Shown: positions 1-48,731 of the stretch, piece by piece
Layout: every line of letters begins with the position of its first letter
How positions within the stretch are numbered: the first letter of the stretch is position 1
Virus record (IMG/VR): IMGVR_UViG_3300031952_000028
Span: 1 to 48,731 of that record
DNA length: 48,731 nucleotides
Strand: one strand, 5' to 3'
DNA from: a virus
Notes under the pieces: generated by a model
What the model was told of the DNA's origin: nothing
Database searches by the model: none
Seen by the model: the letters and a program-made list of their open reading frames with translations, nothing else
Made by a program: the position numbers and the translations under genes

Positions 1-43
1 CCTCGGCGGTCCGTATCACTAAAATGCCCAAACAGGACCCAAG

Positions 44-164
44 TTATCCACAGGTTGAAACTCCGCACCAGTTGCGGCCTGACAGCCCTTGCCTAAAAGT
101 TATCCACAGTTTATCCACAAGATATTCACATACTTATCCACAGTTTATCCACAGTTTATCCACA
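44..164 (+). other. DnaA-box array, candidate replication origin
   Basis: Six perfect TTATCCACA nonamers, the consensus DnaA box, lie on the same strand at 44-52, 100-108, 111-119, 134-142, 145-153 and 156-164. An 8-of-9 match (ATATTCACA) at 122-130 fills the gap. From 100 on, the starts run 100, 111, 122, 134, 145, 156, close to one box per DNA helical turn. An A+T-rich stretch follows and then the ParB-like gene. The likely role is host-DnaA binding, either as an origin or as a titration site; the sequence alone cannot separate these. Confidence 0.85.
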
Positions 165-240
165 GGGTAAAATAATCATTCCATCGATCACCTTAACAAC
201 CACTTCTTTTAAGATGATCGAAAATAAATGAAAATAGGAG

Positions 241-274
241 TTGACATTAATGTATAGAATGTATATAATGTATA
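241..274 (+). promoter_or_regulatory. Consensus sigma70 promoter with tandem 9-bp operator
   Basis: A perfect -35 TTGACA (241-246), a 17-bp spacer and a perfect -10 TATAAT (264-269). Three tandem 9-mers, TAATGTATA, GAATGTATA and TAATGTATA (248-274), cover the spacer and the -10, so a bound protein would block RNA polymerase. The block 241-321 recurs at 932-1012 with one mismatch. The RHH protein encoded between the two copies is the obvious candidate ligand (inference). Confidence 0.85.
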
Positions 275-326
275 CAAAGGTCAGGGAAATTAAGAGAAAA
301 ACCATAAACCAAAAAGGAGAAGCGAT

Positions 327-728
327 ATGGCAAAAGAATGGAATTGGATAGATTATGACGACACTCCCGCTGCCAGCATCGAGCCTCTGCATGGAGTAAG
401 GGATAAAACAAAACTTAATAATATTATCGAAAGTATGAAAAAAGATGGATGGATAGGCAGGCCAATATTAATCGCTATGGGGTGTAATGGATTACAGGCA
501 TTAACAGGTAGTCATAGACTGGCAGCAGCCAAATCTCTCGATATGGATGCACTCACATACACGCTTGATGCGGAATTATTAGAAATGTATTGTGAAGAGA
601 AAGAACAAAATTTGGAGGATATTACATATTATGACGAAGTTAAAATGACGGAGGCACTGGGAGAGATCGGAGATCAAGTCGCAATAGAAATTTATCAGGC
701 AGAAACAGAAGAAAGTATGGAAGTATAG
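327..728 (+). CDS. ParB-like N-terminal-domain protein
   Basis: A 133-residue protein made of little more than a ParB/Srx-type N-terminal domain. Near residue 65 it has the family signature LTGSHRLAAA (G-x-HR-x-x-A), preceded by a short helix and strand with GRPILI. It lacks the HTH and dimerisation domains of a full partition protein, so it may be a small CTPase-like or nuclease-like phage ParB relative rather than a true centromere binder. An AAGGAG ribosome-binding site lies 7 nt before the ATG. It is the first gene after the DnaA boxes and is followed by an RHH gene, a plasmid-like arrangement. Glu-rich C-terminus. Function is inferred from domain and context. Confidence 0.75.
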   Translation: MAKEWNWIDYDDTPAASIEPLHGVRDKTKLNNIIESMKKDGWIGRPILIAMGCNGLQALTGSHRLAAAKSLDMDALTYTLDAELLEMYCEEKEQNLEDITYYDEVKMTEALGEIGDQVAIEIYQAETEESMEV

Positions 729-761
729 ATAACTAATTTTTTCCTTCTCATGGAGAAATAA

Positions 762-935
762 ATGAAAAAACGAGACAACACGATTGAGATCCGAATCAGG
801 GTAGCAATCGAGACCAAAAATGAGTTCCAGAATGTTTGTTTTTTGAATGGAAAAAAAACTATGACTTCGGTCATTGAGGAATTAATAAAGGGTTTCATCC
901 AGGAAAAAAGTAAAATAAATAAAAATAACTCTTGA
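762..935 (+). CDS. Ribbon-helix-helix (CopG/Arc-like) DNA-binding protein
   Basis: A 57-residue gene with GGAG 6 nt before the ATG. The protein opens with an alternating strand (TIEIRIRVAIE), then helix 1 (TKNEFQNVCFLNG), a turn and helix 2 (MTSVIEELIKGFI), the classic ribbon-helix-helix layout of plasmid and phage repressors. RHH dimers bind short tandem or inverted DNA repeats. The gene sits between two identical promoters that each carry three 9-bp repeats, and its stop codon overlaps the -35 of the second. Autoregulation of its own and the neighbouring promoter is therefore likely (inference). Stop codon at 933-935. Confidence 0.8.
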   Translation: MKKRDNTIEIRIRVAIETKNEFQNVCFLNGKKTMTSVIEELIKGFIQEKSKINKNNS

Positions 936-965
936 CATTAATGTATAGAATGTATATAATGTATA
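932..965 (+). promoter_or_regulatory. Second copy of the sigma70 promoter/operator
   Basis: -35 TTGACA at 932-937, 17-bp spacer, -10 TATAAT at 955-960, and the same three 9-mers at 939-965. The whole 932-1012 block matches 241-321 with one substitution, including the leader and AAAAAGGAGAA ribosome-binding site. It drives the gene at 1017 and should be co-regulated with the ParB-like promoter. Confidence 0.85.
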
Positions 966-1016
966 CAAAGGTCAGGGAAATTAAGAGAGAAACCATAAAC
1001 CAAAAAGGAGAAAATC

Positions 1017-1301
1017 ATGACATTACAAGAAATGCTTAATAAGGAAATTCCAACATTAGGATACTCTGATACCAATTTCGGGGATGATAATCAAAATGAT
1101 CCGGTTGTGTTGGAGTATTCACAGGAGACTCCATTATTAAAAGTATATTCGGTCCCCTCTATTTCTTATTATGTTGTTATCGGATCTTTTGGCTATTCGA
1201 TTTGCGACGGAGTTGAAGACATGGTAGATGCCGTCAAAAAAATGGATATCCTGGAAAATATTACCGAATTTGCCCGTCGATGGGGCATTCAGTCCCTGTG
1301 A
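1017..1301 (+). CDS. Hypothetical small phage protein
   Basis: A 94-residue protein that I do not recognise. It is mildly acidic, has a central stretch likely to form strands (LLKVYSVPSISYYVVIGSFG) and a C-terminal helix with a WGIQSL end. The start is well supported: AAGGAG lies 8 nt upstream in a leader identical to that of the ParB-like gene. Because it has its own copy of the operator-bearing promoter, it is probably made under the same conditions as the ParB-like and RHH proteins. No membrane segment or catalytic motif is visible. Confidence 0.7.
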   Translation: MTLQEMLNKEIPTLGYSDTNFGDDNQNDPVVLEYSQETPLLKVYSVPSISYYVVIGSFGYSICDGVEDMVDAVKKMDILENITEFARRWGIQSL

Positions 1302-1403
1302 CATGAGAGAGGAAATTGCTAAAACGAGGAATTAAAAAAGCATGACGTGTACAATCCAACTGCACTTCCCTTTCCGGGAAGGATACCGATTTTTTAGGTC
1401 ATT

Positions 1404-1425
1404 AGCCCTGGCTAGCCCCAGGGCT
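1404..1425 (+). terminator. GC-rich hairpin, candidate terminator
   Basis: A perfect 8-bp stem, AGCCCTGG with CCAGGGCT, around a 6-nt loop, followed on the plus strand by TTTCCTTTCC. It would end the plus-strand ParB/RHH module facing the leftward operon. The downstream T-tract is imperfect. A weaker hairpin (CTTCCC/GGGAAG, 1365-1381) with a later T-run lies just before it. Confidence 0.5.
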
Positions 1426-1507
1426 TTCCTTTCCCCACCCTCCGCCCCCGAAAACCGTAAAAATGTTCAGATCGTCTTTTGGCTTGTTTTCGATCCTCAT
1501 CGCTCAT
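1412..1507 (-). CDS. Candidate 31-residue basic small protein
   Basis: A short ORF with a strong Shine-Dalgarno GGAGG 7 nt before its ATG (1507-1505). The product is very basic: acidic only at the start (MSDEDR), then many Lys/Arg and a Gly-rich tail (FRGRRVGKGKPWG). It lies 30 bp beyond the last recognised leftward gene and would be its last cistron. Its stop codon falls in the loop of the hairpin at 1404-1425. Good ribosome-binding site but little protein evidence; it could be chance. Confidence 0.4.
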   Translation of the reverse strand: MSDEDRKQAKRRSEHFYGFRGRRVGKGKPWG

Positions 1508-1536
1508 CGCATCACCTCCCTTCATGCGATCATTAT

Positions 1537-1869
1537 TTAACCTATTATTTTTATGATTTCTTCCAACCTTTCCAGCGGAAACGCTGTTAAATCAACATGT
1601 TGAATTTTATAGATAAGATTTTTTCTTTCAGCTTCCTTTTTATTTTCCTCAATTTCCTCTTCTATCTCCGGCGTGAGGCATCGCAGATATTGAGATCCCT
1701 GCCATTTGTCAATTCTCCCCACTCTCTCTCCGTCGATCTTTCTAAATTTACTAATTCCAATAATTACCTGAGTTTTAGTAATTTTATCAACTTTTATCTT
1801 CTTCCATCCCCTTCCGGGCAGGGACATCGCCACCACGTCACCCACTTTGATTTTGTCTAATTCGCTCAT
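1537..1869 (-). CDS. Hypothetical early phage protein with beta-barrel-like N-terminus
   Basis: A 110-residue protein. I take the ATG at 1869 because it overlaps the upstream stop by 4 bp (ATGA), the normal coupling in this operon; a longer ORF reaches 1893. The N-terminal half (IKVGDVVAMSLPGRGWKKI, then VDKITKTQVIIG) reads as a small beta-barrel of the SH3/KOW kind. The C-terminal half is charged and helical (EIEEEIEENKKEAERKN). Similar small proteins occur in phage early regions, but I cannot assign a function. Confidence 0.65.
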   Translation of the reverse strand: MSELDKIKVGDVVAMSLPGRGWKKIKVDKITKTQVIIGISKFRKIDGERVGRIDKWQGSQYLRCLTPEIEEEIEENKKEAERKNLIYKIQHVDLTAFPLERLEEIIKIIG

Positions 1870-2249
1870 GACATCACCGCTTCCCTGGTCCACCGGCCAT
1901 CAGCCTCGTGATAATAATATGCCCAGCGCATCCAGGGGAACATCGCAGCGGCCACTTTCATCTTAACCGCCGCATCATCCCTCTTGCTCGTCCATTGTTT
2001 TTTATACACCTTCCCGCTTTTTGATCGTACCATCTTGGCCATACCTCTGGCCTTCACGTCTACCAGCTCGAAGTGGTCAGGATACACGATCATAAAATCA
2101 GGTGTATATGTCGTTCGGTCTGCAAGTCGGAAGATCCATGATTCAAAAGCCCAGTCGAGGATTTCCTTTTCCAGCTTTTTGGCCTGCAGGAGCCAAGCAA
2201 ACTCCTCCTCGATAGAGTTCATTTTATTTTCCGGCTTTATTGGCACCAT
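1866..2249 (-). CDS. DUF1064-like PD-(D/E)XK nuclease
   Basis: A 127-residue protein. The core shows RLADRTTYTPDFMIVYP followed by ELVDVKARG, the PD...(D/E)xK arrangement of the DUF1064/VRR-NUC-type nuclease superfamily; a WxSKRDDAAVKMKVAAAMFP helix follows as in that family. Such phage proteins are taken to be structure-specific endonucleases for recombination intermediates. GGAG 5 nt before the ATG at 2249 supports this start, which overlaps the sigma-factor gene end by 13 bp. The catalytic acid and lysine appear intact. Family assignment is from memory of the motif pattern. Confidence 0.75.
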   Translation of the reverse strand: MVPIKPENKMNSIEEEFAWLLQAKKLEKEILDWAFESWIFRLADRTTYTPDFMIVYPDHFELVDVKARGMAKMVRSKSGKVYKKQWTSKRDDAAVKMKVAAAMFPWMRWAYYYHEADGRWTREAVMS

Positions 2250-3013
2250 AACATCTCCAATTCTTTACTTTTTTTCAATTTACGAAGAGCTTTTGCTTCG
2301 ATCTGGCGCACCCTCTCCCTGGTAATACCAAATTTTTTCCCGATCATTTCAAGCGTCTGTTCTTCGCCTGTTTCGAGGCCAAATCTTTTATACAACACTT
2401 CTTTCTCACGATCTGTCAATTTTTTTATAACTTCAGCAATTTTTTTATTTATTTCTTCATTACAGATGATTTCTAAAAAATTATCATTACTTTTTAATGT
2501 TTCAGAAAAAATAATTTCGGTTCCCTGAATAAACTCTTCCAGGGAATGAATTCTTTTCGATATCTTCAGGAGATTGATAATTTTATCAGTTTTGAAGCCG
2601 GTCAAAATTTCAACCTCTGAAATATCAGGTTCCCGATTAAATTTTTTCGTAAAGAATTTAACAGCCCTTTTTACTTTAGATAATTGATCGTAAACATGAC
2701 TAGGCATCCGGATACATCGACTTTTATTATTAATAGCCCGCTGGATAATCTGTCTGATCCACCAGATAGCATAGGTACTGAATTTGTTTCCCTGGCTGCA
2801 ATCAAACCGTTCCATCGCTGTAATCAGACCAAAAACACCCTCCTGAATCATATCCTCAAAATCAAGCCCTGCCTCAGTACAATGATAAAATCTTTTTACT
2901 ACGCTGACGATCAGGCCCATATTAGCTTTGATAAATTCTTCCCTGGCCGCTTGGTCGCCGGATTGAAGCCGTTCGATGAGTGATTTTTCTTCTTCCGATG
3001 ATAATAGTTTCAT
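2237..3013 (-). CDS. Phage-encoded sigma70-family factor
   Basis: A 258-residue sigma factor without region 1.1. Region 2 spans about residues 25-95, with the -10-reading helix NKFSTYAIWWIRQIIQRAI (76-94). Region 3 runs about 100-160, and region 4.2 lies at 220-246 with the HTH TLEMIGKKFGITRERVRQIE. The layout is that of group 2/3 primary-like factors rather than ECF. It should redirect host RNA polymerase core, perhaps to middle or late phage promoters. Unlike its neighbours it lacks a good ribosome-binding site: only AAGG 14 nt upstream, right after a pentamer array. Translation may therefore be weak or controlled. Confidence 0.92.
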   Translation of the reverse strand: MKLLSSEEEKSLIERLQSGDQAAREEFIKANMGLIVSVVKRFYHCTEAGLDFEDMIQEGVFGLITAMERFDCSQGNKFSTYAIWWIRQIIQRAINNKSRCIRMPSHVYDQLSKVKRAVKFFTKKFNREPDISEVEILTGFKTDKIINLLKISKRIHSLEEFIQGTEIIFSETLKSNDNFLEIICNEEINKKIAEVIKKLTDREKEVLYKRFGLETGEEQTLEMIGKKFGITRERVRQIEAKALRKLKKSKELEMLWCQ

Positions 3014-3029
3014 GATATTTAAAATAACC

Positions 3030-3109
3030 TTGCCATGCCTTGCCTCGCCGTGCCGTGCCTTGCCAAGCCAAGCCTAGCCTCGCCGGGCCACGCGAGGCCT
3101 TGCCTCGCC
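3030..3109. repeat. Degenerate pentanucleotide array 1 (NNGCC x16)
   Basis: Sixteen 5-bp units of the form NNGCC (GGCNN on the transcribed minus strand); one unit deviates (ACGCG) and a partial unit follows. The dinucleotides run TT AT TT TC GT GT TT AA AA TA TC GG, one deviant, AG TT TC. It sits between the gene at 3141-3668 and the sigma gene, and is joined on its sigma side to the minus-strand string GGCAAGGTTATTTTAA, shared with arrays 2 and 3. Confidence 0.9.
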
Positions 3110-3111
3110 TG

Positions 3112-3137
3112 GCATTACCATCTTCCGATGGTAATGC
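3112..3137 (-). other. Perfect 10-bp hairpin between cistrons
   Basis: GCATTACCAT and ATGGTAATGC form an uninterrupted stem around the 6-nt loop CTTCCG (plus-strand sense). It begins 3 nt after the upstream stop codon and abuts pentamer array 1. There is no T-tract, so it is more likely an mRNA processing or stability element than a terminator. Confidence 0.6.
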
Positions 3138-3140
3138 AAT

Positions 3141-3668
3141 TTAAGAAAAAAGCTTAGCTTCGAGACCTGCTAATTCTTCTTTCATTTTCTTGATAGCCAG
3201 TAAGCTTTCCTCTTGCCTGGCAATCGCTTCCTTTGATTTTTTTAACCCTGAGATTGCCTTACCTTCGATTACATTGAGACCGGAAGTGACTCTGTTCATA
3301 AGATGAACCATGTCTTTTTTTTGCTCAGCGGTCAGATTTTTGATATCGAGACCTCCAAGCTCTGTCTTGCAAAATTTAAGCTGATTACCTGCCTTTTTCT
3401 TGTGACCGGCAGCATGGATTATCTGGATATCGTTACAGGATATTTTGTATCCTTCCATCCAGACGTTGACAAGAATATTTTTGTTTTCCTTTATGAGCTG
3501 CCTGTTAACGGTATAGATAATATTTCTATCATTTCTGACATCAAATCCGATTATGGATTTAATGCTATCCCAGGCAAACATATCGCCCACGGCTGATTCT
3601 TTTACTACCTTATACAATGCTTTCCATTGAGGACAATTATCCTCAATCATTGTTTGTAACAATGCCAT
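3141..3668 (-). CDS. Hypothetical early phage protein, C-terminal coiled coil
   Basis: A 175-residue protein. The open frame continues upstream into the pentamer array, giving a spurious Arg/Gly-rich N-terminus. The real start is the ATG at 3668, preceded by GGAGG with 7-nt spacing. The N-terminal half contains VGDMFAWDSIKSIIGFDVR; the middle has HAAGHKKKAGNQL; residues about 110-175 are helical and charged (KKSKEAIARQEESLLAIKK), a probable coiled coil. I do not recognise the family. Its place between replication helicase and sigma factor suggests an early role, possibly DNA binding (inference). Confidence 0.7.
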   Translation of the reverse strand: MALLQTMIEDNCPQWKALYKVVKESAVGDMFAWDSIKSIIGFDVRNDRNIIYTVNRQLIKENKNILVNVWMEGYKISCNDIQIIHAAGHKKKAGNQLKFCKTELGGLDIKNLTAEQKKDMVHLMNRVTSGLNVIEGKAISGLKKSKEAIARQEESLLAIKKMKEELAGLEAKLFS

Positions 3669-3701
3669 GATTAATCCTCCTTTGAGTAAATTAAAATAAC
3701 C

Positions 3702-3781
3702 TTGCCTCGCCCCGCCTTGCCTAGCCTCGCCTTGCCCCGCCTGGCCTCGCCATGCCTTGCCTCGCCTCGCCAAGCCTAGCC
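3702..3781. repeat. Degenerate pentanucleotide array 2 (NNGCC x16)
   Basis: Sixteen perfect NNGCC units: TT TC CC TT TA TC TT CC TG TC AT TT TC TC AA TA. GCC is invariant and only the dinucleotide varies. On the minus strand it lies directly upstream of the ribosome-binding site of the 3141-3668 gene, after the shared junction GGCAAGGTTATTTTAA. Confidence 0.92.
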
Positions 3782-3794
3782 ACGAAATAAAATA

Positions 3795-4394
3795 TTAGCA
3801 AATTTTGAAATTTTCAAGCTCAAATTGCCCGAACTTGCCTGGCTTCGGGCTTCCCGGACGCCATTCCATAAGGCCCTCTTTGTCACCGGCCTTTATTAAT
3901 AATTCTTCTAACGTTTTCTTGTTGATTATTTTGTCATAAACTTTGATTCTGAACTTAACGCACCATCCAGCAGGAAGACAGACACGGGTTCTGGTTACCC
4001 GTGACTTACCAATTACTACCGCACATGAAAATAGCCAATCATTTTTCTTGATATCATTTATAAAAACAAAATTATTATTGAATAATAAATAACTCTCAAA
4101 TCCTTCGTATCCATCACCAATGATATCAGCTCCGGGAGTAATAATTTTTGATAGAAAATTCTTCCCTATCTTCGTTCCTGGCGATGCATCCCTTAGCATT
4201 GCCTCAAGGTTAAGTGCAGGGATTACCAATTTTGTCTTATCTTCCTTGCTTGTGTAGATTGTGGTAAGCCATTCGTCGCCATAATCGGTTTCTTTGTCTG
4301 TTTTTTTATTGGTTTCGATTATTCCGCACTTATGGATAAGTAAAGAAGTTATTCCCCTTAATTCTACACTTGCCGTATAAATAACTTGCTTCAT
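3795..4394 (-). CDS. Hypothetical protein, possible RAMP/Cas7-like fold
   Basis: A 199-residue protein with GGAGG 6 nt before its ATG. It starts with a strand and turn (ASVELRGITSLLIHK), has VIPALNLEAMLRDAS near residue 60, a basic strand VVIGKSRVTRTRVCLPAGW and a glycine-rich end MEWRPGSPKPGKFGQFEL. A 'promote to the pocket' segment plus a C-terminal glycine loop resembles RAMP-type RNA-binding proteins and a set of phage proteins of unknown role. This is a weak resemblance from reading, not a proven homology. It is flanked on both sides by pentamer arrays, so an RNA-binding role would be attractive but is unsupported. Confidence 0.6.
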   Translation of the reverse strand: MKQVIYTASVELRGITSLLIHKCGIIETNKKTDKETDYGDEWLTTIYTSKEDKTKLVIPALNLEAMLRDASPGTKIGKNFLSKIITPGADIIGDGYEGFESYLLFNNNFVFINDIKKNDWLFSCAVVIGKSRVTRTRVCLPAGWCVKFRIKVYDKIINKKTLEELLIKAGDKEGLMEWRPGSPKPGKFGQFELENFKIC

Positions 4395-4427
4395 GAAATA
4401 CCTCCTTTAAGTAAAATTAAAATAACC

Positions 4428-4527
4428 TTGCCTCGCCCCGCCTTGCCTTGCCTCGCCGTGCCGTGCCTTGCCAAGCCGGGCCACGCCTGGCCTTGCCTGG
4501 CCTTGCCCCGCCATGCCTTGCCTCGCC
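4428..4527. repeat. Degenerate pentanucleotide array 3 (NNGCC x20)
   Basis: Twenty perfect NNGCC units: TT TC CC TT TT TC GT GT TT AA GG AC TG TT TG TT CC AT TT TC. The run TC GT GT TT AA is shared with array 1, so the arrays are related by duplication. Same minus-strand junction GGCAAGGTTATTTTAA before the ribosome-binding site of the 3795-4394 gene. Confidence 0.92.
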
Positions 4528-4549
4528 ATGATAAAATTTTATATCATCT

Positions 4550-6181
4550 TCATCCCACCGCGGACAATTGCCGGTTAACCCTCTTTGCATTCTTCTTAGC
4601 AAAAAATTGCCCGATCAGATCTGTAGCATCTCCTTTACTGATGCCTTCCTGATATGCCCCAATTTTTTTAAGCAATTCGATTTGCTTCTCACTGGCCAAA
4701 ACCTTCCGCCATTTTGCATTTTTTGCCGCAAAGGTTCGCCCGCCATTCCTGCGGACGTAATCCTCGCACACACCTTGCCCGTAACCCAGATTAAGTGGCG
4801 TAGGGTGCAGCAACTCCGGCCCTGCATCCTTGCAGATCACGAACGCCTGAAAATGTCCGCCACCATCGGGCATCAAAATAGCATTCACTCCGGGAGACAC
4901 AGGTAAAACCCACTGCTGCCCATCAAAAATCCAACGGAATTGAGATTTGTTAAGTAAATCAAACTCCTCGATTGAGATAGGAGGCAGGTCAAAGGAGAGC
5001 TGCTCATAAGCTTTCTTTTTTTGGTCCTCTTTCTCCGGTTTCTTTTCCGGCTCTTTGAGCGTCTCAATAACCGATTTACCGTCCTGCATCCGGTCGCCGT
5101 CCCATCCGAGCAGATCAGGCAGGCCACAGATATCGTGCCTGTTATCGCAAAAATCAATTACTACGCAGTCAGTTTTTCCCGGATGCCGCCGGGTGCCCCT
5201 GCCTACACATTGAGTGTAAAGTGCCTGGCTCTTCGTAGGACGACACATCAGAACACACTCTATAGTCGGCTCGTCAAAGCCTTCAGTGAAGAGGGCACAG
5301 TTGGTTAATATCCTGATATCACCCCTGGAAAATGCTCGCAGCGCCTCCGCCCTCTCCTCCTCCGGAGTAAACCCGCTGAGCGCCTTTGCCTCGATGCCGT
5401 TTCCCCTGAATATCTCCGCCAGGTCCTCCGAGTGCTGAACATTGGCGCAGAAGGCAAGAGCTTTACGCCCTGGAGCGTGCTCCTGATAGCTCTTTATTAC
5501 CAACTCGTTTCGCTCTTTGGTATTGACAGCCTGGGCCAGTTGCGATTCGATGTAATCTCCACACCGGGTTCCAACCCTGGAGAGATCGGTCTCGGTCTGC
5601 GCCCGGTAGCCGCGGATATCAGACAGATATCCGGCGCGGATCATGGTCAGAATGCTCACCGAGTACACGATTTTTTGGAAAATATGGCCCAGGCCCAGGC
5701 CGTCCATCCGGCACGGAGTGGCAGTACAGCCGAATAGCACCCGGCGCGGATCATCTGAGCCAAAGCCCAAACCATCAATAATGTAACGATACGTATCACT
5801 TGCAGCGTGATGGCTCTCATCGACAACGAGCAGGCCGAAGCCCTCATCGAGGACCTGGCTTAATCGCCTTTTTCTTGAGAGCGTCTGGACCGAGGCACAA
5901 ACTACATTTTTATCGTGAAAGTCATTCTCTTTGCCCTTGACCACTCCGATTACTGCCTCCGGCCAGACCATCGAGACTTTATCCGCAGCCTGGCGGATCA
6001 ATTCGTCACGATGGGCCAGGATCAACGTTTTACGCCTCGATCTGCGGGCCATTTCGGAAAATATGATAGTCTTCCCACAGCCTGTGGGCAACACGGCCAG
6101 AATACGTGTCAAACCCTCGCGGGAGGCATTGCGAATTTCGGTAAGGGCATCTTCCTGATAATCCCTGAGTTGTATTGCCAT
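4550..6181 (-). CDS. SF2 DNA helicase (DEAD/DEAH type)
   Basis: A 543-residue superfamily 2 helicase. Motif I PTGCGKT lies at about 32-38, motif II DESH at 121-124, motif III GCTATP at 151-156 and motif VI QCVGRGTRR at 324-332, all intact. Residues beyond about 390 form a phage-type C-terminal extension with EFDLLNKSQFRWIFDGQQW. Such proteins unwind or remodel DNA and RNA at phage forks, and several phages encode one beside SSB, as here (10 bp from the SSB gene). It probably acts in origin opening or recombination-dependent replication (inference). Confidence 0.9.
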   Translation of the reverse strand: MAIQLRDYQEDALTEIRNASREGLTRILAVLPTGCGKTIIFSEMARRSRRKTLILAHRDELIRQAADKVSMVWPEAVIGVVKGKENDFHDKNVVCASVQTLSRKRRLSQVLDEGFGLLVVDESHHAASDTYRYIIDGLGFGSDDPRRVLFGCTATPCRMDGLGLGHIFQKIVYSVSILTMIRAGYLSDIRGYRAQTETDLSRVGTRCGDYIESQLAQAVNTKERNELVIKSYQEHAPGRKALAFCANVQHSEDLAEIFRGNGIEAKALSGFTPEEERAEALRAFSRGDIRILTNCALFTEGFDEPTIECVLMCRPTKSQALYTQCVGRGTRRHPGKTDCVVIDFCDNRHDICGLPDLLGWDGDRMQDGKSVIETLKEPEKKPEKEDQKKKAYEQLSFDLPPISIEEFDLLNKSQFRWIFDGQQWVLPVSPGVNAILMPDGGGHFQAFVICKDAGPELLHPTPLNLGYGQGVCEDYVRRNGGRTFAAKNAKWRKVLASEKQIELLKKIGAYQEGISKGDATDLIGQFFAKKNAKRVNRQLSAVG

Positions 6182-6191
6182 AATCTATTCC

Positions 6192-6578
6192 CTAAAACGG
6201 AGCCACATCGCCGCTATCCCTGTTTTTGCCATCGTCCCCCTTGCCGCCATCCCCTTTTGGCAAAAATTGCAAAACCTGTGCGACAATTTTAACCCGGCTC
6301 CTCGATTTTCCACTTTCATCCTCCCATCGGTCCTGTTTCAGTCGTCCCTCAATGAGTACCGGACTCCCCTTGCTCAGATATTCGCTGGCAATTTCCGCGA
6401 TCTTGTCCCAGGTCTCAACATCAAAAAAATCGACCTCGTCTTTGCGATCGTCACCCTTGCCGGTTTTGTGATTCACCGCCAGGGAGAATTTTGCCACGGC
6501 TATACCTGCTTTAGTGTAGGTCAATTCCGGATCTTTGGTCAGGTTTCCGACTAAAATTACTTTATTAAACGTTGCCAT
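6192..6578 (-). CDS. ssb: Single-stranded DNA-binding protein
   Basis: A 128-residue bacterial-type SSB. The OB fold begins FNKVILVGNLTKDPELTYT and continues through KIAEIASEYLSKGSPVLIEGRL. A short linker leads to the C-terminal tip SGDVAPF, a shortened form of the acidic DDDIPF tip that docks host repair and replication proteins. I use the ATG at 6578; a TTG one codon earlier also stays in frame. The start overlaps the preceding stop by one base (TGATG), implying translational coupling. Confidence 0.95.
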   Translation of the reverse strand: MATFNKVILVGNLTKDPELTYTKAGIAVAKFSLAVNHKTGKGDDRKDEVDFFDVETWDKIAEIASEYLSKGSPVLIEGRLKQDRWEDESGKSRSRVKIVAQVLQFLPKGDGGKGDDGKNRDSGDVAPF

Positions 6579-6760
6579 CAAAACCCCCAGTCTGTCAGCA
6601 TATTTTTCAATTTTTGGATAACTTTTTTATCCAGTCGGGTTACAAAAAAATTCATATTTTCGGTTACACACTCAATAACGATCTGAGGATGATTTTTAAT
6701 CATTTCCTCAATCTCCGCTTTGATCGTTTCCGGCCCTTCTTCCAGATCTTCATTCATCAT
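6578..6760 (-). CDS. Hypothetical 60-residue acidic protein
   Basis: Starts at the ATG at 6760, where AAGGGAG lies 8 nt upstream; an in-frame TTG at 6778 could add six residues but has no ribosome-binding site. The protein is helical and acidic at the N-terminus (MMNEDLEEGPETIKAEIEEM) and carries VTRLDKKVIQKLKNML in the C-terminal part. No family recognised. Coupling to SSB by a TGATG junction suggests a replication accessory role. Confidence 0.65.
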   Translation of the reverse strand: MMNEDLEEGPETIKAEIEEMIKNHPQIVIECVTENMNFFVTRLDKKVIQKLKNMLTDWGF

Positions 6761-6779
6761 GCCTCTGACTCCCTTCAAA

Positions 6780-7238
6780 TCAAATAGTCATTTGCCTGTC
6801 GGCCATCGTCATTTTTCGATTTTCCACAATTTCATACGTATCAAGACGTTGAGCAATAACGTATCCCGTCGCAAAATCCCTGACCGTTTCGCAGTCAATT
6901 TGCCGATACTCATATCCGGAGCTGATTTTCTCTGCACACTCCGAAATAACCGCCTCCGCCTGTTTTTTTCTCGCGTTAAATTGACCTTGGATGCTCTTCA
7001 ATTCATTAGTTACCGAGTCTTTTTCTTTCACGTTGCGAGCCATTTCCTCAGAGAGAGTTTTCTTTTCGGACTCAGTAAACTGATATTTTAAAAACTTCTT
7101 ACTTTTTTCTCTGTCACCGGCATCAGCATGTTTTCCCATCACTACTTCAGCCATCTGAGAGGCCATTAAAACATCCTCTGCATCTGCTGCCAATTCCTTA
7201 GCAGATTTCGTTTCTTCCTGTACATCCTTTTTTCTCAT
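6780..7238 (-). CDS. Hypothetical coiled-coil early protein
   Basis: A 152-residue protein. Residues about 40-110 are strongly helical and charged (EKKTLSEEMARNVKEKDSV, then QGQFNARKKQAEAV), a predicted coiled coil. The C-terminus has the pattern SGYEYRQIDCETVRDF...QRLDTYEIVENRKMT that recurs in a group of phage early proteins of unknown function. Its ATG overlaps the primase stop by 4 bp, and the next start is about 20 bp downstream, so it belongs to the replication operon. Confidence 0.7.
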   Translation of the reverse strand: MRKKDVQEETKSAKELAADAEDVLMASQMAEVVMGKHADAGDREKSKKFLKYQFTESEKKTLSEEMARNVKEKDSVTNELKSIQGQFNARKKQAEAVISECAEKISSGYEYRQIDCETVRDFATGYVIAQRLDTYEIVENRKMTMADRQMTI

Positions 7239-8509
7239 AAATTTTGTACCTCCCTATATACTTTTAATGCCTCCACCCAACTTCCCTGCCAAAGATTATA
7301 AGCCTCGATAAAATCATTTATTTTCAATCTTCCGGCCATAACCAAATCATAGACCTCCGCTATCCAGGCAAAATCTTCCTGCCATGTTTTAATAAAATCC
7401 GGCCTGTTTTTTTCAATCCAGGTATAACAGTCACAGGTGAGGGTCCTATCGTATGCCTCCACCCCTGCCGCGGAAATGGCCGCCATGATTCCGGAGAAAT
7501 CCTTTTCATCAATATTGTCCAACTGCTGAATAATTGGCACCTGTATTGGCGCGGCAATGTCCAAGGATTTTCTGGTTTGTCTATGCTTTTGCTCGTGTGC
7601 CTGCGGAAAATATTTATTGATTCCGATAGCTATCCATTCCTGAAGTTCCACTCCGTTTACCCACATTTCCCCAGGATCTTTTCCCTCGATCGGGGGGAGC
7701 CTGCGCGCCTGTGGAAAATGCTGCATCCACCACTGCGCCTCTTTCGCTCCCGGATTCTGCCCATCCTCCCTGTCCTCATCACTATCCAGCGCCACCAGGA
7801 TCAAATCCGCTGCCTGTAACAACTCAAAAGCCCGTTTGTCCGGCCTGACCGATGCGCTGCCAAGGGCCACCACTCCGGCAAGGGGAGAGGCCATATTGCC
7901 AAGTTCCTGAGTCAGAAGAATAGCGTCAAACTCCGATTCGACTACCACAATGACCTGGTGGGGTTCGGTCGGGATCATAGCCGCCGAAGTGGAGCCGGAA
8001 ACTATTGCATAAGCCGGCCCCTGTTCGGGGGTGCGGCTCTGTTGATTTAACCGCCTGATTTTCGCTCGCTGAAGAATCCCGTCAGCAAAGTATGGGATCA
8101 CGATCCCTTGCGGCAGCCAGATATCCTGTTGTGTGCCGTCTTCTTTGAGCTTTTCAGGGAGACCCCAGAAAACACGCTCACGATTCAATCCTACGGGGTT
8201 CCACCCCAGGCGTGATAGTTTGATCGTGTCGAGAGTCAGCCCCCTCTCAGAACGCAAATAAGAGAGGATTCCGGTATTATTTAAAAGCTGCGCATATGCC
8301 CAGTCAACAAAAGCAGAGCACTTTTGGGTCCATTCAGGTGAAGGCGGAGTAATTTCCCGCGGGGTCCACTTGCGGCCATTACCATTCCTTTTTTCATATT
8401 GCTGGAACTTGCCGCAATCTGCACAATCTACACGGAGGTGGACCATCCCGTTTGAGCAAATCTGATCACTTTTTTTTAAATTATTGCTTCCGCAATGTTT
8501 GCATGTCAT
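7235..8509 (-). CDS. DnaG-like TOPRIM primase
   Basis: A 424-residue primase. An N-terminal zinc ribbon uses C3, C6, C29 and C32. The RNA-polymerase-like part follows, and the TOPRIM domain has its glutamate in VIVVVESEFDAILL (E191) and the DxD in LVALDSDEDRED (D242, D244). There is no helicase domain; the C-terminal region (about 330-424) is helical and may dock a helicase or SSB. It makes RNA primers for lagging-strand synthesis. Its ribosome-binding site is weak (CAGGTAG), and a candidate short ORF overlaps its start by 29 bp. Confidence 0.9.
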   Translation of the reverse strand: MTCKHCGSNNLKKSDQICSNGMVHLRVDCADCGKFQQYEKRNGNGRKWTPREITPPSPEWTQKCSAFVDWAYAQLLNNTGILSYLRSERGLTLDTIKLSRLGWNPVGLNRERVFWGLPEKLKEDGTQQDIWLPQGIVIPYFADGILQRAKIRRLNQQSRTPEQGPAYAIVSGSTSAAMIPTEPHQVIVVVESEFDAILLTQELGNMASPLAGVVALGSASVRPDKRAFELLQAADLILVALDSDEDREDGQNPGAKEAQWWMQHFPQARRLPPIEGKDPGEMWVNGVELQEWIAIGINKYFPQAHEQKHRQTRKSLDIAAPIQVPIIQQLDNIDEKDFSGIMAAISAAGVEAYDRTLTCDCYTWIEKNRPDFIKTWQEDFAWIAEVYDLVMAGRLKINDFIEAYNLWQGSWVEALKVYREVQNL

Positions 8510-8720
8510 CTGACACTACCTGACAAGAAGATTTGATATTATTAAAATACCAATCCAGGCATCTGTTAATTCTTTCTTTATGATAAGAGTACATATTATT
8601 GTTATAATCAATAACCTCATTATTTTCTATTTTTTTAAGTTCTTTCATATGTGCTTCATAATTATACGGACATTCATTCTGATTATTTTCATATTTCTGT
8701 TGTGCAGACCTATTTTTAAT
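8481..8720 (-). CDS. Candidate small protein with an AUU start
   Basis: The frame is open from an in-frame TAA near 8756 down to 8483 but has no ATG, GTG or TTG upstream of an internal ATG at 8648. A near-perfect Shine-Dalgarno AAGGAGG (8735-8729) stands 8 nt before an ATT codon (8720-8718). Initiating there gives 79 residues, rich in Asn, Lys, Tyr and Glu, with four Cys. The SD's first two bases lie in the duplicated DNA that begins at 8734, so the true start may have been lost in the duplication. Alternative: a decayed gene, or translation from 8648 (55 residues). Confidence 0.35.
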   Translation of the reverse strand: MKNRSAQQKYENNQNECPYNYEAHMKELKKIENNEVIDYNNNMYSYHKERINRCLDWYFNNIKSSCQVVSDDMQTLRKQ

Positions 8721-8733
8721 CCGCTCACCCTCC

Positions 8734-9384
8734 TTATGTCTATTAACATATTGATAACGTTATAAAAGTAACATTGTTACCCTTTTGTTACCTTTTTATC
8801 ATCTATTAATATATTGATAATATTAATCATGTAACCATTGTAACCATTGTAACCTTTTTTGAACGGAGCACACAGCCTATGAATATTCCCTAATGTGTAG
8901 TACATGTGTATTACACGTTCTTGTGCGTACCCTATTCTTAAAAATGGTTACAATGGTTACAATGGTTACATAATAATATCAAATCTTTGTTTTTATTAAT
9001 AATTAATTGTAACCTTTTTAAAAGTAAAAAGGTTACAATGGTTACATTATTGAATTCATTATGTCTATTAACATATTGATAACGTTATAAAAGTAACATT
9101 GTTACCCTTTTGTTACCTTTTTATCATCTATTAATATATTGATAATATTAATCATGTAACCATTGTAACCATTGTAACCTTTTTTGAACGGAGCACACAG
9201 CCTATGAATATTCCCTAATGTGTAGTACATGTGTATTACACGTTCTTGTGCGTACCCTATTCTTAAAAATGGTTACAATGGTTACAATGGTTACAAATAA
9301 TATCAAATCTTTGTTTTTATTAATAATTAATTGTAACCTTTTTAAAAGTAAAAAGGTTACAATGGTTACATTATTGAATTCATT
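8734..9384. repeat. Tandem 325-bp duplication with TGTAACC/GGTTACA iterons
   Basis: Copy 1 is 8734-9058 and copy 2 is 9059-9384, identical by eye except for small differences including a 1-bp gap near 8971/9295. Each copy holds three TGTAACCAT units at 9-bp steps (8830, 8839, 8848 in copy 1), three inverted GGTTACAAT units (8946, 8955, 8964), a hairpin of TGTAACCTTTTT and AAAAAGGTTACA, and more single motifs, about nine exact 7-mers per copy. The sequence is very A+T-rich and lies between the PrimPol-helicase and primase genes. It is a candidate iteron origin or a regulatory region. Confidence 0.88.
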
Positions 9385-9439
9385 GATTAAATTAAATGAC
9401 AGCACTTTAAAAATATACATTTAACTTGTGTTATTTTAA

Positions 9440-12376
9440 TTAAAATGGTAGTATTTCACTCTCATAACTCCAAAATTCGGAAAGTTCAAGCCTTTTGATT
9501 GTCATTTTGTCAATATTTAGCTCAAAAGCTTTTCTTACGTTTTGCCCAATTCTTACAGGTTTGTTACTGTTCATGTAGTACGATTCTCTTTGTAACTGCT
9601 TTTTGAAGATTGATTCCGGCAACAAATCACCTTCGAATCTATAAGATTTTGCCCACTTTAGAAACTTTGGATAAGAACCATGAACATATAGCCTTAAAAC
9701 TGATATTCCAGGTTCATAAATGATATCGTAATCAACATCTTTCTCTAAATAATCCTGGTAGGAATATTGTCTCTCTTCTCTGTTTCCTATAGTTTTAGTC
9801 TGGAATTCACACATTAAACACATAGCTTCGAGAATTTTGTCAACTGCACTTTTACGGTGGAATGAATCGCCTTCTTTGATCCCTTCCTTAACCGCTACAT
9901 CAACCTGCGATAGGTCAAATTGCATCCCTAACACATCGCTCAAGATCCGAAGACCAAACCTGACCACTGCTGCATTAGTTCGCGGCCTGTCCTCGAGTTC
10001 AGAATCAACCGCTTCAAGCTCCTTTTCCAGGATATTTTTGACCTCTTCCCTGCCCATTCTGAGAGCCTTTTCCAGGATAGACCGACCCAGTTTTTCAAGT
10101 GGTTGTTTGCGCAATTCTTTAAAGTTTTGCAAATATGGAGAACTATCCCTTTTAGAGAGAAACACGGTGACAAACCTATCCAGTAAGGCAGATTCGGTGA
10201 ATCCGGTTTCTCCGATTATTACCACGGGTGCCTGATATCGATAAACCTGTGTAGTCTGATCGGCCCTGCCCCGCTCACCTTCGAGACAATTATAAATTGA
10301 TCTTATGAGATTACTGATAAGGTTCTGGAAGTAATCTGTCTGCATACATGCCTTATTTTCTTCCAGAATTACAGGTATCGTGTTTGAGCCGTCAACCATT
10401 TTCATCATTGTGAATTTAGTGAGTTCACCGATAGATTTTGGTTCCCCCTGGATAGCCCACATTCGCATAATAACCGCTTCTGCACTTTGCGTTTTCCCCG
10501 ATCCAGCTTCCCCTTGGATGTTCAAAAGAGGGAATCCGTTACTTAAGCCTATTTCATCCAAAGTTTCCGAGATAATGGATTTTAAAAAGCAAGCTGTAAT
10601 CCATCCCAGGACAGGTAAGGATACTATGGAAATATTGAAGTTAGCGATATGCTTTCTTATCCCTGAAAGTTCGTCTGCTGTAGCCGGTTCCACGGATAAT
10701 AGCTTGCAGTTAGTAGGCACCTCATTAAAATAGACAACATCCTCAGATATGCCTTGGATAGACAAGGCACCCTCTTCGGTAACGAATTTACCATCGTGAA
10801 AACCTGAAGTCCTCACTCCAGCCTTGTGTGCCATCTCGAAGGTAGACATAAGAAATCTGATATACTGAACATCTATCGTACTTCCAGCGAAGACGGTTTC
10901 CTTGCCTGGCAGGACATTCATAAACTTTTGGGTATTTGACCAACATCCGGGAGGGAATAAGACTTTTTTAAATTCTTTGTATCCAGCTTTGATATTTACG
11001 TTGAGAGTTTCACCTTCACCTTTGATGGTAATTGATTCGATAGGTTCAATGCTAAAAGTGGTTATCTGCACCTCTTCACGGATCTTTTCTCCGAATCTTT
11101 CCTTAATCTTAATTTTCCAAATTCGGCCATCTTTCTCGAAAACCGGATTACTGATGTAGCGGTTTAATTCTTCTTCAGTATTTTTCAGCGCCTTGGATTC
11201 GGTCTCTTTTTGTGCTTTTTCTTCCTTCCATGCCTTCAAAAGACCTTTTATCTCGTCAGCACTAAGAGAGAATTTTTTTTTGAGTTGTTCCTTTAGGATT
11301 CGGTTAACTTTTAGCTCATCACATTCAATAAGATCATTCAGAACGAAATATCTAACCTGGCTGATAGCTTCTGTAGGATCTGGATTGACTTCAAGCCTGT
11401 TAATTTTTTTTTTCCATAACTCATCAATATCCTGTCTGTTTTGAGAGATAGCCTCTGCCGAAGTGGCCTGCTTTCCACGACCTCTGCCTTTATAGGTCTC
11501 AATACAGCCCTCAATGGCCCTGGATATGGTCATATCTCCATAGGTCTCTTCTCCATGCCGTTCATCCCATTTATCACGCATCAGACCGGATTGCCTGAAA
11601 AATGCATCTATCCGGTCATAGTCCTTTTTTGTCCAGAAAGCCAATTTTGAACACAGAGAAAGTTCGGCCTCACTTTGAGAGCGAAAACCTGATATATCAC
11701 CTTCCCAGAGGGCTTTAAATTCATGGCCATTTTTGGAATTTATGGCCTTATTGATCAACTCAGTATCGGATATGCTCAGAATGACATCTGTTTTATGCCC
11801 CCCCCCACTGTGTAACCTGCTGGGATGGTCTTCCAACAAACTGAAATGGATATCATTAATTTCATTTTGTCGTTTTTCTATGAGGGCAGGAGTGTTGTCC
11901 AGACGATTTCCGGTTATGGTCAGAAATCGACCCCTGACATAAATTTCGATGTCACCCCTTTTACACCGCCCAATAGGTTTCAGGGCTTCCGCATAAATGT
12001 GTACTCCTGTTCCTGAAGGAGAAAATTCACTATAAGAATTAAGTTGGTCGATGATCTTTTGCGCCCAGGGGAGAATAACGCCATTTTCAACGCAATGATC
12101 GAGATCGATTCCCGTATAGGGGTCGTCGTCGTAAAATTCAAAACCTAATCCATTATATTTTTTACTTTTTAAAGCATTACAAGCCTGTTCGAAGGTTCCC
12201 CAGGTCGCAGGATCATTCGCTTTTGCTGGATGTCCTGTTTTGGGGTCATAGGGCACTTTAGCCAGTTTGGATTCACCTTTGTCGATAAGTTTGTAACACA
12301 CCCAATGAGGATAATCCCGCAACTGTTGAGGGATATTATTAATTTTCCCAGAAAAATCATTATCGTTATCATTCAT
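9440..12376 (-). CDS. PrimPol (AEP) primase-polymerase fused to SF3-like helicase
   Basis: A 978-residue replication protein. Residues about 15-185 form an archaeo-eukaryotic-type primase: DxD in YTGIDLDHC (D91, D93), SPSGTGVHIYAEA with H126, and IEIYVRGRFLTITG. A helical linker (about 310-400) follows. A C-terminal AAA+/SF3-type helicase has Walker A GEAGSGKT near 622-629, Walker B-like VILEEN near 669-674 and sensor FVTVFLSKRD. Such proteins can prime and copy DNA and unwind it, as in phage and plasmid replicases such as NrS-1 polymerase. No other replicative polymerase is seen in the window. It ends about 55 bp from the iteron duplication. Confidence 0.9.
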   Translation of the reverse strand: MNDNDNDFSGKINNIPQQLRDYPHWVCYKLIDKGESKLAKVPYDPKTGHPAKANDPATWGTFEQACNALKSKKYNGLGFEFYDDDPYTGIDLDHCVENGVILPWAQKIIDQLNSYSEFSPSGTGVHIYAEALKPIGRCKRGDIEIYVRGRFLTITGNRLDNTPALIEKRQNEINDIHFSLLEDHPSRLHSGGGHKTDVILSISDTELINKAINSKNGHEFKALWEGDISGFRSQSEAELSLCSKLAFWTKKDYDRIDAFFRQSGLMRDKWDERHGEETYGDMTISRAIEGCIETYKGRGRGKQATSAEAISQNRQDIDELWKKKINRLEVNPDPTEAISQVRYFVLNDLIECDELKVNRILKEQLKKKFSLSADEIKGLLKAWKEEKAQKETESKALKNTEEELNRYISNPVFEKDGRIWKIKIKERFGEKIREEVQITTFSIEPIESITIKGEGETLNVNIKAGYKEFKKVLFPPGCWSNTQKFMNVLPGKETVFAGSTIDVQYIRFLMSTFEMAHKAGVRTSGFHDGKFVTEEGALSIQGISEDVVYFNEVPTNCKLLSVEPATADELSGIRKHIANFNISIVSLPVLGWITACFLKSIISETLDEIGLSNGFPLLNIQGEAGSGKTQSAEAVIMRMWAIQGEPKSIGELTKFTMMKMVDGSNTIPVILEENKACMQTDYFQNLISNLIRSIYNCLEGERGRADQTTQVYRYQAPVVIIGETGFTESALLDRFVTVFLSKRDSSPYLQNFKELRKQPLEKLGRSILEKALRMGREEVKNILEKELEAVDSELEDRPRTNAAVVRFGLRILSDVLGMQFDLSQVDVAVKEGIKEGDSFHRKSAVDKILEAMCLMCEFQTKTIGNREERQYSYQDYLEKDVDYDIIYEPGISVLRLYVHGSYPKFLKWAKSYRFEGDLLPESIFKKQLQRESYYMNSNKPVRIGQNVRKAFELNIDKMTIKRLELSEFWSYESEILPF

Positions 12377-12380
12377 ATAA

Positions 12381-12593
12381 CTAATTGTATCTTATATTTT
12401 TTTCTCTTTGAAAGAAATAATGTTCAACCATTTCAGGAATGATCTCTTTTTTACCTCCCGATTTCGGAGGTCTCCCCACTGTCCGACAGGCAGGAGTCCC
12501 GATTGTTTTTATCAGCACACTTTTGCCATTATCGGTCAGGATCTGTCTCTCGTATCCATTTCTGACAAAGGTTTGGTTTTCTGATAATTGCAT
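12381..12593 (-). CDS. Small basic protein with AT-hook-like motif
   Basis: I start at the ATG at 12593 (70 residues); the open frame extends upstream through a GC-rich hairpin with no ribosome-binding site. The body reads as a short beta-rich N-terminus (TFVRNGYERQILTDNGKSVL) followed by TVGRPPKSGGKKEI, which resembles the GRP core of AT-hooks, and a helical end. It precedes the PrimPol-helicase by 4 bp, so it is likely co-translated. It may bind DNA as an accessory or regulator; no family recognised. Confidence 0.6.
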   Translation of the reverse strand: MQLSENQTFVRNGYERQILTDNGKSVLIKTIGTPACRTVGRPPKSGGKKEIIPEMVEHYFFQREKNIRYN

Positions 12594-12620
12594 CTTGCTT
12601 TCCGCCTGATTAAAAGGAGG

Positions 12621-12651
12621 CCCTGCGGGCATGGGCAAAATGCCCGCAGGG
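12621..12651. terminator. Strong GC-rich hairpin
   Basis: CCCTGCGGGCA (12621-12631) pairs perfectly with TGCCCGCAGGG (12641-12651) around TGGGCAAAA. On the minus strand GGCCTCCTTTT follows, a weak U-tract. It may attenuate leftward transcription entering the replication genes, or mark the edge of the inserted-looking region to its right. Confidence 0.5.
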
Positions 12652-12703
12652 TAATAAGGAAAGAAAAGGGGAATGCAAACCCGCCCGCAGGCAGGGTAAA
12701 GCC

Positions 12704-12738
12704 TTGACACTCCCACGGCTGAAGCCAGTGGGATTCTC
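12704..12738 (+). mobile_element. IS200/IS605-like terminal hairpin remnant (copy 1)
   Basis: TTGACACTCCCACGGC, a TGAA loop, then GCCAGTGGGATTC: stem CCCAC/GTGGG plus GGC/GCC with one bulged A. From memory, this shape and the flanking TTGAC and GATTC match ends of IS200/IS605 (TnpB-carrying) elements. No TnpA or TnpB is present, so it is a solo end or MITE-like relic. A second, covarying copy lies at 26496-26530. Confidence 0.5.
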
Positions 12739-12903
12739 AGGCAAACACCCTAATGGATGCTTAACACCTGAACGGTCTGCCCGACCGCTATAATCTGCCA
12801 TAAATTATATGTAAAATATCATAAAAAATATGAGAAAATTACTCGTCAGTATCCCCCCCCCTGTGTCCACCTACGCTAAACCTCTGGTATGGTTTTAGCA
12901 TCT

Positions 12904-12958
12904 GCTCTGTTGTGCTGAGCTGAACTGTACTGCGCTACACCACGCTGTGCTCAACGCT
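12904..12958. repeat. Short degenerate GCT/ACT pentamer array
   Basis: About eleven 5-bp units, most ending in CT: CTGTT GTGCT GAGCT GAACT GTACT GCGCT ACACC ACGCT GTGCT. It has the same period as the NNGCC arrays but a different fixed core and more decay. It runs into the CRISPR-like element at 12948. Confidence 0.55.
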
Positions 12959-12987
12959 TTTCGGTATCAGAGGGATAGATAGTTGCC
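12948..12987 (-). repeat. CRISPR-repeat-like element, inverted third copy
   Basis: By hand alignment this matches the reverse complement of the repeat at 14792-14831 at 32 of 40 positions, with 28 of the first 31 identical (TGCTCAACGC, then TTTCGG, ATCAGAG and GATAG blocks). It is the diverged, inverted partner of the two plus-strand copies, about 1.8 kb away across the regulator genes. Confidence 0.6.
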
Positions 12988-13389
12988 AAAGTTACCCCTG
13001 CAGGAGGCGCTGGCATCCTGCAGGGGTCCATCAAGTAGCAATCAGGCTTTCAGCCTGTGATTGCCAAAAGTTCCCCGGTCTGACAGGCCAAAGACCAGAC
13101 CGGAGTAGCCAAGTGCAATCGGGGAAGGCGTCCCCCGGAATTGCCAAAAATGAGCAAAGCAGTCGGTTATAAAATGTAACCAACTGGTAATATCGTGAGA
13201 AATCCTGCACGGGGGCCCTACAACAGGATGACTATTTTCTCTCGTTACCGTGCAGGGTTTGTACAACAGAGGGACCGGAATTGCCAAATGACCGGATTCA
13301 CCAGGAGAATGAATTCGGCACCTTTGCCAGAATGAAATCGATCAGATCGAACCGATCGCCCCTGTCACTCTAGGCGGTGGTAAATTTAA
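12960..13389. ncRNA. Candidate structured RNA: multi-hairpin region with TTGCCAAA repeats
   Basis: No credible gene lies here. Stems seen: 12994-13004/13017-13027 (11 bp, ACCCCTGCAGG); 13038-13048/13052-13064 (GCAATC-AGGCT with a 2-nt bulge); 13075-13082/13096-13103 (CCGGTCTG); 13115-13124/13133-13144 (GCAAT-CGGGG with a 2-nt bulge); 13161-13186 (GGTTA/TAACC); 13204-13212/13248-13256 (CCTGCACGG). TTGCCAAA recurs at 12983, 13061, 13141 and 13281; two copies close hairpins of identical design. The strand is undecided. Confidence 0.5.
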
Positions 13390-13424
13390 GCAGGTCCGGC
13401 CACTCAGCCCGTGGCCGGACCTGC
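13390..13424 (-). terminator. Terminator of the leftward regulator gene
   Basis: A perfect 14-bp stem, GCAGGTCCGGCCAC with GTGGCCGGACCTGC, around a 7-nt loop. On the minus strand TTAAATTTA follows. The stop codon of the gene at 13404-13697 lies in the loop, so the gene ends inside its own terminator. A second stem, GGGGCCAC/GTGGCCCC (about 13426-13454), lies just upstream within the coding sequence. Confidence 0.75.
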
Positions 13425-13697
13425 TGGGGCCACAACTTCTGCAACCGTGGCCCCTTCGCCGGAAATATCCCCATCGCAAGGAATATCCCTGTAGAAATCA
13501 GCAAAGCCGTAACCGGTTATCTCAATGAGTCTGGGAACATGCTTTGGGAGTATCTGTGCATGATATGGCGAAGAAAAATCCATACACCAGAACACAAGCC
13601 CGCACATGGATATCTTGATCCCTTTCTCATTGAGATAAACAAGAAACTCTTTATATGTAAAACCTTTTTCGATTTTAAACTTTTTTAGTGCTCTCAT
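13404..13697 (-). CDS. Putative HTH regulator of the leftward arm (repressor/Cro-like)
   Basis: A 97-residue basic protein. The N-terminal 65 residues (FKIEKGFTYKEFLVYLNEKG, then LPKHVPRLIEITGYGFADF) fit a compact helix-turn-helix of phage Cro/CI type; the C-terminal tail is low-complexity and partly encoded by terminator stems. It is divergent from the gene at 13856. A good promoter places the transcript start within a base of the ATG and no Shine-Dalgarno exists, so its mRNA looks leaderless, as for lambda cI from PRM. It probably controls both arms of the switch. Fold assignment is by pattern only. Confidence 0.6.
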   Translation of the reverse strand: MRALKKFKIEKGFTYKEFLVYLNEKGIKISMCGLVFWCMDFSSPYHAQILPKHVPRLIEITGYGFADFYRDIPCDGDISGEGATVAEVVAPAGPATG

Positions 13698-13704
13698 GAT
13701 TTAT

Positions 13705-13733
13705 ATATTAGTATGGCTAAGAATAGAAGTCAA
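13705..13733 (-). promoter_or_regulatory. Leftward promoter for a leaderless transcript
   Basis: -35 TTGACT (13733-13728), a 17-bp spacer, -10 TAATAT (13710-13705). Initiation 6-8 bp downstream falls at about 13698, next to the ATG at 13697. The 158-bp gap to the divergent gene should hold the operators. Confidence 0.75.
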
Positions 13734-13784
13734 ACTTTTTTATCAAGATTGATGAATTTTTTTTGTACTACTAAGGATAACTTA

Positions 13785-13825
13785 TTGAATTATAATTGTT
13801 TTTTAATATAAAAAAGGAGTATAAT
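13785..13825 (+). promoter_or_regulatory. Rightward promoter candidates of the switch
   Basis: TTGAAT (13785-13790) with 16 bp to TATAAA (13807-13812), or TTGTTT (13796-13801) with 18 bp to TATAAT (13820-13825). Both lie in the divergent intergenic region and would transcribe the gene at 13856. They are weaker than the leftward promoter by consensus match. Confidence 0.5.
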
Positions 13826-13855
13826 AAAATGCATATTCTCTGGGGGAAATAAAAA

Positions 13856-14344
13856 ATGAAAGATAATAAAGCCATTATCGCTAAAAATCCTTTATCTGAA
13901 AACATAGCAAAAATATTGAATTATAAAGAAGGAATGCTTGAAAGTGAATTAAGGAAGGAGGCTAAAATTATATCTGATAAGATAAAAGATAGATTTAAAA
14001 AATCGGTTAGTCCTGAAACGATAACATCATGGACGTTGGCCGATAGAAAAGATCCTGTCAAAGGGAGAATATTTATAGGTTTTGACAGGATCTCTATGTT
14101 TTCGGAAATAGTCGGGATTAATTACTGGGAATTGTTTATTCCATCAAATTTTTTAAATATCAATAATTTATCCTTAAAAAGAAAAGATACTATAGAAATG
14201 GTACTTGCTGTTGATGAAAAATTTCTCATTGATATTCAACACCTTATAGAGTCAAAGAGTAGAGAAGATGCTGCTAGAGTACTTAAATTAGCTACAAAAT
14301 TTTCTGATATCATAAAGAAAGTAGATGATAGCGATAACCAATAA
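13856..14344 (+). CDS. Putative XRE-like regulator of the rightward arm
   Basis: A 162-residue protein. Residues about 28-105 (LRKEAKIISDKIKDRF, then SVSPETITSWTLADRK, then FSEIVGINYWELFIP) fit a helix-turn-helix followed by the helix that ends XRE-type domains in LF. The C-terminal 55 residues are helical and may oligomerise. GGGGG lies 10 nt before the ATG. Just upstream, a minimal ORF of seven codons (13829-13852, product MHILWGK) with a good GGAG could act as a leader peptide. A Lys/Asn-rich, A+T-rich gene. The 3' end overlaps the opposing gene at 14310 by 35 bp. Confidence 0.65.
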   Translation: MKDNKAIIAKNPLSENIAKILNYKEGMLESELRKEAKIISDKIKDRFKKSVSPETITSWTLADRKDPVKGRIFIGFDRISMFSEIVGINYWELFIPSNFLNINNLSLKRKDTIEMVLAVDEKFLIDIQHLIESKSREDAARVLKLATKFSDIIKKVDDSDNQ

Positions 14345-14519
14345 TTGTTAATATAATATCAATTTTTTTACGATCATCCTCACTTAATATATGATTGTCC
14401 CGCATTATTTCTACATTTTTATTGGAAAAAATAGGCAATGGCAGTGATGTAAGTATAGATATAGCCAGACTTCCAGCACTTAAATACTGAATCATATCAA
14501 TTTTCTCTTCCTGATTCAT
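14310..14519 (-). CDS. Small protein with a hydrophobic segment
   Basis: A 69-residue ORF on the opposite strand to its neighbours. AGGGGG lies 6-7 nt before the ATG. Residues about 11-30 (QYLSAGSLAISILTSLPLPI) are hydrophobic enough for one membrane helix; the remainder is charged (SEDDRKKIDIILTII). It converges on and overlaps the 3' end of the regulator at 13856-14344. Alone on its strand, it could be a small immunity or exclusion protein expressed in the lysogen; this is speculation. Confidence 0.5.
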   Translation of the reverse strand: MNQEEKIDMIQYLSAGSLAISILTSLPLPIFSNKNVEIMRDNHILSEDDRKKIDIILTIIGYRYHLLSL

Positions 14520-14582
14520 GATTATCCCCCCTACCTCTTCTTAAAATATTTTATCCTTATTAAAAAATAGCAATAAAAATTC

Positions 14583-14611
14583 TTGACTTGTTTTAGTGGT
14601 AGTAATATAAT
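14583..14611 (+). promoter_or_regulatory. Consensus promoter of the right operon leader
   Basis: -35 TTGACT (14583-14588), a 17-bp spacer and a perfect -10 TATAAT (14606-14611). Transcription from about 14618 would make a roughly 270-nt leader holding two hairpins and two CRISPR-like repeats before the gene at 14890. It is one of the best sigma70 matches in the window. Confidence 0.8.
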
Positions 14612-14632
14612 TATTTATTGATGAATTGATTA

Positions 14633-14693
14633 CCGCGAAGAAATCTTCCCCCAGAGGAGCTTCGCGGGAAAGTCCTGGGGAGCTTCGGCTCCC
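14633..14693 (+). ncRNA. Structured 5' part of the 14618 leader transcript
   Basis: Two stable stems in a row: CCGCGAAG (14633-14640) with CTTCGCGG (14660-14667), then GGGAGC (14678-14683), a TTCG tetraloop and GCTCCC (14688-14693). The C(UUCG)G cap is exceptionally stable in RNA. No T-tract follows, so it looks like a stable leader RNA rather than a terminator. No gene was found in 14520-14889. Confidence 0.55.
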
Positions 14694-14728
14694 TGGGGCA
14701 AAATTAATATCAATGATTATTTTTAGTG

Positions 14729-14831
14729 GATAATGATTATCTCTCTGATGCCGAAAGACGTTGAGCAAATATAAGAATATAAATCTGGGGGGATAATGAC
14801 TATCTCTCTGATGCCGAAAGGCGTTGAGCAT
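14729..14831 (+). CRISPR. Two-copy CRISPR-repeat-like element, no cas genes
   Basis: Two 40-bp direct repeats, 14729-14768 and 14792-14831, differ at two positions and are separated by a 23-bp spacer. The core GATGCC-GAAA-GGCGTT folds into a short GNRA-capped stem, followed by an 8-9-nt tail GTTGAGCA, the layout of processed CRISPR repeats. Copy 1 has a mismatch in the stem (AGAC). The 63-bp period is shorter than usual arrays. A third, inverted copy is at 12948-12987. No cas gene lies in the window. Confidence 0.5.
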
Positions 14832-14889
14832 ATCCATAAGACGGTTATAACACAAAAGGATTATATTTGTATCACTGACAGGAGGAAAA

Positions 14890-15203
14890 ATGGAAGAAGT
14901 GCAGGAAGCAAAACAGGAAACAGAAGAATTACAAAAGCCTTTTTATATCGTCCGTACCTACTCCGCAGGCGTATTTTTTGGCCACATCAAAACCCGTGAG
15001 GGTAAGGAGATCGTAATGACCAATACCCGCATGCTGTGGTATTGGGATGGAGCGGCATCGCTTTCTCAATTGGCAATGGAGGGTACATCAAAACCAGCTA
15101 ACTGTATTTTTCCATGTGCGGTTGATCGAGTTGTATTAACTGAGGTTATCGAAATTTTAGATTGTACGGATGCAGCCGTCAAATCAATACAAGGAGTGCC
15201 AAT

Positions 15204-15216
<13 letters not shown>
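14890..15216 (+). CDS. DUF6948-like phage protein
   Basis: A 108-residue protein with a GGAGG-rich ribosome-binding site. The segment PFYIVRTYSAGVFFGHIKTR, then GKEIVMTNTRMLWYWDGAASLSQLAM and VVLTEVIEIL, matches a small conserved phage family that I recall as DUF6948, whose role is unknown. Many phages pair it with a following Gly-Tyr/Ser-rich repeat protein, as here: the next gene begins inside its last codons (13-bp overlap). It is the first cistron behind the promoter at 14583. Confidence 0.75.
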
Positions 15217-15593
<377 letters not shown>

Positions 15594-15603
15594 GCCACAA
15601 AAA

Positions 15604-15654
15604 AGCCGGTCTGTCGGGAAAGTCCATCCCCCATTGAGCAATCCCGATCCGGCT
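15604..15654 (+). other. Bipartite hairpin before the ferredoxin gene
   Basis: AGCCGG (15604-15609) pairs with CCGGCT (15649-15654), and within it TCGGGA (15614-15619) pairs with TCCCGA (15642-15647). It lies between the (Gly-X) gene and the ferredoxin gene, 43 bp before the latter. No T-tract follows. Possible processing or attenuation site. Confidence 0.45.
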
Positions 15655-15696
15655 GGCTCACTGGAAATTTGATGTGAAAGATGATGAGGTGAAAAT

Positions 15697-15876
15697 ATGC
15701 CACCAGTTATCGATACCTGGAAATGCACAGGCTGTGAGGTTTGTATTCAAACCTGTCCAAACGATTCTTTAATGATGGATGAAGGAAAACCGGTTTTAAA
15801 TCCTGACGGGTTTGAATGCGACGGTTGTGGAAGTTGCGTAGAGGAATGCCCTGAAGAGGCAATCACCATTATCTGA
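15697..15876 (+). CDS. 2[4Fe-4S] bacterial-type ferredoxin
   Basis: A 59-residue protein with both clusters of the 8Fe ferredoxin family intact: CTGCEVCIQTCP (C10, C13, C16, C20) and CDGCGSCVEECP (C41, C44, C47, C51). Length and symmetry are typical (55-60 residues). GAGGTG 6 nt before the ATG supports the start. It carries low-potential electrons in the cytoplasm of anaerobes, to hydrogenases, oxidoreductases or radical-SAM enzymes. In a phage it could be an auxiliary metabolic gene or a partner for an iron-sulphur host enzyme; no partner is visible here. Confidence 0.92.
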   Translation: MPPVIDTWKCTGCEVCIQTCPNDSLMMDEGKPVLNPDGFECDGCGSCVEECPEEAITII

Positions 15877-15897
15877 TGAAGGTAGTGAGTAAACTGT

Positions 15898-15971
15898 AAT
15901 CCGATCTTTTCGGGGATCGGATTTGGGTGAGATCTCCCTGGCTGGCACCTCCCCCGCTGGTCAGGGAGATC
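15898..15971 (+). other. Two tandem hairpins in the right operon
   Basis: AATCCGATC (15898-15906) pairs with GATCGGATT (15915-15923); GATCTCCCTG (15931-15940) pairs with CAGGGAGATC (15962-15971). They fill most of the gap between the ferredoxin gene and the gene at 15987. No U-tract follows either stem. The string AGATCTCCC recurs before other genes of the operon. Confidence 0.5.
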
Positions 15972-15986
15972 ACCAGGGGAAAGAAA

Positions 15987-16133
15987 ATGTACGAAATCAG
16001 TTCACTTAAGTACAAAAGAATCTTCAGAACATCCAAATTAAATAAGGCAATCAGAATCGCCGGAAATCGTACCCGCAACACTAAAACGGATTGGTACGTG
16101 TGGTGGGGAAACCTTTTAATTTACAAACCATAG
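15987..16133 (+). CDS. Hypothetical 48-residue basic protein
   Basis: AGGGG lies 7 nt before the ATG at 15987, just after the hairpin pair; the open frame extends upstream only through those hairpins. The product is basic (SSLKYKRIFRTSKLNKAIR) and ends with the aromatic string TDWYVWWGNLLIY. It has the size and charge of a small nucleic-acid-binding or antirepressor-type protein, but no family is recognised. Confidence 0.6.
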   Translation: MYEISSLKYKRIFRTSKLNKAIRIAGNRTRNTKTDWYVWWGNLLIYKP

Positions 16134-16145
16134 AGAGGGGAAAAT

Positions 16146-16496
16146 ATGATGCAGGAAGCACAAAAGGGGGACCTGATCAAACAGCGGGAAACCATCGAGC
16201 TAGTCGGCAACCTGACCAGGTATCTGGGAAAGAGAAGTAAGGATAAACTCCTTTTTACATGGGAGTGTGAAGGGCTTGCAGTCATCGTAAACGACGACTA
16301 TCGGCATACCATCGCTATGTACGATGATACAGCCGTTTGCTCAAACTTGTTCGATCCTCCCCTTTTTGTTCCTGGCCCCTGGCTCGATATAGTACACCGA
16401 CTCCATGATCAGATCAGAGCAGACCGGCTCTGCATCGAATGGGAAAAAGTTAATGGGGTCCCGTGTCCGGCTCCTGGAGAGATCTCCCATGCTTAA
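16146..16496 (+). CDS. Hypothetical phage protein
   Basis: A 116-residue protein with GAGGGG before the ATG. The sequence has a helical start ([20 protein letters not shown]), a strand-rich centre ([20 protein letters not shown]) and a proline-rich turn ([14 protein letters not shown]). No catalytic motif or membrane segment is evident. It is coupled to the SEC-C gene by an 8-bp overlap and lies just before the recombination genes. Confidence 0.65.
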
Positions 16497-16677
16497 AATA
16501 ACACCCGAAAACTACAGCAGAGAACAGGAGATACTTACCAGGGAAAATAAAACAGCTATCGAAAAGAAACATTTGACATGTACGGTCGTACATGGACAGC
16601 CGAAAACCGGCAGGAATACCACTTGCCCTTGCGGCAGCGGGAAAAAGTTTAAAAAATGTTGCGGTTTTCATAAATAG
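16489..16677 (+). CDS. SEC-C zinc-binding motif protein
   Basis: A 62-residue protein whose C-terminus is a complete SEC-C motif, [14 protein letters not shown], the zinc-binding tail first known from SecA and found on many small phage and bacterial proteins as a protein- or nucleic-acid-binding module. The N-terminal 40 residues are helical and charged. The start is the ATG at 16489 with GGAGAG about 8 nt upstream, overlapping the previous gene. It precedes the Rad52-like gene and may be an adaptor for it or for host SecA-like partners (inference). Confidence 0.8.
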
Positions 16678-16687
16678 GTAAAAAAAA

Positions 16688-17452
16688 ATGGAAAATATGC
16701 TTGAAAAGTTAAAAAAACTCGGAGATCCTCTTCCATCAGAAGCAATCCAGAGAACAAAGGATAAGCTGACCCACAAGGGATACGACACTGACGGATATGG
16801 TGTTCAGTTTTGCATTAATAGGTTGAATGAGGTACTCGGTACAGAATGGGGCGTGCTCTGGGAAATAATGAATCAGGATAAGGGCTCCACCAGCACGGGG
16901 AAACAATGCTGGGAGATAACCGTTAAAATAGGCATCTGGGTATTGAGTCGAGAGGATGTCAGATGGCATGCTGGTGGGCACATCAGCAAAACGCATTTCG
17001 ATGCCCTTAAGGGTGCCGTCACGAATGGCTTTAAAAAGGCAGCGGCCCTTTGGGGAGTAGGCCGTCAGGCTTACGAGGGTACCCTCGATGATGATAATGA
17101 TCCATGGCCGGAATGGGCAGTACAGAATAGTCTGGGAAATGAATCACCGGCGAATGACAGTCAGGCCCGGCAGCAAGCCCCACAGCCGCCGGCGCCAAAA
17201 CAACCGGAATCTGCTTCCCCTGCATCATCTGCCGAAAATGGCAAAGAGGCCGGTCTGCGAAAAAAAATAGTCACCCGCCTGACAGCCATTTTTGCTAAAG
17301 ACGAAAAAAAGATTAATGCGTGGTTTCAATCCAAAAGCAAAATCGTAACTTGCTTGAAGGATCTGGATGGCCTAAATGTTGAGACCCTTGAAAAAATTTT
17401 CAAAGAAATTGAAAAACTGATTGAAGAGTTAAAAACGACTAACAAAAATTAA
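16688..17452 (+). CDS. Rad52-family single-strand annealing protein
   Basis: A 254-residue recombinase. The N-terminal domain (about 20-150) carries the Rad52/Sak pattern: GVQFCINRLNEVLGTEWG, then a strand region, then HFDALKGAVTNGFKKAAALWGVGRQAY. A Pro/Gln-rich linker (about 170-200) joins a helical C-terminal tail, where such proteins bind partners. It anneals complementary single strands for phage recombination and, here, probably works with the next gene's SbcC/RecF-like ATPase and with SSB. The ribosome-binding site is weak (TAGG). Confidence 0.9.
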   Translation: MENMLEKLKKLGDPLPSEAIQRTKDKLTHKGYDTDGYGVQFCINRLNEVLGTEWGVLWEIMNQDKGSTSTGKQCWEITVKIGIWVLSREDVRWHAGGHISKTHFDALKGAVTNGFKKAAALWGVGRQAYEGTLDDDNDPWPEWAVQNSLGNESPANDSQARQQAPQPPAPKQPESASPASSAENGKEAGLRKKIVTRLTAIFAKDEKKINAWFQSKSKIVTCLKDLDGLNVETLEKIFKEIEKLIEELKTTNKN

Positions 17453-17465
17453 TCTTTTTATCATA

Positions 17466-17494
17466 ATCAGGGATCTCCCGAAAGAGATCCTGAT
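17466..17494 (+). other. Bulged hairpin between the Rad52-like and ATPase genes
   Basis: ATCAGGGATCTC pairs with GAGATCCTGAT through one bulged G, loop CCGAAA. It starts 14 nt after the Rad52-like stop codon and ends about 14 nt before the next ATG. It shares GATCTCCC with the elements at 15931 and 16481. Confidence 0.45.
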
Positions 17495-17507
17495 AGGCGA
17501 AAAAATT

Positions 17508-19082
17508 ATGGATGATAATAACGGTGACAGGCCGCTTCGGATCGTTGAATTCAGGGCGGAAAATACGAAGGTAATCAAAGCGGTCGATATTTTCCCTGGG
17601 GACAGGGACATAATTGCTTTGACGGGCAAAAACAAACAGGGCAAATCAACCATCTTGGACGCTATCTGGATGGCGCTGAGCGGAAAAAGCCATATTCCGG
17701 ATATGCCCATCCGGACTGGAGAAAAGAAGGCCGAAATCTATCTTGATCTTGGAGATTTTAAGATTATCCGCAAAATCTCCAGGAGCGGAGAATCGCTGAA
17801 GGTCGAAAGTTCGGATGGCCACCAGGTCACCAGCCCACAAAAATTCCTCTCTTCCTGCCTGGCTGATCTGGCCCACAATCCATTGGAGTTTATGCGGATG
17901 AAATCAAAAGAGCAGCTTGAAATTGTTCAGGGGCTTTTTCCGCTGCCTGTCAATACAGTTGAAATTGAAAAAATAGCCGGTCTTGCGGCGAAGACGGTCA
18001 AGATTGGAGATAATAAGGCGCTCTATCTCGATAACGTGAACAAGGCCCTCTTTGAAGAGCGCACTGAAAATAATCGAGAAGTTCTCAGATTGGAAAAGGT
18101 GATCGAATCCATCCAGATTCCACGGCATCTGGAGGATCTGAAGGTCACGCCGGTCATTGAGCTTTTCGAGGAAAGAGCAAAACTCGAAGGGCAAAAAAAG
18201 AAAAACGATGATATCCGGCAAAAAGCGGAGTCTCTCAGAATAGAGTTGGAGGAAATCAATAAGGAACTTTTAAACAATAATACTGAAATAACGGATCTCG
18301 AAAAAAAATTTGAAACATTGAAGCAGGAAAGGGTTGACCTCGTGAGTCTGTCCTGCGATCTGCAGGATAAATATTTTGCGGAGAGCGATAAAGCCGATGA
18401 GCTGATTGAACCTGATTTCAGTGACATCGATGCCCGCATTAAAAAAGTTGATGAGGACAATAGGCAGGCTAATAAAGTAATCCAGGACAGGACTACAATA
18501 CAGAAGGCTCGGGCTGACTGGGAAAATGCCCATAAAGATTCCGAAAAGCTTACCAGCCAGATGGAGGCCCTTAAAGCCTATAAATTACGCCTCGTCGAGC
18601 AGGCGAAACTCCCCCTTACCGGCCTTGGCTTTGAGGATGGCAGAGTAATCTATAACGATCTCCCCTTAGATCAGGCCAGTACTCGGGAACAAATCGAAAT
18701 TTCCTGCGCCATCTGTCTGGCCCAACATCCCAGGATCGGTATCGTGACCATCGATATCGGCTGGAGTGAACTGGATAAGGAAGGGCAGAAAATTATTTGT
18801 GAATTTGCTCATAAAAATGGCGCTCAATTTTGGGTAACCCAGGTCAGTGAAGAGCCTGGTCAGAAGGGATTTCACATCGTGGCTGGGGAGTTGACTGCTG
18901 TTGACGGGGTGGCGGTGGCTGAGGATTGCGGGGATCTGCCGGAAACGTCGGAAGCATCAGAGGAAAATACTGATGGGATTTTGACCGTGAACGGTCAGGG
19001 CAGAATAGGTATTGTTAATCCTGATGATATAGAGATTGAAGATACTGATTTTTTAAAAACTAAAGAAATAGGACTTTGGTAA
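17508..19082 (+). CDS. RecF/SbcC-like ATPase
   Basis: A 524-residue ATPase of the AAA_23/SMC type. The N-terminal head has the Walker A ALTGKNKQGKST (about residues 37-48) after IRIVEFRAENTKVI-type strands. A long coiled coil spans about 180-400 (RAKLEGQKKKNDDIRQKAES), and the second head half has RVIYNDLPLDQASTREQIE (signature region) and GIVTIDIG in place of a canonical Walker B. No nuclease domain is present. Phages often pair this family with a Rad52- or RecT-type annealase; it probably loads or clamps DNA ends. The acidic C-terminal 60 residues look like a docking tail. Confidence 0.85.
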   Translation: MDDNNGDRPLRIVEFRAENTKVIKAVDIFPGDRDIIALTGKNKQGKSTILDAIWMALSGKSHIPDMPIRTGEKKAEIYLDLGDFKIIRKISRSGESLKVESSDGHQVTSPQKFLSSCLADLAHNPLEFMRMKSKEQLEIVQGLFPLPVNTVEIEKIAGLAAKTVKIGDNKALYLDNVNKALFEERTENNREVLRLEKVIESIQIPRHLEDLKVTPVIELFEERAKLEGQKKKNDDIRQKAESLRIELEEINKELLNNNTEITDLEKKFETLKQERVDLVSLSCDLQDKYFAESDKADELIEPDFSDIDARIKKVDEDNRQANKVIQDRTTIQKARADWENAHKDSEKLTSQMEALKAYKLRLVEQAKLPLTGLGFEDGRVIYNDLPLDQASTREQIEISCAICLAQHPRIGIVTIDIGWSELDKEGQKIICEFAHKNGAQFWVTQVSEEPGQKGFHIVAGELTAVDGVAVAEDCGDLPETSEASEENTDGILTVNGQGRIGIVNPDDIEIEDTDFLKTKEIGLW

Positions 19083-19108
19083 AAAATAATTAGAGGAGAT
19101 TGATTAAT

Positions 19109-19219
19109 ATGGAAAAAGTCAGACAACAGATTTTAGATCTATGGCACCAGGTCAACCGGCCAGGCATCGAGGATCTTGTCACGTTTCTGCAGGAGAGCGA
19201 TTTTTTCACCGCAGAGTAG
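19109..19219 (+). pseudogene. Truncated N-terminus of a phage HD-type hydrolase
   Basis: A 36-residue ORF preceded by GAGGAG. The product VRQQILDLWHQVNRPGIED, then LVTFLQESDFFTAE, resembles from memory the first 35 residues of phage HD-domain hydrolases, which continue ...DFFTAPAS and then a His-rich catalytic core. Here a TAG stop falls right after FFTAE and the ASCH gene starts 7 bp later, so the catalytic part is gone. It may be a decaying remnant of a deletion, or a retained micro-peptide. Confidence 0.5.
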
Positions 19220-19226
19220 GGGATAA

Positions 19227-19688
19227 ATGAGGGCTATCAGTCTTTGGGAACCCTATGCCAGCTTGATCCGTACCGGAGCAAAAACCTGGGAGACCAGATC
19301 ATGGGCAACGCATTACAGAGGTCCTCTTTTGATTTGTGCGGCAAAGGGTGGCCTTAAGAAGCCGGAATTGATTTCAAAATTATCTCAATGGCATTTTCAA
19401 GGAGGGCTGGCCCCACTCATCGGAAAATCATTGGAATTGAGTGGTTATACAAATTGGCCTGGAGTAAAAATAAGTGATCTCAATTTTGGAATGGCTGTAG
19501 CTGTCGTCGAACTGATCCATTGTATACCCACTTTCGCCGTCTCAGGTCTTAATCCGGGAGGACCTCTTTATGAAACTTTTTTCGGTGATTTTCATAATGG
19601 CCGTTATGCCTGGAAACTGAAATTGATTGAGGCCATCAAGCCATTCCCCGTCAAAGGGAGACAGGGGTTTTTTGAGGTGAAAATATGA
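19227..19688 (+). CDS. ASCH-domain protein
   Basis: A 153-residue protein with AGGGG 5-6 nt before its ATG. It opens with the ASCH signature AISLWEPYASLIRTGAKTWE, then TRSWATHYRGPLLICAAKGG, and ends with the conserved NGRYAWKLKLIEAIKPFPVKG. ASCH is a beta-barrel related to PUA domains; members bind RNA or modified nucleosides and some act as ribonucleases or amidohydrolases. In phages its target is unknown. The stop overlaps the next start by 4 bp. Confidence 0.9.
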   Translation: MRAISLWEPYASLIRTGAKTWETRSWATHYRGPLLICAAKGGLKKPELISKLSQWHFQGGLAPLIGKSLELSGYTNWPGVKISDLNFGMAVAVVELIHCIPTFAVSGLNPGGPLYETFFGDFHNGRYAWKLKLIEAIKPFPVKGRQGFFEVKI

Positions 19689-19948
19689 TCATATTTGATG
19701 AGATAGGGCATTTAGTCTCCACGGAATCAGAGGAAGAGCTTCATCAATTTGCCAAAATGATCGGATTAAGAAGGTCGTGGTATCAAACAAATAAAAACAA
19801 TCCTCACTATGTTTTGACCATATCAGGTATGCGTGGTAAGGCTAGAAGATTTGGAGCTATACAAGTAGATCCGATTGAACTGATCAAAAAAGCCTGGTGG
19901 TATGAAGGAAGTTGCCACCAGAATATTTTGGAAAGAACAGGTAAATAA
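19685..19948 (+). CDS. DUF4031 protein
   Basis: An 87-residue protein. HLVSTESEEELHQFAKMIGLRR, then HYVLTISGMRGKARRFGAI, is the DUF4031 pattern (a short domain with conserved H, ELH.FA and HY residues) common in phages and plasmids, function unknown. It is translationally coupled to the ASCH gene by ATGA. The conserved histidines suggest a metal or nucleotide site. Confidence 0.85.
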   Translation: MIIFDEIGHLVSTESEEELHQFAKMIGLRRSWYQTNKNNPHYVLTISGMRGKARRFGAIQVDPIELIKKAWWYEGSCHQNILERTGK

Positions 19949-20195
19949 ATTAATATCCTTTTCCCGTTAAGGGAAGGAAGTTGTAGAAGATTTAAGGGAA
20001 TTGGGATATAAAATCAGGTAAATAACAAAACAAATGAATAATAATGCCTTGCTTTTATTCACTCAGCAACAGCTCTCCGCTCTTCAGGCTCAGCTCGTCG
20101 CCTGGCAGCAGCAATCGGCGAGTGCTGCTGATTTGACAAATAATATCAATTTATTGCATAATCTCTCATATAATGAAGTTATGGAGGGATTATGT

Positions 20196-21416
20196 ATGAA
20201 AGGGCACATAAGGGCAAAGGGGAAATGTGAGGAGTGTGGAAACAATTTTAAAGATTTTGGGCATATTCTGGCCTGCGAGACTTGTCTATCAAAGGCAAAA
20301 ATCAGCATCCCGAAGCGGTTGTATCTGGAGATTTTCTGGAATGGAAAGCAGAGAAAAATCTACTCGGATAATGACGGCAGGGTATTAAACAGCTATGAGT
20401 TAGCACAGAGGGTTGTGTCCGAGATCAGGCAAAAAATCGACAAACATAAGTTCAATCCGGCTGACTATGTGGCGAAGAGCTACCAAGCCCTTCAATGGGA
20501 ACAATATTGCAAAAACTATCTGGCCAGGCGAAAAGAGAAAAAAGAGCGCGGGGAGCTGTCACTTTCTACGCTTCTGCATGATCAGTATACAGTCGGCAAA
20601 TATATTACCTTCTTTGCATCGTTCGCAGGGAAAGATCTTCGTGATATCAGGGCAGGGGATATCGAAGATTTCAGGTTATCGCTGCCTAAAAAATTAAAAC
20701 TCTCCTCTCAGAAGGAAACTCTTTCCATTCTCCATAATATTTTTCAGGAAGCAAAAAAGCGGGAAGACCTCAAAGTTATTCCTGATTTTCCTCTCATCAA
20801 AACGATGGAGGTCCAGCGGAAATGGCTTGATGAAGAGGCGCAGACCCTCATATTTGCCCATATCCCTGATCGGCATAAAGCAATTTTTACCTTTATGTTT
20901 AAGCAGGGGTGCAGGCCGGGAGAGGCCCGTGCCCTGCAATGGGAAGACGTGGATATGATCAACAAATATGTGCATATCCGGAGGACATTTTCGAGGGGGG
21001 AATATCAGGCCGATCGCACAAAAACGAAACGAGGGAGAATCCTCCCCTTGAATGATGAGGTCTGTGAGATTCTGAAAGGAATGCACGTCAAAGGGATATC
21101 AGGATTTGTCTTTCGTCAGGAACGGACAGGGAAACCGTACCTTGCCGGATGCACTTTGAACGACGTCTGGGATACGGCCCTCAAACTGGCAGGAGTTCCA
21201 CGGGTGACGCTTTATGAAGGCACCCGGCATTCCTTTGCAAGCCAGGCCGTACAGGAGGGTGTGGATCTGTATGGATTGCAAAAATTCTTAGGGCATACCG
21301 ATTCAAAAATGACAGAGAGGTATACGCATATAGGTGTTGAGGGTTTGCAACGGGTTTTGGATATCAAGGAGGGGAAAGTTGTAAAGATGGGAAAAAGGAA
21401 AGAAAAAGAAAAATGA
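20196..21416 (+). CDS. int: Tyrosine recombinase (phage integrase)
   Basis: A 406-residue integrase from the ATG at 20196, where GGAGGG lies 8-9 nt upstream and the product starts MKGHIR as is usual for the family; the frame is open to 20034 (460 residues) with a poor site. An N-terminal zinc ribbon uses C11, C14, C27, C30. The core-binding domain follows, then the catalytic domain: R240 (GCRPGEARAL), a Lys near 277, R344 (YEGTRHSF), H367 (LGHTD) and nucleophile Y376 (TERYTHIG). The usual His of HxxR is Glu341. It should catalyse attP x attB recombination. Confidence 0.93.
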   Translation: MKGHIRAKGKCEECGNNFKDFGHILACETCLSKAKISIPKRLYLEIFWNGKQRKIYSDNDGRVLNSYELAQRVVSEIRQKIDKHKFNPADYVAKSYQALQWEQYCKNYLARRKEKKERGELSLSTLLHDQYTVGKYITFFASFAGKDLRDIRAGDIEDFRLSLPKKLKLSSQKETLSILHNIFQEAKKREDLKVIPDFPLIKTMEVQRKWLDEEAQTLIFAHIPDRHKAIFTFMFKQGCRPGEARALQWEDVDMINKYVHIRRTFSRGEYQADRTKTKRGRILPLNDEVCEILKGMHVKGISGFVFRQERTGKPYLAGCTLNDVWDTALKLAGVPRVTLYEGTRHSFASQAVQEGVDLYGLQKFLGHTDSKMTERYTHIGVEGLQRVLDIKEGKVVKMGKRKEKEK

Positions 21417-21799
21417 CCAAGAAAGAAGCTATTGAATTTTTTGCAGAGTTTTATGGCGGGGAACATCATATACCTGGGGAAATTTTTGAAGACGATAGTG
21501 GGTGGCGTATTAGCCATTGTGGGAGTTTAGCAACATTTGATTCTAATGCACTGACCAGACTTGTAATAATGGCTCACGATAAATGTATCCGTACATGTAT
21601 TTCTGGATGCAATCATAATCATATCAAGATAAGCATCTGGAATCGTAATTCTGAAGGAACATGTATCATGGATAGTCATCCCACTATCGAGCAAGCTCTC
21701 AAAAAATGGAGGAAGATACATTTTCCCAGGAAAATAAAAAAACCAGTCCCAGTGACTAGCCCCAGACTAGCCCTGGAGTCAAAAAGTTCAAAAATATGA
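21413..21799 (+). CDS. Hypothetical phage protein
   Basis: A 128-residue protein whose ATG overlaps the integrase stop by 4 bp. The sequence AIEFFAEFYGGEHHIPGEIF, then GSLATFDSNALTRLVIMAHD, and HPTIEQALKKWRKIHF matches a small family I have seen in many phages, without known function. His and Cys residues are scattered but form no clear metal site. Coupling to the integrase could point to a role in integration control, but the family also occurs away from integrases. Confidence 0.7.
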   Translation: MTKKEAIEFFAEFYGGEHHIPGEIFEDDSGWRISHCGSLATFDSNALTRLVIMAHDKCIRTCISGCNHNHIKISIWNRNSEGTCIMDSHPTIEQALKKWRKIHFPRKIKKPVPVTSPRLALESKSSKI

Positions 21800-22021
21800 T
21801 TAATAGAATCAATGACTTTCAAGCGAGTAGATATTTTCCCTCCAAATGTCTACTTAATACTATATTTGAAAAATATTGATAATAAAATCAATAGGTTATA
21901 TATAATTTAGGAACTAAATCAGGGCTAATGATAATAATTTTAATTATCAATAATAAATCAAATAGTTATATATGATTTTTTAGTAGCCCCAAAGTAACTC
22001 CATGTTGGAGATATCGACAAA
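21800..22021. other. A+T-rich intergenic region, possible attP
   Basis: 222 bp without a gene, downstream of the integrase pair. Two related direct repeats, around 21881-21910 and 21950-21983, share ATCAAtAGgTTATATAtaATTT-type sequence (written as an approximate consensus) and are about 70 bp apart, like arm-type integrase sites. The stretch is rich in TTGATAATAA strings, also at 21876. No exact core can be named without the bacterial attB. Confidence 0.35.
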
Positions 22022-22219
22022 ATGAAACGCATCCTTGATCACATCCGCTGGCCACGAGGCAAATATAACGGGCATCGGATCGAAGGATTTAAGGTATCCT
22101 TCGCCGTTCATGTTCTTTGGTGGCAATTTAAGCCGGTCTTTTGCTGGAATTTCGGGGAACCTTGTTTTTTCTGGCTATGTTTTAGTTTTAGGGGATACCT
22201 TGAGTTTCATCATGATTAA
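22022..22219 (+). CDS. Small Trp-rich phage protein
   Basis: A 65-residue protein. The opening HIRWPRGKYNGHRIEGFKVS and the Trp/Phe-rich body (VLWWQFKPVFCWNFGEPC) resemble a short phage family that I recall only as hypothetical. A second ORF overlaps in another frame (22035-22253), but it lacks both a ribosome-binding site and the conserved GKYNG pattern. GGAG lies 11 nt before the ATG, rather far. Confidence 0.6.
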   Translation: MKRILDHIRWPRGKYNGHRIEGFKVSFAVHVLWWQFKPVFCWNFGEPCFFWLCFSFRGYLEFHHD

Positions 22220-22249
22220 AAGTGATTCAAGTTATGGGAAAGGTAAAAA

Positions 22250-22618
22250 GTGAATAATCCACTTCCTTGCGGATGTATCGAAAATAAATTTGATTGCCCT
22301 GAAGCTGAGAAACTTTGGTCAAAAGTTATGGAAGATTTTAATAATAAAAATTATGACAGATATAATAAGGCAAAAATGGAATACGAAAAGCATAGGAATT
22401 TTAAAGCTGATCGACCTCTTTATATTGATAAACAGGACCGCTCCCTTTTTATTTCTCAGGGCATCGGAAATCACGAATGGGGAACCTTCTGGCGTAAGCC
22501 CTCTAGCAGCATGGCCCGTATAAAATCTACCTTGCTGCCCATGCGGCCCACCCGCGAAGAGGCTGAGCGGGATCTGCACGAGCAGGCCAGGCGGAAGGGA
22601 TGGAAGTCATGCAATTAA
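22250..22618 (+). CDS. Hypothetical protein, GTG start
   Basis: A 122-residue protein starting at GTG, with AAAGG 6 nt upstream. It begins LPCGCIENKFDCPEAEKLWS with three Cys, continues helical (KIMTD-free, charged EYEKHRNFKAD) and ends with a helix EEAERDLHEQARRKGW. No recognised domain. It overlaps the following small gene by 10 bp, and together they close the right operon. Confidence 0.65.
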   Translation: MNNPLPCGCIENKFDCPEAEKLWSKVMEDFNNKNYDRYNKAKMEYEKHRNFKADRPLYIDKQDRSLFISQGIGNHEWGTFWRKPSSSMARIKSTLLPMRPTREEAERDLHEQARRKGWKSCN

Positions 22619-22767
22619 AAAAGCAGACGCCAAAACAAAAACGTAGACAAAATCTCATCGAAGAATTGGATAAAATCGCAGGAGGCAAGGGAAAATCTCA
22701 GACAGGAAAAGTATTATCGGCTGCCAACCGGAGAGTGGAAAAAAGAAAAGGGAAAACAAAACGGTGA
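22609..22767 (+). CDS. Small highly basic protein
   Basis: A 52-residue ORF overlapping the previous gene by 10 bp, with GGAAG just upstream of its ATG. It has about 20 Lys/Arg (QLKKQTPKQKRRQN, then RRVEKRKGKTKR) and one amphipathic helix LIEELDKIAGG. Probably nucleic-acid binding. It is the last plus-strand gene and converges on the endolysin gene 20 bp away; no clear terminator separates them. Confidence 0.6.
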   Translation: MQLKKQTPKQKRRQNLIEELDKIAGGKGKSQTGKVLSAANRRVEKRKGKTKR

Positions 22768-22786
22768 TGAAACTTACGTAAACCAA

Positions 22787-23089
22787 TCAGGGAACCATTT
22801 CATAATGTCCCCCGTCTTTATTTAAGAAATGTCCTCCCCACCTGCACTTTGGATTCAGACTTTCCCATAATTTTCCCAGTTCTTCATGGTCTTCTGTCTT
22901 ATCGAGGAATTTCCCATCCTTAAACAGATTCAAATCGATAGCACACCGACTGTAGTGTAATGAATTGATTTTATGCCCATCCCTTGCCCATGCATCGCCG
23001 AACGATAGCATATAGCCCTTTTGATAGGCAAAAAGGATAAGCAATGCTACCACTTTCGTAAATTCATTTTGAGTCTCCCGCAACGTCAT
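22787..23089 (-). CDS. Endolysin, M15-type L,D-/D,D-peptidase
   Basis: A 100-residue peptidoglycan peptidase of the M15 (VanY/L-Ala-D-Glu peptidase) family. The zinc ligands are visible in SLHYSRCAIDLNLF (His ...6... Asp) and GGHYEM (second His), with the conserved WGGHFLNKDGGHYEM end. It cuts the peptide stem of the host cell wall at lysis. The usual length is 120-150, so this is a compact version, but no catalytic residue seems missing. Its start overlaps the holin-like gene by 4 bp, the normal lysis-cassette coupling. Confidence 0.9.
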   Translation of the reverse strand: MTLRETQNEFTKVVALLILFAYQKGYMLSFGDAWARDGHKINSLHYSRCAIDLNLFKDGKFLDKTEDHEELGKLWESLNPKCRWGGHFLNKDGGHYEMVP

Positions 23090-23328
23090 TTTTTTATTTC
23101 CATAATCATATTTTTAAGGTCATCCAAAATATCCCTTTGTTCATCAAATTTTCTGAATATTTCCTTATGTGCTTCTTTATTATCGTTATAGATTCGGTCA
23201 GAATCATGTTGACATTCGGTTTTCTGAACATATTTTTCAGGGATTTGAATGACCATTTTTGTCAGATAGGAACATATCCCAACTAAAAGCACTATTAACG
23301 ATTTTGAAATCCATTCAAATATGTTCAT
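23086..23328 (-). CDS. Putative holin with one membrane segment
   Basis: An 80-residue protein with a hydrophobic helix at about 7-28 (SKSLIVLLVGICSYLTKMVI) followed by a charged coiled-coil-like tail (NDNKEAHKEIFRKFDEQRDI). It lies directly upstream of and overlaps the endolysin, which is the main reason to call it a holin; single-pass holins of this size exist. It could instead be a spanin-like or lysis-regulating membrane protein. Confidence 0.65.
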   Translation of the reverse strand: MNIFEWISKSLIVLLVGICSYLTKMVIQIPEKYVQKTECQHDSDRIYNDNKEAHKEIFRKFDEQRDILDDLKNMIMEIKK

Positions 23329-23336
23329 TTTATCCC

Positions 23337-23672
23337 TTATGAAATTTTTGATAAATTAATCACTTTATACATATATGCACCTGTCCCCGTAATCAGGACC
23401 GCTCCGGCCACCTTTGACCAGGTAATTGTAACAAGCTTTTTTTCATAAACTTCTGAGCTGTTTATTATCGCATTTTCGGCAGAGGATATATGGATGTCAT
23501 AAGCATTACTTTCAGGAATAAAAGCCGTAACAGCCTTGATTGCAGTACCCGTCAGGACATCATCTATCCGATACGTGCCGGAATCCGGCGTTACCTCATT
23601 CCCGTCCTCATCGGAGAACATCACCTGTATAACACAACTTGATTTTTCGTTTACTTCGGCCAGGGCAATCAT
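23337..23672 (-). CDS. Hypothetical virion-region protein
   Basis: A 111-residue protein predicted to be all beta (SSCVIQVMFSDEDGNEVTPD, then GTYRIDDVLTG). The size and position between the tail-fibre region and lysis genes suggest a small Ig-like or tail-tip accessory domain. Its ATG overlaps the upstream stop by 4 bp. No family recognised. Confidence 0.65.
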   Translation of the reverse strand: MIALAEVNEKSSCVIQVMFSDEDGNEVTPDSGTYRIDDVLTGTAIKAVTAFIPESNAYDIHISSAENAIINSSEVYEKKLVTITWSKVAGAVLITGTGAYMYKVINLSKIS

Positions 23673-24412
23673 GTCGATTGTCCCGTAATCTCCAGAGTAT
23701 AGGTTGATTTTGCTGGGCTGTCGGAAGAAACAGGGGAAAATTTGAGCCAGACCCCTTGTGCAGCTCCGGCAGTCAGATTTTGACTGTTAACTACGTTTTT
23801 ATCTGCGCTGTCAAAGACAATCGTAGAAGGAGCGGTCAGCCGGTTTGTAGTGGTCGCAGTATCGTTCAGGGTGGCCGCCAAGCCGAAGGTGATTTTACCA
23901 AGTGGATCTGCATATTCCTTGACAACCGCAAGGGTCAAGGTAAGAGTCTCATTCGTGTTTTTATAAAACATTTTTTCATAATAATCAGTCGTGCCGGTCA
24001 AGGGGATGGCCGCATTGTAAAATGGCACCCTTACTTGTGTAATGCCAGGTGCCATAGTGATGAGATCGCCTCCGGCGCCGGCCTTGCGGATCGTGATCGT
24101 ACCCACAGCCGTGGCCGACATTACCACTTTCTGGATGCGCTCCCACGTGAGAGTAAAAGCCACAACTCCTACACCCGCAACCGTCTTCACTTCGCTGATA
24201 AGCTCTCCAGCAGCATTTCTGCCATAAATCGTCACAGTCTGCGTAGTATCGCTTCCTGACGAGGAGACCATTTCCACAGTACCGGCAGGCGTGATATCAG
24301 AAAATACTATCTTTTTCGCAGTGTCTATTGCCCCCCCGATATTGCTCGTACTATCATCGTCTGGCATGACAGCCGAGCCATAAAGTATAAGTTCTGTCGT
24401 TGCTATGCTCAT
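23669..24412 (-). CDS. Putative tail-associated structural protein
   Basis: A 247-residue protein rich in Thr, Ser, Ala and Gly and built of strands (KIVFSDITPAGTVEMVSSSG, TQTVTIYGRNAAGE, SATAVGTITIRKAGAGG), typical of phage tail-tip or decoration proteins. No Cys and few charged clusters. It is tightly linked to its neighbours (2-bp gap, 4-bp overlap). Structural role inferred from composition and place. Confidence 0.65.
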   Translation of the reverse strand: MSIATTELILYGSAVMPDDDSTSNIGGAIDTAKKIVFSDITPAGTVEMVSSSGSDTTQTVTIYGRNAAGELISEVKTVAGVGVVAFTLTWERIQKVVMSATAVGTITIRKAGAGGDLITMAPGITQVRVPFYNAAIPLTGTTDYYEKMFYKNTNETLTLTLAVVKEYADPLGKITFGLAATLNDTATTTNRLTAPSTIVFDSADKNVVNSQNLTAGAAQGVWLKFSPVSSDSPAKSTYTLEITGQST

Positions 24413-24414
24413 AG

Positions 24415-25662
24415 TTAATCTCCTATCAAATCGAAAGAAGTACTTGGTTTTTTTAAACTCATACTGGCCGAAGGTTTTTTTAAACTCATCATGGCCAATA
24501 CTGCTTTGAACAGAAATCCATCGATAAAATCAAACGGTATTTCTGAATTTTGAGCTATTGTTTTGAGTACATTTACGGAGAAGGTGGAAGTTACGGAAAC
24601 CAGATGAGTGGCCCCTTCTCCGTAGACCAGATCAATGATGATTTGATCGTCATGAATCAACCATTTGAGAGACTGAATATTTATTCCGCTGGTTATCTGC
24701 AACTTTTTTACAAAATCAACAGGGAATTGTTTGTCGACAGAGAGATTCTTTATGAGATTGACGGGTAATTGTTTGTCAACAGAAAGATTCTTTATGAGGT
24801 CAACAGGGAATTGATTATCGACAGAAAGACCTTTTATGAGATTGACAGGTAATTGTTTATCGACAGAGAGATTCTTCACAAGGTCAACAGGGAATTGTTT
24901 GTCAACAGAAAGATTCTTTATGAGGTCAACAGGGAAAACAGAATCTTTTGTGACCAATACTGAAGAGACTGACCACAACCGACCCCGTCCAATCGGTCGA
25001 AGCATGGCATAAGGGTCAGCGTGCATCTGTTTGACGATATTAATATCTGCAATATTGAAAAAGGCGGCATGTTCTGTTATTTCATTAGTTAAATAAGTTC
25101 CATCGCTATATCCCCCAAAAGCAGAAACGATCAAATCGTAATTATTAGGTAAGGTCTGAGTAGCGCCGACCTGACCGCCATTCACAAAAAAGGAAATAGA
25201 TTTTGCACTGCGGGTAATGGCTAAGTTTACCGATTGACCTACAATTTGGGTATAAGAGACAGCCACCACATTGCCCGTCGCCGCTGAATATTTAAATTGA
25301 TTAGAGCTGTTCAGATCAATTGCATAGTGACCGGCAGCCCCTGCCAATATCAATTCGGCAACGGTCGCTGCAAGGATATTTACCTTGCAACAAACCGTAT
25401 GTACCGTGCCGAGATTCAGAGAAGGGAAGGTGGCAATTTTAGTAGTGGAGTTAGCGCCGCCAGGAAAATTGAGACCAGTTGGTGCCCATGTCAAGGCAGA
25501 ACCAAGGGTCAAATTATATTGATTCTTTTTATCGAAACGACTCCCATTCAATGGCCAATACGCACCTAAGTATTGAGACATTGGATGATTTGGATCAATC
25601 TCAAACAATCCTTGAATAGGTTTTTCGTATGGGTTATAAAGACCGTATTTATGCCGAAACAT
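24415..25662 (-). CDS. LamG-like tail protein with 14-residue repeats
   Basis: A 415-residue protein. Residues about 28-210 fit a concanavalin/LamG jelly roll (YLGAYWPLNGSRFD, then LNFPGGANSTTKIATFP and FFVNGGQVGATQTLPNNYDL). After a conserved PYAMLRPIGRGRLW hinge come five full and one decayed copies of FPVDLIKNLSVDKQ (243-326), then a C-terminal strand region. LamG domains bind glycans or proteins, so this is a candidate receptor-binding or tail-tip protein. Its start shares one base with the upstream gene end. Confidence 0.75.
   Translation of the reverse strand: MFRHKYGLYNPYEKPIQGLFEIDPNHPMSQYLGAYWPLNGSRFDKKNQYNLTLGSALTWAPTGLNFPGGANSTTKIATFPSLNLGTVHTVCCKVNILAATVAELILAGAAGHYAIDLNSSNQFKYSAATGNVVAVSYTQIVGQSVNLAITRSAKSISFFVNGGQVGATQTLPNNYDLIVSAFGGYSDGTYLTNEITEHAAFFNIADINIVKQMHADPYAMLRPIGRGRLWSVSSVLVTKDSVFPVDLIKNLSVDKQFPVDLVKNLSVDKQLPVNLIKGLSVDNQFPVDLIKNLSVDKQLPVNLIKNLSVDKQFPVDFVKKLQITSGINIQSLKWLIHDDQIIIDLVYGEGATHLVSVTSTFSVNVLKTIAQNSEIPFDFIDGFLFKAVLAMMSLKKPSASMSLKKPSTSFDLIGD
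24685..24936 (-). repeat. 42-bp coding tandem repeats
   Basis: Six units of 42 bp encode F/L-P-V-D/N-L/F-I/V-K-N/G/K-L-S-V-D-K/N-Q. Units 1, 2 and 4 and units 3 and 5 are most alike, so the block grew by duplication of a two-unit step. Copy number could vary between strains. Confidence 0.85.
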
Positions 25663-26105
25663 CAGATAATTTCATCCCCATAAGTATAATATTTGACCGT
25701 ATTCCCAGAAGCGGCCAAAGCAACACCAGTTTTATTCTGGACTACAATCTCACCTTGATCAGGAGTAGTTAATAATAACCTGGCAAAGACTCGTTGTGCT
25801 CCATTAATTACCCGAAGGGGCACAATCTTGTCGGGGCATCTGGCAGGAATAACCGAAGCTCCATCCTCGAAATTAGTTCCATCAGTTCTGGCGATCAACC
25901 AGAGATAAATGCAAGGACTGACCTGTGCAGATAAATCCACGGATGCTAAGTAAATTTCAGCATCCATATACTTCTTCCGGTCAACGCCCGCTGCCGTAAA
26001 ATCTATGGCTGCACTTGCAGCCTGACCAGCATTGGCCAGGGTATTAAGGCCGGTTGTGATAGCAGTAACGATAGTATCGTAAGTTCCCCAGCGTTCCTCA
26101 CTCAT
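25662..26105 (-). CDS. Putative structural protein
   Basis: A 147-residue beta-rich protein (DAEIYLASVDLSAQVSPCIY, then VFARLLLTTPDQGEIVVQNK). It begins with a helix and Ala-rich segment (TLANAGQAASAAIDFTAAG). It ends one base into the LamG gene start. It is likely a tail-fibre-associated or host-contact beta-sandwich; no family recognised. Confidence 0.65.
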   Translation of the reverse strand: MSEERWGTYDTIVTAITTGLNTLANAGQAASAAIDFTAAGVDRKKYMDAEIYLASVDLSAQVSPCIYLWLIARTDGTNFEDGASVIPARCPDKIVPLRVINGAQRVFARLLLTTPDQGEIVVQNKTGVALAASGNTVKYYTYGDEII

Positions 26106-26108
26106 TTT

Positions 26109-26474
26109 TTAAACCTCGTTTCCGGCATAGCCCATAAAGGCCAGGGTGATTTGTTTTTCAGCAATTACCGACGTTTTTAGTGAAGTAAATCTGGCTTTGA
26201 TTTGGGTCAACCTCTGAACATCAGTCAAGGCAGTAGAGGAAAAGTAAAAATAATCCTGCCTTTCCAGAATTGCCCCTGTTTTTAATAGAGCTAATTCGTC
26301 TGACGTAATATTTGTAAGAATTGATGTAATGGCGGCAGCTCCCCCCAATTCCATTACTACAGCGTTTCTCCATTGAATACCTGCCTGATTTGTTCCAGTC
26401 CCAGGGACCGGAAGATGGAAGACTGCATTAACCGCTTTTTTTTCAACATCCTGAGTTAAAATATGAAAATCCAT
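26109..26474 (-). CDS. Hypothetical tail-region protein
   Basis: A 121-residue protein. The N-terminal part (FHILTQDVEKKAVNAVFHLP, then GTNQAGIQWRNAVV) and the later RFTSLKTSVIAEKQITLAFM suggest a mixed alpha/beta fold. GGAG lies about 10 nt before the ATG. It has a 3-bp gap to the following gene, so the two are co-translated. No family recognised. Confidence 0.65.
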   Translation of the reverse strand: MDFHILTQDVEKKAVNAVFHLPVPGTGTNQAGIQWRNAVVMELGGAAAITSILTNITSDELALLKTGAILERQDYFYFSSTALTDVQRLTQIKARFTSLKTSVIAEKQITLAFMGYAGNEV

Positions 26475-26495
26475 TTAGTTATAATCTCCTGTCCT

Positions 26496-26530
26496 AGAAA
26501 ATCAACTGGCTTCAGCCGTTGGAGTGTCAA
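26496..26530 (-). mobile_element. IS200/IS605-like terminal hairpin remnant (copy 2)
   Basis: On the minus strand: TTGACACTCCAACGGC, TGAA, GCCAGTTGATTTTC. Compared with copy 1 (12704-12738), a C.G pair in the stem has become A.T, a compensatory change that keeps the hairpin. The element supplies the last codons of the zinc-ribbon gene below. Confidence 0.5.
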
Positions 26531-26684
26531 CCTTTTTTAAGTTAATACATTTGTTGATAATTTTCACATATTTGCAGTCCCTGCAAATTATCACCGATGG
26601 ACCGCATCAACCCGTTTTCCCGCCAAGGGCAATTTTCATTTTGATTTCGGTATTTTTGCTATCACATTTACTGCATTTAATCAT
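26502..26684 (-). pseudogene. Mu Com-like zinc-ribbon gene with an in-frame UGA
   Basis: Starting at the ATG at 26684, which overlaps the upstream stop by 8 bp, the frame encodes a zinc ribbon with knuckles CSKC (residues 4-7) and CRDC (34-37), as in the small Com translational activator and related phage ribbons. Codon 26 is TGA (26609-26607), between the knuckles; the frame continues through CGPSVIICRDCKYVKI to a TGA at 26502. Either a nonsense mutation has killed the gene or UGA is read through. The last residues come from an IS605-like hairpin. Confidence 0.6.
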
Positions 26685-28344
26685 AAGTGGCGCTGATTTC
26701 AACAAGCAGATGGTCATCATGAAGATAGTAAAAATTTATAATATTATAAACAAATGGTTTTCCTTCCCAATTAGACGGGGAATCATTAGTAGCTCCTATA
26801 AAATATTCCTTTCCTGAAATAGAAGGAGATTCATCAGATTCAACTTCAGTATCTTCAACTATACCCAAAGCGCCTGCGATAATATTAATTTCATTATTAG
26901 TGCTGAAAATTCTATATGAAATTACCTGCGGATCAGGGACTATTGGAACCCAACATTCCTCATCCGGATAAACCCATGAACAAAAACCATATTTTTTATA
27001 AGCTTTATATACTATTTTATATGGTATAGATGACTTTACCATAATTTTTCTTTTGAATGTTTCAGCCCACCACATTTCGAAGCCAAATTCCACTCCATTG
27101 AATCCAACAGTATGTCCGGGGCCTGATGGACATTCCATGCTGGCAGGTTCTGGGTCCCACGAGTCTTCCACTTCCCAATACGGGATATTTACGGTGTATG
27201 TTCCGACGCCAATCTTATCTTCGGAAGCATGCCAGTCGCCGGAATGATAACGATACGGATACTGCACCGTTACCCCTTTGATACAGCCGCAAAAGATCCA
27301 AAATCCATCATCAGGATATTCATCCAGGATTATAGTCCAATACTGGCTTGAAGGGTCATAATTCTGTGCAAAACTCAGGGGACCGGAAACTCCTTCAACC
27401 GAAATGTAAACCCCATCTCCGGTATTGGCAACAATGTGGCCATCATCTCTGACTAATTTCAGCATTATCGTTCTACAGGCAATGCAACCCTTCGGGTTAT
27501 CCTTAAAACCGATAATTACGGGATTGCCCCAGTCCTGATTCCCGAATTTAACCACAACCTTATCATTAATCTCAAAAATCATCCCGTTACAGTCCATGTA
27601 CGAGAAGGGCACATTGAAAAGTCTGGATGATTGATTTACATTGAGATCCTGTTGGCTACTCTTTGCCTGGTCGAGCGATATAGTACACGCTGTGTGATCT
27701 TCACTGAGAAAAGTAATTCTGCCCGTCCGGTATGTCGGTCTGAATTTCTGCCACCCCGGAAGTGCAGCCAGGTTGTTGAACACATTTGCCGGAGACCCCG
27801 CCTGTGCAGGCTGCAAAATTCCGTCCCTTATCCTGCTATAGATGGAATTCCCGCTATATCCCGGCTGGATCTGTATCGATACCCTCTCCCCGGGAATTTC
27901 TATCGTCCCGACCTCTCCGGTCAAGTCTTCTGTCAGATCCGCACACCAGGCCGTAACTACCGGATTTTCAGCATTGAAACCGATAGCATCGAGTTGTTTT
28001 TGAAGCCCTGCCTTTTCAATTTGTTTCAACTGCAGCAATCTCACAGCTTTTTGATAGAGAAAAAGTTTCCCGTTATATTCTTTTGTGGCCGCATCCACCT
28101 GTTCTTTCGTGGCTAATCCAGCCGCATAATCGGCGATGGTCGCATTTAAAACAGTCAGGGCAGTATTTTTTTCAATTTCGGCCAGATACATGGCAGGTTC
28201 AAGATTTAGCAGGATATTAGTAGTAAATTCAGCAATAAGCTTAGTTAATACAATCATTTTTTGTTCTATTCTGGCCGTGTCCCTGACAAGTTCTACCTGA
28301 TAAAGCCCTTTATTTTCGCCTGAAATTATCCTGCCTCTTCCCAT
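26677..28344 (-). CDS. Large tail-tip/baseplate-type protein
   Basis: A 555-residue protein just downstream (in transcription) of the 1069-residue tail protein, with a 1-bp gap. The N-terminal 180 residues are helical with LYLAEIEKN-type heptads, residues about 140-270 look like an OB/barrel domain (SYMDCNGMIFEINDKVVVKF), and the C-terminal half is beta-rich with CPSGPGHTVGFNGVEFGFEM. CxxC pairs (NPKGCIACRT) are present. By position it could be the tail hub or baseplate wedge of this phage; function is not shown by motifs. Confidence 0.65.
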   Translation of the reverse strand: MGRGRIISGENKGLYQVELVRDTARIEQKMIVLTKLIAEFTTNILLNLEPAMYLAEIEKNTALTVLNATIADYAAGLATKEQVDAATKEYNGKLFLYQKAVRLLQLKQIEKAGLQKQLDAIGFNAENPVVTAWCADLTEDLTGEVGTIEIPGERVSIQIQPGYSGNSIYSRIRDGILQPAQAGSPANVFNNLAALPGWQKFRPTYRTGRITFLSEDHTACTISLDQAKSSQQDLNVNQSSRLFNVPFSYMDCNGMIFEINDKVVVKFGNQDWGNPVIIGFKDNPKGCIACRTIMLKLVRDDGHIVANTGDGVYISVEGVSGPLSFAQNYDPSSQYWTIILDEYPDDGFWIFCGCIKGVTVQYPYRYHSGDWHASEDKIGVGTYTVNIPYWEVEDSWDPEPASMECPSGPGHTVGFNGVEFGFEMWWAETFKRKIMVKSSIPYKIVYKAYKKYGFCSWVYPDEECWVPIVPDPQVISYRIFSTNNEINIIAGALGIVEDTEVESDESPSISGKEYFIGATNDSPSNWEGKPFVYNIINFYYLHDDHLLVEISATYD

Positions 28345-28345
28345 G

Positions 28346-31300
28346 TCAGATGCTCTCTATATCCATGTACGTTTTATCGCTGCCAACTGATATCAGAATA
28401 TTGTCTATCTCAATTAATTCATTATTGATATCAACGATATCTCCCGGTCGCAGCATAGTGTTTACACCGCATCTGTGCTTAATTTTGCCACTGCGGGAAA
28501 AACGCCAGGCCCCTAACCGGGTGGATTGCTGATTCTGAGGATTTTTAAGCTCGATTATTCTGGATCCGGACAGGTAATCTGCCGTAAAGGTTCTGGTGCC
28601 GGTCAGGGATATCGAGCTATAATTCGTTGTATATTTCACATTGATATCCTGCAAAATTACATCATATGACCCCTCTATCCGTTCCCCTCCGGGATACTGA
28701 TATTCCCTGCGAAGTCTAAACGTTCCATGCAACCTCGCATTAACCGCCTCCAGCCAGGATGCGGCATCAGGTATCTCAGTGGAAAGTGACATTAAAACAG
28801 GATGAAGTACCCTTCCATATTCTTCCCAGGTTGCCCCATCGTCAACAATAATCGCTCCGTTTCCTGTTGGCCAGGCAGGTTCTGCACTATCCGACGTCCC
28901 AGCCATAGTGCACCGGTATTGATGGAAATTTGCGGTTGTCGGCTGGACTATCTCACCTGACTTATACGCCGTTTCTGCCTGCCACACAGCGAAGTGTCCG
29001 ATATTTTCCCATAGGATTCCATTGTCGTTTACCTGTTGTCCGATCGTAGTCGGCCAGGCAGGTTCCCCGCTCGACTGGGAAATAAGCCCCCCCTCTCTCC
29101 AGTGCAGGGAACCATCAGCAACTATGACATGGCTTCTTGTTGGCCATGTCGGTTCTGCTGATGCGGTCCATCCCCGATTCATCGCCTGATACCAATGTCC
29201 GTTACTTTTACTGACAGTAGGTACTATGCGCTTTCCGGTATCAAAATTACGGATTATCCCCCAGGCAGGGAAAGAATCCCCGCCTCCGGCGCTGGCTGAC
29301 CGGCCAGGAATAATACATCGATATTGATATCCATTTAAAAGTGTCGGGTTGACAATCTGCCCGGCAAAATAATTAGCATCGGCGAACCACGGTGGAATAT
29401 TCATCCGACTCCGCTTTATCACTTTTGAGAGCCTGCACGAAAAAGATGATATCGGGATCTCAATGTCATTCATGCTGTCTAGCCACCCGGTCAAAGTGAG
29501 GATATATTTTGTTTGCACCCTGCCGGATAAAAACAGGGATGCAGGGACAGATCCCATAACGTAGGGATTAGACTTCATGAATCGTATCGTTTTCTGAGGT
29601 ACGGACAGGGCTGACTTTGATGAAGGGTTATATCTGACCAGGCAAAATGTTTTTGTCCCGATAGTGACCCTGCTCTCTGTCGAGGGCACTTTCCGCAGGA
29701 TCGATAATCCCCTGACTGGCACTAATACGGGCATTGTCAAGGGTAATTTTCCGATCAAGCCCATGATAAAGAAAGGCACACTGATCAGAGTACGGACCTC
29801 CTCCGACCCGAAGGTAACGAGTGAATCAAATAGACTGTTATAGGTGGCCTTGACCCAGGCCGCCGATTTGCAGGTATTTAATAAGCGGAATTCATCGAGA
29901 GGTCCATACCAGGATTTTAACCCCGAATCATCTGGGTTATCCCCTATTCTGTGCCAGAGGATTGACCCATCACTAGTCGGTGACTCGCTCGTTATGTCCG
30001 TGGCATTCAAATACACCTTCAGGTTATTACTGGAATCCCTGGTTACTGAGATCAAGAAAAAGGTATCCACAGGCAGTGTTTCGGTAAGATAAATCAGATG
30101 CTCGTCTCCCGTAGTGGTTGAAAACTTAATCATCTGATCAGTGTAAATAACTATACGGCCATCTGCATAGTATGTATCGTTTCCGCCTATTCCTGGCCGG
30201 TTAGTATAGCCGGTAATTTTCCCCAGGGCCATGACTGTCAGCATCCCGGCGGTCTCAATATCATCCGCCAGGTTAATGCAGTCATCATCCCCGTCCATGT
30301 CCAGGCATTTTGCTACCTGCCCATCAATGAGGTCTCCTGATGTCATCGATCCGCCAGACGTGCCGTCGTTATCGTTGCCCGTGGAATCCAGCACAGTTCC
30401 CGCTGGATTCTGATCGAAGTGATACACGATTTTATTTACGCTTTCCCAAACCAATTCAGCCGAAGAACTATTCGTATCTCCGACATAATCAGTATTATCG
30501 GCCTGCCCTGAATCATAATAGAGGTAAAGGATCGTGTCTACGGAAGAAGAGACGTCCGGCACTTTGACATGCAGCCAGGCTTTCTCGCCTGCATCGTCCC
30601 ATTGCTCGATCTCGACATAGAGTTGAGTAAAACCATCATCCGCCGTGACTGCAATTTTCAGCCGGTTTGCATCGCTGCCAAGTTCATCGAATACACAGGA
30701 AGCGTCAATGTCGGAAATGCCCGATGCTGCGCTGAGGTAAATAAGCGCCGGAAAATCGGTTTGGGTATCATCGACTTTGGTATGATCGATAGTGAGTTGT
30801 ATTCTTTTCTGCCAGGTACCGAGCCAGGCGGGAACTAAAATCAATTCATAATTGGCGATAGAATTCGCATTAAACCCGGATTCAATACTTTCCCAACTCT
30901 GCACTGAACCATATTGAGTGGAGTAAATTTTTATGCCGTCAGTAGTAGGAGTAAGAACTTGCTGAACTATTATATCATCCACTTCAAAATAACTATCGCC
31001 ATTTCCGGGTAATAACGCTATTATCAGGTCTGACGCTCCCGACAAATTGGTGCAATAAAAAGGACCTGTGGAAATAGCATTGCCTGTATTTATAGAAAAA
31101 TTTGTCCAACTATTTGGGAAAAATAAAATTCCTATACTTAATAGATAATTACATCGATATGAAAGACCAGCCTTGAATAAATAAGGTAAATTTTCAATAT
31201 TAAGTAATTGAGCAATCCCTGTCCAATCTGCAATATGATCAACCCGTTGAGCATTCCCACTAAATCCGTTGCCCGTGACTATTGATGAAGTCTGTATAGA

Positions 31301-31555
31301 ATTAGGACTCCATAAATCCGCTAATCCATCACTATTGCTATCAGTCCAATTAATTCCGTTAACGACGAGGTTATTTCCCAGCGTTTCCCCCGTTCCCCGT
31401 TCCCCGATCCATCCAGTCGTAACTTTTCCATCCGTGTCAATCGCTCTGATTTTATACCGTTTGAATTGCCCGCTCTCCCCGGTATAGGGTATCCAGTCTT
31501 TCCCTGAATCGTTGAGAAATGCAATCCCATCTGCAAGAGATATTGTAATTGACAT
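28346..31555 (-). CDS. Giant tail protein with DUF2341, LamG and PT-rich modules
   Basis: A 1069-residue protein. N-terminal beta domain to about 240; DUF2341-like domain about 247-365 (TWQKRIQLTIDHTKV, DFPALIYL, TILYLYYDSG); LamG domain about 375-585 (DGQVAKCLDMDGDDDCINLA, GPLDEFRLL). Residues about 723-913 hold repeated small modules of the form Y..G.IV.PT..NG..YRC....G.S...EP.WP; a C-terminal phage-type domain (about 930-1069) follows. Such architecture suits host-surface glycan binding by the tail tip. The same small module is inserted in the 31565-32191 protein. Likely the adsorption protein. Confidence 0.8.
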   Translation of the reverse strand: MSITISLADGIAFLNDSGKDWIPYTGESGQFKRYKIRAIDTDGKVTTGWIGERGTGETLGNNLVVNGINWTDSNSDGLADLWSPNSIQTSSIVTGNGFSGNAQRVDHIADWTGIAQLLNIENLPYLFKAGLSYRCNYLLSIGILFFPNSWTNFSINTGNAISTGPFYCTNLSGASDLIIALLPGNGDSYFEVDDIIVQQVLTPTTDGIKIYSTQYGSVQSWESIESGFNANSIANYELILVPAWLGTWQKRIQLTIDHTKVDDTQTDFPALIYLSAASGISDIDASCVFDELGSDANRLKIAVTADDGFTQLYVEIEQWDDAGEKAWLHVKVPDVSSSVDTILYLYYDSGQADNTDYVGDTNSSSAELVWESVNKIVYHFDQNPAGTVLDSTGNDNDGTSGGSMTSGDLIDGQVAKCLDMDGDDDCINLADDIETAGMLTVMALGKITGYTNRPGIGGNDTYYADGRIVIYTDQMIKFSTTTGDEHLIYLTETLPVDTFFLISVTRDSSNNLKVYLNATDITSESPTSDGSILWHRIGDNPDDSGLKSWYGPLDEFRLLNTCKSAAWVKATYNSLFDSLVTFGSEEVRTLISVPFFIMGLIGKLPLTMPVLVPVRGLSILRKVPSTESRVTIGTKTFCLVRYNPSSKSALSVPQKTIRFMKSNPYVMGSVPASLFLSGRVQTKYILTLTGWLDSMNDIEIPISSFSCRLSKVIKRSRMNIPPWFADANYFAGQIVNPTLLNGYQYRCIIPGRSASAGGGDSFPAWGIIRNFDTGKRIVPTVSKSNGHWYQAMNRGWTASAEPTWPTRSHVIVADGSLHWREGGLISQSSGEPAWPTTIGQQVNDNGILWENIGHFAVWQAETAYKSGEIVQPTTANFHQYRCTMAGTSDSAEPAWPTGNGAIIVDDGATWEEYGRVLHPVLMSLSTEIPDAASWLEAVNARLHGTFRLRREYQYPGGERIEGSYDVILQDINVKYTTNYSSISLTGTRTFTADYLSGSRIIELKNPQNQQSTRLGAWRFSRSGKIKHRCGVNTMLRPGDIVDINNELIEIDNILISVGSDKTYMDIESI

Positions 31556-31564
31556 ATTGAGTCC

Positions 31565-32191
31565 TTAATTGAGCACTAAAATTCCGGCAGCATTGAAACT
31601 GAGAGTAAAGTCTATCCCTGTAACGGCCACATCAGCGGGAGTGGTATCAAGCAGGACATACCCTATCAGGCCGTCAACTATCCCATTCGTTGTCCCCAGC
31701 TTGTAGATATAGGCGTAACGCATAGTCTTTGTCAGTGCTGTCCAGGTAACATCGATAGCATCCCACTTTCCCTCGTCGCCTGAATAGGTTATTGCGCTGC
31801 TTCCAAGGGTCTCTCCGTCAGTAGTGTACCCATCGCCGTTCGTGACTTCATTTGTCGATGCATCGGCCCAGATTTCATTATCAGCCAAAGCCCCGCCGTA
31901 TTCCTCCCAGGTCACTTCATCATCGACTACCGTTCCACCGTCAGCCGTCGGCCAAGTCGGCTCCACACTATCGGAATCTCCGGATACGGTGCATCTGTAT
32001 CTGTGCCCGTTATCGACGGTTGGCACCACGATATCCCCGACTACGTAGGCAGTCGTTCCCGCCCAGTCATCATAATCCGTTACCTGCGCCGATGTAACGA
32101 GCGCAACCTTGATTGTATTCGAATCAAGGTCGATAGTGCCGTTCATGATATATTTTCGGAAAGCGTCAAAAATAAAAAGTTTTGAACCCAT
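31565..32191 (-). CDS. Tail protein with inserted glycan-binding-like module
   Basis: A 208-residue protein. The N-terminus (FDAFRKYIMNGTIDLDSNTI, then KVALVTS) and the C-terminus (TGIDFTLSFNAAGILVLN) belong to a small phage tail family. Between them, at about residues 40-100, sits the module AYVVGDIVVPTVDNGHRYRC, then GDSDSVEPTWPT and VTWEEYG, almost identical to those in the 1069-residue protein. The base protein without the insert would be about 145 residues. Confidence 0.8.
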   Translation of the reverse strand: MGSKLFIFDAFRKYIMNGTIDLDSNTIKVALVTSAQVTDYDDWAGTTAYVVGDIVVPTVDNGHRYRCTVSGDSDSVEPTWPTADGGTVVDDEVTWEEYGGALADNEIWADASTNEVTNGDGYTTDGETLGSSAITYSGDEGKWDAIDVTWTALTKTMRYAYIYKLGTTNGIVDGLIGYVLLDTTPADVAVTGIDFTLSFNAAGILVLN

Positions 32192-32195
32192 AGGA

Positions 32196-32552
32196 TTAAT
32201 CCTCGTTTAATTTTTCACTTATTAGAATAGAAAATGATATGCTTCCATTATCGTTTATATAATTTCCTATTACCCCTGAAAAAATTCCCTCCGGCAGGGA
32301 AAAAGTAAGGAGTGAATAGGTCTGAATCAGATAAGCCAGGATACCGGCCATCGCTTCGGATACCCTGGCCTGAATCTTCATGGTCCTGTCCCCATGTGAG
32401 AATCCGTTATCCGTAATCGATACTCCAAGATCCAGGGTGGGAGTGCGGGTTACTCTTCGGGAGATTTCCTGCAGGGAGGACGTCGGCAATATCTCCAGTT
32501 CAACAGGGCTATTCAGGTCAAAAAGAGCTGACGATATAGATAACGTATTCAT
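32196..32552 (-). CDS. Minor tail protein (lambda gpM position)
   Basis: A 118-residue protein immediately after the tape measure in transcription order (4-bp overlap), the slot of gpM or distal tail protein in lambda. The sequence alternates strands (TPTLDLGVSITDNGFSHGDR, then LLTFSLPEGIFSGVIGNYI). No hallmark motif, so the call rests on synteny and fold impression. Confidence 0.65.
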   Translation of the reverse strand: MNTLSISSALFDLNSPVELEILPTSSLQEISRRVTRTPTLDLGVSITDNGFSHGDRTMKIQARVSEAMAGILAYLIQTYSLLTFSLPEGIFSGVIGNYINDNGSISFSILISEKLNED

Positions 32553-35503
32553 CCCAGCGCCCCCAGAAGCAACTCAAGGCCCTCCTGCGATGCCCGCACC
32601 TGGATTGCCTCCAGAATCTGCCACATGAAGGCCTCGAGATACGGAGCCAGTCCATCACCAGAAATTTTTATGATCGCATCCCCGCGTTCAATGGATGCTG
32701 TGCGTGCCTCCATCAAACCGACCTGTGCCTTTACGGCTTCTTTTTGCAGTTCCAAAAGATCATCTTTCCGTTGACTCTCCTTTTTGATTTGATCTTCGAT
32801 GAGATTAAAGGTTTTCTGAGAATTTTTCGTTGAAATCGTCATCGGGCTGAAGCCTTCGCCGGAGACTGTAAAAATGGCCTCACCGGAATTAAGCGATTTT
32901 TCCTGCGCCTTCATCAGACTGATTTCCGCTCCGGTAAAAACTTTTTGCAATTCAATGAGTTCCCATTTTTGTCTGTTTTCTTCATCGAGTTCCTGTTTGA
33001 GAAAATCAACTTTGGATTTTTCAAGATTTGGATCGACAAAAGCCTTCAGCAAGTCGGAAGAAAATGTTGAGATAGCCATAAACTCAGAGGAGAATGCAGA
33101 AAAAACGGTTTTAGTTTTATCAGCCGACGTTTCAAGACCAGCAATTAAAATCTTGCTTTTAATATCAGCCATTTTGCTATTATAATCCAATCCTTTGGAT
33201 AAACGATCCGTTACGGCCTGAAATTGCGAAACTTGTACCTGCCCTCTTAAAACCGGAAGTGCGGATATATCTTGCGACGAAGTTAGAAGACTTGTGAAAA
33301 GGCCCTGCAGTGAATCGGTCGAAAGTTTTATTGAATTATCCAAAGAATTGTAAGTAGCTTCTACCCGTTTTGTCTCCGCTTCAATCTGAGAAATATCGAT
33401 TTTAGCCTTAAAATCCAACATGGACGATATCCGTTTCGTCTCCGCTTCGAATTGAGCCGTGTCCACCTTTTGCAGTTCAATGGCAATTTTTAATTTTTCA
33501 GGAAGCTTTTCAAGATCAGTTTTGGTTTTGATAGATTCAGAGGAGACCTTCTGCATAGCAGGCACGATCTCTGTAGACACAGAAGAGGAGATCCCTTTTG
33601 ACGTGTGACCAAAAACCTCATCAAACTCTTTAGCCATTTGTGCGGCCTTATCGGTCTCGGTAGTCAGTTCCTTAGTTTTGCCCGATGCCGATCCCAACTG
33701 ATCACTGGATTTTGTGACCGCATCCCCCGTGGCCCACCAGGCCTCGTTAGCGCTCGTTATCGATTTAGCCGCAGCGTTAGCCTCTTTTTCCGAGTCGTAC
33801 CAAAAATTATGGGCATCTTTTTTCAACCCTTCCCAGTCGAAGGTCAGCAGATCCTTAAAAATGTCTACCATGTTGCCTACACGCCAGGCCACATCAGAAA
33901 AATAATCGCCCATGTCTGAAATTTTTACTCCAAACCACTCGAAGGCAGCAAAAATAACCCCAAGTGCCTTGCCGAATTTCTCAATTTCAATCGCCAGGCC
34001 AAGGATATGGCCTGTACTCTCTTTTGTCGAGCCATCAAGTTGATTAAAATTTTCAATTCCGGTTTTGATCATATCCCATACCGGACTGAATTGATCGACT
34101 ATTCCAGCCGTCACCGTAATCATAGAGCCGATTGAATCCACGACAAACTGTATCGCCGCAGCCAGATCTTTCGGCTTGGCGGGATCAAACCCGTCAAGGA
34201 AGTCTGTCGCCGCCCCACCGAGGGTTTTAAAAGCATCGATAATAGGCGAAAAATCCACCATTGCCAGTGCTTCCGGCAGCGCCGTGGCCACACCTTTCAA
34301 AAATTCCGACACCTTGACGGCAAAACCGTTCAGCTCATCGTAAACCGGCTGAAATGTACCGGCATCGAATGAAATTGAGAGACCCTTAAATATTGCCACT
34401 ATTCCCTCAGCAACACTTCCATAAGATTTGAGGAGTGGGGTTCCCATATCAATCAGGGTGGCCTTGATGTTGTTAGCCAGATTCTGGTTGATGCCGGAAA
34501 AATTGTTGGCCATTTTCTCATAGGCTTTTTCGGTAGATCCAGCCGCATTTTGCATAGCCGTCATGGATTCTGCGAATTTGCCTGATTTGTCAGAACCCAA
34601 AGTAAGTACGGCATTAAGCGCCTCTGTCGATCCGAACAGAGCTGCCATTTTTTCGACATTTCCGCCTGTTGCCGCATAGACTTTTTTCATGATCCCTTCA
34701 AAACCTTCGGATTTCAAGGCAGCCGCACCAAAACTGATACCCAGGGTTTCAGCCATATCACTGGCTTTTTTGCTGGGGTTGATAATGTTGTCGATCGCCG
34801 CCCTGATACCCGTGATCGCTTGCTCTGTAGGTGCACCAGTGACCGTTAGTGCGGCAATGGCAGCGGAAAGGGTTTCTATCGGAATCCCGGCATTGGCCGC
34901 AATACCCGTTACCCGTGAGAGAGAGTCGGAAAGTTCGGGGATTGTGGTTTTTCCAAGGCGGACGGTTTCGAAGAAAACATCGGAGTAATGCGCGGCATCA
35001 CTGACCTTTGCACCGTAGGCGTTGAGTGTGCCCCCTAAAAGTTCAGTAGTATCCATCAACTCGGCCCTGCCTGCGACGGCAAGTTTTTCAGCATCCTTGA
35101 TCAGGCCGAGACTATCTTTGTAGTCTACGCCGAGGGATATCGCCTGATAAATAGCTCCGTTGATATCGTCAATGGATTTCTTGGAATCACGGGAGTAATT
35201 GAGAATCTGCTCTCTGAAGCCGTCTATTTCTCCCGATGTGGCCCCGGTCAGAGTGGAGATCTCCGCTACCTGGTCACCAAAACTTCCGGCTTCCTTGATT
35301 GCTGCCGCCAGGGTCCCCGCAGCCAAAGCACCGACAGCGAATTCAACCTCAAGCATTCCTTTTGCAAAATTAGCCAGGTAAGCCGCGCCCTTGTCAATCT
35401 TGTCGCCAAGTTGACCTAATGCACCGCCCACGGACGATGCGACCGAAGAAACTTTGTCCTCTGCGCCAAAGATAATCGAGACAGTTTTTTCAACGTTTGC
35501 CAT
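32549..35503 (-). CDS. Tail tape measure protein
   Basis: A 984-residue protein from the ATG at 35503, which has GGAG 4 nt upstream (the frame extends 10 codons further without a site). The TP901-type tape-measure domain spans about 60-330 (STLTGATSGEIDGFREQIL, SLSRVTGIAANAGIPIETL, TGAPTEQAITGIRAAIDNI). Helical and hydrophobic stretches and long coiled coils follow (ELQKVDTAQFEAETKRISS). By the usual 0.15 nm per residue it predicts a tail near 150 nm, like lambda. It overlaps the frameshift extension of the chaperone gene. Confidence 0.93.
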   Translation of the reverse strand: MANVEKTVSIIFGAEDKVSSVASSVGGALGQLGDKIDKGAAYLANFAKGMLEVEFAVGALAAGTLAAAIKEAGSFGDQVAEISTLTGATSGEIDGFREQILNYSRDSKKSIDDINGAIYQAISLGVDYKDSLGLIKDAEKLAVAGRAELMDTTELLGGTLNAYGAKVSDAAHYSDVFFETVRLGKTTIPELSDSLSRVTGIAANAGIPIETLSAAIAALTVTGAPTEQAITGIRAAIDNIINPSKKASDMAETLGISFGAAALKSEGFEGIMKKVYAATGGNVEKMAALFGSTEALNAVLTLGSDKSGKFAESMTAMQNAAGSTEKAYEKMANNFSGINQNLANNIKATLIDMGTPLLKSYGSVAEGIVAIFKGLSISFDAGTFQPVYDELNGFAVKVSEFLKGVATALPEALAMVDFSPIIDAFKTLGGAATDFLDGFDPAKPKDLAAAIQFVVDSIGSMITVTAGIVDQFSPVWDMIKTGIENFNQLDGSTKESTGHILGLAIEIEKFGKALGVIFAAFEWFGVKISDMGDYFSDVAWRVGNMVDIFKDLLTFDWEGLKKDAHNFWYDSEKEANAAAKSITSANEAWWATGDAVTKSSDQLGSASGKTKELTTETDKAAQMAKEFDEVFGHTSKGISSSVSTEIVPAMQKVSSESIKTKTDLEKLPEKLKIAIELQKVDTAQFEAETKRISSMLDFKAKIDISQIEAETKRVEATYNSLDNSIKLSTDSLQGLFTSLLTSSQDISALPVLRGQVQVSQFQAVTDRLSKGLDYNSKMADIKSKILIAGLETSADKTKTVFSAFSSEFMAISTFSSDLLKAFVDPNLEKSKVDFLKQELDEENRQKWELIELQKVFTGAEISLMKAQEKSLNSGEAIFTVSGEGFSPMTISTKNSQKTFNLIEDQIKKESQRKDDLLELQKEAVKAQVGLMEARTASIERGDAIIKISGDGLAPYLEAFMWQILEAIQVRASQEGLELLLGALG

Positions 35504-36088
35504 TTTTCTCCAGATACAGGCCCCAAAGTTCAAGCTCTGTGTCCGTCAAATATCCCTCGGGAAAAATATCCGGCCTGACCTCAAACAAAAAGCGCCCCCT
35601 GGAGTGACAAAGTGCTAAGCAGGCCCTTATCCCTGGATCTCTCCAGAGGGCTTTGGTTTTCCCGGTATATGACCTTGCCCGGTCAGCTCCGTGATCCTGT
35701 TTGTAAGCTGATAAAACTCGATAGGAAAATATTTACAGAAACGTACAGCGGAATCCTGCTCGAACTTCGGGTTGACAGAGCCGAGGATTAAAAGCTGAAT
35801 GCGTTTAACGATCTCATTCGGAGTTTTTTCCGACAGGCCGATGCTGGCTTTTAAAGCTTCAATTTTTTCTTTCTGAATGGCAGAAGTCAGCCCGTCAAGG
35901 ATCTCGGAGAGACCTTTGTTGCGTTCAACCGCTTCCTGAACTCTCCCGAATTCATGGCCGGTCAGACCCCTGACCACGAATTCGGGGATTTCCCCTTCGA
36001 GGAAAAATTCTTTCAGGTCAGGGAGGGTCAGAATTTCCTCTCTGGGGACAAATTGACCATTCACCAATTTATTGAAATCAAATCCCAT
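35490..36088 (-). CDS. Tail assembly chaperone GT-type fusion by -1 frameshift
   Basis: The slippery heptamer G GGA AAA (35663-35657) sits in frame as CCG GGA AAA, 29 nt before the gpG-like stop. Slipping back one base continues for 55 residues, ending LTDTELELWGLYLEKNGKR, with a stop at 35492-35490 that overlaps the tape-measure start. This is the lambda G/GT arrangement: the short and long forms bind tape measure and tail-tube subunits in assembly. Coordinates give the fusion span including the slip. Confidence 0.85.
35627..36088 (-). CDS. Tail assembly chaperone (gpG-like)
   Basis: A 153-residue protein from the ATG at 36088, which shares its A with the preceding stop (TGATG) and has AGGTG 8 nt upstream. 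It starts GFDFNKLVNGQFVPREEIL and has LKEFFLEGEIPEFVVRGLTG and a helical end with QDSAVRFCKYFPIEFYQL. The position between tail tube and tape measure and the slippery GGGAAAA near its end identify it as the non-frameshifted chaperone. The open frame upstream of 36088 is a shadow. Confidence 0.88.
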   Translation of the reverse strand: MGFDFNKLVNGQFVPREEILTLPDLKEFFLEGEIPEFVVRGLTGHEFGRVQEAVERNKGLSEILDGLTSAIQKEKIEALKASIGLSEKTPNEIVKRIQLLILGSVNPKFEQDSAVRFCKYFPIEFYQLTNRITELTGQGHIPGKPKPSGEIQG

Positions 36089-37065
36089 CAGGTCGTCACC
36101 TCTGTCGCCGCATTTTCGCAAGTGATAGTACAATTCGCCTGGATCAGATCACCCGTCGGAAAAGTCCTCGCTATGCCGAGAATTCCGTTGCACCGCGCAT
36201 AAGGAGTCTCGTTTTTATCCGGATACCAGTCGAACCATATTTTTTGATTTTTCTGCTGAAGAAGAATATCCGAGATCCCGTCAGACAAATAAGCCGTAAA
36301 AGATCCCTGACCGATCGAAGTACTAACCGCTCCTATTGCCCCGCCGTAAACCTCTTTCGACGTGATCGAGTTAGTTGTCTCCGGCAGCACCACGTCGGCA
36401 ATATCCTCCAGGAGTGTCATAACCGGCTGATAGGCGCTGGCAAAAACGCCCTTCGGGATTGCTCCGGTATGTGAAAGAGGAAGCGTCGCTACAAAAGTAA
36501 TCGTGCCGTCCTCTTCATTTACTGCCCAGGCAGGATAAGCGTAATATTCCCGATGAGTCCCAATGACGACATAAATTTCGCTGGTCGCAATGGCCGCCGC
36601 ATCGTGCAGAGTAGTCCGGATCTGGGCAATCTCGATATGACCGACAGGAATAAGGGGAGGCCCACCGGCAGCGTCCCTGGTCTCCGAAAAAGCCGTTGCG
36701 TGACCCGTACCGGTTACCGCCGCCAAAGCTCCTGCATCGGTAACGGTCAGGGAATTAATAATAAACGGCGTCTCGGCAGCCCCACGAGTGATTGTCAGCG
36801 GCCCGGTATTGACCGCAGTCAGAACTCCGGCCAAATAACAGGTCAATGCCGCTATCGTGAGTTTATTATTATCGACATGAGGAGTAATTGCCCCTCCCGT
36901 AATCAATCCGTTCGGCCTGATAACCGGAGCATAGCCGGATTTCATAGAAAACCTGGTAGCTGTCGATTCGAAAGTGAGATGATCACCCGAATCGGATAAA
37001 GCGGCCATGGCGACAGGGGTCTGCCCGGCCTCGTAGTACAGCCCCCCGTTTTGTGCAGTACCCAT
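36088..37065 (-). CDS. Major tail tube protein
   Basis: A 325-residue beta-rich protein directly before the frameshift chaperone, the lambda gpV slot. It starts TAQNGGLYYEAGQTPVAMA and ends TGDLIQANCTITCENAATEV, a strand-loop close usual in tube proteins. At 325 residues it is longer than many tube proteins (about 150-250), so an extra Ig-like or surface domain is probable in the middle (about 75-150, rich in Ala and Thr). Assignment from synteny and composition. Confidence 0.82.
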   Translation of the reverse strand: MGTAQNGGLYYEAGQTPVAMAALSDSGDHLTFESTATRFSMKSGYAPVIRPNGLITGGAITPHVDNNKLTIAALTCYLAGVLTAVNTGPLTITRGAAETPFIINSLTVTDAGALAAVTGTGHATAFSETRDAAGGPPLIPVGHIEIAQIRTTLHDAAAIATSEIYVVIGTHREYYAYPAWAVNEEDGTITFVATLPLSHTGAIPKGVFASAYQPVMTLLEDIADVVLPETTNSITSKEVYGGAIGAVSTSIGQGSFTAYLSDGISDILLQQKNQKIWFDWYPDKNETPYARCNGILGIARTFPTGDLIQANCTITCENAATEVTT

Positions 37066-37074
37066 TTATACCTC

Positions 37075-37770
37075 CTATTGAGCTGAGGGATTCCCCAGCA
37101 AAGTTTTATATTTCACGACAAAAGTGGCAGGGCATCCGGTTATTTCCTGACCGGATGCCGGATAGGACTCCGGCCCTCCGCCGGAATAATAAATATCATC
37201 GATCAGCCCGCCAAGGGGAGTGATCACGGTTGAATTGCCAGCGATCGTGGCCACATTTAAAGTGGTTCCGATATTCAAATTTTCTGCCTGAAAAGTCCCT
37301 GATTGCATCCTGACCCGCAAAGTCCCCGCAGCATTTCCATCCGCCCATATACCGGAGACAAGATTTACCGCTACAACCCTGGCCGCCGCTGCCGATGTCG
37401 CTCCCCTGATTACATTGCCTGGCCGGATTTTAATCTCACCGCCGGAAGTGAAGGACAACAGCCGCTCGATTTCAGTCAGACAGGCAATAAAATCTCCCAG
37501 AATTTTTTCAGCCATAACCGAGGGGTTTACTTCTCCGTGCAGACATGACCCTTCGATAGTAACGGGCATCGTGCAAACCACTTTCCCGCAGATCCGTTCC
37601 GCCGTTTCCGCTTGAGGGATAACCGAGGTTGCGGGCAATTCTGCAGGCTGAAAAACAGGCCGCACCCGCTCCACTTTTAGCCCGACATTGGTAGCATAGC
37701 CATTCTCAATTGTGATATCAGCTAATTTCGTGGTAATTGCCGCTATGATCTGTTCTCTGATCGTGCTCAT
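37075..37770 (-). CDS. Tail terminator (gpU-like) with inserted beta module
   Basis: A 231-residue protein in the gpU position. The start (IREQIIAAITTKLADITIEN) and end (PATFVVKYKTLLGNPS) look like tail-completion proteins, which are usually 130-150 residues. The excess comes from a central module, IRPGNVIRGATSAAAARVV, then WADGNAAGTLRVRMQSGTFQ and NLNIGTTLNVATIAGNS. It closely resembles one in the decoration protein at 39727. The start overlaps the gpZ stop by 4 bp. Confidence 0.78.
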   Translation of the reverse strand: MSTIREQIIAAITTKLADITIENGYATNVGLKVERVRPVFQPAELPATSVIPQAETAERICGKVVCTMPVTIEGSCLHGEVNPSVMAEKILGDFIACLTEIERLLSFTSGGEIKIRPGNVIRGATSAAAARVVAVNLVSGIWADGNAAGTLRVRMQSGTFQAENLNIGTTLNVATIAGNSTVITPLGGLIDDIYYSGGGPESYPASGQEITGCPATFVVKYKTLLGNPSAQ

Positions 37771-38330
37771 TTGCTGCTCGTAAGAAGAAATTCGACCTCA
37801 TGATTAAAATTTTTATCCAAACGCTCCTGTGCCTTCTGTAAAATCGGTTCCATAACTTCTTTGTTGGAAAAGATATCCTCTATTCGTGGCCCGAACTTCT
37901 GCTCGATCGGAAACCGTGATTTTCCTGTCCTCCAGAAAACTCCTACATGACCGCTCTTCAGCTTCGGAATAAAAGCGTGCCGGATTATCGTTCGCGGCTT
38001 AGCTTTCTTGACTAGGACCGAGACCCCCTTCAGTGTCTGCCTGGTATGGCCAAATCTGCCAAGGGGAACTGGCTTGCCCTTGGCTCGTACATAGGCCGAA
38101 AGATCGGAATAATTAGCCTTTTTTATCACAAAATCACGTTTGATGGCCTTCTGTGTAAGATTAAATTCTTCAGCCACTTTTTTCACTGCATCCGATTGCA
38201 CCCCGCCGGAAAAGGTCCCCACGGTTTTGTTTAAAGCGCGGACAATGGCCTTCCGGCTACCATCCTTAATACCGGATAGCAGCTTCTGTGCATCCTCTAA
38301 GCCCTTGATTTCAACATAAAATCCAGGCAT
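37767..38330 (-). CDS. Minor tail protein Z family
   Basis: A 187-residue protein of the GPZ family (phage minor tail protein Z), seen in KGLEDAQKLLSGIKDGSRKA, ALNKTVGTFSGG, TQKAIKRDFVIKKA and the later HAFIPKLKSGHVGVFWRTGK. In lambda, gpZ helps join and activate the tail so that DNA can be ejected. The start shows a good GGAAGAG about 8 nt upstream. It is coupled to the tail terminator gene. Confidence 0.88.
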   Translation of the reverse strand: MPGFYVEIKGLEDAQKLLSGIKDGSRKAIVRALNKTVGTFSGGVQSDAVKKVAEEFNLTQKAIKRDFVIKKANYSDLSAYVRAKGKPVPLGRFGHTRQTLKGVSVLVKKAKPRTIIRHAFIPKLKSGHVGVFWRTGKSRFPIEQKFGPRIEDIFSNKEVMEPILQKAQERLDKNFNHEVEFLLTSSK

Positions 38331-38332
38331 AT

Positions 38333-38647
38333 CTACTCTTCCTGTTTAACTACCACCTTAACTGTATATCCGTCATTCTCCGCTATCGATTCCACGGTGT
38401 ATACAGTGGTCCCTACTATCACGGTATCGTTCCTGTCAGGCTCTGTAACAATCTCAGAAAGTAAAAATTCTATCACCGTGGAATTCCCGCTTACCTGCAT
38501 GAAAAATCCGCTGGGCTGCAGGTCAACCCCCTTAATCACATCCGCGTGGCAAGGGGTTTCCACTCCGCACCTGATTAATGTCGCCTCCTGACCTGCAATG
38601 GTAAATAAATCAAGTAGACTATCAGTAAGATCAGTATCAAAACTCAT
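38333..38647 (-). CDS. Head-tail joining protein (gpFII-like)
   Basis: A 104-residue protein between the major capsid protein and gpZ, the FII slot. The sequence has a helical start (SFDTDLTDSLLDLFTIAGQE) and a beta-barrel body (EATLIRCGVETPCHADVIKG, TVIVGTTVYTVESIAENDGY), as in FII-type connectors. AAGG precedes the ATG. It would close the head to accept the tail. Confidence 0.78.
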   Translation of the reverse strand: MSFDTDLTDSLLDLFTIAGQEATLIRCGVETPCHADVIKGVDLQPSGFFMQVSGNSTVIEFLLSEIVTEPDRNDTVIVGTTVYTVESIAENDGYTVKVVVKQEE

Positions 38648-38662
38648 GACTTACCTTCGCTG

Positions 38663-39682
38663 TCAGGTCGAACTTTTGACCTCTACCAGAACACCAGGCC
38701 TCAGACAGAGCGGAAGCGGATTACTCTGAGTATGAATATCGATTCCTCTGTCGTAATCCCGATTTTTCTGCTTTGCATACAGCAAAACGCCCATCGTGTT
38801 CACGGTTTCAATAAAATCTGCAGGGGCTACCACTGTTCTGAAAGTGTCCATCGTGCCCATCGGGAAAGCCATGCCATATTTTGAGGCAAAAAATGTTCTC
38901 GGAGTCCCGTTGATATCCGAGATAGTAGCGTTGTATTCCTCAAATACCAGCCCGCCAAAGGGAAAACCACTCCTCATATCTCCTCTGGCAGCGGCTCCGT
39001 TATTCCATAGAGCATAGGCATCCTCGACGGCAGGGTGACTGGTCAATCCGTCAAAGAAATCCTTATCGACGAAGACATGCGGGTCTCCCTGCATGACCTC
39101 ACCTTTCAAATTGTCCTCGATATGCCGCTTAACTTCCAGGCATTTCGCTTTGATATCGGTATTGATATCCCCGAAAAGAAAATCGACGGATTTGGGCTTG
39201 ATCAGAAACTCCTTATGCAGATTATAAAGAATTGTCGAGCCGTCGCCGTCATAGATGATTCCCTTCAAGGCCCCCAGCCTCAGCCATTCCAGCGTAATAG
39301 CATGTTTATTCCGCATCGACTGAAGATGGTCATTCATAATCGAGGCCACCGAATCGACTTGATTTTCGGTTCCGAAAGAACGGATTCCGTCATATTCCTG
39401 TGGCAAAATTTCATCATCGTAGGGGATATGGGGCACGATAAAAGACCGCACTGTCCGGCTGTCGCGGGTTGCCTTCTGTCCGGGGCTTCCGGGAGGCATG
39501 GTCCTGAGAAGATTCAATACTCCGTTTTTCTCTTCCACTAATACCTGACGGGTAGCGACGGACCTTTCAGGAAACAGATTCATTTGCCGGATTTTACCAT
39601 AATTATTTGGCAGAATATTTATCGCTGCCGTAAGTGATACCAAATTAAAGGCATTGGTATCGAAAGGATTAAGAAGTGGCAT
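38663..39682 (-). CDS. Major capsid protein (lambda gpE family)
   Basis: A 339-residue protein matching phage major capsid protein E in length and motifs: NPFDTNAFNLVSLTAAIN, VLVEEKNGVLNLLRTMPPGS, RSFIVPHIPYDDEILPQE, and the end PLPLCLRPGVLVEVKSS. It forms the HK97-fold shell. GGAGG lies just upstream of the ATG. The decoration gene lies 44 bp upstream, as D before E in lambda. Confidence 0.95.
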   Translation of the reverse strand: MPLLNPFDTNAFNLVSLTAAINILPNNYGKIRQMNLFPERSVATRQVLVEEKNGVLNLLRTMPPGSPGQKATRDSRTVRSFIVPHIPYDDEILPQEYDGIRSFGTENQVDSVASIMNDHLQSMRNKHAITLEWLRLGALKGIIYDGDGSTILYNLHKEFLIKPKSVDFLFGDINTDIKAKCLEVKRHIEDNLKGEVMQGDPHVFVDKDFFDGLTSHPAVEDAYALWNNGAAARGDMRSGFPFGGLVFEEYNATISDINGTPRTFFASKYGMAFPMGTMDTFRTVVAPADFIETVNTMGVLLYAKQKNRDYDRGIDIHTQSNPLPLCLRPGVLVEVKSST

Positions 39683-39726
39683 TTTATAACCTCCTTAAGG
39701 CGATTGTTAAAGCGAAACTTTAACTC

Positions 39727-40668
39727 TTACGCCTGATCTCTCTCAATGATTCCAAGCGCAGCTAATTCCGTCTTGGCAATCGCCTTCTGCGCAGCCGTGG
39801 CCCCGGATGGCCAGATAAGATAGTCGTCAACATATTGGCAGTTGCGGGCAAACATAACCCCGTCAACATCAGATGCCGACACCGCCGAAGTATTGGCCCC
39901 GATTGTAGCGACATTAGAATTAGCGCCGACATTCAGGGTTTCAGACTGAAAAGTTCCAACCTGTCCATCAACAGTAATAACTCCCGCTGCCGTACCTGCG
40001 GCAAAGGTACCGGAAGTCAACGTGATTGCAACAATGCGAGCGTAAGCACCCCCCGTATTGCCGGTAATAACATCCCCAGGCATAATCTCGTAGGTCCCGC
40101 CAGAAGTATAAGCCACCGTTTTTTGTCCGGATGCTCCGGCATCGATCGCATACGGCCCCAGGATTCCGACCGCATTCCGGGAACCATCCACGCCGGTCAG
40201 ATTGAGGATTTTAACCTGGCCGCCACCGGCAGCGACCACGACGGAAAAATAATCCCCGTAAGCAAAATCGGTTGACGCGTCAGTGAGGGTAAAATTGATC
40301 TGATCAGAGGTAAATGCCCCGGCCAGACCGGAACCTGGAGTAATCGCACACGTGCCGATATGCTCTCCGCTTACGCCGGTCACTTCAAATACGCCGCCAT
40401 GTGTCACGGCCTGAATACAAGTCGCTTTGTATGTACCAACTTTTGTATTTTTCCCGCCGGTAACAGCGGTCATTGTTCCATTAGCTCCGGCCCCAGCGGT
40501 CAAAGTTCCTGTCGTCGGCACAGATCCCGCCGTCACCTTTCCGAGTACGGTCCCGATAGCCAGCTCCTGTGCGGCTAAAACTGTCACTTTGTCACGGGAA
40601 AGATAATCGGAAGCCTCTCCCTTAATAATACTTGAAATATCTCTGCTTTGAGTCGTATCGATAGGCAT
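39727..40668 (-). CDS. Head decoration protein D family, with inserted modules
   Basis: A 313-residue protein; lambda gpD is 110 residues. The D-type frame is visible at the start (DKVTVLAAQELAIGTVLGKV) and the end (VDDYLIWPSGATAAQKAIAK). Between them are two inserts: a module about 60-150 (GTYKATCIQAVTHGGVFEVT, then QINFTLTDASTDFAYGDYF) and one about 195-270 (IMPGDVITGNTGGAYARIVA, ESTLNVGA-type). It stabilises the capsid shell at trimer sites, and the inserts would project outwards. It starts just after the protease gene. Confidence 0.9.
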   Translation of the reverse strand: MPIDTTQSRDISSIIKGEASDYLSRDKVTVLAAQELAIGTVLGKVTAGSVPTTGTLTAGAGANGTMTAVTGGKNTKVGTYKATCIQAVTHGGVFEVTGVSGEHIGTCAITPGSGLAGAFTSDQINFTLTDASTDFAYGDYFSVVVAAGGGQVKILNLTGVDGSRNAVGILGPYAIDAGASGQKTVAYTSGGTYEIMPGDVITGNTGGAYARIVAITLTSGTFAAGTAAGVITVDGQVGTFQSETLNVGANSNVATIGANTSAVSASDVDGVMFARNCQYVDDYLIWPSGATAAQKAIAKTELAALGIIERDQA

Positions 40669-40669
40669 A

Positions 40670-41173
40670 TCAGTTCACCGCCCCTTTCTGCGCCGCCTGC
40701 GCCCGCCTGCGGGCATCGACGAGCAACTGATTTACCTCTCCCGTCGAGGTTGCGCTGACCGTGGATATCACAGTGTTGGGTTGCTGTCCGGCCAAAACGC
40801 CGATAATCTGCTGACCGGCCATCTTTGAAGTAATCCCTGATGAAATCATACTATTTAAAAGCGTAGATACTGCCGCTGCCGGAATGAGATGAGCGATAGC
40901 CGCCATCTGCTCGGACACCTGGACGCACCTGGCCCGCTCCTGCTCGATTCCCTGTTTGATTCCTGCCTGAGTACCAGCCTGGATGGATACCTGAGATTCT
41001 GCCTTGGCAGCGGCCATCCCTTCAAGTTTTCCGGTTTTCAGACCCTCTTCGTACCCCTGCGCATAAACCTGTTCAGGAGTCAGATCCTCCTCGGTAGTCT
41101 GTGCGCTTGCCTGTACTGCCTGAGCAGCCTGCACTTGAGCCTGTACTGCTTTTTTTTTGTCAAACCATGACAT
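40670..41173 (-). CDS. Scaffold protein from an internal start (Nu3-like)
   Basis: Within the protease gene, an in-frame ATG at 41173 (residue M284) is preceded by AAAAAGGAGA with 8-nt spacing, stronger than the site of the full gene. The product would be 167 residues beginning MSWFDKKKAVQ, coiled-coil and Gln-rich, with PAAAVSTLLNSMISSG and an Arg/Ala-rich end. This is the lambda nested-gene design: it guides capsid E assembly and is removed by the protease. Confidence 0.75.
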   Translation of the reverse strand: MSWFDKKKAVQAQVQAAQAVQASAQTTEEDLTPEQVYAQGYEEGLKTGKLEGMAAAKAESQVSIQAGTQAGIKQGIEQERARCVQVSEQMAAIAHLIPAAAVSTLLNSMISSGITSKMAGQQIIGVLAGQQPNTVISTVSATSTGEVNQLLVDARRRAQAAQKGAVN

Positions 41174-42022
41174 GGATTTGTCTCCTTTTTGGTTTAATTT
41201 TGTAATTTGTTCAATCAATTGACTGTATGACATAACATCATCAGCCAGACCTATATCAACCGCCGCCTGTCCCAGATAAATTCCAGCTTCTGTATCACGG
41301 ACTATTTGAGGATCAAGGCCCCTGTTCCGGGCCACGGTATTAACAAGAATTTCTCTGAGATTGTCTACTATTGCCTGACCACTGGCCTGTACATCTGCCG
41401 AAAGAGGTTCATGGGAGGTAAAATCCTTTTTCCTTTCACCGGCATAGATGATGTTATACTTCAACCCTTCTTTCGCATCCTTCACGCTCTGATCGACGTG
41501 AACCATGATTACGCCGATCGAGCCTGCTCCGCCTGTTGGAGGAATAAAAACAGCCGTTGCAGCACTGGCTATGGCGTAACCTGCTGAATATGCATTCTCG
41601 TTGATCAGAGCATAAACAGGTTTAACGTTGCGAGCCTGATAAATACCATCTACGAGGCCATACAGCCCACCGACCTCACCGCCGAAAGTATCAATGTCTA
41701 AAAGAATTGACCTGATGGAACTGTCGCTAACCGCTTCATCAAACCATCGTTGAATTTCTGTATAGCTGACCAGGCTGGAGGTAGCATCCATGCCAAGGAT
41801 GCGATGCACAAGCGTGCCATAAATGGGCACAATCGCTATTCCGTCGGGATTGCTCCCATCGGATCGGTACCGTTTCGGAATCGACATATCGACTACGGCT
41901 GCAGGGCTGACATCAAGATTCATCCGTGGCCCCAGGACACTCAGAATTATCTCTAGTTTGTCAGAACTGATCATCAAGGGAGTATTAAAAATCCTGGTAG
42001 CCAGATAGGACAAATTTTTCAT
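40670..42022 (-). CDS. S49 capsid maturation protease with fused scaffold (gpC-like)
   Basis: A 450-residue protein. Residues about 60-265 are an S49/SppA-type serine protease with a Ser-Lys dyad: nucleophile S146 in NENAYSAGYAIASA and the Lys in AGERKKDF (198/199). The C-terminal 165 residues are Gln/Ala-rich and helical (QAQVQAAQAVQASAQTTEED), a scaffold. As in lambda C/Nu3, an internal start at 41173 would make the scaffold separately. Its ATG overlaps the gene at 42019 by 4 bp. Confidence 0.92.
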   Translation of the reverse strand: MKNLSYLATRIFNTPLMISSDKLEIILSVLGPRMNLDVSPAAVVDMSIPKRYRSDGSNPDGIAIVPIYGTLVHRILGMDATSSLVSYTEIQRWFDEAVSDSSIRSILLDIDTFGGEVGGLYGLVDGIYQARNVKPVYALINENAYSAGYAIASAATAVFIPPTGGAGSIGVIMVHVDQSVKDAKEGLKYNIIYAGERKKDFTSHEPLSADVQASGQAIVDNLREILVNTVARNRGLDPQIVRDTEAGIYLGQAAVDIGLADDVMSYSQLIEQITKLNQKGDKSMSWFDKKKAVQAQVQAAQAVQASAQTTEEDLTPEQVYAQGYEEGLKTGKLEGMAAAKAESQVSIQAGTQAGIKQGIEQERARCVQVSEQMAAIAHLIPAAAVSTLLNSMISSGITSKMAGQQIIGVLAGQQPNTVISTVSATSTGEVNQLLVDARRRAQAAQKGAVN

Positions 42023-42417
42023 CTCATGCCCCGCATCTGATTGAAAGATGCCTGTCTTCTCAGAGCATCCTCGACCAGTGCATTAACCCCTGCAGGTTTA
42101 TCCAGCCCCAGCGTCCGACGATGCTCCTGTAGATGATCGATAACTTCCTGACTGGCTTTTTCTCCTGACCGTGCTCCATTGGCCGCTGCCCAGGCAGCAT
42201 TGAGGCCACCTTCGTTGAGGTACATGGTCCCGTCGGTCCAGATCCCGTTATCATCTTTTTGAGTGCCGCCCTTGATATGGTGATGCGGATACCCCCAGGT
42301 AGATTTTTTATCGGGGTCTCCCTGATCGGCAAAGGCCAGACGGGGGAGAGCGGTTTTATCCACCGCCCCCCAGCCAGGCTCGTTCGGATCTAATTTGCTG
42401 TTATGAATGAAAGCCAT
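42019..42417 (-). CDS. Conserved head-operon protein
   Basis: A 132-residue protein from the ATG at 42417 (GGAG 8 nt upstream); the longer frame to 42519 is a shadow of the beta-helix gene. Sequence: DKTALPRLAFADQGDPDKKS, then TWGYPHHHIKGG, TMYLNEGGLNAAWAAANGAR, EVIDHLQEHRRTLGLD. The YPHHH and AANGAR segments recur in domains next to or fused with phage head proteases and putative head morphogenesis proteins. The role is unknown; the coupling to the protease argues for a head-assembly function. Confidence 0.75.
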   Translation of the reverse strand: MAFIHNSKLDPNEPGWGAVDKTALPRLAFADQGDPDKKSTWGYPHHHIKGGTQKDDNGIWTDGTMYLNEGGLNAAWAAANGARSGEKASQEVIDHLQEHRRTLGLDKPAGVNALVEDALRRQASFNQMRGMR

Positions 42418-42430
42418 CCGGAATTCTCCT

Positions 42431-43333
42431 TTATGCTGCCACATCTCCGCGGGAAGTACCACCCTCACCGGCTGCATGAAGATAATTATGAGCAACCATG
42501 ACATCTGCTGCCGTGGCATCGATATCTATGGTTTTCGTAAAATTATCTCCAATGATATAATTGCCCGCAATTAACCCATTTTGACAGGTAACAGTATTAG
42601 TGACATGGATTGCCTTAACGCAGGTAGCCGTGGCCCCTATCTGGTTATTAATTATTTTCCCGTCATAAAAATACATGTCGGCCCCGCCAGCAAGGGTAAT
42701 GCCGGAAGTTACAAAACCTGATATCCGGCAATTTTCGATAACTGATCCCTTTACCCCACCAGTATAAATTCCATGTGTTGCCAAAGAATTATCCCCGACA
42801 AGTAGCAGATCGTGAAACCAGCAATTGCCATCAAGTTGCTCCCAATAAAGTGTACTAACCGCTGTTACCACCTTGATACAAATATTTGCGATCTCAATCC
42901 CAGGCCCAGATCCTCCAAAAGCAAATGTCGTAGGAGTGGTTGGGCAGATGGTTACTCCCGTATCAGTCCCAGGAAGTCCCAGCCCGATGATATGAACATT
43001 TTTCGCGCTGAAAGCAATTCTGCCCTCCGCTGAATAGTCCCCAGGGAGAATAATAACGGTGGCGTGATGATTGTCCGTGTAATCGATGTTCGTAGTCCCG
43101 GTGATATAACGGGCAGCATTGATTGCCGCCATCACGGTGGCGTAAGAACCGGGTATGGCCCCGGTCTGATCAACAATGTAGTAGGTTCCACCACACCGGC
43201 CCCGTGAAATTATCTGAGCTGATCTGATAATCCGGGCAATAAGCTGGTCTTCCTGACGGTCATAAATAAGCCCATCTCTCGTGTAAATGTCATTGGCTTT
43301 TGTGTAAGTAAGCCGTTCAAACTTATTTGGCAT
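42431..43333 (-). CDS. Right-handed beta-helix protein in the head operon
   Basis: A 300-residue protein from the ATG at 43333 (GGAGG, 7-nt spacing). Residues about 55-295 are a pectate-lyase-like beta-helix: recurrent GIEIANICIKVVTAV, NCWFHDLLLVGDNS, GSVIENCRISGFVTSG, DGKIINNQIGATATC, LIAGNYIIGDNF, VMVAHNYLHA. The N-terminal 50 residues (RDGLIYDRQEDQLIARIIRS) look like a virion-attachment segment. Beta-helices usually make tail spikes, yet this gene lies between portal and protease, so it may be a head fibre or a spike expressed with the head. Confidence 0.8.
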   Translation of the reverse strand: MPNKFERLTYTKANDIYTRDGLIYDRQEDQLIARIIRSAQIISRGRCGGTYYIVDQTGAIPGSYATVMAAINAARYITGTTNIDYTDNHHATVIILPGDYSAEGRIAFSAKNVHIIGLGLPGTDTGVTICPTTPTTFAFGGSGPGIEIANICIKVVTAVSTLYWEQLDGNCWFHDLLLVGDNSLATHGIYTGGVKGSVIENCRISGFVTSGITLAGGADMYFYDGKIINNQIGATATCVKAIHVTNTVTCQNGLIAGNYIIGDNFTKTIDIDATAADVMVAHNYLHAAGEGGTSRGDVAA

Positions 43334-43355
43334 AATCACCCCTCCTGCTTATTTA

Positions 43356-44843
43356 TTAAATTGCCGCTCCTGTCGTAACCTGCGCTTCTGCTGCCTGAGC
43401 GGTCCCTGATTTTTGTGTTTTTCGTGGATCGGAGTCGTAGACCAGACCATTACTATCCGACCGCGCATTATCTTCGCTGACTTGCCGGTCAACCATCTCC
43501 GCATCATAACCCTGCTCGGCCACTACCGCCGATCGCGAAGTAAATCCGCACCGCACCGCTAACTGTGCGGCTAGGCCATCCTTAAGCGGATCGACCCATT
43601 TCCACCCCTGTGGACGCCAGTCAATCCGGGTGTAGATCCGTCGATTTCTAAAGTATCCCGGTATCCGGATTGCCCCTGACCCGATCGCAACGTCGAGCCA
43701 GCGTTTCGCTATAGGCTGACAAAATTGAAAAATAATGACGTGCCATTGAAGAGCCTCGCACCTACGCCTGAATTCCAGGAGTCCGGCCCGGATCGAGGAA
43801 TAATTCACTCCTTCGAGGTCTCCGGTGAGCTGCTCATAGGTGATCCCCATCCCACAGGCAATTTCCCGAAGTTGCTGTTTAATCCACACCAGATAATTTC
43901 CGCCCACGTCCGCAGGCTCGGAAAATTTCACATCATAGCCGGGGGGAAGTTTAGGAAAAGTGCCGGGCTCGAGAGCGATAACCGGATTATCGTTTACATC
44001 GTTATCTGCAACTCTCCCCAATGGGTCCATATTCATATCTGTACCGGGAGGTTCGGTAATGAACCCTCCAAACATTGCCGCCGCTTTCTTCCGAACGATC
44101 TCCGCATCAGAGTATTGATCGATCTCATAGAGTTTAACAATAATCGAAGATAGCCACGGACGGCCCCGCATCTGGCCAGGCCGGAGAGGTTTAAATACAT
44201 GAAGGATCTCCGAGGCCGGAATGCGGATACGCTCCATCGAGTTCGAGAAAAGGAATGTTTCTCCAGGATGGTCTCTAAAAAGATGATATGCGGCCCGCTT
44301 TCCTTCCGAATCAAATTCGATTCCCATCCTGATTTTGTTGCCATTCGGAGCTATCGTCTCATAAGTCTCGTCAAGATGATCCGCCTCGATGAGTTGGATC
44401 TGAAGGGGCACGGTGTCACTGCTGCGTAGAGTTACAAATCTTGCGAGCACTTCTCCTGATTCTGCGAGAGCACGAGTGGCGAGTGATTGCAGTCCATAAA
44501 AATCGCATATCCCGTTAAAATCCGCCTCTTCGGTCCAGTCTGACCACAATTGCTGAAGCTCCTCTTTAAGTACAGAGTCCTTGATCTGCCAGCGGGGAAT
44601 TATCCCCGTCCCGATCAAATTTGAAACCAGGGATTCAAGGCCGTTTTCGGCCAAAGGATTATTCCGGGTGAGCCTGCGCACACGGGAGCGAAGAGAGGAA
44701 AGGTCTCCCCAGAGGACGGTATTCGGTCCGGCCAGGGAAGTTCCCCAGGTAGCCATCCTACGCCCGTAGGAGGCCCCCTCGTTTTCCACTGCCGAGCGTG
44801 GTATCGGTCTTCCGTGTGCGTCTACAATCCGTAAATTGTTCAT
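43356..44843 (-). CDS. Portal protein (lambda gpB family)
   Basis: A 495-residue protein with the lambda-portal family pattern: NPLAENGLESLVSNLIGTGI, ESGEVLARFVTLRS, QIQLIEADHLDETYE, HVFKPLRPGQMRGRPWLSSI, GITYEQLTGDLEGVNYSSIR. Twelve copies form the ring for DNA entry and exit. The start overlaps the gpW gene by 4 bp. Length is near lambda gpB (533). It ends about 20 bp before the beta-helix gene start. Confidence 0.95.
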   Translation of the reverse strand: MNNLRIVDAHGRPIPRSAVENEGASYGRRMATWGTSLAGPNTVLWGDLSSLRSRVRRLTRNNPLAENGLESLVSNLIGTGIIPRWQIKDSVLKEELQQLWSDWTEEADFNGICDFYGLQSLATRALAESGEVLARFVTLRSSDTVPLQIQLIEADHLDETYETIAPNGNKIRMGIEFDSEGKRAAYHLFRDHPGETFLFSNSMERIRIPASEILHVFKPLRPGQMRGRPWLSSIIVKLYEIDQYSDAEIVRKKAAAMFGGFITEPPGTDMNMDPLGRVADNDVNDNPVIALEPGTFPKLPPGYDVKFSEPADVGGNYLVWIKQQLREIACGMGITYEQLTGDLEGVNYSSIRAGLLEFRRRCEALQWHVIIFQFCQPIAKRWLDVAIGSGAIRIPGYFRNRRIYTRIDWRPQGWKWVDPLKDGLAAQLAVRCGFTSRSAVVAEQGYDAEMVDRQVSEDNARSDSNGLVYDSDPRKTQKSGTAQAAEAQVTTGAAI

Positions 44844-45061
44844 AACCCTTTGCTCGTGCTTACCAAAAAGAAACTCTTCCGCCCCGCCGCCGCATTGACT
44901 TCGGCCTGAGCCTGGTCGCGCAGCCTAGTCAGTTGATCGAGGTCAGCCAGGGCGTAGTCGATACGCTTTCCGTTAATCCACACCGCCGCTTTACGGGCAC
45001 CCGTGGCCAGTGCGGTCACGGCTGCCTGGATATTTGCCAAATCTGTCGAGGAGTAAGCCAT
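44840..45061 (-). CDS. gpW-like head-tail joining protein
   Basis: A 73-residue protein from the ATG at 45061 (AAGGG 5-6 nt upstream); the frame continues upstream through a terminator hairpin. Sequence: DLANIQAAVTALATGARKAA, then VWINGKRIDYALADLDQLTR, as in lambda gpW (68 residues), which plugs the filled head before FII binds. The position between terminase and portal is exactly that of lambda W. 4-bp overlap with the portal gene. Confidence 0.9.
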   Translation of the reverse strand: MAYSSTDLANIQAAVTALATGARKAAVWINGKRIDYALADLDQLTRLRDQAQAEVNAAAGRKSFFLVSTSKGL

Positions 45062-45080
45062 TTTTACCCTTTTAAACGAA

Positions 45081-45125
45081 AAAAGCCCGACCGAAACACT
45101 ACAAAAGTGTTCCAATCGGGCTTTT
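45081..45125 (-). terminator. Strong, bidirectional intrinsic terminator
   Basis: AAAAGCCCGA (45081-45090) pairs with TCGGGCTTTT (45116-45125), with an inner stem AACACT (45095-45100) and AGTGTT (45106-45111). On the minus strand it is followed by TTTTTTCG, on the plus strand by TTTTCG. It sits between the moron genes and gpW inside the late block. Confidence 0.85.
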
Positions 45126-45169
45126 CGTGACTCTTTTTGAGACGATAGGTAGCCGATTAAAAGGCTAAA

Positions 45170-45349
45170 TCAGCAAAATTTAGACTCTGTTTTTTGGTCA
45201 CAACCGGCAATGCCTCCCTGATTGAAGTGAATTTCAATGGTCAGTTTGCCTGATTTCTTCTCTTCTTTCCAGGAAGTTAGTTTATTTTCGAGCAATTTTA
45301 ATATCTTTTCAGGGTTGTATTCCGGCTTGACGGGCATTTTTTCAACCAT
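45170..45349 (-). CDS. Small conserved phage protein
   Basis: A 59-residue gene. The product reads KPEYNPEKILKLLENKLTSW, then KSGKLTIEIHFNQGGIAGC. The segment GKLTIEIHFNQGGI recurs in small phage proteins of unknown role near terminase or lysis genes. The start at 45349 has only a weak site; an alternative is the ATG four codons on. It ends 45 bp before the terminator, so it may be co-transcribed with the lipoprotein as a two-gene moron. Confidence 0.65.
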   Translation of the reverse strand: MVEKMPVKPEYNPEKILKLLENKLTSWKEEKKSGKLTIEIHFNQGGIAGCDQKTESKFC

Positions 45350-45429
45350 TTTTCAAGTAATTTATGAGAAAAAGTTAAGGATTTAATTATATATTACTAA
45401 GTTTTACAAAAAAAAACAATAGATTGATA

Positions 45430-46089
45430 TCACTCTATCAAAAATTTCCATGATAAATCAAGGGCTGATGTGGAGCATACTGCATGAGTGATAAAACTGT
45501 AAAATGTTGCCGTTTCTCCTGGTTTCATCGAACTGAGATAGGCCGTATTGGTTCCAAGTAGTTTTTTATTGCCATCCCTTACGGTCAACTCCATTTTGAT
45601 TCCATCCTGTATACTGTTGGTATTGTTTTTAACTGTCCCATCAATAACTATCCAATTAAGATCAATGTTGTTATACCAGACATAGTTAACTTCGCCATTA
45701 AATACTGGTTCAACAATTATTAAAATTTTTACTGAAGTGGAGGTCTTAACCTGATTATAACCAATCCCCGTCAAGGTAACTATGTGTATCGCTGTTGACA
45801 GATTATTCAGGTTAAATGTCTCTCCAATCCCTATCTGTCCGTCAATGTCTGATGTCCAAAGGAGATCATCTCCCACAATCGATTTTTCTTCCCACTTCCC
45901 CGAAAGCGGATTAAGCCATCTGTCATGGCCCCAGCCGCTGAATTCAATCTTTTCACCTCTCGCATAGGATGCCTTACCGGGGCTTTTGATCTGAACAAAA
46001 GGATATTCACCGCTTTCCTGCACGTCGCCACATCCGAAAACTACTAAAAGAGACATAAAAATGATTGAAAATATTACTAGATTTTTCAT
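45430..46089 (-). CDS. Moron-type lipoprotein with FxLYD-like domain
   Basis: A 219-residue exported lipoprotein: signal peptide KNLVIFSIIFMSLLVVFGC with the lipobox VFGC, Cys20 being lipidated. Residues about 25-115 resemble a PKD/Ig-like fold (ASYARGEKIEFSGWGHDRWL) and the C-terminal part, about 130-215, an FxLYD-like sandwich (DGTVKNNTNSIQDGIKMELT, then SSMKPGETATFYSF). AGGG precedes the ATG by 7 nt. Surface lipoproteins of phages often block superinfection or alter the lysogen's envelope. Lambda has no gene here, so it is an insertion. Confidence 0.82.
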   Translation of the reverse strand: MKNLVIFSIIFMSLLVVFGCGDVQESGEYPFVQIKSPGKASYARGEKIEFSGWGHDRWLNPLSGKWEEKSIVGDDLLWTSDIDGQIGIGETFNLNNLSTAIHIVTLTGIGYNQVKTSTSVKILIIVEPVFNGEVNYVWYNNIDLNWIVIDGTVKNNTNSIQDGIKMELTVRDGNKKLLGTNTAYLSSMKPGETATFYSFITHAVCSTSALDLSWKFLIE

Positions 46090-46105
46090 GGTTTACCCTC
46101 TTCTT

Positions 46106-47974
46106 TTACGACATCCATTTACTTTTTACCACCGGCTGCGGCTTCTTCTCGGTTTCAACCGGCTTACCCTTATGCATATCCCCCAAACTTTCCTCAATGG
46201 CCCTCCAATTCATCCGCGCTATCCCCGCCCGCACTGCCGCTGCTGTAGAATATACAAAGCAGTCGAGCACTTCGTTGCGCTCGGCTACCTTCACCCATTC
46301 AGATTTCGGGTAACCTCCCCTGTCAAACCGTGTGACCTGCTTTTCCGCAGTCAACTGGATGTAAAAATCATCGTCCAGTCCGATCGGAAAATGGACCATG
46401 CCAGGTCCCTGCTTGTCCATTTTCAATCTGCCGTATATTTGCCCCTTGGCAGTGTCAGCCCCGACCGGCCAGAGCTGGCAGCCTCCCTTGATCTGCACTC
46501 CCCTATAGGTCACATCGACCAGGCCTGGCCTGCCCAGGATCGGTTTATTAGGAGTGGACATAGATTTTATCGCGACCACGCGGGGAGAACGCATCCGACA
46601 ATAATTGTATACCTCCTGCGTATGATGCCCGCCAGAATCTATACAGGTAGACGCTATCTTCAGATCGACCCCGCTGGCATGGTGAAAGGACATATTCAGC
46701 AATTCATCGAGTTGATGCCATACCCCCGGCTGTGACGGATCTCCATAAAGTTCTCCCCAGTATGTAATCCAGCACTCCTCACCCCGCCCCCAGGCCGTCA
46801 CCAGGACGGCCAGCCGGTTATCCTGCGTATCGACTCCACAGGTGAGGAGTAACCCGCCAAGAGGAATTGTGGCAACCGGATACGGTTCGGCCCGGCCCTT
46901 AAGCAAATTCCACTCAGGCTGTGAGCCATCCTCCTCAAAAGGGAGGCCCTCACGAGTGTTCACCCAACGCTTCAGTCGCGATTTATTCTTCCGTGCTCTC
47001 AGAAATTCATTCGCAATCGCCTTCCAGCCGATAAATCCCAGGGGGGCATAGAAAGAATTTAAGCAAAATCCGGCATCAGAATGTCCAGGATTTTTCTTTA
47101 CCCATTCACCCTGTTCAAGCATCCAGGTTTTATGATACTCCTCGATTTTTTTGTGACAAAACCTGCATTCGTACCAGATTTTCGAGACACTGTTACCTTT
47201 ATATTCAAATTTTATGCCATGGTCCGTATCCCTGCCTCCCCATTCGAGAATCTGTTTCTGATGACAGTACGGGCAGGGAACGTGGTATTCCCTTTGATCT
47301 GACTCTTGAAATTCTGCCCAGATCCTGGAAATTTCTTTTCCTCCGGCAGGAGTGCTCATAGTCAGAATTTTCGAATCATAGTAAGCATCGGCCCTGTTTA
47401 TCGCCAGGTCTCCGGGGTCTCCTTCCCCGTCAACATCCGAAGGATACCCATCAAAATCGTCCCTGATAACTACCTTGACCGAATCTGAACGGAAAGAGGC
47501 CGCGCTGTTTGCCCCGACCAGATTGATCGACCCGCCCGGAAACTCCTTAAACAGGATTGTGTTGCCGGAGCTGCGTCCGCCCTCCTTTATCAGCCCCTGA
47601 AGGACAGGGGTTTCTCTGATCGTTTTCATCAGTTTCTTTTTGCTGTGCTTCTCGGCCAGGGCAATCGTAGGAAAGACAAACAGGATCGGGCAGGGATAAA
47701 GGTGCATCAGGAAGCATATCCAATTATTGGCCGCCTCCGTAGCACCGATCTGCGTGGGTTTCATAACTTTTATGTGGCGCACAGGAGAGGAGGGAGAAAG
47801 GCAGAGCATTATCTCCCGAAGATAGGGGGTCCGTGACAGCCGGTAAGGGCCAGGTTCAGGATAACCCTTCGGCATAATGCGAAATTTGTCCGACCAGTCA
47901 GGGAGATCGATAAGCGGATCTGGCTTGAATGCTGATTTTACAGAATCCCATACTATTTCATACACAGAAGTCAT
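46106..47974 (-). CDS. Large terminase subunit (GpA family)
   Basis: A 622-residue packaging motor and nuclease of the lambda GpA family: DWSDKFRIMPKGYPEPGPYR, HIKVMKPTQIGATEAANNWI (Walker A region), VIRDDFDGYPSDVDGEGDPG, the zinc-like CPYCHQKQILEWGG ... CRFCHK, and the nuclease half with LLLTCGVDTQDNRLAVLVTA. Length matches lambda gpA (641). It cuts at cos and pumps DNA into the prohead. Its ATG overlaps the small subunit gene by 4 bp. Confidence 0.95.
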   Translation of the reverse strand: MTSVYEIVWDSVKSAFKPDPLIDLPDWSDKFRIMPKGYPEPGPYRLSRTPYLREIMLCLSPSSPVRHIKVMKPTQIGATEAANNWICFLMHLYPCPILFVFPTIALAEKHSKKKLMKTIRETPVLQGLIKEGGRSSGNTILFKEFPGGSINLVGANSAASFRSDSVKVVIRDDFDGYPSDVDGEGDPGDLAINRADAYYDSKILTMSTPAGGKEISRIWAEFQESDQREYHVPCPYCHQKQILEWGGRDTDHGIKFEYKGNSVSKIWYECRFCHKKIEEYHKTWMLEQGEWVKKNPGHSDAGFCLNSFYAPLGFIGWKAIANEFLRARKNKSRLKRWVNTREGLPFEEDGSQPEWNLLKGRAEPYPVATIPLGGLLLTCGVDTQDNRLAVLVTAWGRGEECWITYWGELYGDPSQPGVWHQLDELLNMSFHHASGVDLKIASTCIDSGGHHTQEVYNYCRMRSPRVVAIKSMSTPNKPILGRPGLVDVTYRGVQIKGGCQLWPVGADTAKGQIYGRLKMDKQGPGMVHFPIGLDDDFYIQLTAEKQVTRFDRGGYPKSEWVKVAERNEVLDCFVYSTAAAVRAGIARMNWRAIEESLGDMHKGKPVETEKKPQPVVKSKWMS

Positions 47975-48522
47975 TTTATTTTTGCTAAAATTAAATTTAT
48001 CTCAATCTTCAGGGCCTGTTCAACGGCAAATCTAACCTCATCGGAACAGGGAAGACCGGAGCATATTCTTTGTGGTATATTTATTACAATATCCCTTATT
48101 ATTCTATTTGCCTCATAGATCTCCTTTTTTACTTCTATAGAAGGGATAAGCGTTTCTCTCAATAACTCATATTCCATTTTTTTCAAAAGAGCGTTATAGA
48201 TTTCTCTGAATTTTTGAGCCTCAAAATAACTATCACTCTTCAAGATTTTTTCATTCGTAATCCCTATGGCTTCATAAATAGAAATCTCTGATAATTCCGA
48301 GACGGGCTGTAATTTTGGTCTTCCAACCTTTCTTGGTTCAGGCAATTCCATTACTGTTGCCTGATTTTTTATTTCTCCGAGCGAAATATCTGCCTTTCCA
48401 GGATCGATCTTGCCATCATATTCAAGTATTATTTTTCCATTTTTTATCAACTTGCTTATATACGCAGGGCTAACACCTCTATGACGAGCATATTCTGATT
48501 TAGTCATTAACCTTGCAATCAT
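47971..48522 (-). CDS. Small terminase subunit (Nu1-like)
   Basis: A 183-residue protein from the ATG at 48522 (GGGAAAAG upstream; 48507 is a second choice; the frame runs to 48585). The N-terminus TKSEYARHRGVSPAYISKLI is a winged-HTH as in lambda Nu1, which binds cos. A linker with an AT-hook-like KVGRPKLQP leads to a long helical region (RETLIPSIEVKKEIYEANRI), as in phage terminase small subunits of this length. It recruits the large subunit, with which it is translationally coupled. Confidence 0.85.
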   Translation of the reverse strand: MIARLMTKSEYARHRGVSPAYISKLIKNGKIILEYDGKIDPGKADISLGEIKNQATVMELPEPRKVGRPKLQPVSELSEISIYEAIGITNEKILKSDSYFEAQKFREIYNALLKKMEYELLRETLIPSIEVKKEIYEANRIIRDIVINIPQRICSGLPCSDEVRFAVEQALKIEINLILAKIK

Positions 48523-48607
48523 AAATCTTTTCCCAAAAACAATGGAAGTTGTGTTCCCTGCTCTATTCTTCCACCCTTTGAACAATTTTCACTGTCAAAT
48601 AGACCAA

Positions 48608-48664
48608 TGATACAACATTTAACGAATACAATACTATTGTACCACATTTAACCAGTTAAATCAA
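48608..48664 (-). promoter_or_regulatory. Late/terminase promoter with palindromic operator
   Basis: Leftward -35 TTGATT (48664-48659), 17-bp spacer, -10 TACAAT (48641-48636). The perfect 7-bp inverted repeat TACAATACTATTGTA (48627-48641) covers the -10, and the 13-mer TAC(A/C)ACATTTAAC repeats at 48611-48623 and 48640-48652. It should drive the packaging and head genes and looks negatively or positively controlled at the -10. Confidence 0.65.
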
Positions 48665-48720
48665 TTCTTTGTTAAATATTTTAATTATCCCTTAACCTCT
48701 GTTTCTGATCAGATTGAAGG

Positions 48721-48731
48721 CCTCGACGGTC
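48721..48731 (+). other. 11-bp near-terminal direct repeat, possible cos/junction
   Basis: CCTCGACGGTC at the end matches CCTCGGCGGTC at 1-11 with one difference. Both are GC-rich islands at the edges, just upstream of the small terminase gene, where cos lies in lambda-like phages. It may be part of a cos site or a chance similarity; joining the ends would test it. Confidence 0.3.

Follow-up and report, generated by a model that had tools for sequence, protein, structure and literature searches.

A helically phased array of DnaA boxes near a putative cos end of a phage genome, and its recurrence in viral DNA

Introduction

At the E. coli origin oriC, oriented strong and weak boxes guide the formation of a DnaA oligomer, and both box orientation and spacing by whole helical turns matter for DnaA there, according to the available part of a review (PMC4285127). 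A second E. coli locus, datA, is described in the available part of PMC5835720 as a cluster of DnaA boxes able to take up DnaA. It consists of two consensus boxes and four boxes with one misfit each, and an IHF site is needed.

Clusters of DnaA boxes are also already known on phages. In T5, divergent pre-early promoters flank the boxes at 6121 and 6194, which share a strand and belong to the DNA annotated as first-entering, and a further box at 9510 falls within the injection-stop region; DnaA boxes are a named feature of the T5 injection stop in the part of PMC13250531 that was available. Among the isolates compared in this analysis, Shigella phage A7 has an array of four perfect and four one-mismatch boxes in its 177-base terminal repeat, all on one strand and many of them 11-12 bp apart, and similar arrays are present in its relatives P483 and nasanit. 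Three one-strand boxes lie 49-92 nt from the right end of the Arthrobacter phages Seahorse and Tiff81. Vibrio phage BD5, Lactococcus phage phiL47, Moraxella phages, Staphylococcus phage vB_SscM-1 and Enterococcus phage Efs 1-1-1 also carry boxes or arrays, with no tie to a known terminus. Phased DnaA arrays as a recurring phage feature were not found described in the literature searched, which left most subscription journals outside it, and a term search found no mention of DnaA in PMC3326045 or PMC8108384.

The DNA analysed here (the window, which is the whole IMG/VR viral record of 48,731 bases) carries an array of DnaA boxes close to its left end. The array resembles the T5 boxes in its likely place in first-entering DNA, but the first 12 kb of T5 hold a pair of perfect boxes at a distance of 73 bp and one at 9510, with no tight 11-bp array, and T5 has a long terminal repeat in place of the cos-like end of the window. 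It resembles the A7 array in its single orientation and its steps, although A7 is a T7-like Berlinvirus with the array at both ends. As in the window, terS stands at the end opposite the boxes in Seahorse, where it starts 64 nt from the left end; the differences from Seahorse and Tiff81 are their three boxes, the 12- and 23-bp steps and the split large terminase. The strong boxes of oriC are few and spaced, whereas the window holds six perfect ones, of which five form an 11-bp tandem, and lacks a defined unwinding element. Unlike datA, bases 1-600 of the window contain no match to the IHF consensus WATCAANNNNTTR.

Results

The features of the window that bear on the array are collected in Table 1. 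Every perfect TTATCCACA box of the window falls inside the array. Shuffles of the whole window (n = 300) gave a mean of 0.41 perfect boxes and a maximum of 3, with never more than one within 121 bp, and shuffles of bases 1-330 (n = 2,000) gave a mean of 0.004 and a maximum of 1. It is clear that the consensus DnaA boxes of the array are beyond chance.

Table 1. Coordinates of the array and of associated features in the window
Feature	Position	Strand	Basis or remark
DnaA-box array	44-164	+	six perfect TTATCCACA boxes at 44, 100, 111, 134, 145, 156
11-bp tandem repeat of DnaA box, unit TTATCCACAGT, 5.9 copies	100-165	+	Tandem Repeats Finder
Degenerate box ATATTCACA, at the in-phase position between the boxes at 111 and 134	122-130	+	consensus comparison
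Left record end CCTCGGCGGTC, putative cos end	1-11		10/11 identical to right end
Right record end CCTCGACGGTC, putative cos end	48721-48731		10/11 identical to left end
Terminase small subunit (terS)	47971-48585	-	phrog_57 6e-18
Terminase large subunit (terL), lambda gpA-like	46106-47974	-	phrog_15 1e-224; phage protein matches
Two 22-nt direct repeats between terS and record end	48611-48661		repeat search
Perfect consensus sigma-70 promoter TTGACA-17-TATAAT	241-269	+	76 bp past last box, directed away from array
Second identical consensus promoter	932-960	+	inside second leader copy
First gene past array, 133 aa	327-728	+	weak ParB/nuclease-like N-terminal similarity, phrog_940 7e-4
Rival origin candidate: 325-bp tandem duplication, AT-rich, 12 GTAACCATT iterons	8731-9395		repeat search
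DNA primase-like protein	7235-8509	-	phrog_47 3.5e-13
Prim-pol/helicase, NrS-1-like N-terminal part	9440-12376	-	profile matches
Tyrosine integrase	20034-21416	+	PF00589 4e-25; phrog_1 9e-51

The initial annotation of this DNA had read the locus as a helically phased set of DnaA boxes at the packaging end, and this interpretation is supported, with some changes of detail. Six perfect boxes on one strand within 121 bp are present as claimed; the seventh, counted there as matching eight of nine positions, does so only against TTWTNCACA, the relaxed DnaA-box consensus quoted in the available part of PMC5835720, and matches TTATCCACA at seven of nine, so that it fails both consensuses. The 11-11-12-11-11 bp steps from position 100 hold if this degenerate unit is counted. 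The proposal that the boxes would place DnaA on one face of the helix stands as an approximation: the phase is good across the six units from 100 but drifts by around 100-120 degrees, and the box at 44 does not share this phase. The boxes were called by the DnaA consensus, from which the specificity of the host's DnaA may differ; tRNA genes and Rfam families, sought in the window as clues to the host, gave no match. Judged from its sequence, the array is very probably bound by the DnaA of the host.

The array was also said to lie beside the packaging end, and the gene order agrees. With the lambda cos gene layout as reference, terS and terL adjoin one record end, the TerL is of the gpA type, and terS starts 146 bases from the record end opposite the array with terL next to it. 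Randomly placed pairs of sites were as alike as the two record ends in 130 of 400,000 trials. The gap of 146 bases, the two 22-nt repeats within it, which are possible TerS-binding, cosB-like sites, and the near-matching ends together give the look of a lambda-type cos layout, and on these features it is probable that the record ends in cos sites. The array would then lie at the end distal to terS, the one that enters the cell first in lambda-type phages. The sequence CGGCGGTC is common to the left end of the window (4-11) and the right end of Seahorse (L221:5-12), near the terminus in each; the terminases of the two differ.

Beyond the array, a 101-bp leader is duplicated at 94% identity (221-321 and 912-1012), each copy with one consensus promoter matching at 12 of 12 positions. 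In both leaders the promoter lies over 9-bp AATGTATAG repeats, which are operator-like, and a different small gene follows. The product of the first gene matched no Pfam family in the profile scan. The flank on the CACA side of the array (165-300) has an AT content of 71% and ranks with the least stable 5% of the 150-bp tiles into which the window was divided. On the 3' side of the array, the 5' side being shorter than 60 bases, no DnaA-trio (three TAG/TAA) was found within 60 bp.

The array had been described as far from the phage's own primase and helicase genes, which is not borne out: the helicase, primase and prim-pol genes lie only 4.4-12.3 kb from it, and the distance is therefore not especially great. 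The replication set found by profile scans consists of SSB, primase, helicase and prim-pol. The GTAACCATT iterons occur in both orientations in the duplication and nowhere else in the window, with the prim-pol gene adjoining, and this region is a probable iteron-type phage origin and a better origin candidate than the array. No plasmid Rep or ParA family was found among the window proteins scanned (some small ORFs fell outside the scan), and the tyrosine integrase points to an integrating rather than a plasmid prophage. The suggestion that the array is the origin of a plasmid-like phase is weakened by these three results. Further repeats were noted elsewhere in the window: 5-bp CCTTG/CCTCG tracts by early-region gene boundaries (3028-3079, 3700-3782 and 4426-4527), 12/18-bp tandem repeats at 15218-15570 that encode Arg-Leu runs on one strand and, on the opposite strand, Ser-Leu/Arg runs, and 5.3 copies of a 42-bp tandem repeat (24715-24936) within the 24415-25662 gene of the structural region.

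Viral contigs contain a triple of perfect boxes phased at 11 bp in at least 119 stretches; among the control patterns in viral DNA, the reversed box gave one match, a 16-bp spacing two and a 22-bp spacing 51. The 22-bp matches were then read in 43 newly fetched loci, where 41 of 47 had no perfect box in between. Their 94 intermediate 9-mers comprised 34 with four or fewer matches to the box, seven with five, 44 with six to eight and nine that were perfect, as against only 8 of 188 9-mers with five or more matches at control offsets. Since 34 of the 94 intermediate positions hold no box-like sequence, the phase is kept there without a repeat unit. Whole-turn spacing is kept both with and without weak filler boxes, and weak fillers at 11-bp steps are common in other viral arrays. 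By reading of the loci, around nine in ten of the at least 119 arrays are on one strand, although the selection was itself a one-strand triple. The array of the window has the same pattern as these recurrent phage arrays, being on one strand, spaced by whole turns and in a noncoding stretch.

The carriers are varied. In 59 of the 119 loci listed, a TerL of one linked cluster lies within 4 kb, and this cluster divides into 13 groups at 50% linkage; a Pfam terminase family was named in six of ten representatives scanned, and the L119 protein is 54-64% alike to annotated terminases. In one locus (L099:3524-5929) an intein interrupts the large terminase (Pfam Intein_splicing 4e-15). Several array loci are microvirus-like by reading of their capsid and replication proteins, and annotated microvirus records were also matched. 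In five such contigs (L010, L028, L032, L073 and L079) the spacer that holds the phased array is noncoding, and the array may serve in complementary-strand priming. One viral contig (G001) has seven boxes within a 221-base end repeat. At around 20.5 kb in another (L057, record G038) four phased boxes are followed by TAG/TAA runs in an oriC-like arrangement, which may represent a genuine DnaA origin or else come from the host. An array query matched 11 of 72,556 plasmid records at E ≤ 1 and 414 of 50,697 phage records at E ≤ 10, a contrast that is only suggestive because the E limits differ.

A sample independent of the arrays was obtained by fetching relatives of the largest terminase group by TerL alone; 80 loci were fetched, 64 were entered, and the 44 with at least 2 kb upstream were used for box counts. 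Upstream of TerL, at least one perfect box was present in 18 of the 44, at least two in 16 and at least three in 13, with none in 26. The TerL-chosen loci held 69 boxes in 107.8 kb upstream and none in 110.5 kb downstream, and the reversed-box control found none in them. On one strand were 15 of the 16 arrays, and the 49 same-strand spacings had a period of 10.6-10.7 bp (R = 0.663), a value that none of 5,000 random sets reached. A period of 11 fits these spacings almost as well (R = 0.652), so they cannot alone separate the helical repeat from an 11-bp unit; and because the TerL relatives share ancestry, the independent array events are fewer than 16.

A different result was obtained with the terminase of the window itself. 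None of 80 prophage or genome loci had an array near a TerL related to it, three of them (L139, L140 and L143) having single perfect boxes upstream, and 11 viral relatives found by the window TerL had no perfect box. The array is therefore not inherited with the terminase. Nor can it be traced within the phage's own lineage, as no relative of the prim-pol was found and the 327-728 protein gave one short match only.

Several features of placement and flank were compared across the arrays. Of the 59 arrays with a linked-cluster TerL within 4 kb, 58 stand upstream of TerL; as evidence for packaging this placement was rejected, a noncoding-DNA null giving P = 0.45. Contig-end positions were taken for 66 of the 80 loci with listed lengths, out of the 119 listed, and a contig end is 300 nt away or less in nine of 40 dereplicated arrays, where 2.7 would be expected. 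One contig (G045) stops within a tandem repeat, and the 127-base end repeat of another (G006) resembles an assembly overlap; the enrichment is in part one of assembly breaks and is weak evidence for physical ends. A shared unwinding element was rejected, as no consistently easy-to-melt flank was found at 64 of the 79 dereplicated arrays (p = 0.14), and DnaA-trio-like runs stand by arrays in only two other loci. At 12 of the 79 dereplicated arrays a consensus promoter stands 330 bp away or less, and 11 of these 12 are directed away from the array. The array-promoter distances vary, and a classic promoter-proximal regulator was rejected; since arrays and promoters both require noncoding DNA, their association may be indirect.

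Discussion

The reading of function that we place first, with a probability of roughly 0.4 as judged from sequence, is that the array serves as a sink for DnaA. Host DnaA would assemble on it cooperatively as an ordered oligomer, the strong boxes nucleating and the weak ones filling the phase; the one-strand, whole-turn, strong-plus-weak order fits such an assembly. On the terS-distal, first-entering end, next to a promoter of perfect consensus that would serve the first genes, the array would form a platform for host DnaA at the early end of the genome. As the phage genomes multiply they would soak up DnaA, so that host initiation would be held back, DnaA-controlled genes altered and host resources freed. 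Among the genes under DnaA control is nrdAB.

Two considerations put the sink ahead: this phage and several other carriers have, or should have, a replication start of their own, and the numbers are within reach. According to the available part of PMC5835720, E. coli has around 200 DnaA molecules per origin, and the mioC region, with one consensus box, titrates around eight; some tens of phage copies would thus be enough. The separate iteron-type origin candidate in the window argues in the same direction, as does the occurrence of boxes or arrays in T5 and in a T7-like Berlinvirus, both of which are expected to replicate without oriC. The density of the box cluster far above chance, the scarcity of the reversed and 16-bp control patterns, and the periodic one-strand arrays of the TerL-chosen sample are also consistent with a sink. 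The initial annotation had offered titration as its second reading, by analogy with datA; titration is possible, and plausible by numbers only after the phage genome has multiplied, but the strict analogy is lost with the missing IHF site.

Other points count against the sink. A single infecting genome has far too few boxes to matter, and phages that destroy the host DNA would profit little from a block of oriC. The array was not passed on with the terminase, and the DnaA specificity of the host may differ from the consensus. Furthermore, a sink needs neither one orientation nor phase, so the observed order argues for more than sequestration.

That order could instead reflect an auxiliary DnaA-dependent origin, in which the array would oligomerise DnaA, the AT-rich DNA at 165-300 would melt and host DnaB would be loaded on the circularised genome. 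The phased strong and weak boxes on one strand do resemble the oligomerising regions of oriC, as far as the available part of PMC4285127 describes them; the flank is of low stability, and the L057 locus has TAG/TAA runs beside its array. We consider this origin unlikely, since the phage has its own iteron candidate beside prim-pol, melting flanks and trio-like runs are not a consistent companion of the arrays, and similar arrays occur in phages with independent replication.

Alternatively, DnaA at 44-164 may repress or activate the promoter at 241 and its duplicate, by which early or lysogeny genes would sense the DnaA state of the host. The closeness of a perfect promoter, the outward direction of nearly all promoters near other arrays and the position of T5 boxes 6121 and 6194 between divergent promoters would agree with regulation. 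We regard it as doubtful, because most of the other strong promoters are 130-270 bp from their array, too far for ordinary contact, the company of promoters may come from a common need for noncoding DNA, and the Seahorse array lies downstream of its nearest gene.

It is also conceivable, if rather improbable, that DnaA bound at the end aids terminase processing, DNA entry or end protection, much as IHF assists at lambda cosB. The arrays within the terminal repeat of A7 and the end repeat of G001, the Seahorse boxes some 50-96 nt from the right end, the window array 44 bases from a cos-like end and the excess of arrays near contig ends all point this way. Boxes have also been proposed in the T5 injection-stop region, in the part of PMC13250531 available. 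Against such a role, the position upstream of terL is what noncoding DNA would give, some of the contig ends are assembly breaks in repeats, and microviruses, which are without such ends, carry arrays too. Finally, that a box-containing 11-bp unit was expanded by slippage to no function is very improbable: bases 100-165 are indeed a tandem repeat and a period of 11 fits the spacings nearly as well as 10.6, but the same box recurs in many unrelated phages with a single reversed match as control, boxes are kept while arrangements differ, and the 22-bp phase is kept without intermediate boxes.

More broadly, and tentatively, phased DnaA arrays at the early or terminal genome end might be a device of phages in general, acquired on many independent occasions, by which an oligomer of host DnaA would be ordered on phage DNA. 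Its purpose would be to capture the initiator as infection begins or, alternatively, to provide the ends with a DnaA-dependent role. Its carriers would be lambda-like, T7-like, T5-like and actinophages, and possibly the single-stranded DNA microviruses. DnaA is the master switch of bacterial replication, and if diverse phages do evolve ordered end arrays independently, then seizing or using DnaA would be a common step of infection. If true, this could be tested in laboratory phages, namely T5, with its known boxes, and a T7-like Berlinvirus in which a DnaA array takes up most of the terminal repeat.

Follow-up and report, generated by a model that had tools for sequence, protein, structure and literature searches.

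What are the three arrays of degenerate 5-bp units that lie between the genes of a single operon in this viral DNA? An earlier, sequence-only reading of the window (the whole 48,731-nucleotide stretch analyzed here, positions 1 to 48,731 of IMG/VR virus record IMGVR_UViG_3300031952_000028) described them as (NNGCC)16/16/20 arrays between cistrons, with GCC fixed in 51 of 52 units. The sequence and coordinates were as described, and a recount again gave 51 of 52 intact units. On the + strand, NNGCC units run from 3030 to 3109 (n = 16; one broken unit, ACGCG), 3702 to 3781 (n = 16), and 4428 to 4527 (n = 20). Since the genes around the arrays are all on the − strand, the arrays read GGCNN in the transcript. 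Counted as YNNGG, the three tracts hold 55 units (Table 1).

Across the three tracts, 54 of the 55 YNNGG units were intact and only NN varied (C in 55/55 units, the first G in 54/55, and the second G in 55/55). Substitutions affected 1 of 165 GGY positions and hit NN instead. A 6-fold GCC pattern (≤1 mismatch) had 40 matches in the window, every one of them inside the three arrays, compared to a mean of 0.00 matches in 100 dinucleotide-preserving shuffles of the window; the reversed pattern had 0 matches in the window. No Rfam match was found in the window. Arrays 1 and 3 had been noted to share ordered words, and the common run is in fact six words long (sense TT-AA-AC-AC-GA-AA), a length reached in 7 of 5,000 word shuffles. 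GT-CC is also common to both tracts. Such common runs could have arisen if a guide was duplicated or if the two guides are directed against related sites.

Scanning IMG/VR for the DNA pattern (GCCNN)8, with no other criterion, recovered at least 120 loci. In many of these, the arrays lie between genes, repeatedly beside genes for ~200-aa proteins of the type encoded between tracts 2 and 3 in the window (Vipr). By profile search, the Vipr family was present in 86 of 120 such loci (at least 120 by array pattern alone), compared to 3 of the 80 analyzed from a control scan with CCGNN (82 loci). Arrays with at least five different words made up 107/120 for GCCNN (at least 120 loci) versus 1/80 for CCGNN. 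In the reverse direction, 80 loci fetched by alignment to the subfamily protein alone fell into 30 protein clusters, and sense GGY arrays were located within 1.5 kb of the vipr-family gene in 28 of the 30 (69 arrays sense, 1 antisense). Control motifs near the vipr family numbered 0 for CGG, GTY, GAY, GAR, AAR, and TTY and 1 each for GGR and GCG. What stays constant is thus GGY, read in the sense of the RNA, and it goes with a single protein family. The sequence-only reading had proposed comparing the conservation of GCC with that of the dinucleotide in arrays from related phages and hosts; sense GGY was constant in dozens of unrelated phages.

These data bear on two alternatives. In a simple-sequence expansion, a slippage-prone 5-bp repeat without function would have been spread by recombination, as the six-word run common to arrays 1 and 3 might suggest. 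This explanation is already contradicted by the linkage, polarity, and substitution data and is extremely improbable: substitutions spare GGY, the arrays in unrelated phages accompany a single gene family and keep to one strand, and the CCGNN control arrays almost always have low word diversity and rarely lie near the vipr family. Reshuffling by recombination from a pool of words, also raised earlier, may add something in the case of the six-word run but leaves the fixed GGY, the polarity, and the link to vipr unexplained. Equally hard to credit is a coding or DNA-structural repeat, such as a translated repeat or a (G/C)3NN motif affecting DNA wrapping. The motif does fit a class of nucleosome-excluding repeats, [(G/C)3NN]n, that occurs in eukaryotes. 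However, eukaryotic nucleosomes are absent from the hosts of tailed phages, and the three arrays are located between likely genes. The sense polarity relative to vipr (69:1) favors RNA rather than duplex DNA, and the linkage to vipr also speaks against this alternative.

Proteins of the Vipr family are ~200 aa long, with an N-terminal GxxPLLxH motif and a C-terminal Gly-rich GxGDxRPxxxxFGxF motif that is conserved in the family. An AlphaFold2 model of the window Vipr (63 sequences) had a pLDDT of 83 and a pTM of 0.80. Its best Foldseek matches in the PDB (E = 1e-6) were to Csm3/Cas7, which form the backbone in type III CRISPR complexes, and VIA-align gave a Z of 12.3 and an rmsd of 4.0 over 155 residues against Csm3/Cas7 (matches span 155 to 160 residues). 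The protein is predicted from this model to have a Csm3-like RAMP fold. Against PDB sequences, the family profile retrieved “SUSP1 Vipr protein” 36pp (E = 4e-41), which was also the sole match to the window Vipr used alone (E = 0.0015). The family HMM matched SUSP1 protein ALH47069.1 (28474 to 29061 of KT454805; E = 2e-47), and the window and SUSP1 Vipr proteins have phrog_4652 in common. The model, the Gly-rich motif, 36pp, and phrog_4652 agree with a RAMP homologue that has an RRM core and a G-loop, as in VIPR. PADLOC had no model for the window Vipr and Vap proteins.

VIPR (Viral Interference Programmable Repeat) was first reported in 2026 and consists of a phage-encoded ancestral RAMP protein (Vipr), vrRNAs made of tandem YNNGG repeats and a 3′ tail, and accessory vap genes (PMC13142463; bioRxiv 2026.04.26.720920). 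The vrRNAs copurify with Vipr, and intact GGY is needed; in the tested systems, NN pairs specify double-stranded DNA (dsDNA) with one base skipped per repeat, binding represses transcription, and the natural targets are satellites and prophages (PMC13142463). We assign the window locus, with vipr, vap, and three vrRNAs, to VIPR with high confidence. The earlier statement that no element of this kind had been described is overtaken by that publication, and the locus is a divergent new member of a system that is itself already known. The suggestion that GCC is selected as a bound RNA gains support from homology, given that the arrays flank a Vipr/RAMP gene, that GGY is constant in the sense strand, and that vrRNAs have been reported to copurify with Vipr (PMC13142463). 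Very likely, selection maintains GGC because it forms the scaffold by which an RNA is bound to protein.

Table 1. Features of the vipr operon and its repeat tracts (window coordinates)
Feature	Position	Strand	Description
ResIII/DEAD helicase gene	4550..6181	−	Neighbor; upstream of vrRNA 3
vrRNA repeat tract 3	4426..4530	−	21 YNNGG units, all intact; gap between helicase gene and vipr
3′ tail start of vrRNA 3	4417..4425	−	TTATTTTAA; continues into vipr Shine-Dalgarno
vipr	3795..4394	−	199-aa RAMP/Cas7-like protein; phrog_4652 (PHROG of SUSP1 Vipr)
vrRNA repeat tract 2	3700..3784	−	17 units, all intact; gap between vipr and vap
3′ tail start of vrRNA 2	3691..3699	−	TTATTTTAA
vap	3141..3668	−	175-aa accessory protein related to SUSP1 Vap1 (phrog_5926)
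Perfect 11-bp hairpin, GGAA loop	3112..3137	−	Directly 5′ of vrRNA 1, after vap stop codon; −17.4 kcal/mol, z −5.5
vrRNA repeat tract 1	3028..3112	−	17 units, one broken (CCTCG); gap between vap and sigma-factor gene
3′ tail start of vrRNA 1	3019..3027	−	TTATTTTAA; ends a few bases before sigma-factor start codon
Phage sigma-70-type RNA polymerase factor gene	2237..3013	−	Neighbor; directly downstream of vrRNA 1

The operon runs in the order helicase-vipr-vap-sigma, with one guide tract per gap, and the window also encodes a terminase, a portal protein, an integrase, and a primase-polymerase, which places the locus in a phage or provirus, as is the case for VIPR. The accessory vap gene of VIPR is likewise present. 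An iterated profile grouped it with SUSP1 vap1 (28034 to 28471) and ~28 other genes, nearly all adjoining vipr; SUSP1 Vap1 is phrog_5926, which the window Vap matches weakly (E = 0.002). A vap1-type gene in the window points to the SUSP1-like group of VIPR. Vap, folded from an alignment of the window and IMG/VR loci, was predicted to have a helical, winged-helix-like N-terminal part plus long helices. A fold search with Vap gave no match at E ≤ 0.001 and weak winged-helix matches to the N-terminal part. Vap is probably DNA binding. Searches for close relatives with the helicase and sigma-factor genes as queries returned none or one distant locus, and blastn of positions 2200 to 6300 returned only ~100-bp matches (73 to 81% identity) in three phage records.

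TTATTTTAA comes directly after each of the three tracts. Their 3′ flanks were 93% identical over 10 nt and 70% identical over 20 nt, compared to only 27% for the 20-nt 5′ flanks, so that the window tracts have the invariable 3′ tail after the repeats that is characteristic of VIPR. The tail is short and A/T rich and heads toward the next start codon; folding of the three window tails was no better than that of shuffles. Tracts 2 and 3 pass via the tail into AAAGGAGG, after which come the start codons of vipr (tract 3) and vap (tract 2). Immediately ahead of the sigma-factor gene is tract 1, for which AAGG, in its last unit, is all that is available as a Shine-Dalgarno sequence. The earlier description of the arrays as lying just before ribosome-binding sites thus applies well to arrays 2 and 3, whereas array 1 has no separate strong Shine-Dalgarno sequence. 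This position is a property of the window locus and not the point of the element.

The same arrangement could nevertheless be read as a set of cis-acting leaders, in which Vipr or another protein would bind GGC repeats in the mRNA and regulate how vipr, vap, and the sigma-factor gene are translated, with no guides acting in trans. Each array lies 5′ of a gene, arrays 2 and 3 reach the Shine-Dalgarno sequence of that gene, the tail is unstructured, and the scans described below found no target. However, SUSP1 and many other loci have arrays downstream of genes or in long tandem sets, the hypervariability of NN is unexpected for a simple leader, and the homologues show trans-acting guide function (PMC13142463), with which a leader function could coexist. 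We regard purely cis-acting leaders as improbable. It is possible, if doubtful, that guide tracts double as mRNA leaders, each tail reaching or overlapping the region where vipr, vap, or the sigma-factor gene begins to be translated. Vipr loading or RNA processing would then couple guide production to the translation of all three genes. If so, the locus would exert feedback on the phage’s own transcription program.

For the assignment to VIPR that we favor, the transcription, processing, oligomerization, target recognition, and biological role of the window locus, which belongs to an uncultivated phage, are proposed by analogy with tested homologues. The arrays would be transcribed, and the GGY triplets would seat one Vipr subunit per 5 nt of RNA, with the NN pairs displayed. 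These pairs would then base-pair with dsDNA reading NN-x-NN-x, where x is the one skipped base, and the bound complex may keep a rival phage, satellite, or prophage from being transcribed. Vap, as a candidate DNA-binding protein, might help the complex.

Targets were sought with the window guides and with those of the other loci. The three window guides, allowing skips of 0 to 3, gave nothing above shuffled guides in ~1.8 Mb of DNA. In the same ~1.8 Mb, 170/359 vrRNAs from all loci gave no excess at any skip, and this collection is too small to test the skip rule. Exact 9-dinucleotide one-skip seeds were also scanned against IMG/VR and GTDB genomes. Seeds from vrRNA 3 had one viral match (L237, in frame NHVPLNTTEK) and one genome match (L246, in frame QVPLKTTEN), those from vrRNA 2 had seven matches, three of which are copies of one low-complexity site, and those from vrRNA 1 had one. 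No natural target emerged from the IMG/VR and GTDB seed scans: the matches were either short, without convincing extension past the seed, or of low complexity, and all were treated as chance. Guides read with the skip at the codon wobble position spell plausible peptides, which for vrRNA 3 is [IM][DE][KN][IM]G[KN][HQ][KN][HQ]VP[FL][KN]TT[DE][KN][KN]G[DE][KN]; the target is not identified thereby.

In comparison with VIPR of Escherichia phage SUSP1 (KT454805; PMC13142463; PDB 36pp), the window likewise has a phage-encoded, ~200-aa RAMP-fold Vipr of phrog_4652, a phrog_5926-type vap directly downstream of vipr, and, as VIPR requires, sense GGY/NN tracts in the gaps around vipr; in SUSP1, arrays flank the vipr-vap pair at either end. 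Protein identity is low, however, and the window repeats are GGC, whereas those of SUSP1 are mostly GGT. SUSP1-type vrRNAs have 9 to 16 repeats (PMC13142463), and the 17, 17, and 21 of the window fall outside this range, which we take as descriptive rather than defining because VIPR architectures vary among seven types (PMC13142463). A pseudoknotted tail is reported for the SUSP1 clade, in contrast to the short, unstructured tail in the window, and is a feature of that clade rather than a defining one. The window also differs in having a sigma-factor gene downstream and one vrRNA per gap, leading toward the next Shine-Dalgarno sequence, whereas most SUSP1 vrRNAs are downstream of genes.

The likeness to class 1 CRISPR lies in the RAMP fold of the Cas7/Csm3 backbone (VIA Z of ~12), and an analogy has been drawn between Cas7/Csm3 and VIPR, in that RNA is bound at periodic intervals and positions of the target are skipped (PMC13142463). 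The window locus differs from class 1 CRISPR in its 5-nt rather than 6-nt period, its single small protein, and its 5-bp units in place of repeat-spacer arrays, and neither a CRISPR array nor other cas genes are among the annotated window genes. Resemblance was also seen in two cultured phages, Trine (Gordonia) and LittleE (Mycobacterium), which match the family HMM at E < 1e-50 and have sense GGC arrays beside the gene; both differ from the window in being actinobacterial phages, and LittleE has several array-like tracts up- and downstream. In the regions concerned (4800 to 5490 of L154 for Trine and 4660 to 6429 of L155 for LittleE), the vipr-family genes, Trine gp41 and LittleE gp34, are annotated as hypothetical and adjoin GGC arrays, and LittleE gp33 is a vap-family gene.

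VIPR is a remarkable and very young kind of system. Scans independent of the VIPR paper recovered from raw sequence its GGY/NN arrays, the strand on which they lie, and their association with one RAMP family. A plain DNA pattern search is thus an efficient route to further members. With its longer guides, minimal tail, and one guide per gap, the window member may help define the minimal needs of a vrRNA.

Two small sets of loci from the scans depart from the general pattern. The three control CCGNN loci that carry the Vipr family (L256, L265, and L284) may do so by chance or have a different consensus. Three other loci (L103, L111, and L130) have (GCCNN)n arrays of nearly one word (e.g., GCCTT ×13) without the Vipr family in the stretch of locus analyzed and may be microsatellites or truncated loci.

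Several other repeats were observed in the window. Two nearly identical, apparently noncoding ~325-bp copies lie head to tail at 8739 to 9388, contain TGTAACCAT/AATGGTTAC iterons and a hairpin with a 15-bp stem, and sit between a primase-like gene (7235 to 8509) and an NrS-1-like polymerase gene (9440 to 12376). This repeat may be a replication origin. The 978-aa protein encoded at 9440 to 12376 has an NrS-1 polymerase HBD domain (Pfam PF22763); the earliest known primase-polymerase of the NrS-1 type came from a phage of deep-sea vents. At 100 to 165, the DnaA-box-like sequence TTATCCACAGT is present about six times. GGCTAC/GGCTCA-type repeats with periods of 12 and 18 at 15218 to 15570 lie in a + strand reading frame for a Gly-rich repeat protein; their units are 6 nt long, and they are not a vrRNA. 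A 42-bp tandem repeat (5.3 copies) at 24715 to 24936 is located inside an open reading frame on the − strand (24415 to 25662).

Follow-up and report, generated by a model that had tools for sequence, protein, structure and literature searches.

Paired hairpin modules and putative CRISPR-repeat copies beside the genetic switch of a probable temperate phage

Described systems and the setting of the region

The putR element of phage HK022 is about 70 nt in length, comprises two stem-loops and is located downstream of the PR start at a distance of about 270 nt (PMC9378689). The put RNAs (putL and putR) reportedly involve a triplex, binding to the β′ zinc-binding domain and protein-independent antitermination via that domain. 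In RacrIF1, an RNA anti-CRISPR that mimics a CRISPR repeat, changes to the stem abolished activity and changes to the handle were tolerated, and the SRUFinder procedure recognizes a solitary repeat unit by ≥90% identity to a known repeat over ≥90% of that repeat (both PMC10651486). The NrS-1 polymerase recognizes TTTGGTTA (PMC8718748). The locus described here is compared with each of these systems in turn.

The locus is part of a virus record of 48,731 bases that was analyzed in its entirety and is referred to below as the window. The window includes genes for a sigma factor, helicase, primase, integrase, portal, major capsid, tape-measure and terminase, a gene set from which the source most likely is a temperate tailed phage. 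The hairpin region (12960–13389) is positioned between a 97-aa open reading frame (ORF) in the cro position, which produced no family match at E 0.001 in PHROGs or Pfam, and the leftward replication genes (Table 1). An earlier note on this DNA had placed the region between a switch terminator and the replication genes. The replication genes indeed lie leftward, but the hairpin at the supposed terminator site (13389–13425) is followed by a weak T run and was not flagged by the terminator scan. The scan yielded four terminator-like sites compared with a mean of 1.9 in shuffles, so that the terminator-like hairpins it placed leftward of the region constitute weak evidence.

Other features of the window were recorded in passing. 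A 59-aa two-cluster 4Fe-4S ferredoxin-like phage gene at 15697–15876 (plus strand) hints at an anaerobic host, and a long tandem repeat of a short unit occupies 15184–15627, where several open frames specify glycine-serine-tyrosine or leucine-arginine runs. Six TTATCCACA sites, which we take to match the DnaA box consensus, are present at 44–165 at the left end of the contig.

Table 1. Features of the hairpin region and its surroundings, in window coordinates; G275 and G240 are bacterial genomes that carry the CRISPR repeat.
Feature	Coordinates	Strand	Remarks
978-aa primase-polymerase, NrS-1 polymerase relative	9440–12376	−	First large replication gene
Two intrinsic-terminator-like hairpins	12621–12695	−	12695–12680 and 12651–12621; ahead of next genes; terminator scan
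IS200/IS605-type right-end hairpin	12704–12737	−	Like those after tnpB; no tnpB beside it
R3, putative degenerate CRISPR repeat	12947–12982	−	29/36 to G275 repeat; 24/26 core to G240; stem broken
Four TTTGGCAA sites	12983–13288	−	12983–12990, 13061–13068, 13141–13148, 13281–13288; 306 bp
Module U2, 78 nt	12991–13068	−	TTTGGCAAT, GCAAT/ATTGC hairpin 13038–13064, linker, GC-rich hairpin 12994–13027
Stem	12994–13027		14/15 pairs
Module U1, 80 nt	13069–13148	−	TTTGGCAAT, GCAAT/ATTGC hairpin 13115–13144, linker, GC-rich hairpin 13075–13103
Stem	13075–13103		8/8 pairs, read from sequence
Hairpin CAGTCGGTTA/TAACCAACTG	13160–13186	Unassigned	9/10 pairs, read from sequence
Long-range stem AAATCCTGCACGG/CCGTGCAGGGTTT	13200–13260	Unassigned	12/13 pairs
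Stem	13292–13318		8/9 pairs
Perfect 15-bp inverted repeat	13389–13425	−	15/15; around stop codon of 97-aa ORF; right edge of region
97-aa ORF, cro position	13404–13697	−	Promoter-like site 13733–13705 upstream
R1, putative CRISPR-repeat copy	14733–14768	+	28/36 to G275; one stem pair broken
R2, putative CRISPR-repeat copy	14796–14831	+	28/36 to G275; 25/26 core to G240; stem intact

Hairpin modules and the leftward early operon

The repeats and stems described in the earlier note were recovered. Two hairpins of one design, GCAAT...ATTGCCAAAA, are found at 13038–13069 and 13115–13149, and both contain the 2-nt bulge, with unpaired TG and GA, respectively, preceding the 3′ arm. The motif TTGCCAAA recurs as claimed, with copies at 12983, 13061, 13141 and 13281, and TTGCCAAA(A)GTTnCCCC occurs twice (12983–12998 and 13061–13076). 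At least six good stems had been proposed; the two GCAAT hairpins and six further stems were located. Searches of PHROGs and Pfam likewise gave no sign of a gene in the region, as the 59-aa and 81-aa ORFs on its minus strand had no family match in either collection.

The four TTTGGCAA sites each are placed 3′ of a hairpin on the minus strand. The window contains eight copies of TTTGGCAA compared with 3.39 expected, half of which are clustered within 306 bp on one strand. When the region was subjected to dinucleotide shuffling (n = 2000), no shuffle held any 8-mer four times and ten held one in at least three copies; other 8-mer clusters also are present in the window. The modules U1 and U2 have in common TTTGGCAAT, the outer stem GCAAT/ATTGC, ACTTG and a second GC-rich hairpin. 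Their inner stems differ yet both pair (CGGGG/CCCCG in U1 and CAGGCT/AGCCTG in U2), which agrees with the earlier description of different stem sequences within the same frame. These changes are compensation between two paralogous modules only, not cross-species covariation. A module descriptor (GGCAAT, 8–30 nt with a stem of at least four pairs, ATTGC) matched U1 and U2 only in the window and nothing in 241 other loci, a set that did not include three further loci that duplicate the window.

DNA, pattern and neighbor-protein searches, from which records very near to the window may have been excluded, yielded no homologue of the modules. DNA searches with the region returned only R3, the IS-type end, a BRO-like palindrome and short weak matches taken as chance. 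An exact module pattern was discarded after it gave 27 chance-like matches in viral contigs, the two with paired sites sharing one coding ORF. Searches with the 978-aa and 97-aa proteins recovered no close relative, and nothing was found in genome contigs with the 978-aa protein; terminase relatives were 35–49% identical, and those retrieved from genome contigs with the terminase alignment were 37–44% identical.

The description of the region as structured is upheld by folding, which surpassed shuffles on both strands: z was −3.82 for the plus strand and −5.34 for the minus strand, with 0/100 shuffles as good on each. In a scan of 400-nt segments, 195 of 244 of which were scored, the two strands of the region ranked third and seventh and the strongest fold was that of the iteron region at 8801. 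As the minus strand is better in z and the plus strand scores better in the scan, the strand is undecidable from energy, and neither z-scores nor G-U pairs settle it.

Repeated modules with different stem sequences in one frame led the earlier note to suggest selected structure as in large phage-borne RNAs such as GOLLD or ROOL, and a strong multi-stem fold in a phage speaks for a large ornate RNA of this kind. This kinship found no support in Rfam: no family attained its gathering score anywhere in the window, and no large RNA of this type matched 12600–13480 at E up to 10, which makes membership in that group very improbable. With lax settings, the sole match below E = 1 in 12600–13480 was CRISPR-DR33 at 12983–12947 (minus strand, E 0.0039, below gathering). 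A FinP match at 14629–14705 (E 0.033, below gathering) was taken as chance.

The reading favored here, tentatively and at well short of even likelihood, is that a temperate phage here carries a cis-acting, non-coding, structured element that controls its leftward early operon; confidence in the mechanism is low. Leftward transcription behind the cro-position gene would cross the region, with the minus strand as the presumed RNA strand. The leader RNA would fold into a series of hairpins in which ~80-nt two-hairpin modules are joined by TTTGGCAA, and may influence read-through by RNA polymerase of the terminator-like hairpins at 12695–12621 into the replication genes. The polymerase would be either let past these hairpins or stopped at them. 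The repeats, the stems, their position, the terminator-like sites downstream and, where the region ends on its 3′ side, the degenerate CRISPR repeat are direct observations that bear on this proposal. It is favored by the lack of family matches, by the minus-strand fold, by a location flanked on one side by the ORF in the cro position, itself preceded by a promoter-like site, and on the other by the two terminator-like hairpins of the minus strand, and by the retention of the outer stem and TTTGGCAAT frame in U1 and U2 while the differing inner stems still pair.

The HK022 element provides a published analog (PMC9378689): like put, U1 and U2 are modules of ~70–80 nt that comprise two stem-loops each and are placed in an early operon between the cro position and terminators. 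The likeness is one of position and module size, and the present locus differs in possessing two modules plus further hairpins. Moreover, two stem-loops in 80 nt are not peculiar to put. Also unfavorable to the leader proposal are the plus strand, whose fold nearly equals that of the minus strand and in one comparison surpasses it; the absence of a homologue that could be examined for covariation; a promoter scan of the minus strand that disclosed no promoter specific to the region; and the restriction of the U1 and U2 design to this locus among the window and the 241 other loci.

The region instead may act as DNA, with TTTGGCAA and cruciform-prone palindromes bound by a phage or host protein involved in repression, partition or recombination, so that no RNA is needed. 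The four sites share one direction, the stems are strong on both strands, palindromes fold alike on either strand, and three genomes have one of the palindromes in their BRO-like genes. Conversely, the spacings of the sites (140, 80 and 78 nt) are irregular, TTTGGCAA is missing between the divergent switch genes (13698–13855), and the primase-polymerase has its own iterons elsewhere. Action as DNA is possible, if somewhat less probable than the leader.

Iterons and the primase-polymerase

The 978-aa protein has the NrS-1 helix-bundle domain and matched solved primase chains (E about 5e-36) that presumably are those of NrS-1. The sequence of the solved chain is an exact match to the NrS-1 phage, which bears out this identity. 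In NrS-1, GGTTACACTTT-type iterons form a cluster that immediately follows the primase gene, and the experimentally defined site TTTGGTTA is embedded in it. The window is organized in the same manner, with GGTTACAATGG-type iterons at 8740–9390 directly downstream of the primase-polymerase, partly within a duplicated block of ~325 bp; this interval has 18 of the 34 GGTTAC/GTAACC sequences in the window. The single window copy of TTTGGTTA, at 7346 on the minus strand, falls outside these iterons. The best 80 primase-polymerase relatives in viral contigs were inspected, 74 of which had 500 nt past the stop codon and 77 of which had room upstream. Clusters of an 8-mer in at least four copies were detected downstream of the gene in 30 of 74 cases and upstream in 0 of 77. 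The likely replication origin thus is the iteron array at 8740–9390.

These data bear on the notion that TTTGGCAA is the template recognition site of an NrS-1-type primase-polymerase and the hairpin region the origin. The window protein is a relative of the NrS-1 polymerase, and the recognition sequence of the latter (PMC8718748) is similar to TTTGGCAA. However, the recognition sequence of NrS-1 resides among iterons downstream of the gene, the GGTTAC cluster of the window is placed alike, TTTGGCAA is not part of these iterons, and clusters were present downstream in 30 of 74 relatives and upstream in none of 77. The notion is the least credible of those considered, and an origin in the hairpin region was dropped in view of the downstream iterons in the window, in NrS-1 and in the relatives.

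CRISPR-repeat copies and other shared pieces

The left 23 nt of the hairpin region belong to R3, which the earlier note overlooked. Compared with the repeats of bacterial genomes G275, G089 and G240, R3 has 23, 23 and 24 identities, respectively, in the last 26 core bases, and the best window sites other than R1–R3 have 17 or 18. The same scan disclosed R1 and R2, which are better copies than R3, and the CRISPR-DR33 model also fitted R2 (E 7.8e-5) and R1 (E 0.049), both below gathering. Folding indicated that the repeat stem is kept in R2 (−11.4 kcal/mol), weakened in R1 and lacking in R3; the last base of the handle is changed in R2. R1 and R2 lie at a 63-nt spacing, preceded by two strong hairpins and followed by a DUF6948 gene, whereas the 100 bp around R3 hold no second copy. 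The sequences behind R1, R2 and R3 were examined for self-targeting, with no convincing result. The best reading is that R1–R3 are copies of a CRISPR repeat in both early operons, beside the genetic switch. Immediately 3′ of R3 as read on the minus strand, the plus strand of 12902–12957 shows CT at an imperfect period of five bases.

The hairpin modules themselves are not decayed repeats. When modules at 12991–13389 were compared with five repeat sequences on two strands, the observed scores were reached by 23–288 of 300 shuffles, and this origin of the modules was rejected. A longer R3 query on the minus strand gave a similarity that only 2/300 shuffles reached, which was discounted because the query itself contains TTTGGCAA. 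As the modules are no more repeat-like than shuffles, R3 is a neighbor at the edge of the region; we regard it as a degraded relative of R1 and R2 that does not account for the hairpins.

The repeat family was traced in bacterial genomes. Among 192 genomes of the Desulfobacterales-bin class, four matched in the DNA search: G089, G275 and G240 within 12940–12994, and the fourth at the BRO-like palindrome. The order was represented by 242 genomes, of which eight matched a query spanning R1–R2. In G121 the match fell outside the repeat, which leaves seven that carry the family. A stricter pattern was present in three of 389 genomes of the class. G275 has an array of 37 exact copies at a spacing of 70–75 nt, and in G240 a single copy lies at the end of a contig. 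G089 has 83 exact copies in two adjacent stretches (32 + 51). Next to this array, PADLOC models recognized cas6, cas3, cas8b, cas7, cas5 and a cas4-cas1 gene, which identifies the system as type I-B. The 117 spacers of G089 and G275 contained no convincing match to the window; the best among the matches listed scored 26.3 bits.

In viral contigs the strict pattern occurred at one locus (L225) and a looser pattern at six. One contig with 54 repeat matches (L245) looks like a true array, perhaps in bacterial DNA. Two tailed-phage contigs, L246 and L247, have three copies in common, of which two lie at a 63-nt spacing; the degenerate copies are situated just behind the terminase gene (L247, 395–877), and the terminase and portal proteins show distant homology to those of the window (27–42% identity). 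L225, L248 and L249 have one copy each, that of L225 between two ORFs ending at 618 and 750. Thus, one or a few copies of the repeat family recur in several viral contigs. The hairpin modules were absent from L225 by descriptor search, and the repeats alone matched when L246–L249 were compared with the whole window by blastn.

By their 63-nt spacing, R1 and R2 would be classed as a mini-array. They resemble virus-borne mini-CRISPR arrays in comprising two repeats with a short stretch between them. Unlike those arrays, the 36-nt repeats are separated by 27 nt versus the 34–39 nt implied by the spacing in G275, and they are identical to none of the repeats in the genomes examined. The unique 22 nt between R1 and R2 had no exact match in viral contigs. 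The locus also shares with Racr and solitary repeat units (PMC10651486) a phage setting with intergenic copies of a repeat family that is found in bacterial CRISPR arrays. It differs in that R3 is below the 90% cut-off of SRUFinder and has no stem; relative to the best of six repeats, R3 attains 29/36 and R1 and R2 28/36 each, short of that cut-off.

Other parts of the locus have counterparts elsewhere. The 34 nt at 12704–12737 are common to diverse plasmids, in one of which they start nine bases past the end of tnpB, and possibly represent an orphan guide-RNA end. A palindrome near-identical to CAGTCGGTTATAAAATGTAACCAACTG at 13160–13186 is located inside BRO-like genes of G051, G237 and G352, and DNA matches to BRO-like genes cover 13146–13186 and 13157–13186. 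Bro-N was identified in one of two ORFs tested (L213), and a BRO pseudogene at the region was rejected when a search with the L213 protein gave no match there. The whole region accordingly might be a mosaic of worn pieces (CRISPR repeat, IS200/IS605 end, BRO palindrome and host-type palindromes) that now is functionless. The broken stem of R3, the tnpB-type right end devoid of tnpB, the 25-nt palindrome common to BRO-like genes, and DNA and protein searches that found no homologue with the same order all accord with such an origin. A fourfold 8-mer and matched hairpins with differing inner stems nevertheless are unexpected from decay. The mosaic is a shade less probable than action as DNA, and both are close behind the control element of the leftward operon.

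It is unlikely that the leftward RNA is an RNA anti-CRISPR in which the hairpins carry or stabilize R3 as a repeat mimic that binds type I-B Cas proteins. The match of R3 is far above chance (24/26 core bases versus 18/26 for the next best site outside R1–R3), R1 and R2 are present in the other early operon, and four further sets of viral contigs have one or a few copies of the family. However, R3 forms no repeat stem, and stem changes abolished activity in the RacrIF1 account (PMC10651486); by that standard R2 could work as an anti-CRISPR repeat mimic and R3 could not. In addition, the hairpin modules have no excess similarity to repeats, and the G089 and G275 spacers gave no convincing match in the window among those listed. 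A broader version would have each early operon that leaves the switch carry a structured leader ending in CRISPR-repeat mimics (hairpins and R3 leftward, two hairpins with R1 and R2 rightward), so that anti-CRISPR RNA would be among the first products, with the hairpin array as antiterminator or RNA stabilizer. This version is more doubtful still.

If the preferred reading of a put-like leader is correct, antitermination by an RNA element would extend to a phage distant from the lambdoids. The iterons downstream of the primase-polymerase point to an origin that can be tested in phages of the NrS-1 type. Should the repeat copies function as mimics, RNA anti-CRISPRs in early operons would gain a type I-B example. 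Whichever reading holds, the degenerate repeats are a handle on the phage host.

Follow-up and report, generated by a model that had tools for sequence, protein, structure and literature searches.

The stretch of DNA analysed here (the window, 48,731 bases) is the whole of an unplaced virus record that carries genes for a portal protein, a terminase large subunit and an integrase; therefore, the virus is probably a temperate tailed phage. A pair of direct repeats, the subject of this report, sits between a small leftward ORF (14310-14519) and the rightward gene of a DUF6948 protein (Table 1). The latter is the first gene 3′ of the repeats, in an early operon that also contains genes for Rad52/Erf-like and SbcC-like proteins. 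The promoter upstream of the repeats, proposed by a first-pass annotation made from the sequence alone, was borne out as a near-consensus sigma-70-type element, and transcription is predicted to start near 14618. Two stable hairpins follow, the second of which has a UUCG loop; neither has a run of T after it. Since a search for a terminator ahead of the DUF6948 gene gave none, the repeats are more likely transcribed as part of the 5′ leader of the early mRNA than as a stand-alone small RNA. Rfam, searched at gathering scores, returned no match anywhere in the window, and a blastn match to Mycobacterium phages was set aside, as it covers just the GC hairpin at 14674-14698.

Several other features of the record were observed. 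About 1 kb of the leftward unit (12377-13400) has no convincing gene; several copies of the motif TTGCCAAA adjoin strong hairpins there, and one of these motif copies is adjoined by the third repeat copy described below. A repressor-like ORF at 13856-14344 has no family match. Downstream, an ORF of tandem Gly-Ser-Tyr-rich repeats (15170-15577), for which a family search gave no match, precedes the gene of a 59-aa two-cluster ferredoxin (15697-15876); the presence of this ferredoxin in the phage early region hints at an anaerobic host. A sigma-70-family factor with regions 2, 3 and 4 is encoded at 2237-3013.

Table 1. Features of the repeat locus, in window coordinates; R1 is the covariance model described in the text
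Feature	Position	Strand	Remarks
Diverged third copy	12947..12982	-	30/36; R1 24.8 bits, E 4e-4
Sigma-70-type promoter, TTGACT-17-TATAAT	14583..14611	+	11/12 consensus positions
Two stable leader hairpins	14633-14667 and 14672-14699	+	fold z -3.7
Repeat mimic, copy 1	14733..14768 (block 14728-14770)	+	31/36 to best array repeat; R1 37.5 bits, E 4e-7
Spacer-like stretch, 27 nt	14769..14795	+	between copies in the 36-nt frame; partly complementary to copy 1
Repeat mimic, copy 2	14796..14831 (block 14791-14833)	+	32/36 to array repeat; R1 44.7 bits, E 7e-9
DUF6948 gene (PF22253), 108 aa, strong ribosome-binding site	14890..15216	+	Pfam E 2.8e-29

Repeat copies and their CRISPR family

The tandem repeats claimed in the first-pass annotation are real: two blocks of 43 nt each are 93% identical and lie 63 nt apart, start to start. 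The remainder of the unit has diverged, as would be expected if selection keeps the repeat part. The copies were aligned ungapped in a frame of 36 nt, which is the unit of genuine array repeats. In this frame the spacer first described as 23 bp is present, although it measures 27 nt, the shorter figure having come from a 40-nt unit. The described GNRA cap is likewise there, as GAAA. Copy 2 has an intact GCC-GAAA-GGC stem, keeps 22 of 22 core positions and ends in GAGCAT, while the stem mismatch noticed in copy 1, which ends in GAGCAA, is a C-A pair. The diverged inverted copy was also correctly seen: positions 12948-12978, 1.8 kb away on the opposite strand, are 90% complementary to copy 2 across 31 nt. 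As a repeat mimic it stands in part, since it matches the family, but two of its stem pairs are broken. Its 3′ end is GAGCAC, and it is in sense orientation for leftward transcription, i.e., in the opposite transcription unit.

A covariance model (R1), built from 49 array consensus repeats, is significant at exactly three places in the window, which are the three copies; the next match has an E value of 2.4. Analogously, the next best place after these copies in a pre-filtered scan of the window agrees at 23/36 positions. Even the variable part, that is, the first 13 bases, of copies 1 and 2 is nearer to array repeats than shuffled sequences are (fractions 0.008 and 0.006, respectively). As a control, the 25-nt core pattern read backwards gave no match in the window.

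The similarity to host repeats had initially been proposed from the sequence pattern; the search of bacterial genomes proposed at that time found related arrays and gave the similarity a firm footing. An exact copy of the 22-nt core TGATGCCGAAAGGCGTTGAGCA was located in more than 118 bacterial genome stretches, most of which are arrays; the array unit of the family is the 36-nt GTGANNNNNTCTNTGATGCCGAAAGGCGTTGAGCAC. By sequence, then, the window element matches the repeat of a real, widespread CRISPR family (Desulfobacterota, Planctomycetota, cyanobacteria and others). Genes for a Cas4-Cas1 fusion, Cas5 (Cas5b), Cas7b and Cas8b adjoin family arrays in Thiocapsa and Alicyclobacillus; the Alicyclobacillus gene that matches Cas8b also matches the related Cas8a MYXAN model. 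Moreover, type I-B arrays of Leptospira have a near-identical repeat core (PMC9372919). Taken together, the cas genes beside two family arrays and the Leptospira core indicate that the mimic is probably aimed at, or taken from, type I-B, an assignment drawn from the arrays of other bacteria. The full 5′ part of the window repeat was not found in the 395 Desulfobacterota genomes searched.

Departures from an array and predicted fold

The doublet is not a normal array. Type I-B arrays of the form GATGCC-NNNN-GGCGTTGAGCAC (Leptospira, PMC9372919; Thiocapsa, Myxococcus, Desulfobacterota) have the 36-nt repeat and the stem in common with the window but, unlike it, have a period of 67-79 nt, a final C and linked cas genes. 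Indeed, some 1,340 genuine repeat-to-repeat intervals fall within this range with a handful of outliers and are never 63 nt (further arrays were also examined). Nearly all array copies have C as the final base of the repeat, where copy 1 has A and copy 2 has T. Lone copies elsewhere have lost this base significantly more often than arrays (11 of 43 loci, compared with 1 of 49 array consensus repeats; p = 0.001). Thus, the doublet has neither the canonical period nor the identical, C-terminated repeats of arrays and viral mini-CRISPRs. A search of ten phage proteins, including the neighbours of the repeats, found no convincing Cas match.

Targets for the spacer were sought in several ways. IMG/VR contains no exact match to positions 14768-14790 (the first 22 nt of the spacer plus one repeat base); the spacer seed matches nothing in the window above shuffled controls; and none of three spacer-like stretches targets the window itself. 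Conversely, when approximately 1,500 spacers from family arrays were compared with the window, the best matches were of 14-18 nt, i.e., at chance level.

Folds were predicted for naked RNA, with the leader taken from 14618. In the predicted leader, copy 2 forms the GCC-GAAA-GGC hairpin of Cas6 type with a probability of 0.93-1.0. The copy 1 hairpin has a probability below 0.06, the mismatched copy instead pairing with the spacer and with the first part of copy 2, and for copy 3, whose stem is lost, the predicted probability is 0. In these models neither copy 1 nor copy 3 takes up a Cas6-type fold, and both have the look of diverged duplicates. Cleavage by Cas6 would be expected in copy 2 between 14823 and 14824, 66 nt before the DUF6948 start codon. 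If the predictions hold, the leader would have one working Cas6 site, and a single cut would leave about 206 nt upstream, with the Cas6 stem at the 3′ end of this product.

Related viral and chromosomal copies

The repeat family is found in other viral records of IMG/VR as well, from a single copy to a few. Short-period pairs recur among the loci collected: 63 nt in L123/L124, 61 nt in L170, 64 nt in L171 and 65 nt in L043, a planctomycete contig. The notion that every short-spaced doublet has just one active hairpin was rejected, as some fold two. The phages of L125 and L170 are relatives, sharing 76.6% identity across 1.3 kb, and in both a promoter-like sequence precedes the repeats, which occupy one syntenic site. 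A single copy is present in L125, while L170 contains two plus a degenerate third; therefore, such units change copy number within a phage lineage.

In both of these phages the promoter-linked repeats form a cassette that is close to a tail gene and is followed by a GC-rich hairpin (L125:600-760 and L170:5490-5745). Just upstream of the L170 cassette lies a hairpin ending in GAGGATTGAAAC, which resembles the repeat of a second CRISPR type, and one L170 RNA might serve against two systems. Record L168 (G419) carries family copies at 23333-23368 (-) and 26868-26903 (+), which, as in the window, are on opposite strands, here 3.5 kb apart. On chromosomes, a lone type I-B repeat followed immediately by further, spacerless GCCGAAAGG hairpins was observed at L059:4990-5100, L060:1350-1445 and L064:5500-5570. 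In two Oscillatoria the unit precedes a GMP synthase gene by about 64 nt, and in a planctomycete it is located at a helicase gene; these units are possibly Cas6-dependent leaders or crRNA-like regulators.

Closer relatives of the window were not found. Convincing repeats were present in 0 of 34 DUF6948-related phage loci, and searches for close phage relatives with the repressor-like ORF, the SbcC-like protein and the primase returned none. Approximately 395 Desulfobacterota genomes, searched with the repeat pattern, window DNA 9000-22000 and DUF6948, gave family arrays, low-complexity matches and SEC-C matches, with no prophage relative.

The decoy reading and its alternatives

In our opinion, the doublet is probably a decoy, similar in action to the RNA anti-CRISPRs termed Racr and directed against type I-B CRISPR-Cas of the Cas4-Cas1-fused kind, a reading in which our confidence is moderate. 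Decoy action had already been preferred to a working array on first inspection, and this preference gains weight from a period unlike that of arrays, the loss of the final base, the absence of any spacer target in the searches and the single predicted Cas6-type hairpin. The promoter-linked repeats of L125 and L170 also speak for it. Together with the family identity of the repeats and the promoter sequence, the geometry and the predicted hairpin are the observed part of the case. From there we infer transcription, Cas6 binding, Cas7 sequestration and inhibition, as follows. The early promoter at 14583 would produce a leader RNA with repeat mimics ahead of the first early genes, and the intact copy 2 hairpin would serve host Cas6 as a binding and probably also a cutting site. 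Carrying Cas6 on its 3′ stem but lacking a proper guide, this RNA may then draw Cas6 and Cas7 into unproductive assemblies, so that the real Cascade would be starved while the phage programme starts.

The number of repeats counts against the decoy reading insofar as two copies suit a guide-type RNA equally well; the negative searches among the DUF6948-related loci, for close relatives and for the full 5′ part of the repeat in Desulfobacterota also count against it. Host Cas6 might cut both repeats and yield a crRNA-like RNA with a 27-nt guide, which could act as a mini-CRISPR against a competing virus or, as with CreA/CreR, keep Cascade at a promoter such as the one that drives the host cas genes. 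This alternative survives best, though we consider it rather unlikely; it implies a discrete RNA that starts with TTGAGCAA and ends in the copy 2 stem. The mini-CRISPRs of SPV1 and SPV2 (PMC6858448) are likewise repeat-spacer-repeat units in viruses without cas genes. However, the window spacer is too short (about 8 nt shorter than array spacers), its first 22 nt gave no exact hit in IMG/VR, its seed gave no match in the window above shuffled controls, no sign of a host leader is seen and the repeat ends are changed. The loss of base 36 is at odds with mini-CRISPR repeats, which are described as identical to host repeats (PMC11656645). CreA/CreR of type I-B and other systems (PMC9458426, PMC12737573) resemble the doublet in that one or two diverged repeats flank a spacer-like stretch, with the first repeat being the more diverged, as in CreA (PMC9458426). 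Unlike the doublet in its phage leader, for which the seed search of the window gave no complementary promoter, they are linked to a toxin gene or a cas operon. The recurrence of related doublets at periods of 61-65 nt, in some of which both hairpins fold, also favours a guide, whereas copy 1 of the window, mismatched and predicted not to fold for Cas6, does not.

A functionless relic, that is, repeats gained from a host array by recombination and now decaying, is in our estimate improbable. Broken stems in copies 1 and 3 would agree with decay, as would the failure to find relatives that would show conservation. Against this stand the intact core of copy 2, the likeness of the 43-nt blocks amid diverged surroundings and the near-consensus promoter upstream. 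We rate slightly lower still the suggestion that the repeats make the leader responsive to Cas6, the copy 2 cut parting the structured leader from the early mRNA and thereby altering expression of DUF6948 and downstream genes in a host with active type I-B. The position in a predicted 5′ leader, no terminator having been found ahead of the gene, the single clean hairpin with its expected cut close to the start codon and the sense orientation of copy 3 in the opposite unit all fit such a switch. The lost stem of copy 3 does not, and the L125 and L170 cassettes adjoin no obvious regulated gene. Finally, a role of the repeats as DNA, either as repressor operators or as sites at which a host CRISPR locus could recombine or insert spacers, is very improbable: copy 1 overlaps the palindrome GATAATGATTATC and a repressor-like ORF lies nearby, but the conserved block is a 36-nt CRISPR repeat rather than an operator, the repeat ends required for spacer insertion are changed and none of the approximately 1,500 array spacers compared fits the phage.

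The decoy reading is best judged against the Racr elements themselves (RacrIF1 and RacrIC1; PMC10651486). Like these, the doublet is an intergenic phage repeat mimic behind a promoter, without cas genes; its sequence and structure match a CRISPR repeat of a known subtype, as indicated by R1 and by the type I-B cas genes beside family arrays. Cas6f cleaves RacrIF1, in which inhibition resides 5′ of the cleavage site and the handle can vary, while RacrIC1 is on one mRNA with an acr gene (PMC10651486). The window element analogously retains a stem-loop with an altered 3′ handle and possibly shares its mRNA with early genes. It differs in its tandem copies 63 nt apart, of which only one is predicted to fold for Cas6, in its distant third copy and in having type I-B as the probable target; the published validation covers I-F, I-C, I-E and V-A, and I-B is not mentioned in the text of that paper (PMC10651486). 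It should be noted that the published Racr finder treats repeats less than 100 bp apart as arrays and discards them (PMC10651486), and therefore the window doublet is probably not listed by it. By that operational definition the doublet falls outside the solitary-repeat class, yet Racr-like action is expected of it. Read as a decoy, the element amounts to a variant of the RNA anti-CRISPRs already described, tandem, embedded in a leader and of type I-B. A broader version, which we consider improbable, is that both divergent early leaders carry mimics by which host Cas6 is at once sequestered and sensed, so that cutting would both make the decoy and alter early expression.

Searches for RNA anti-CRISPRs have required solitary repeats. 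The window doublet and the related phage copies at 61-64 nt suggest a class with at least two close repeats that has been filtered out as arrays. The doublet provides a concrete type I-B candidate within an early mRNA leader, where decoy action and gene expression could be coupled.
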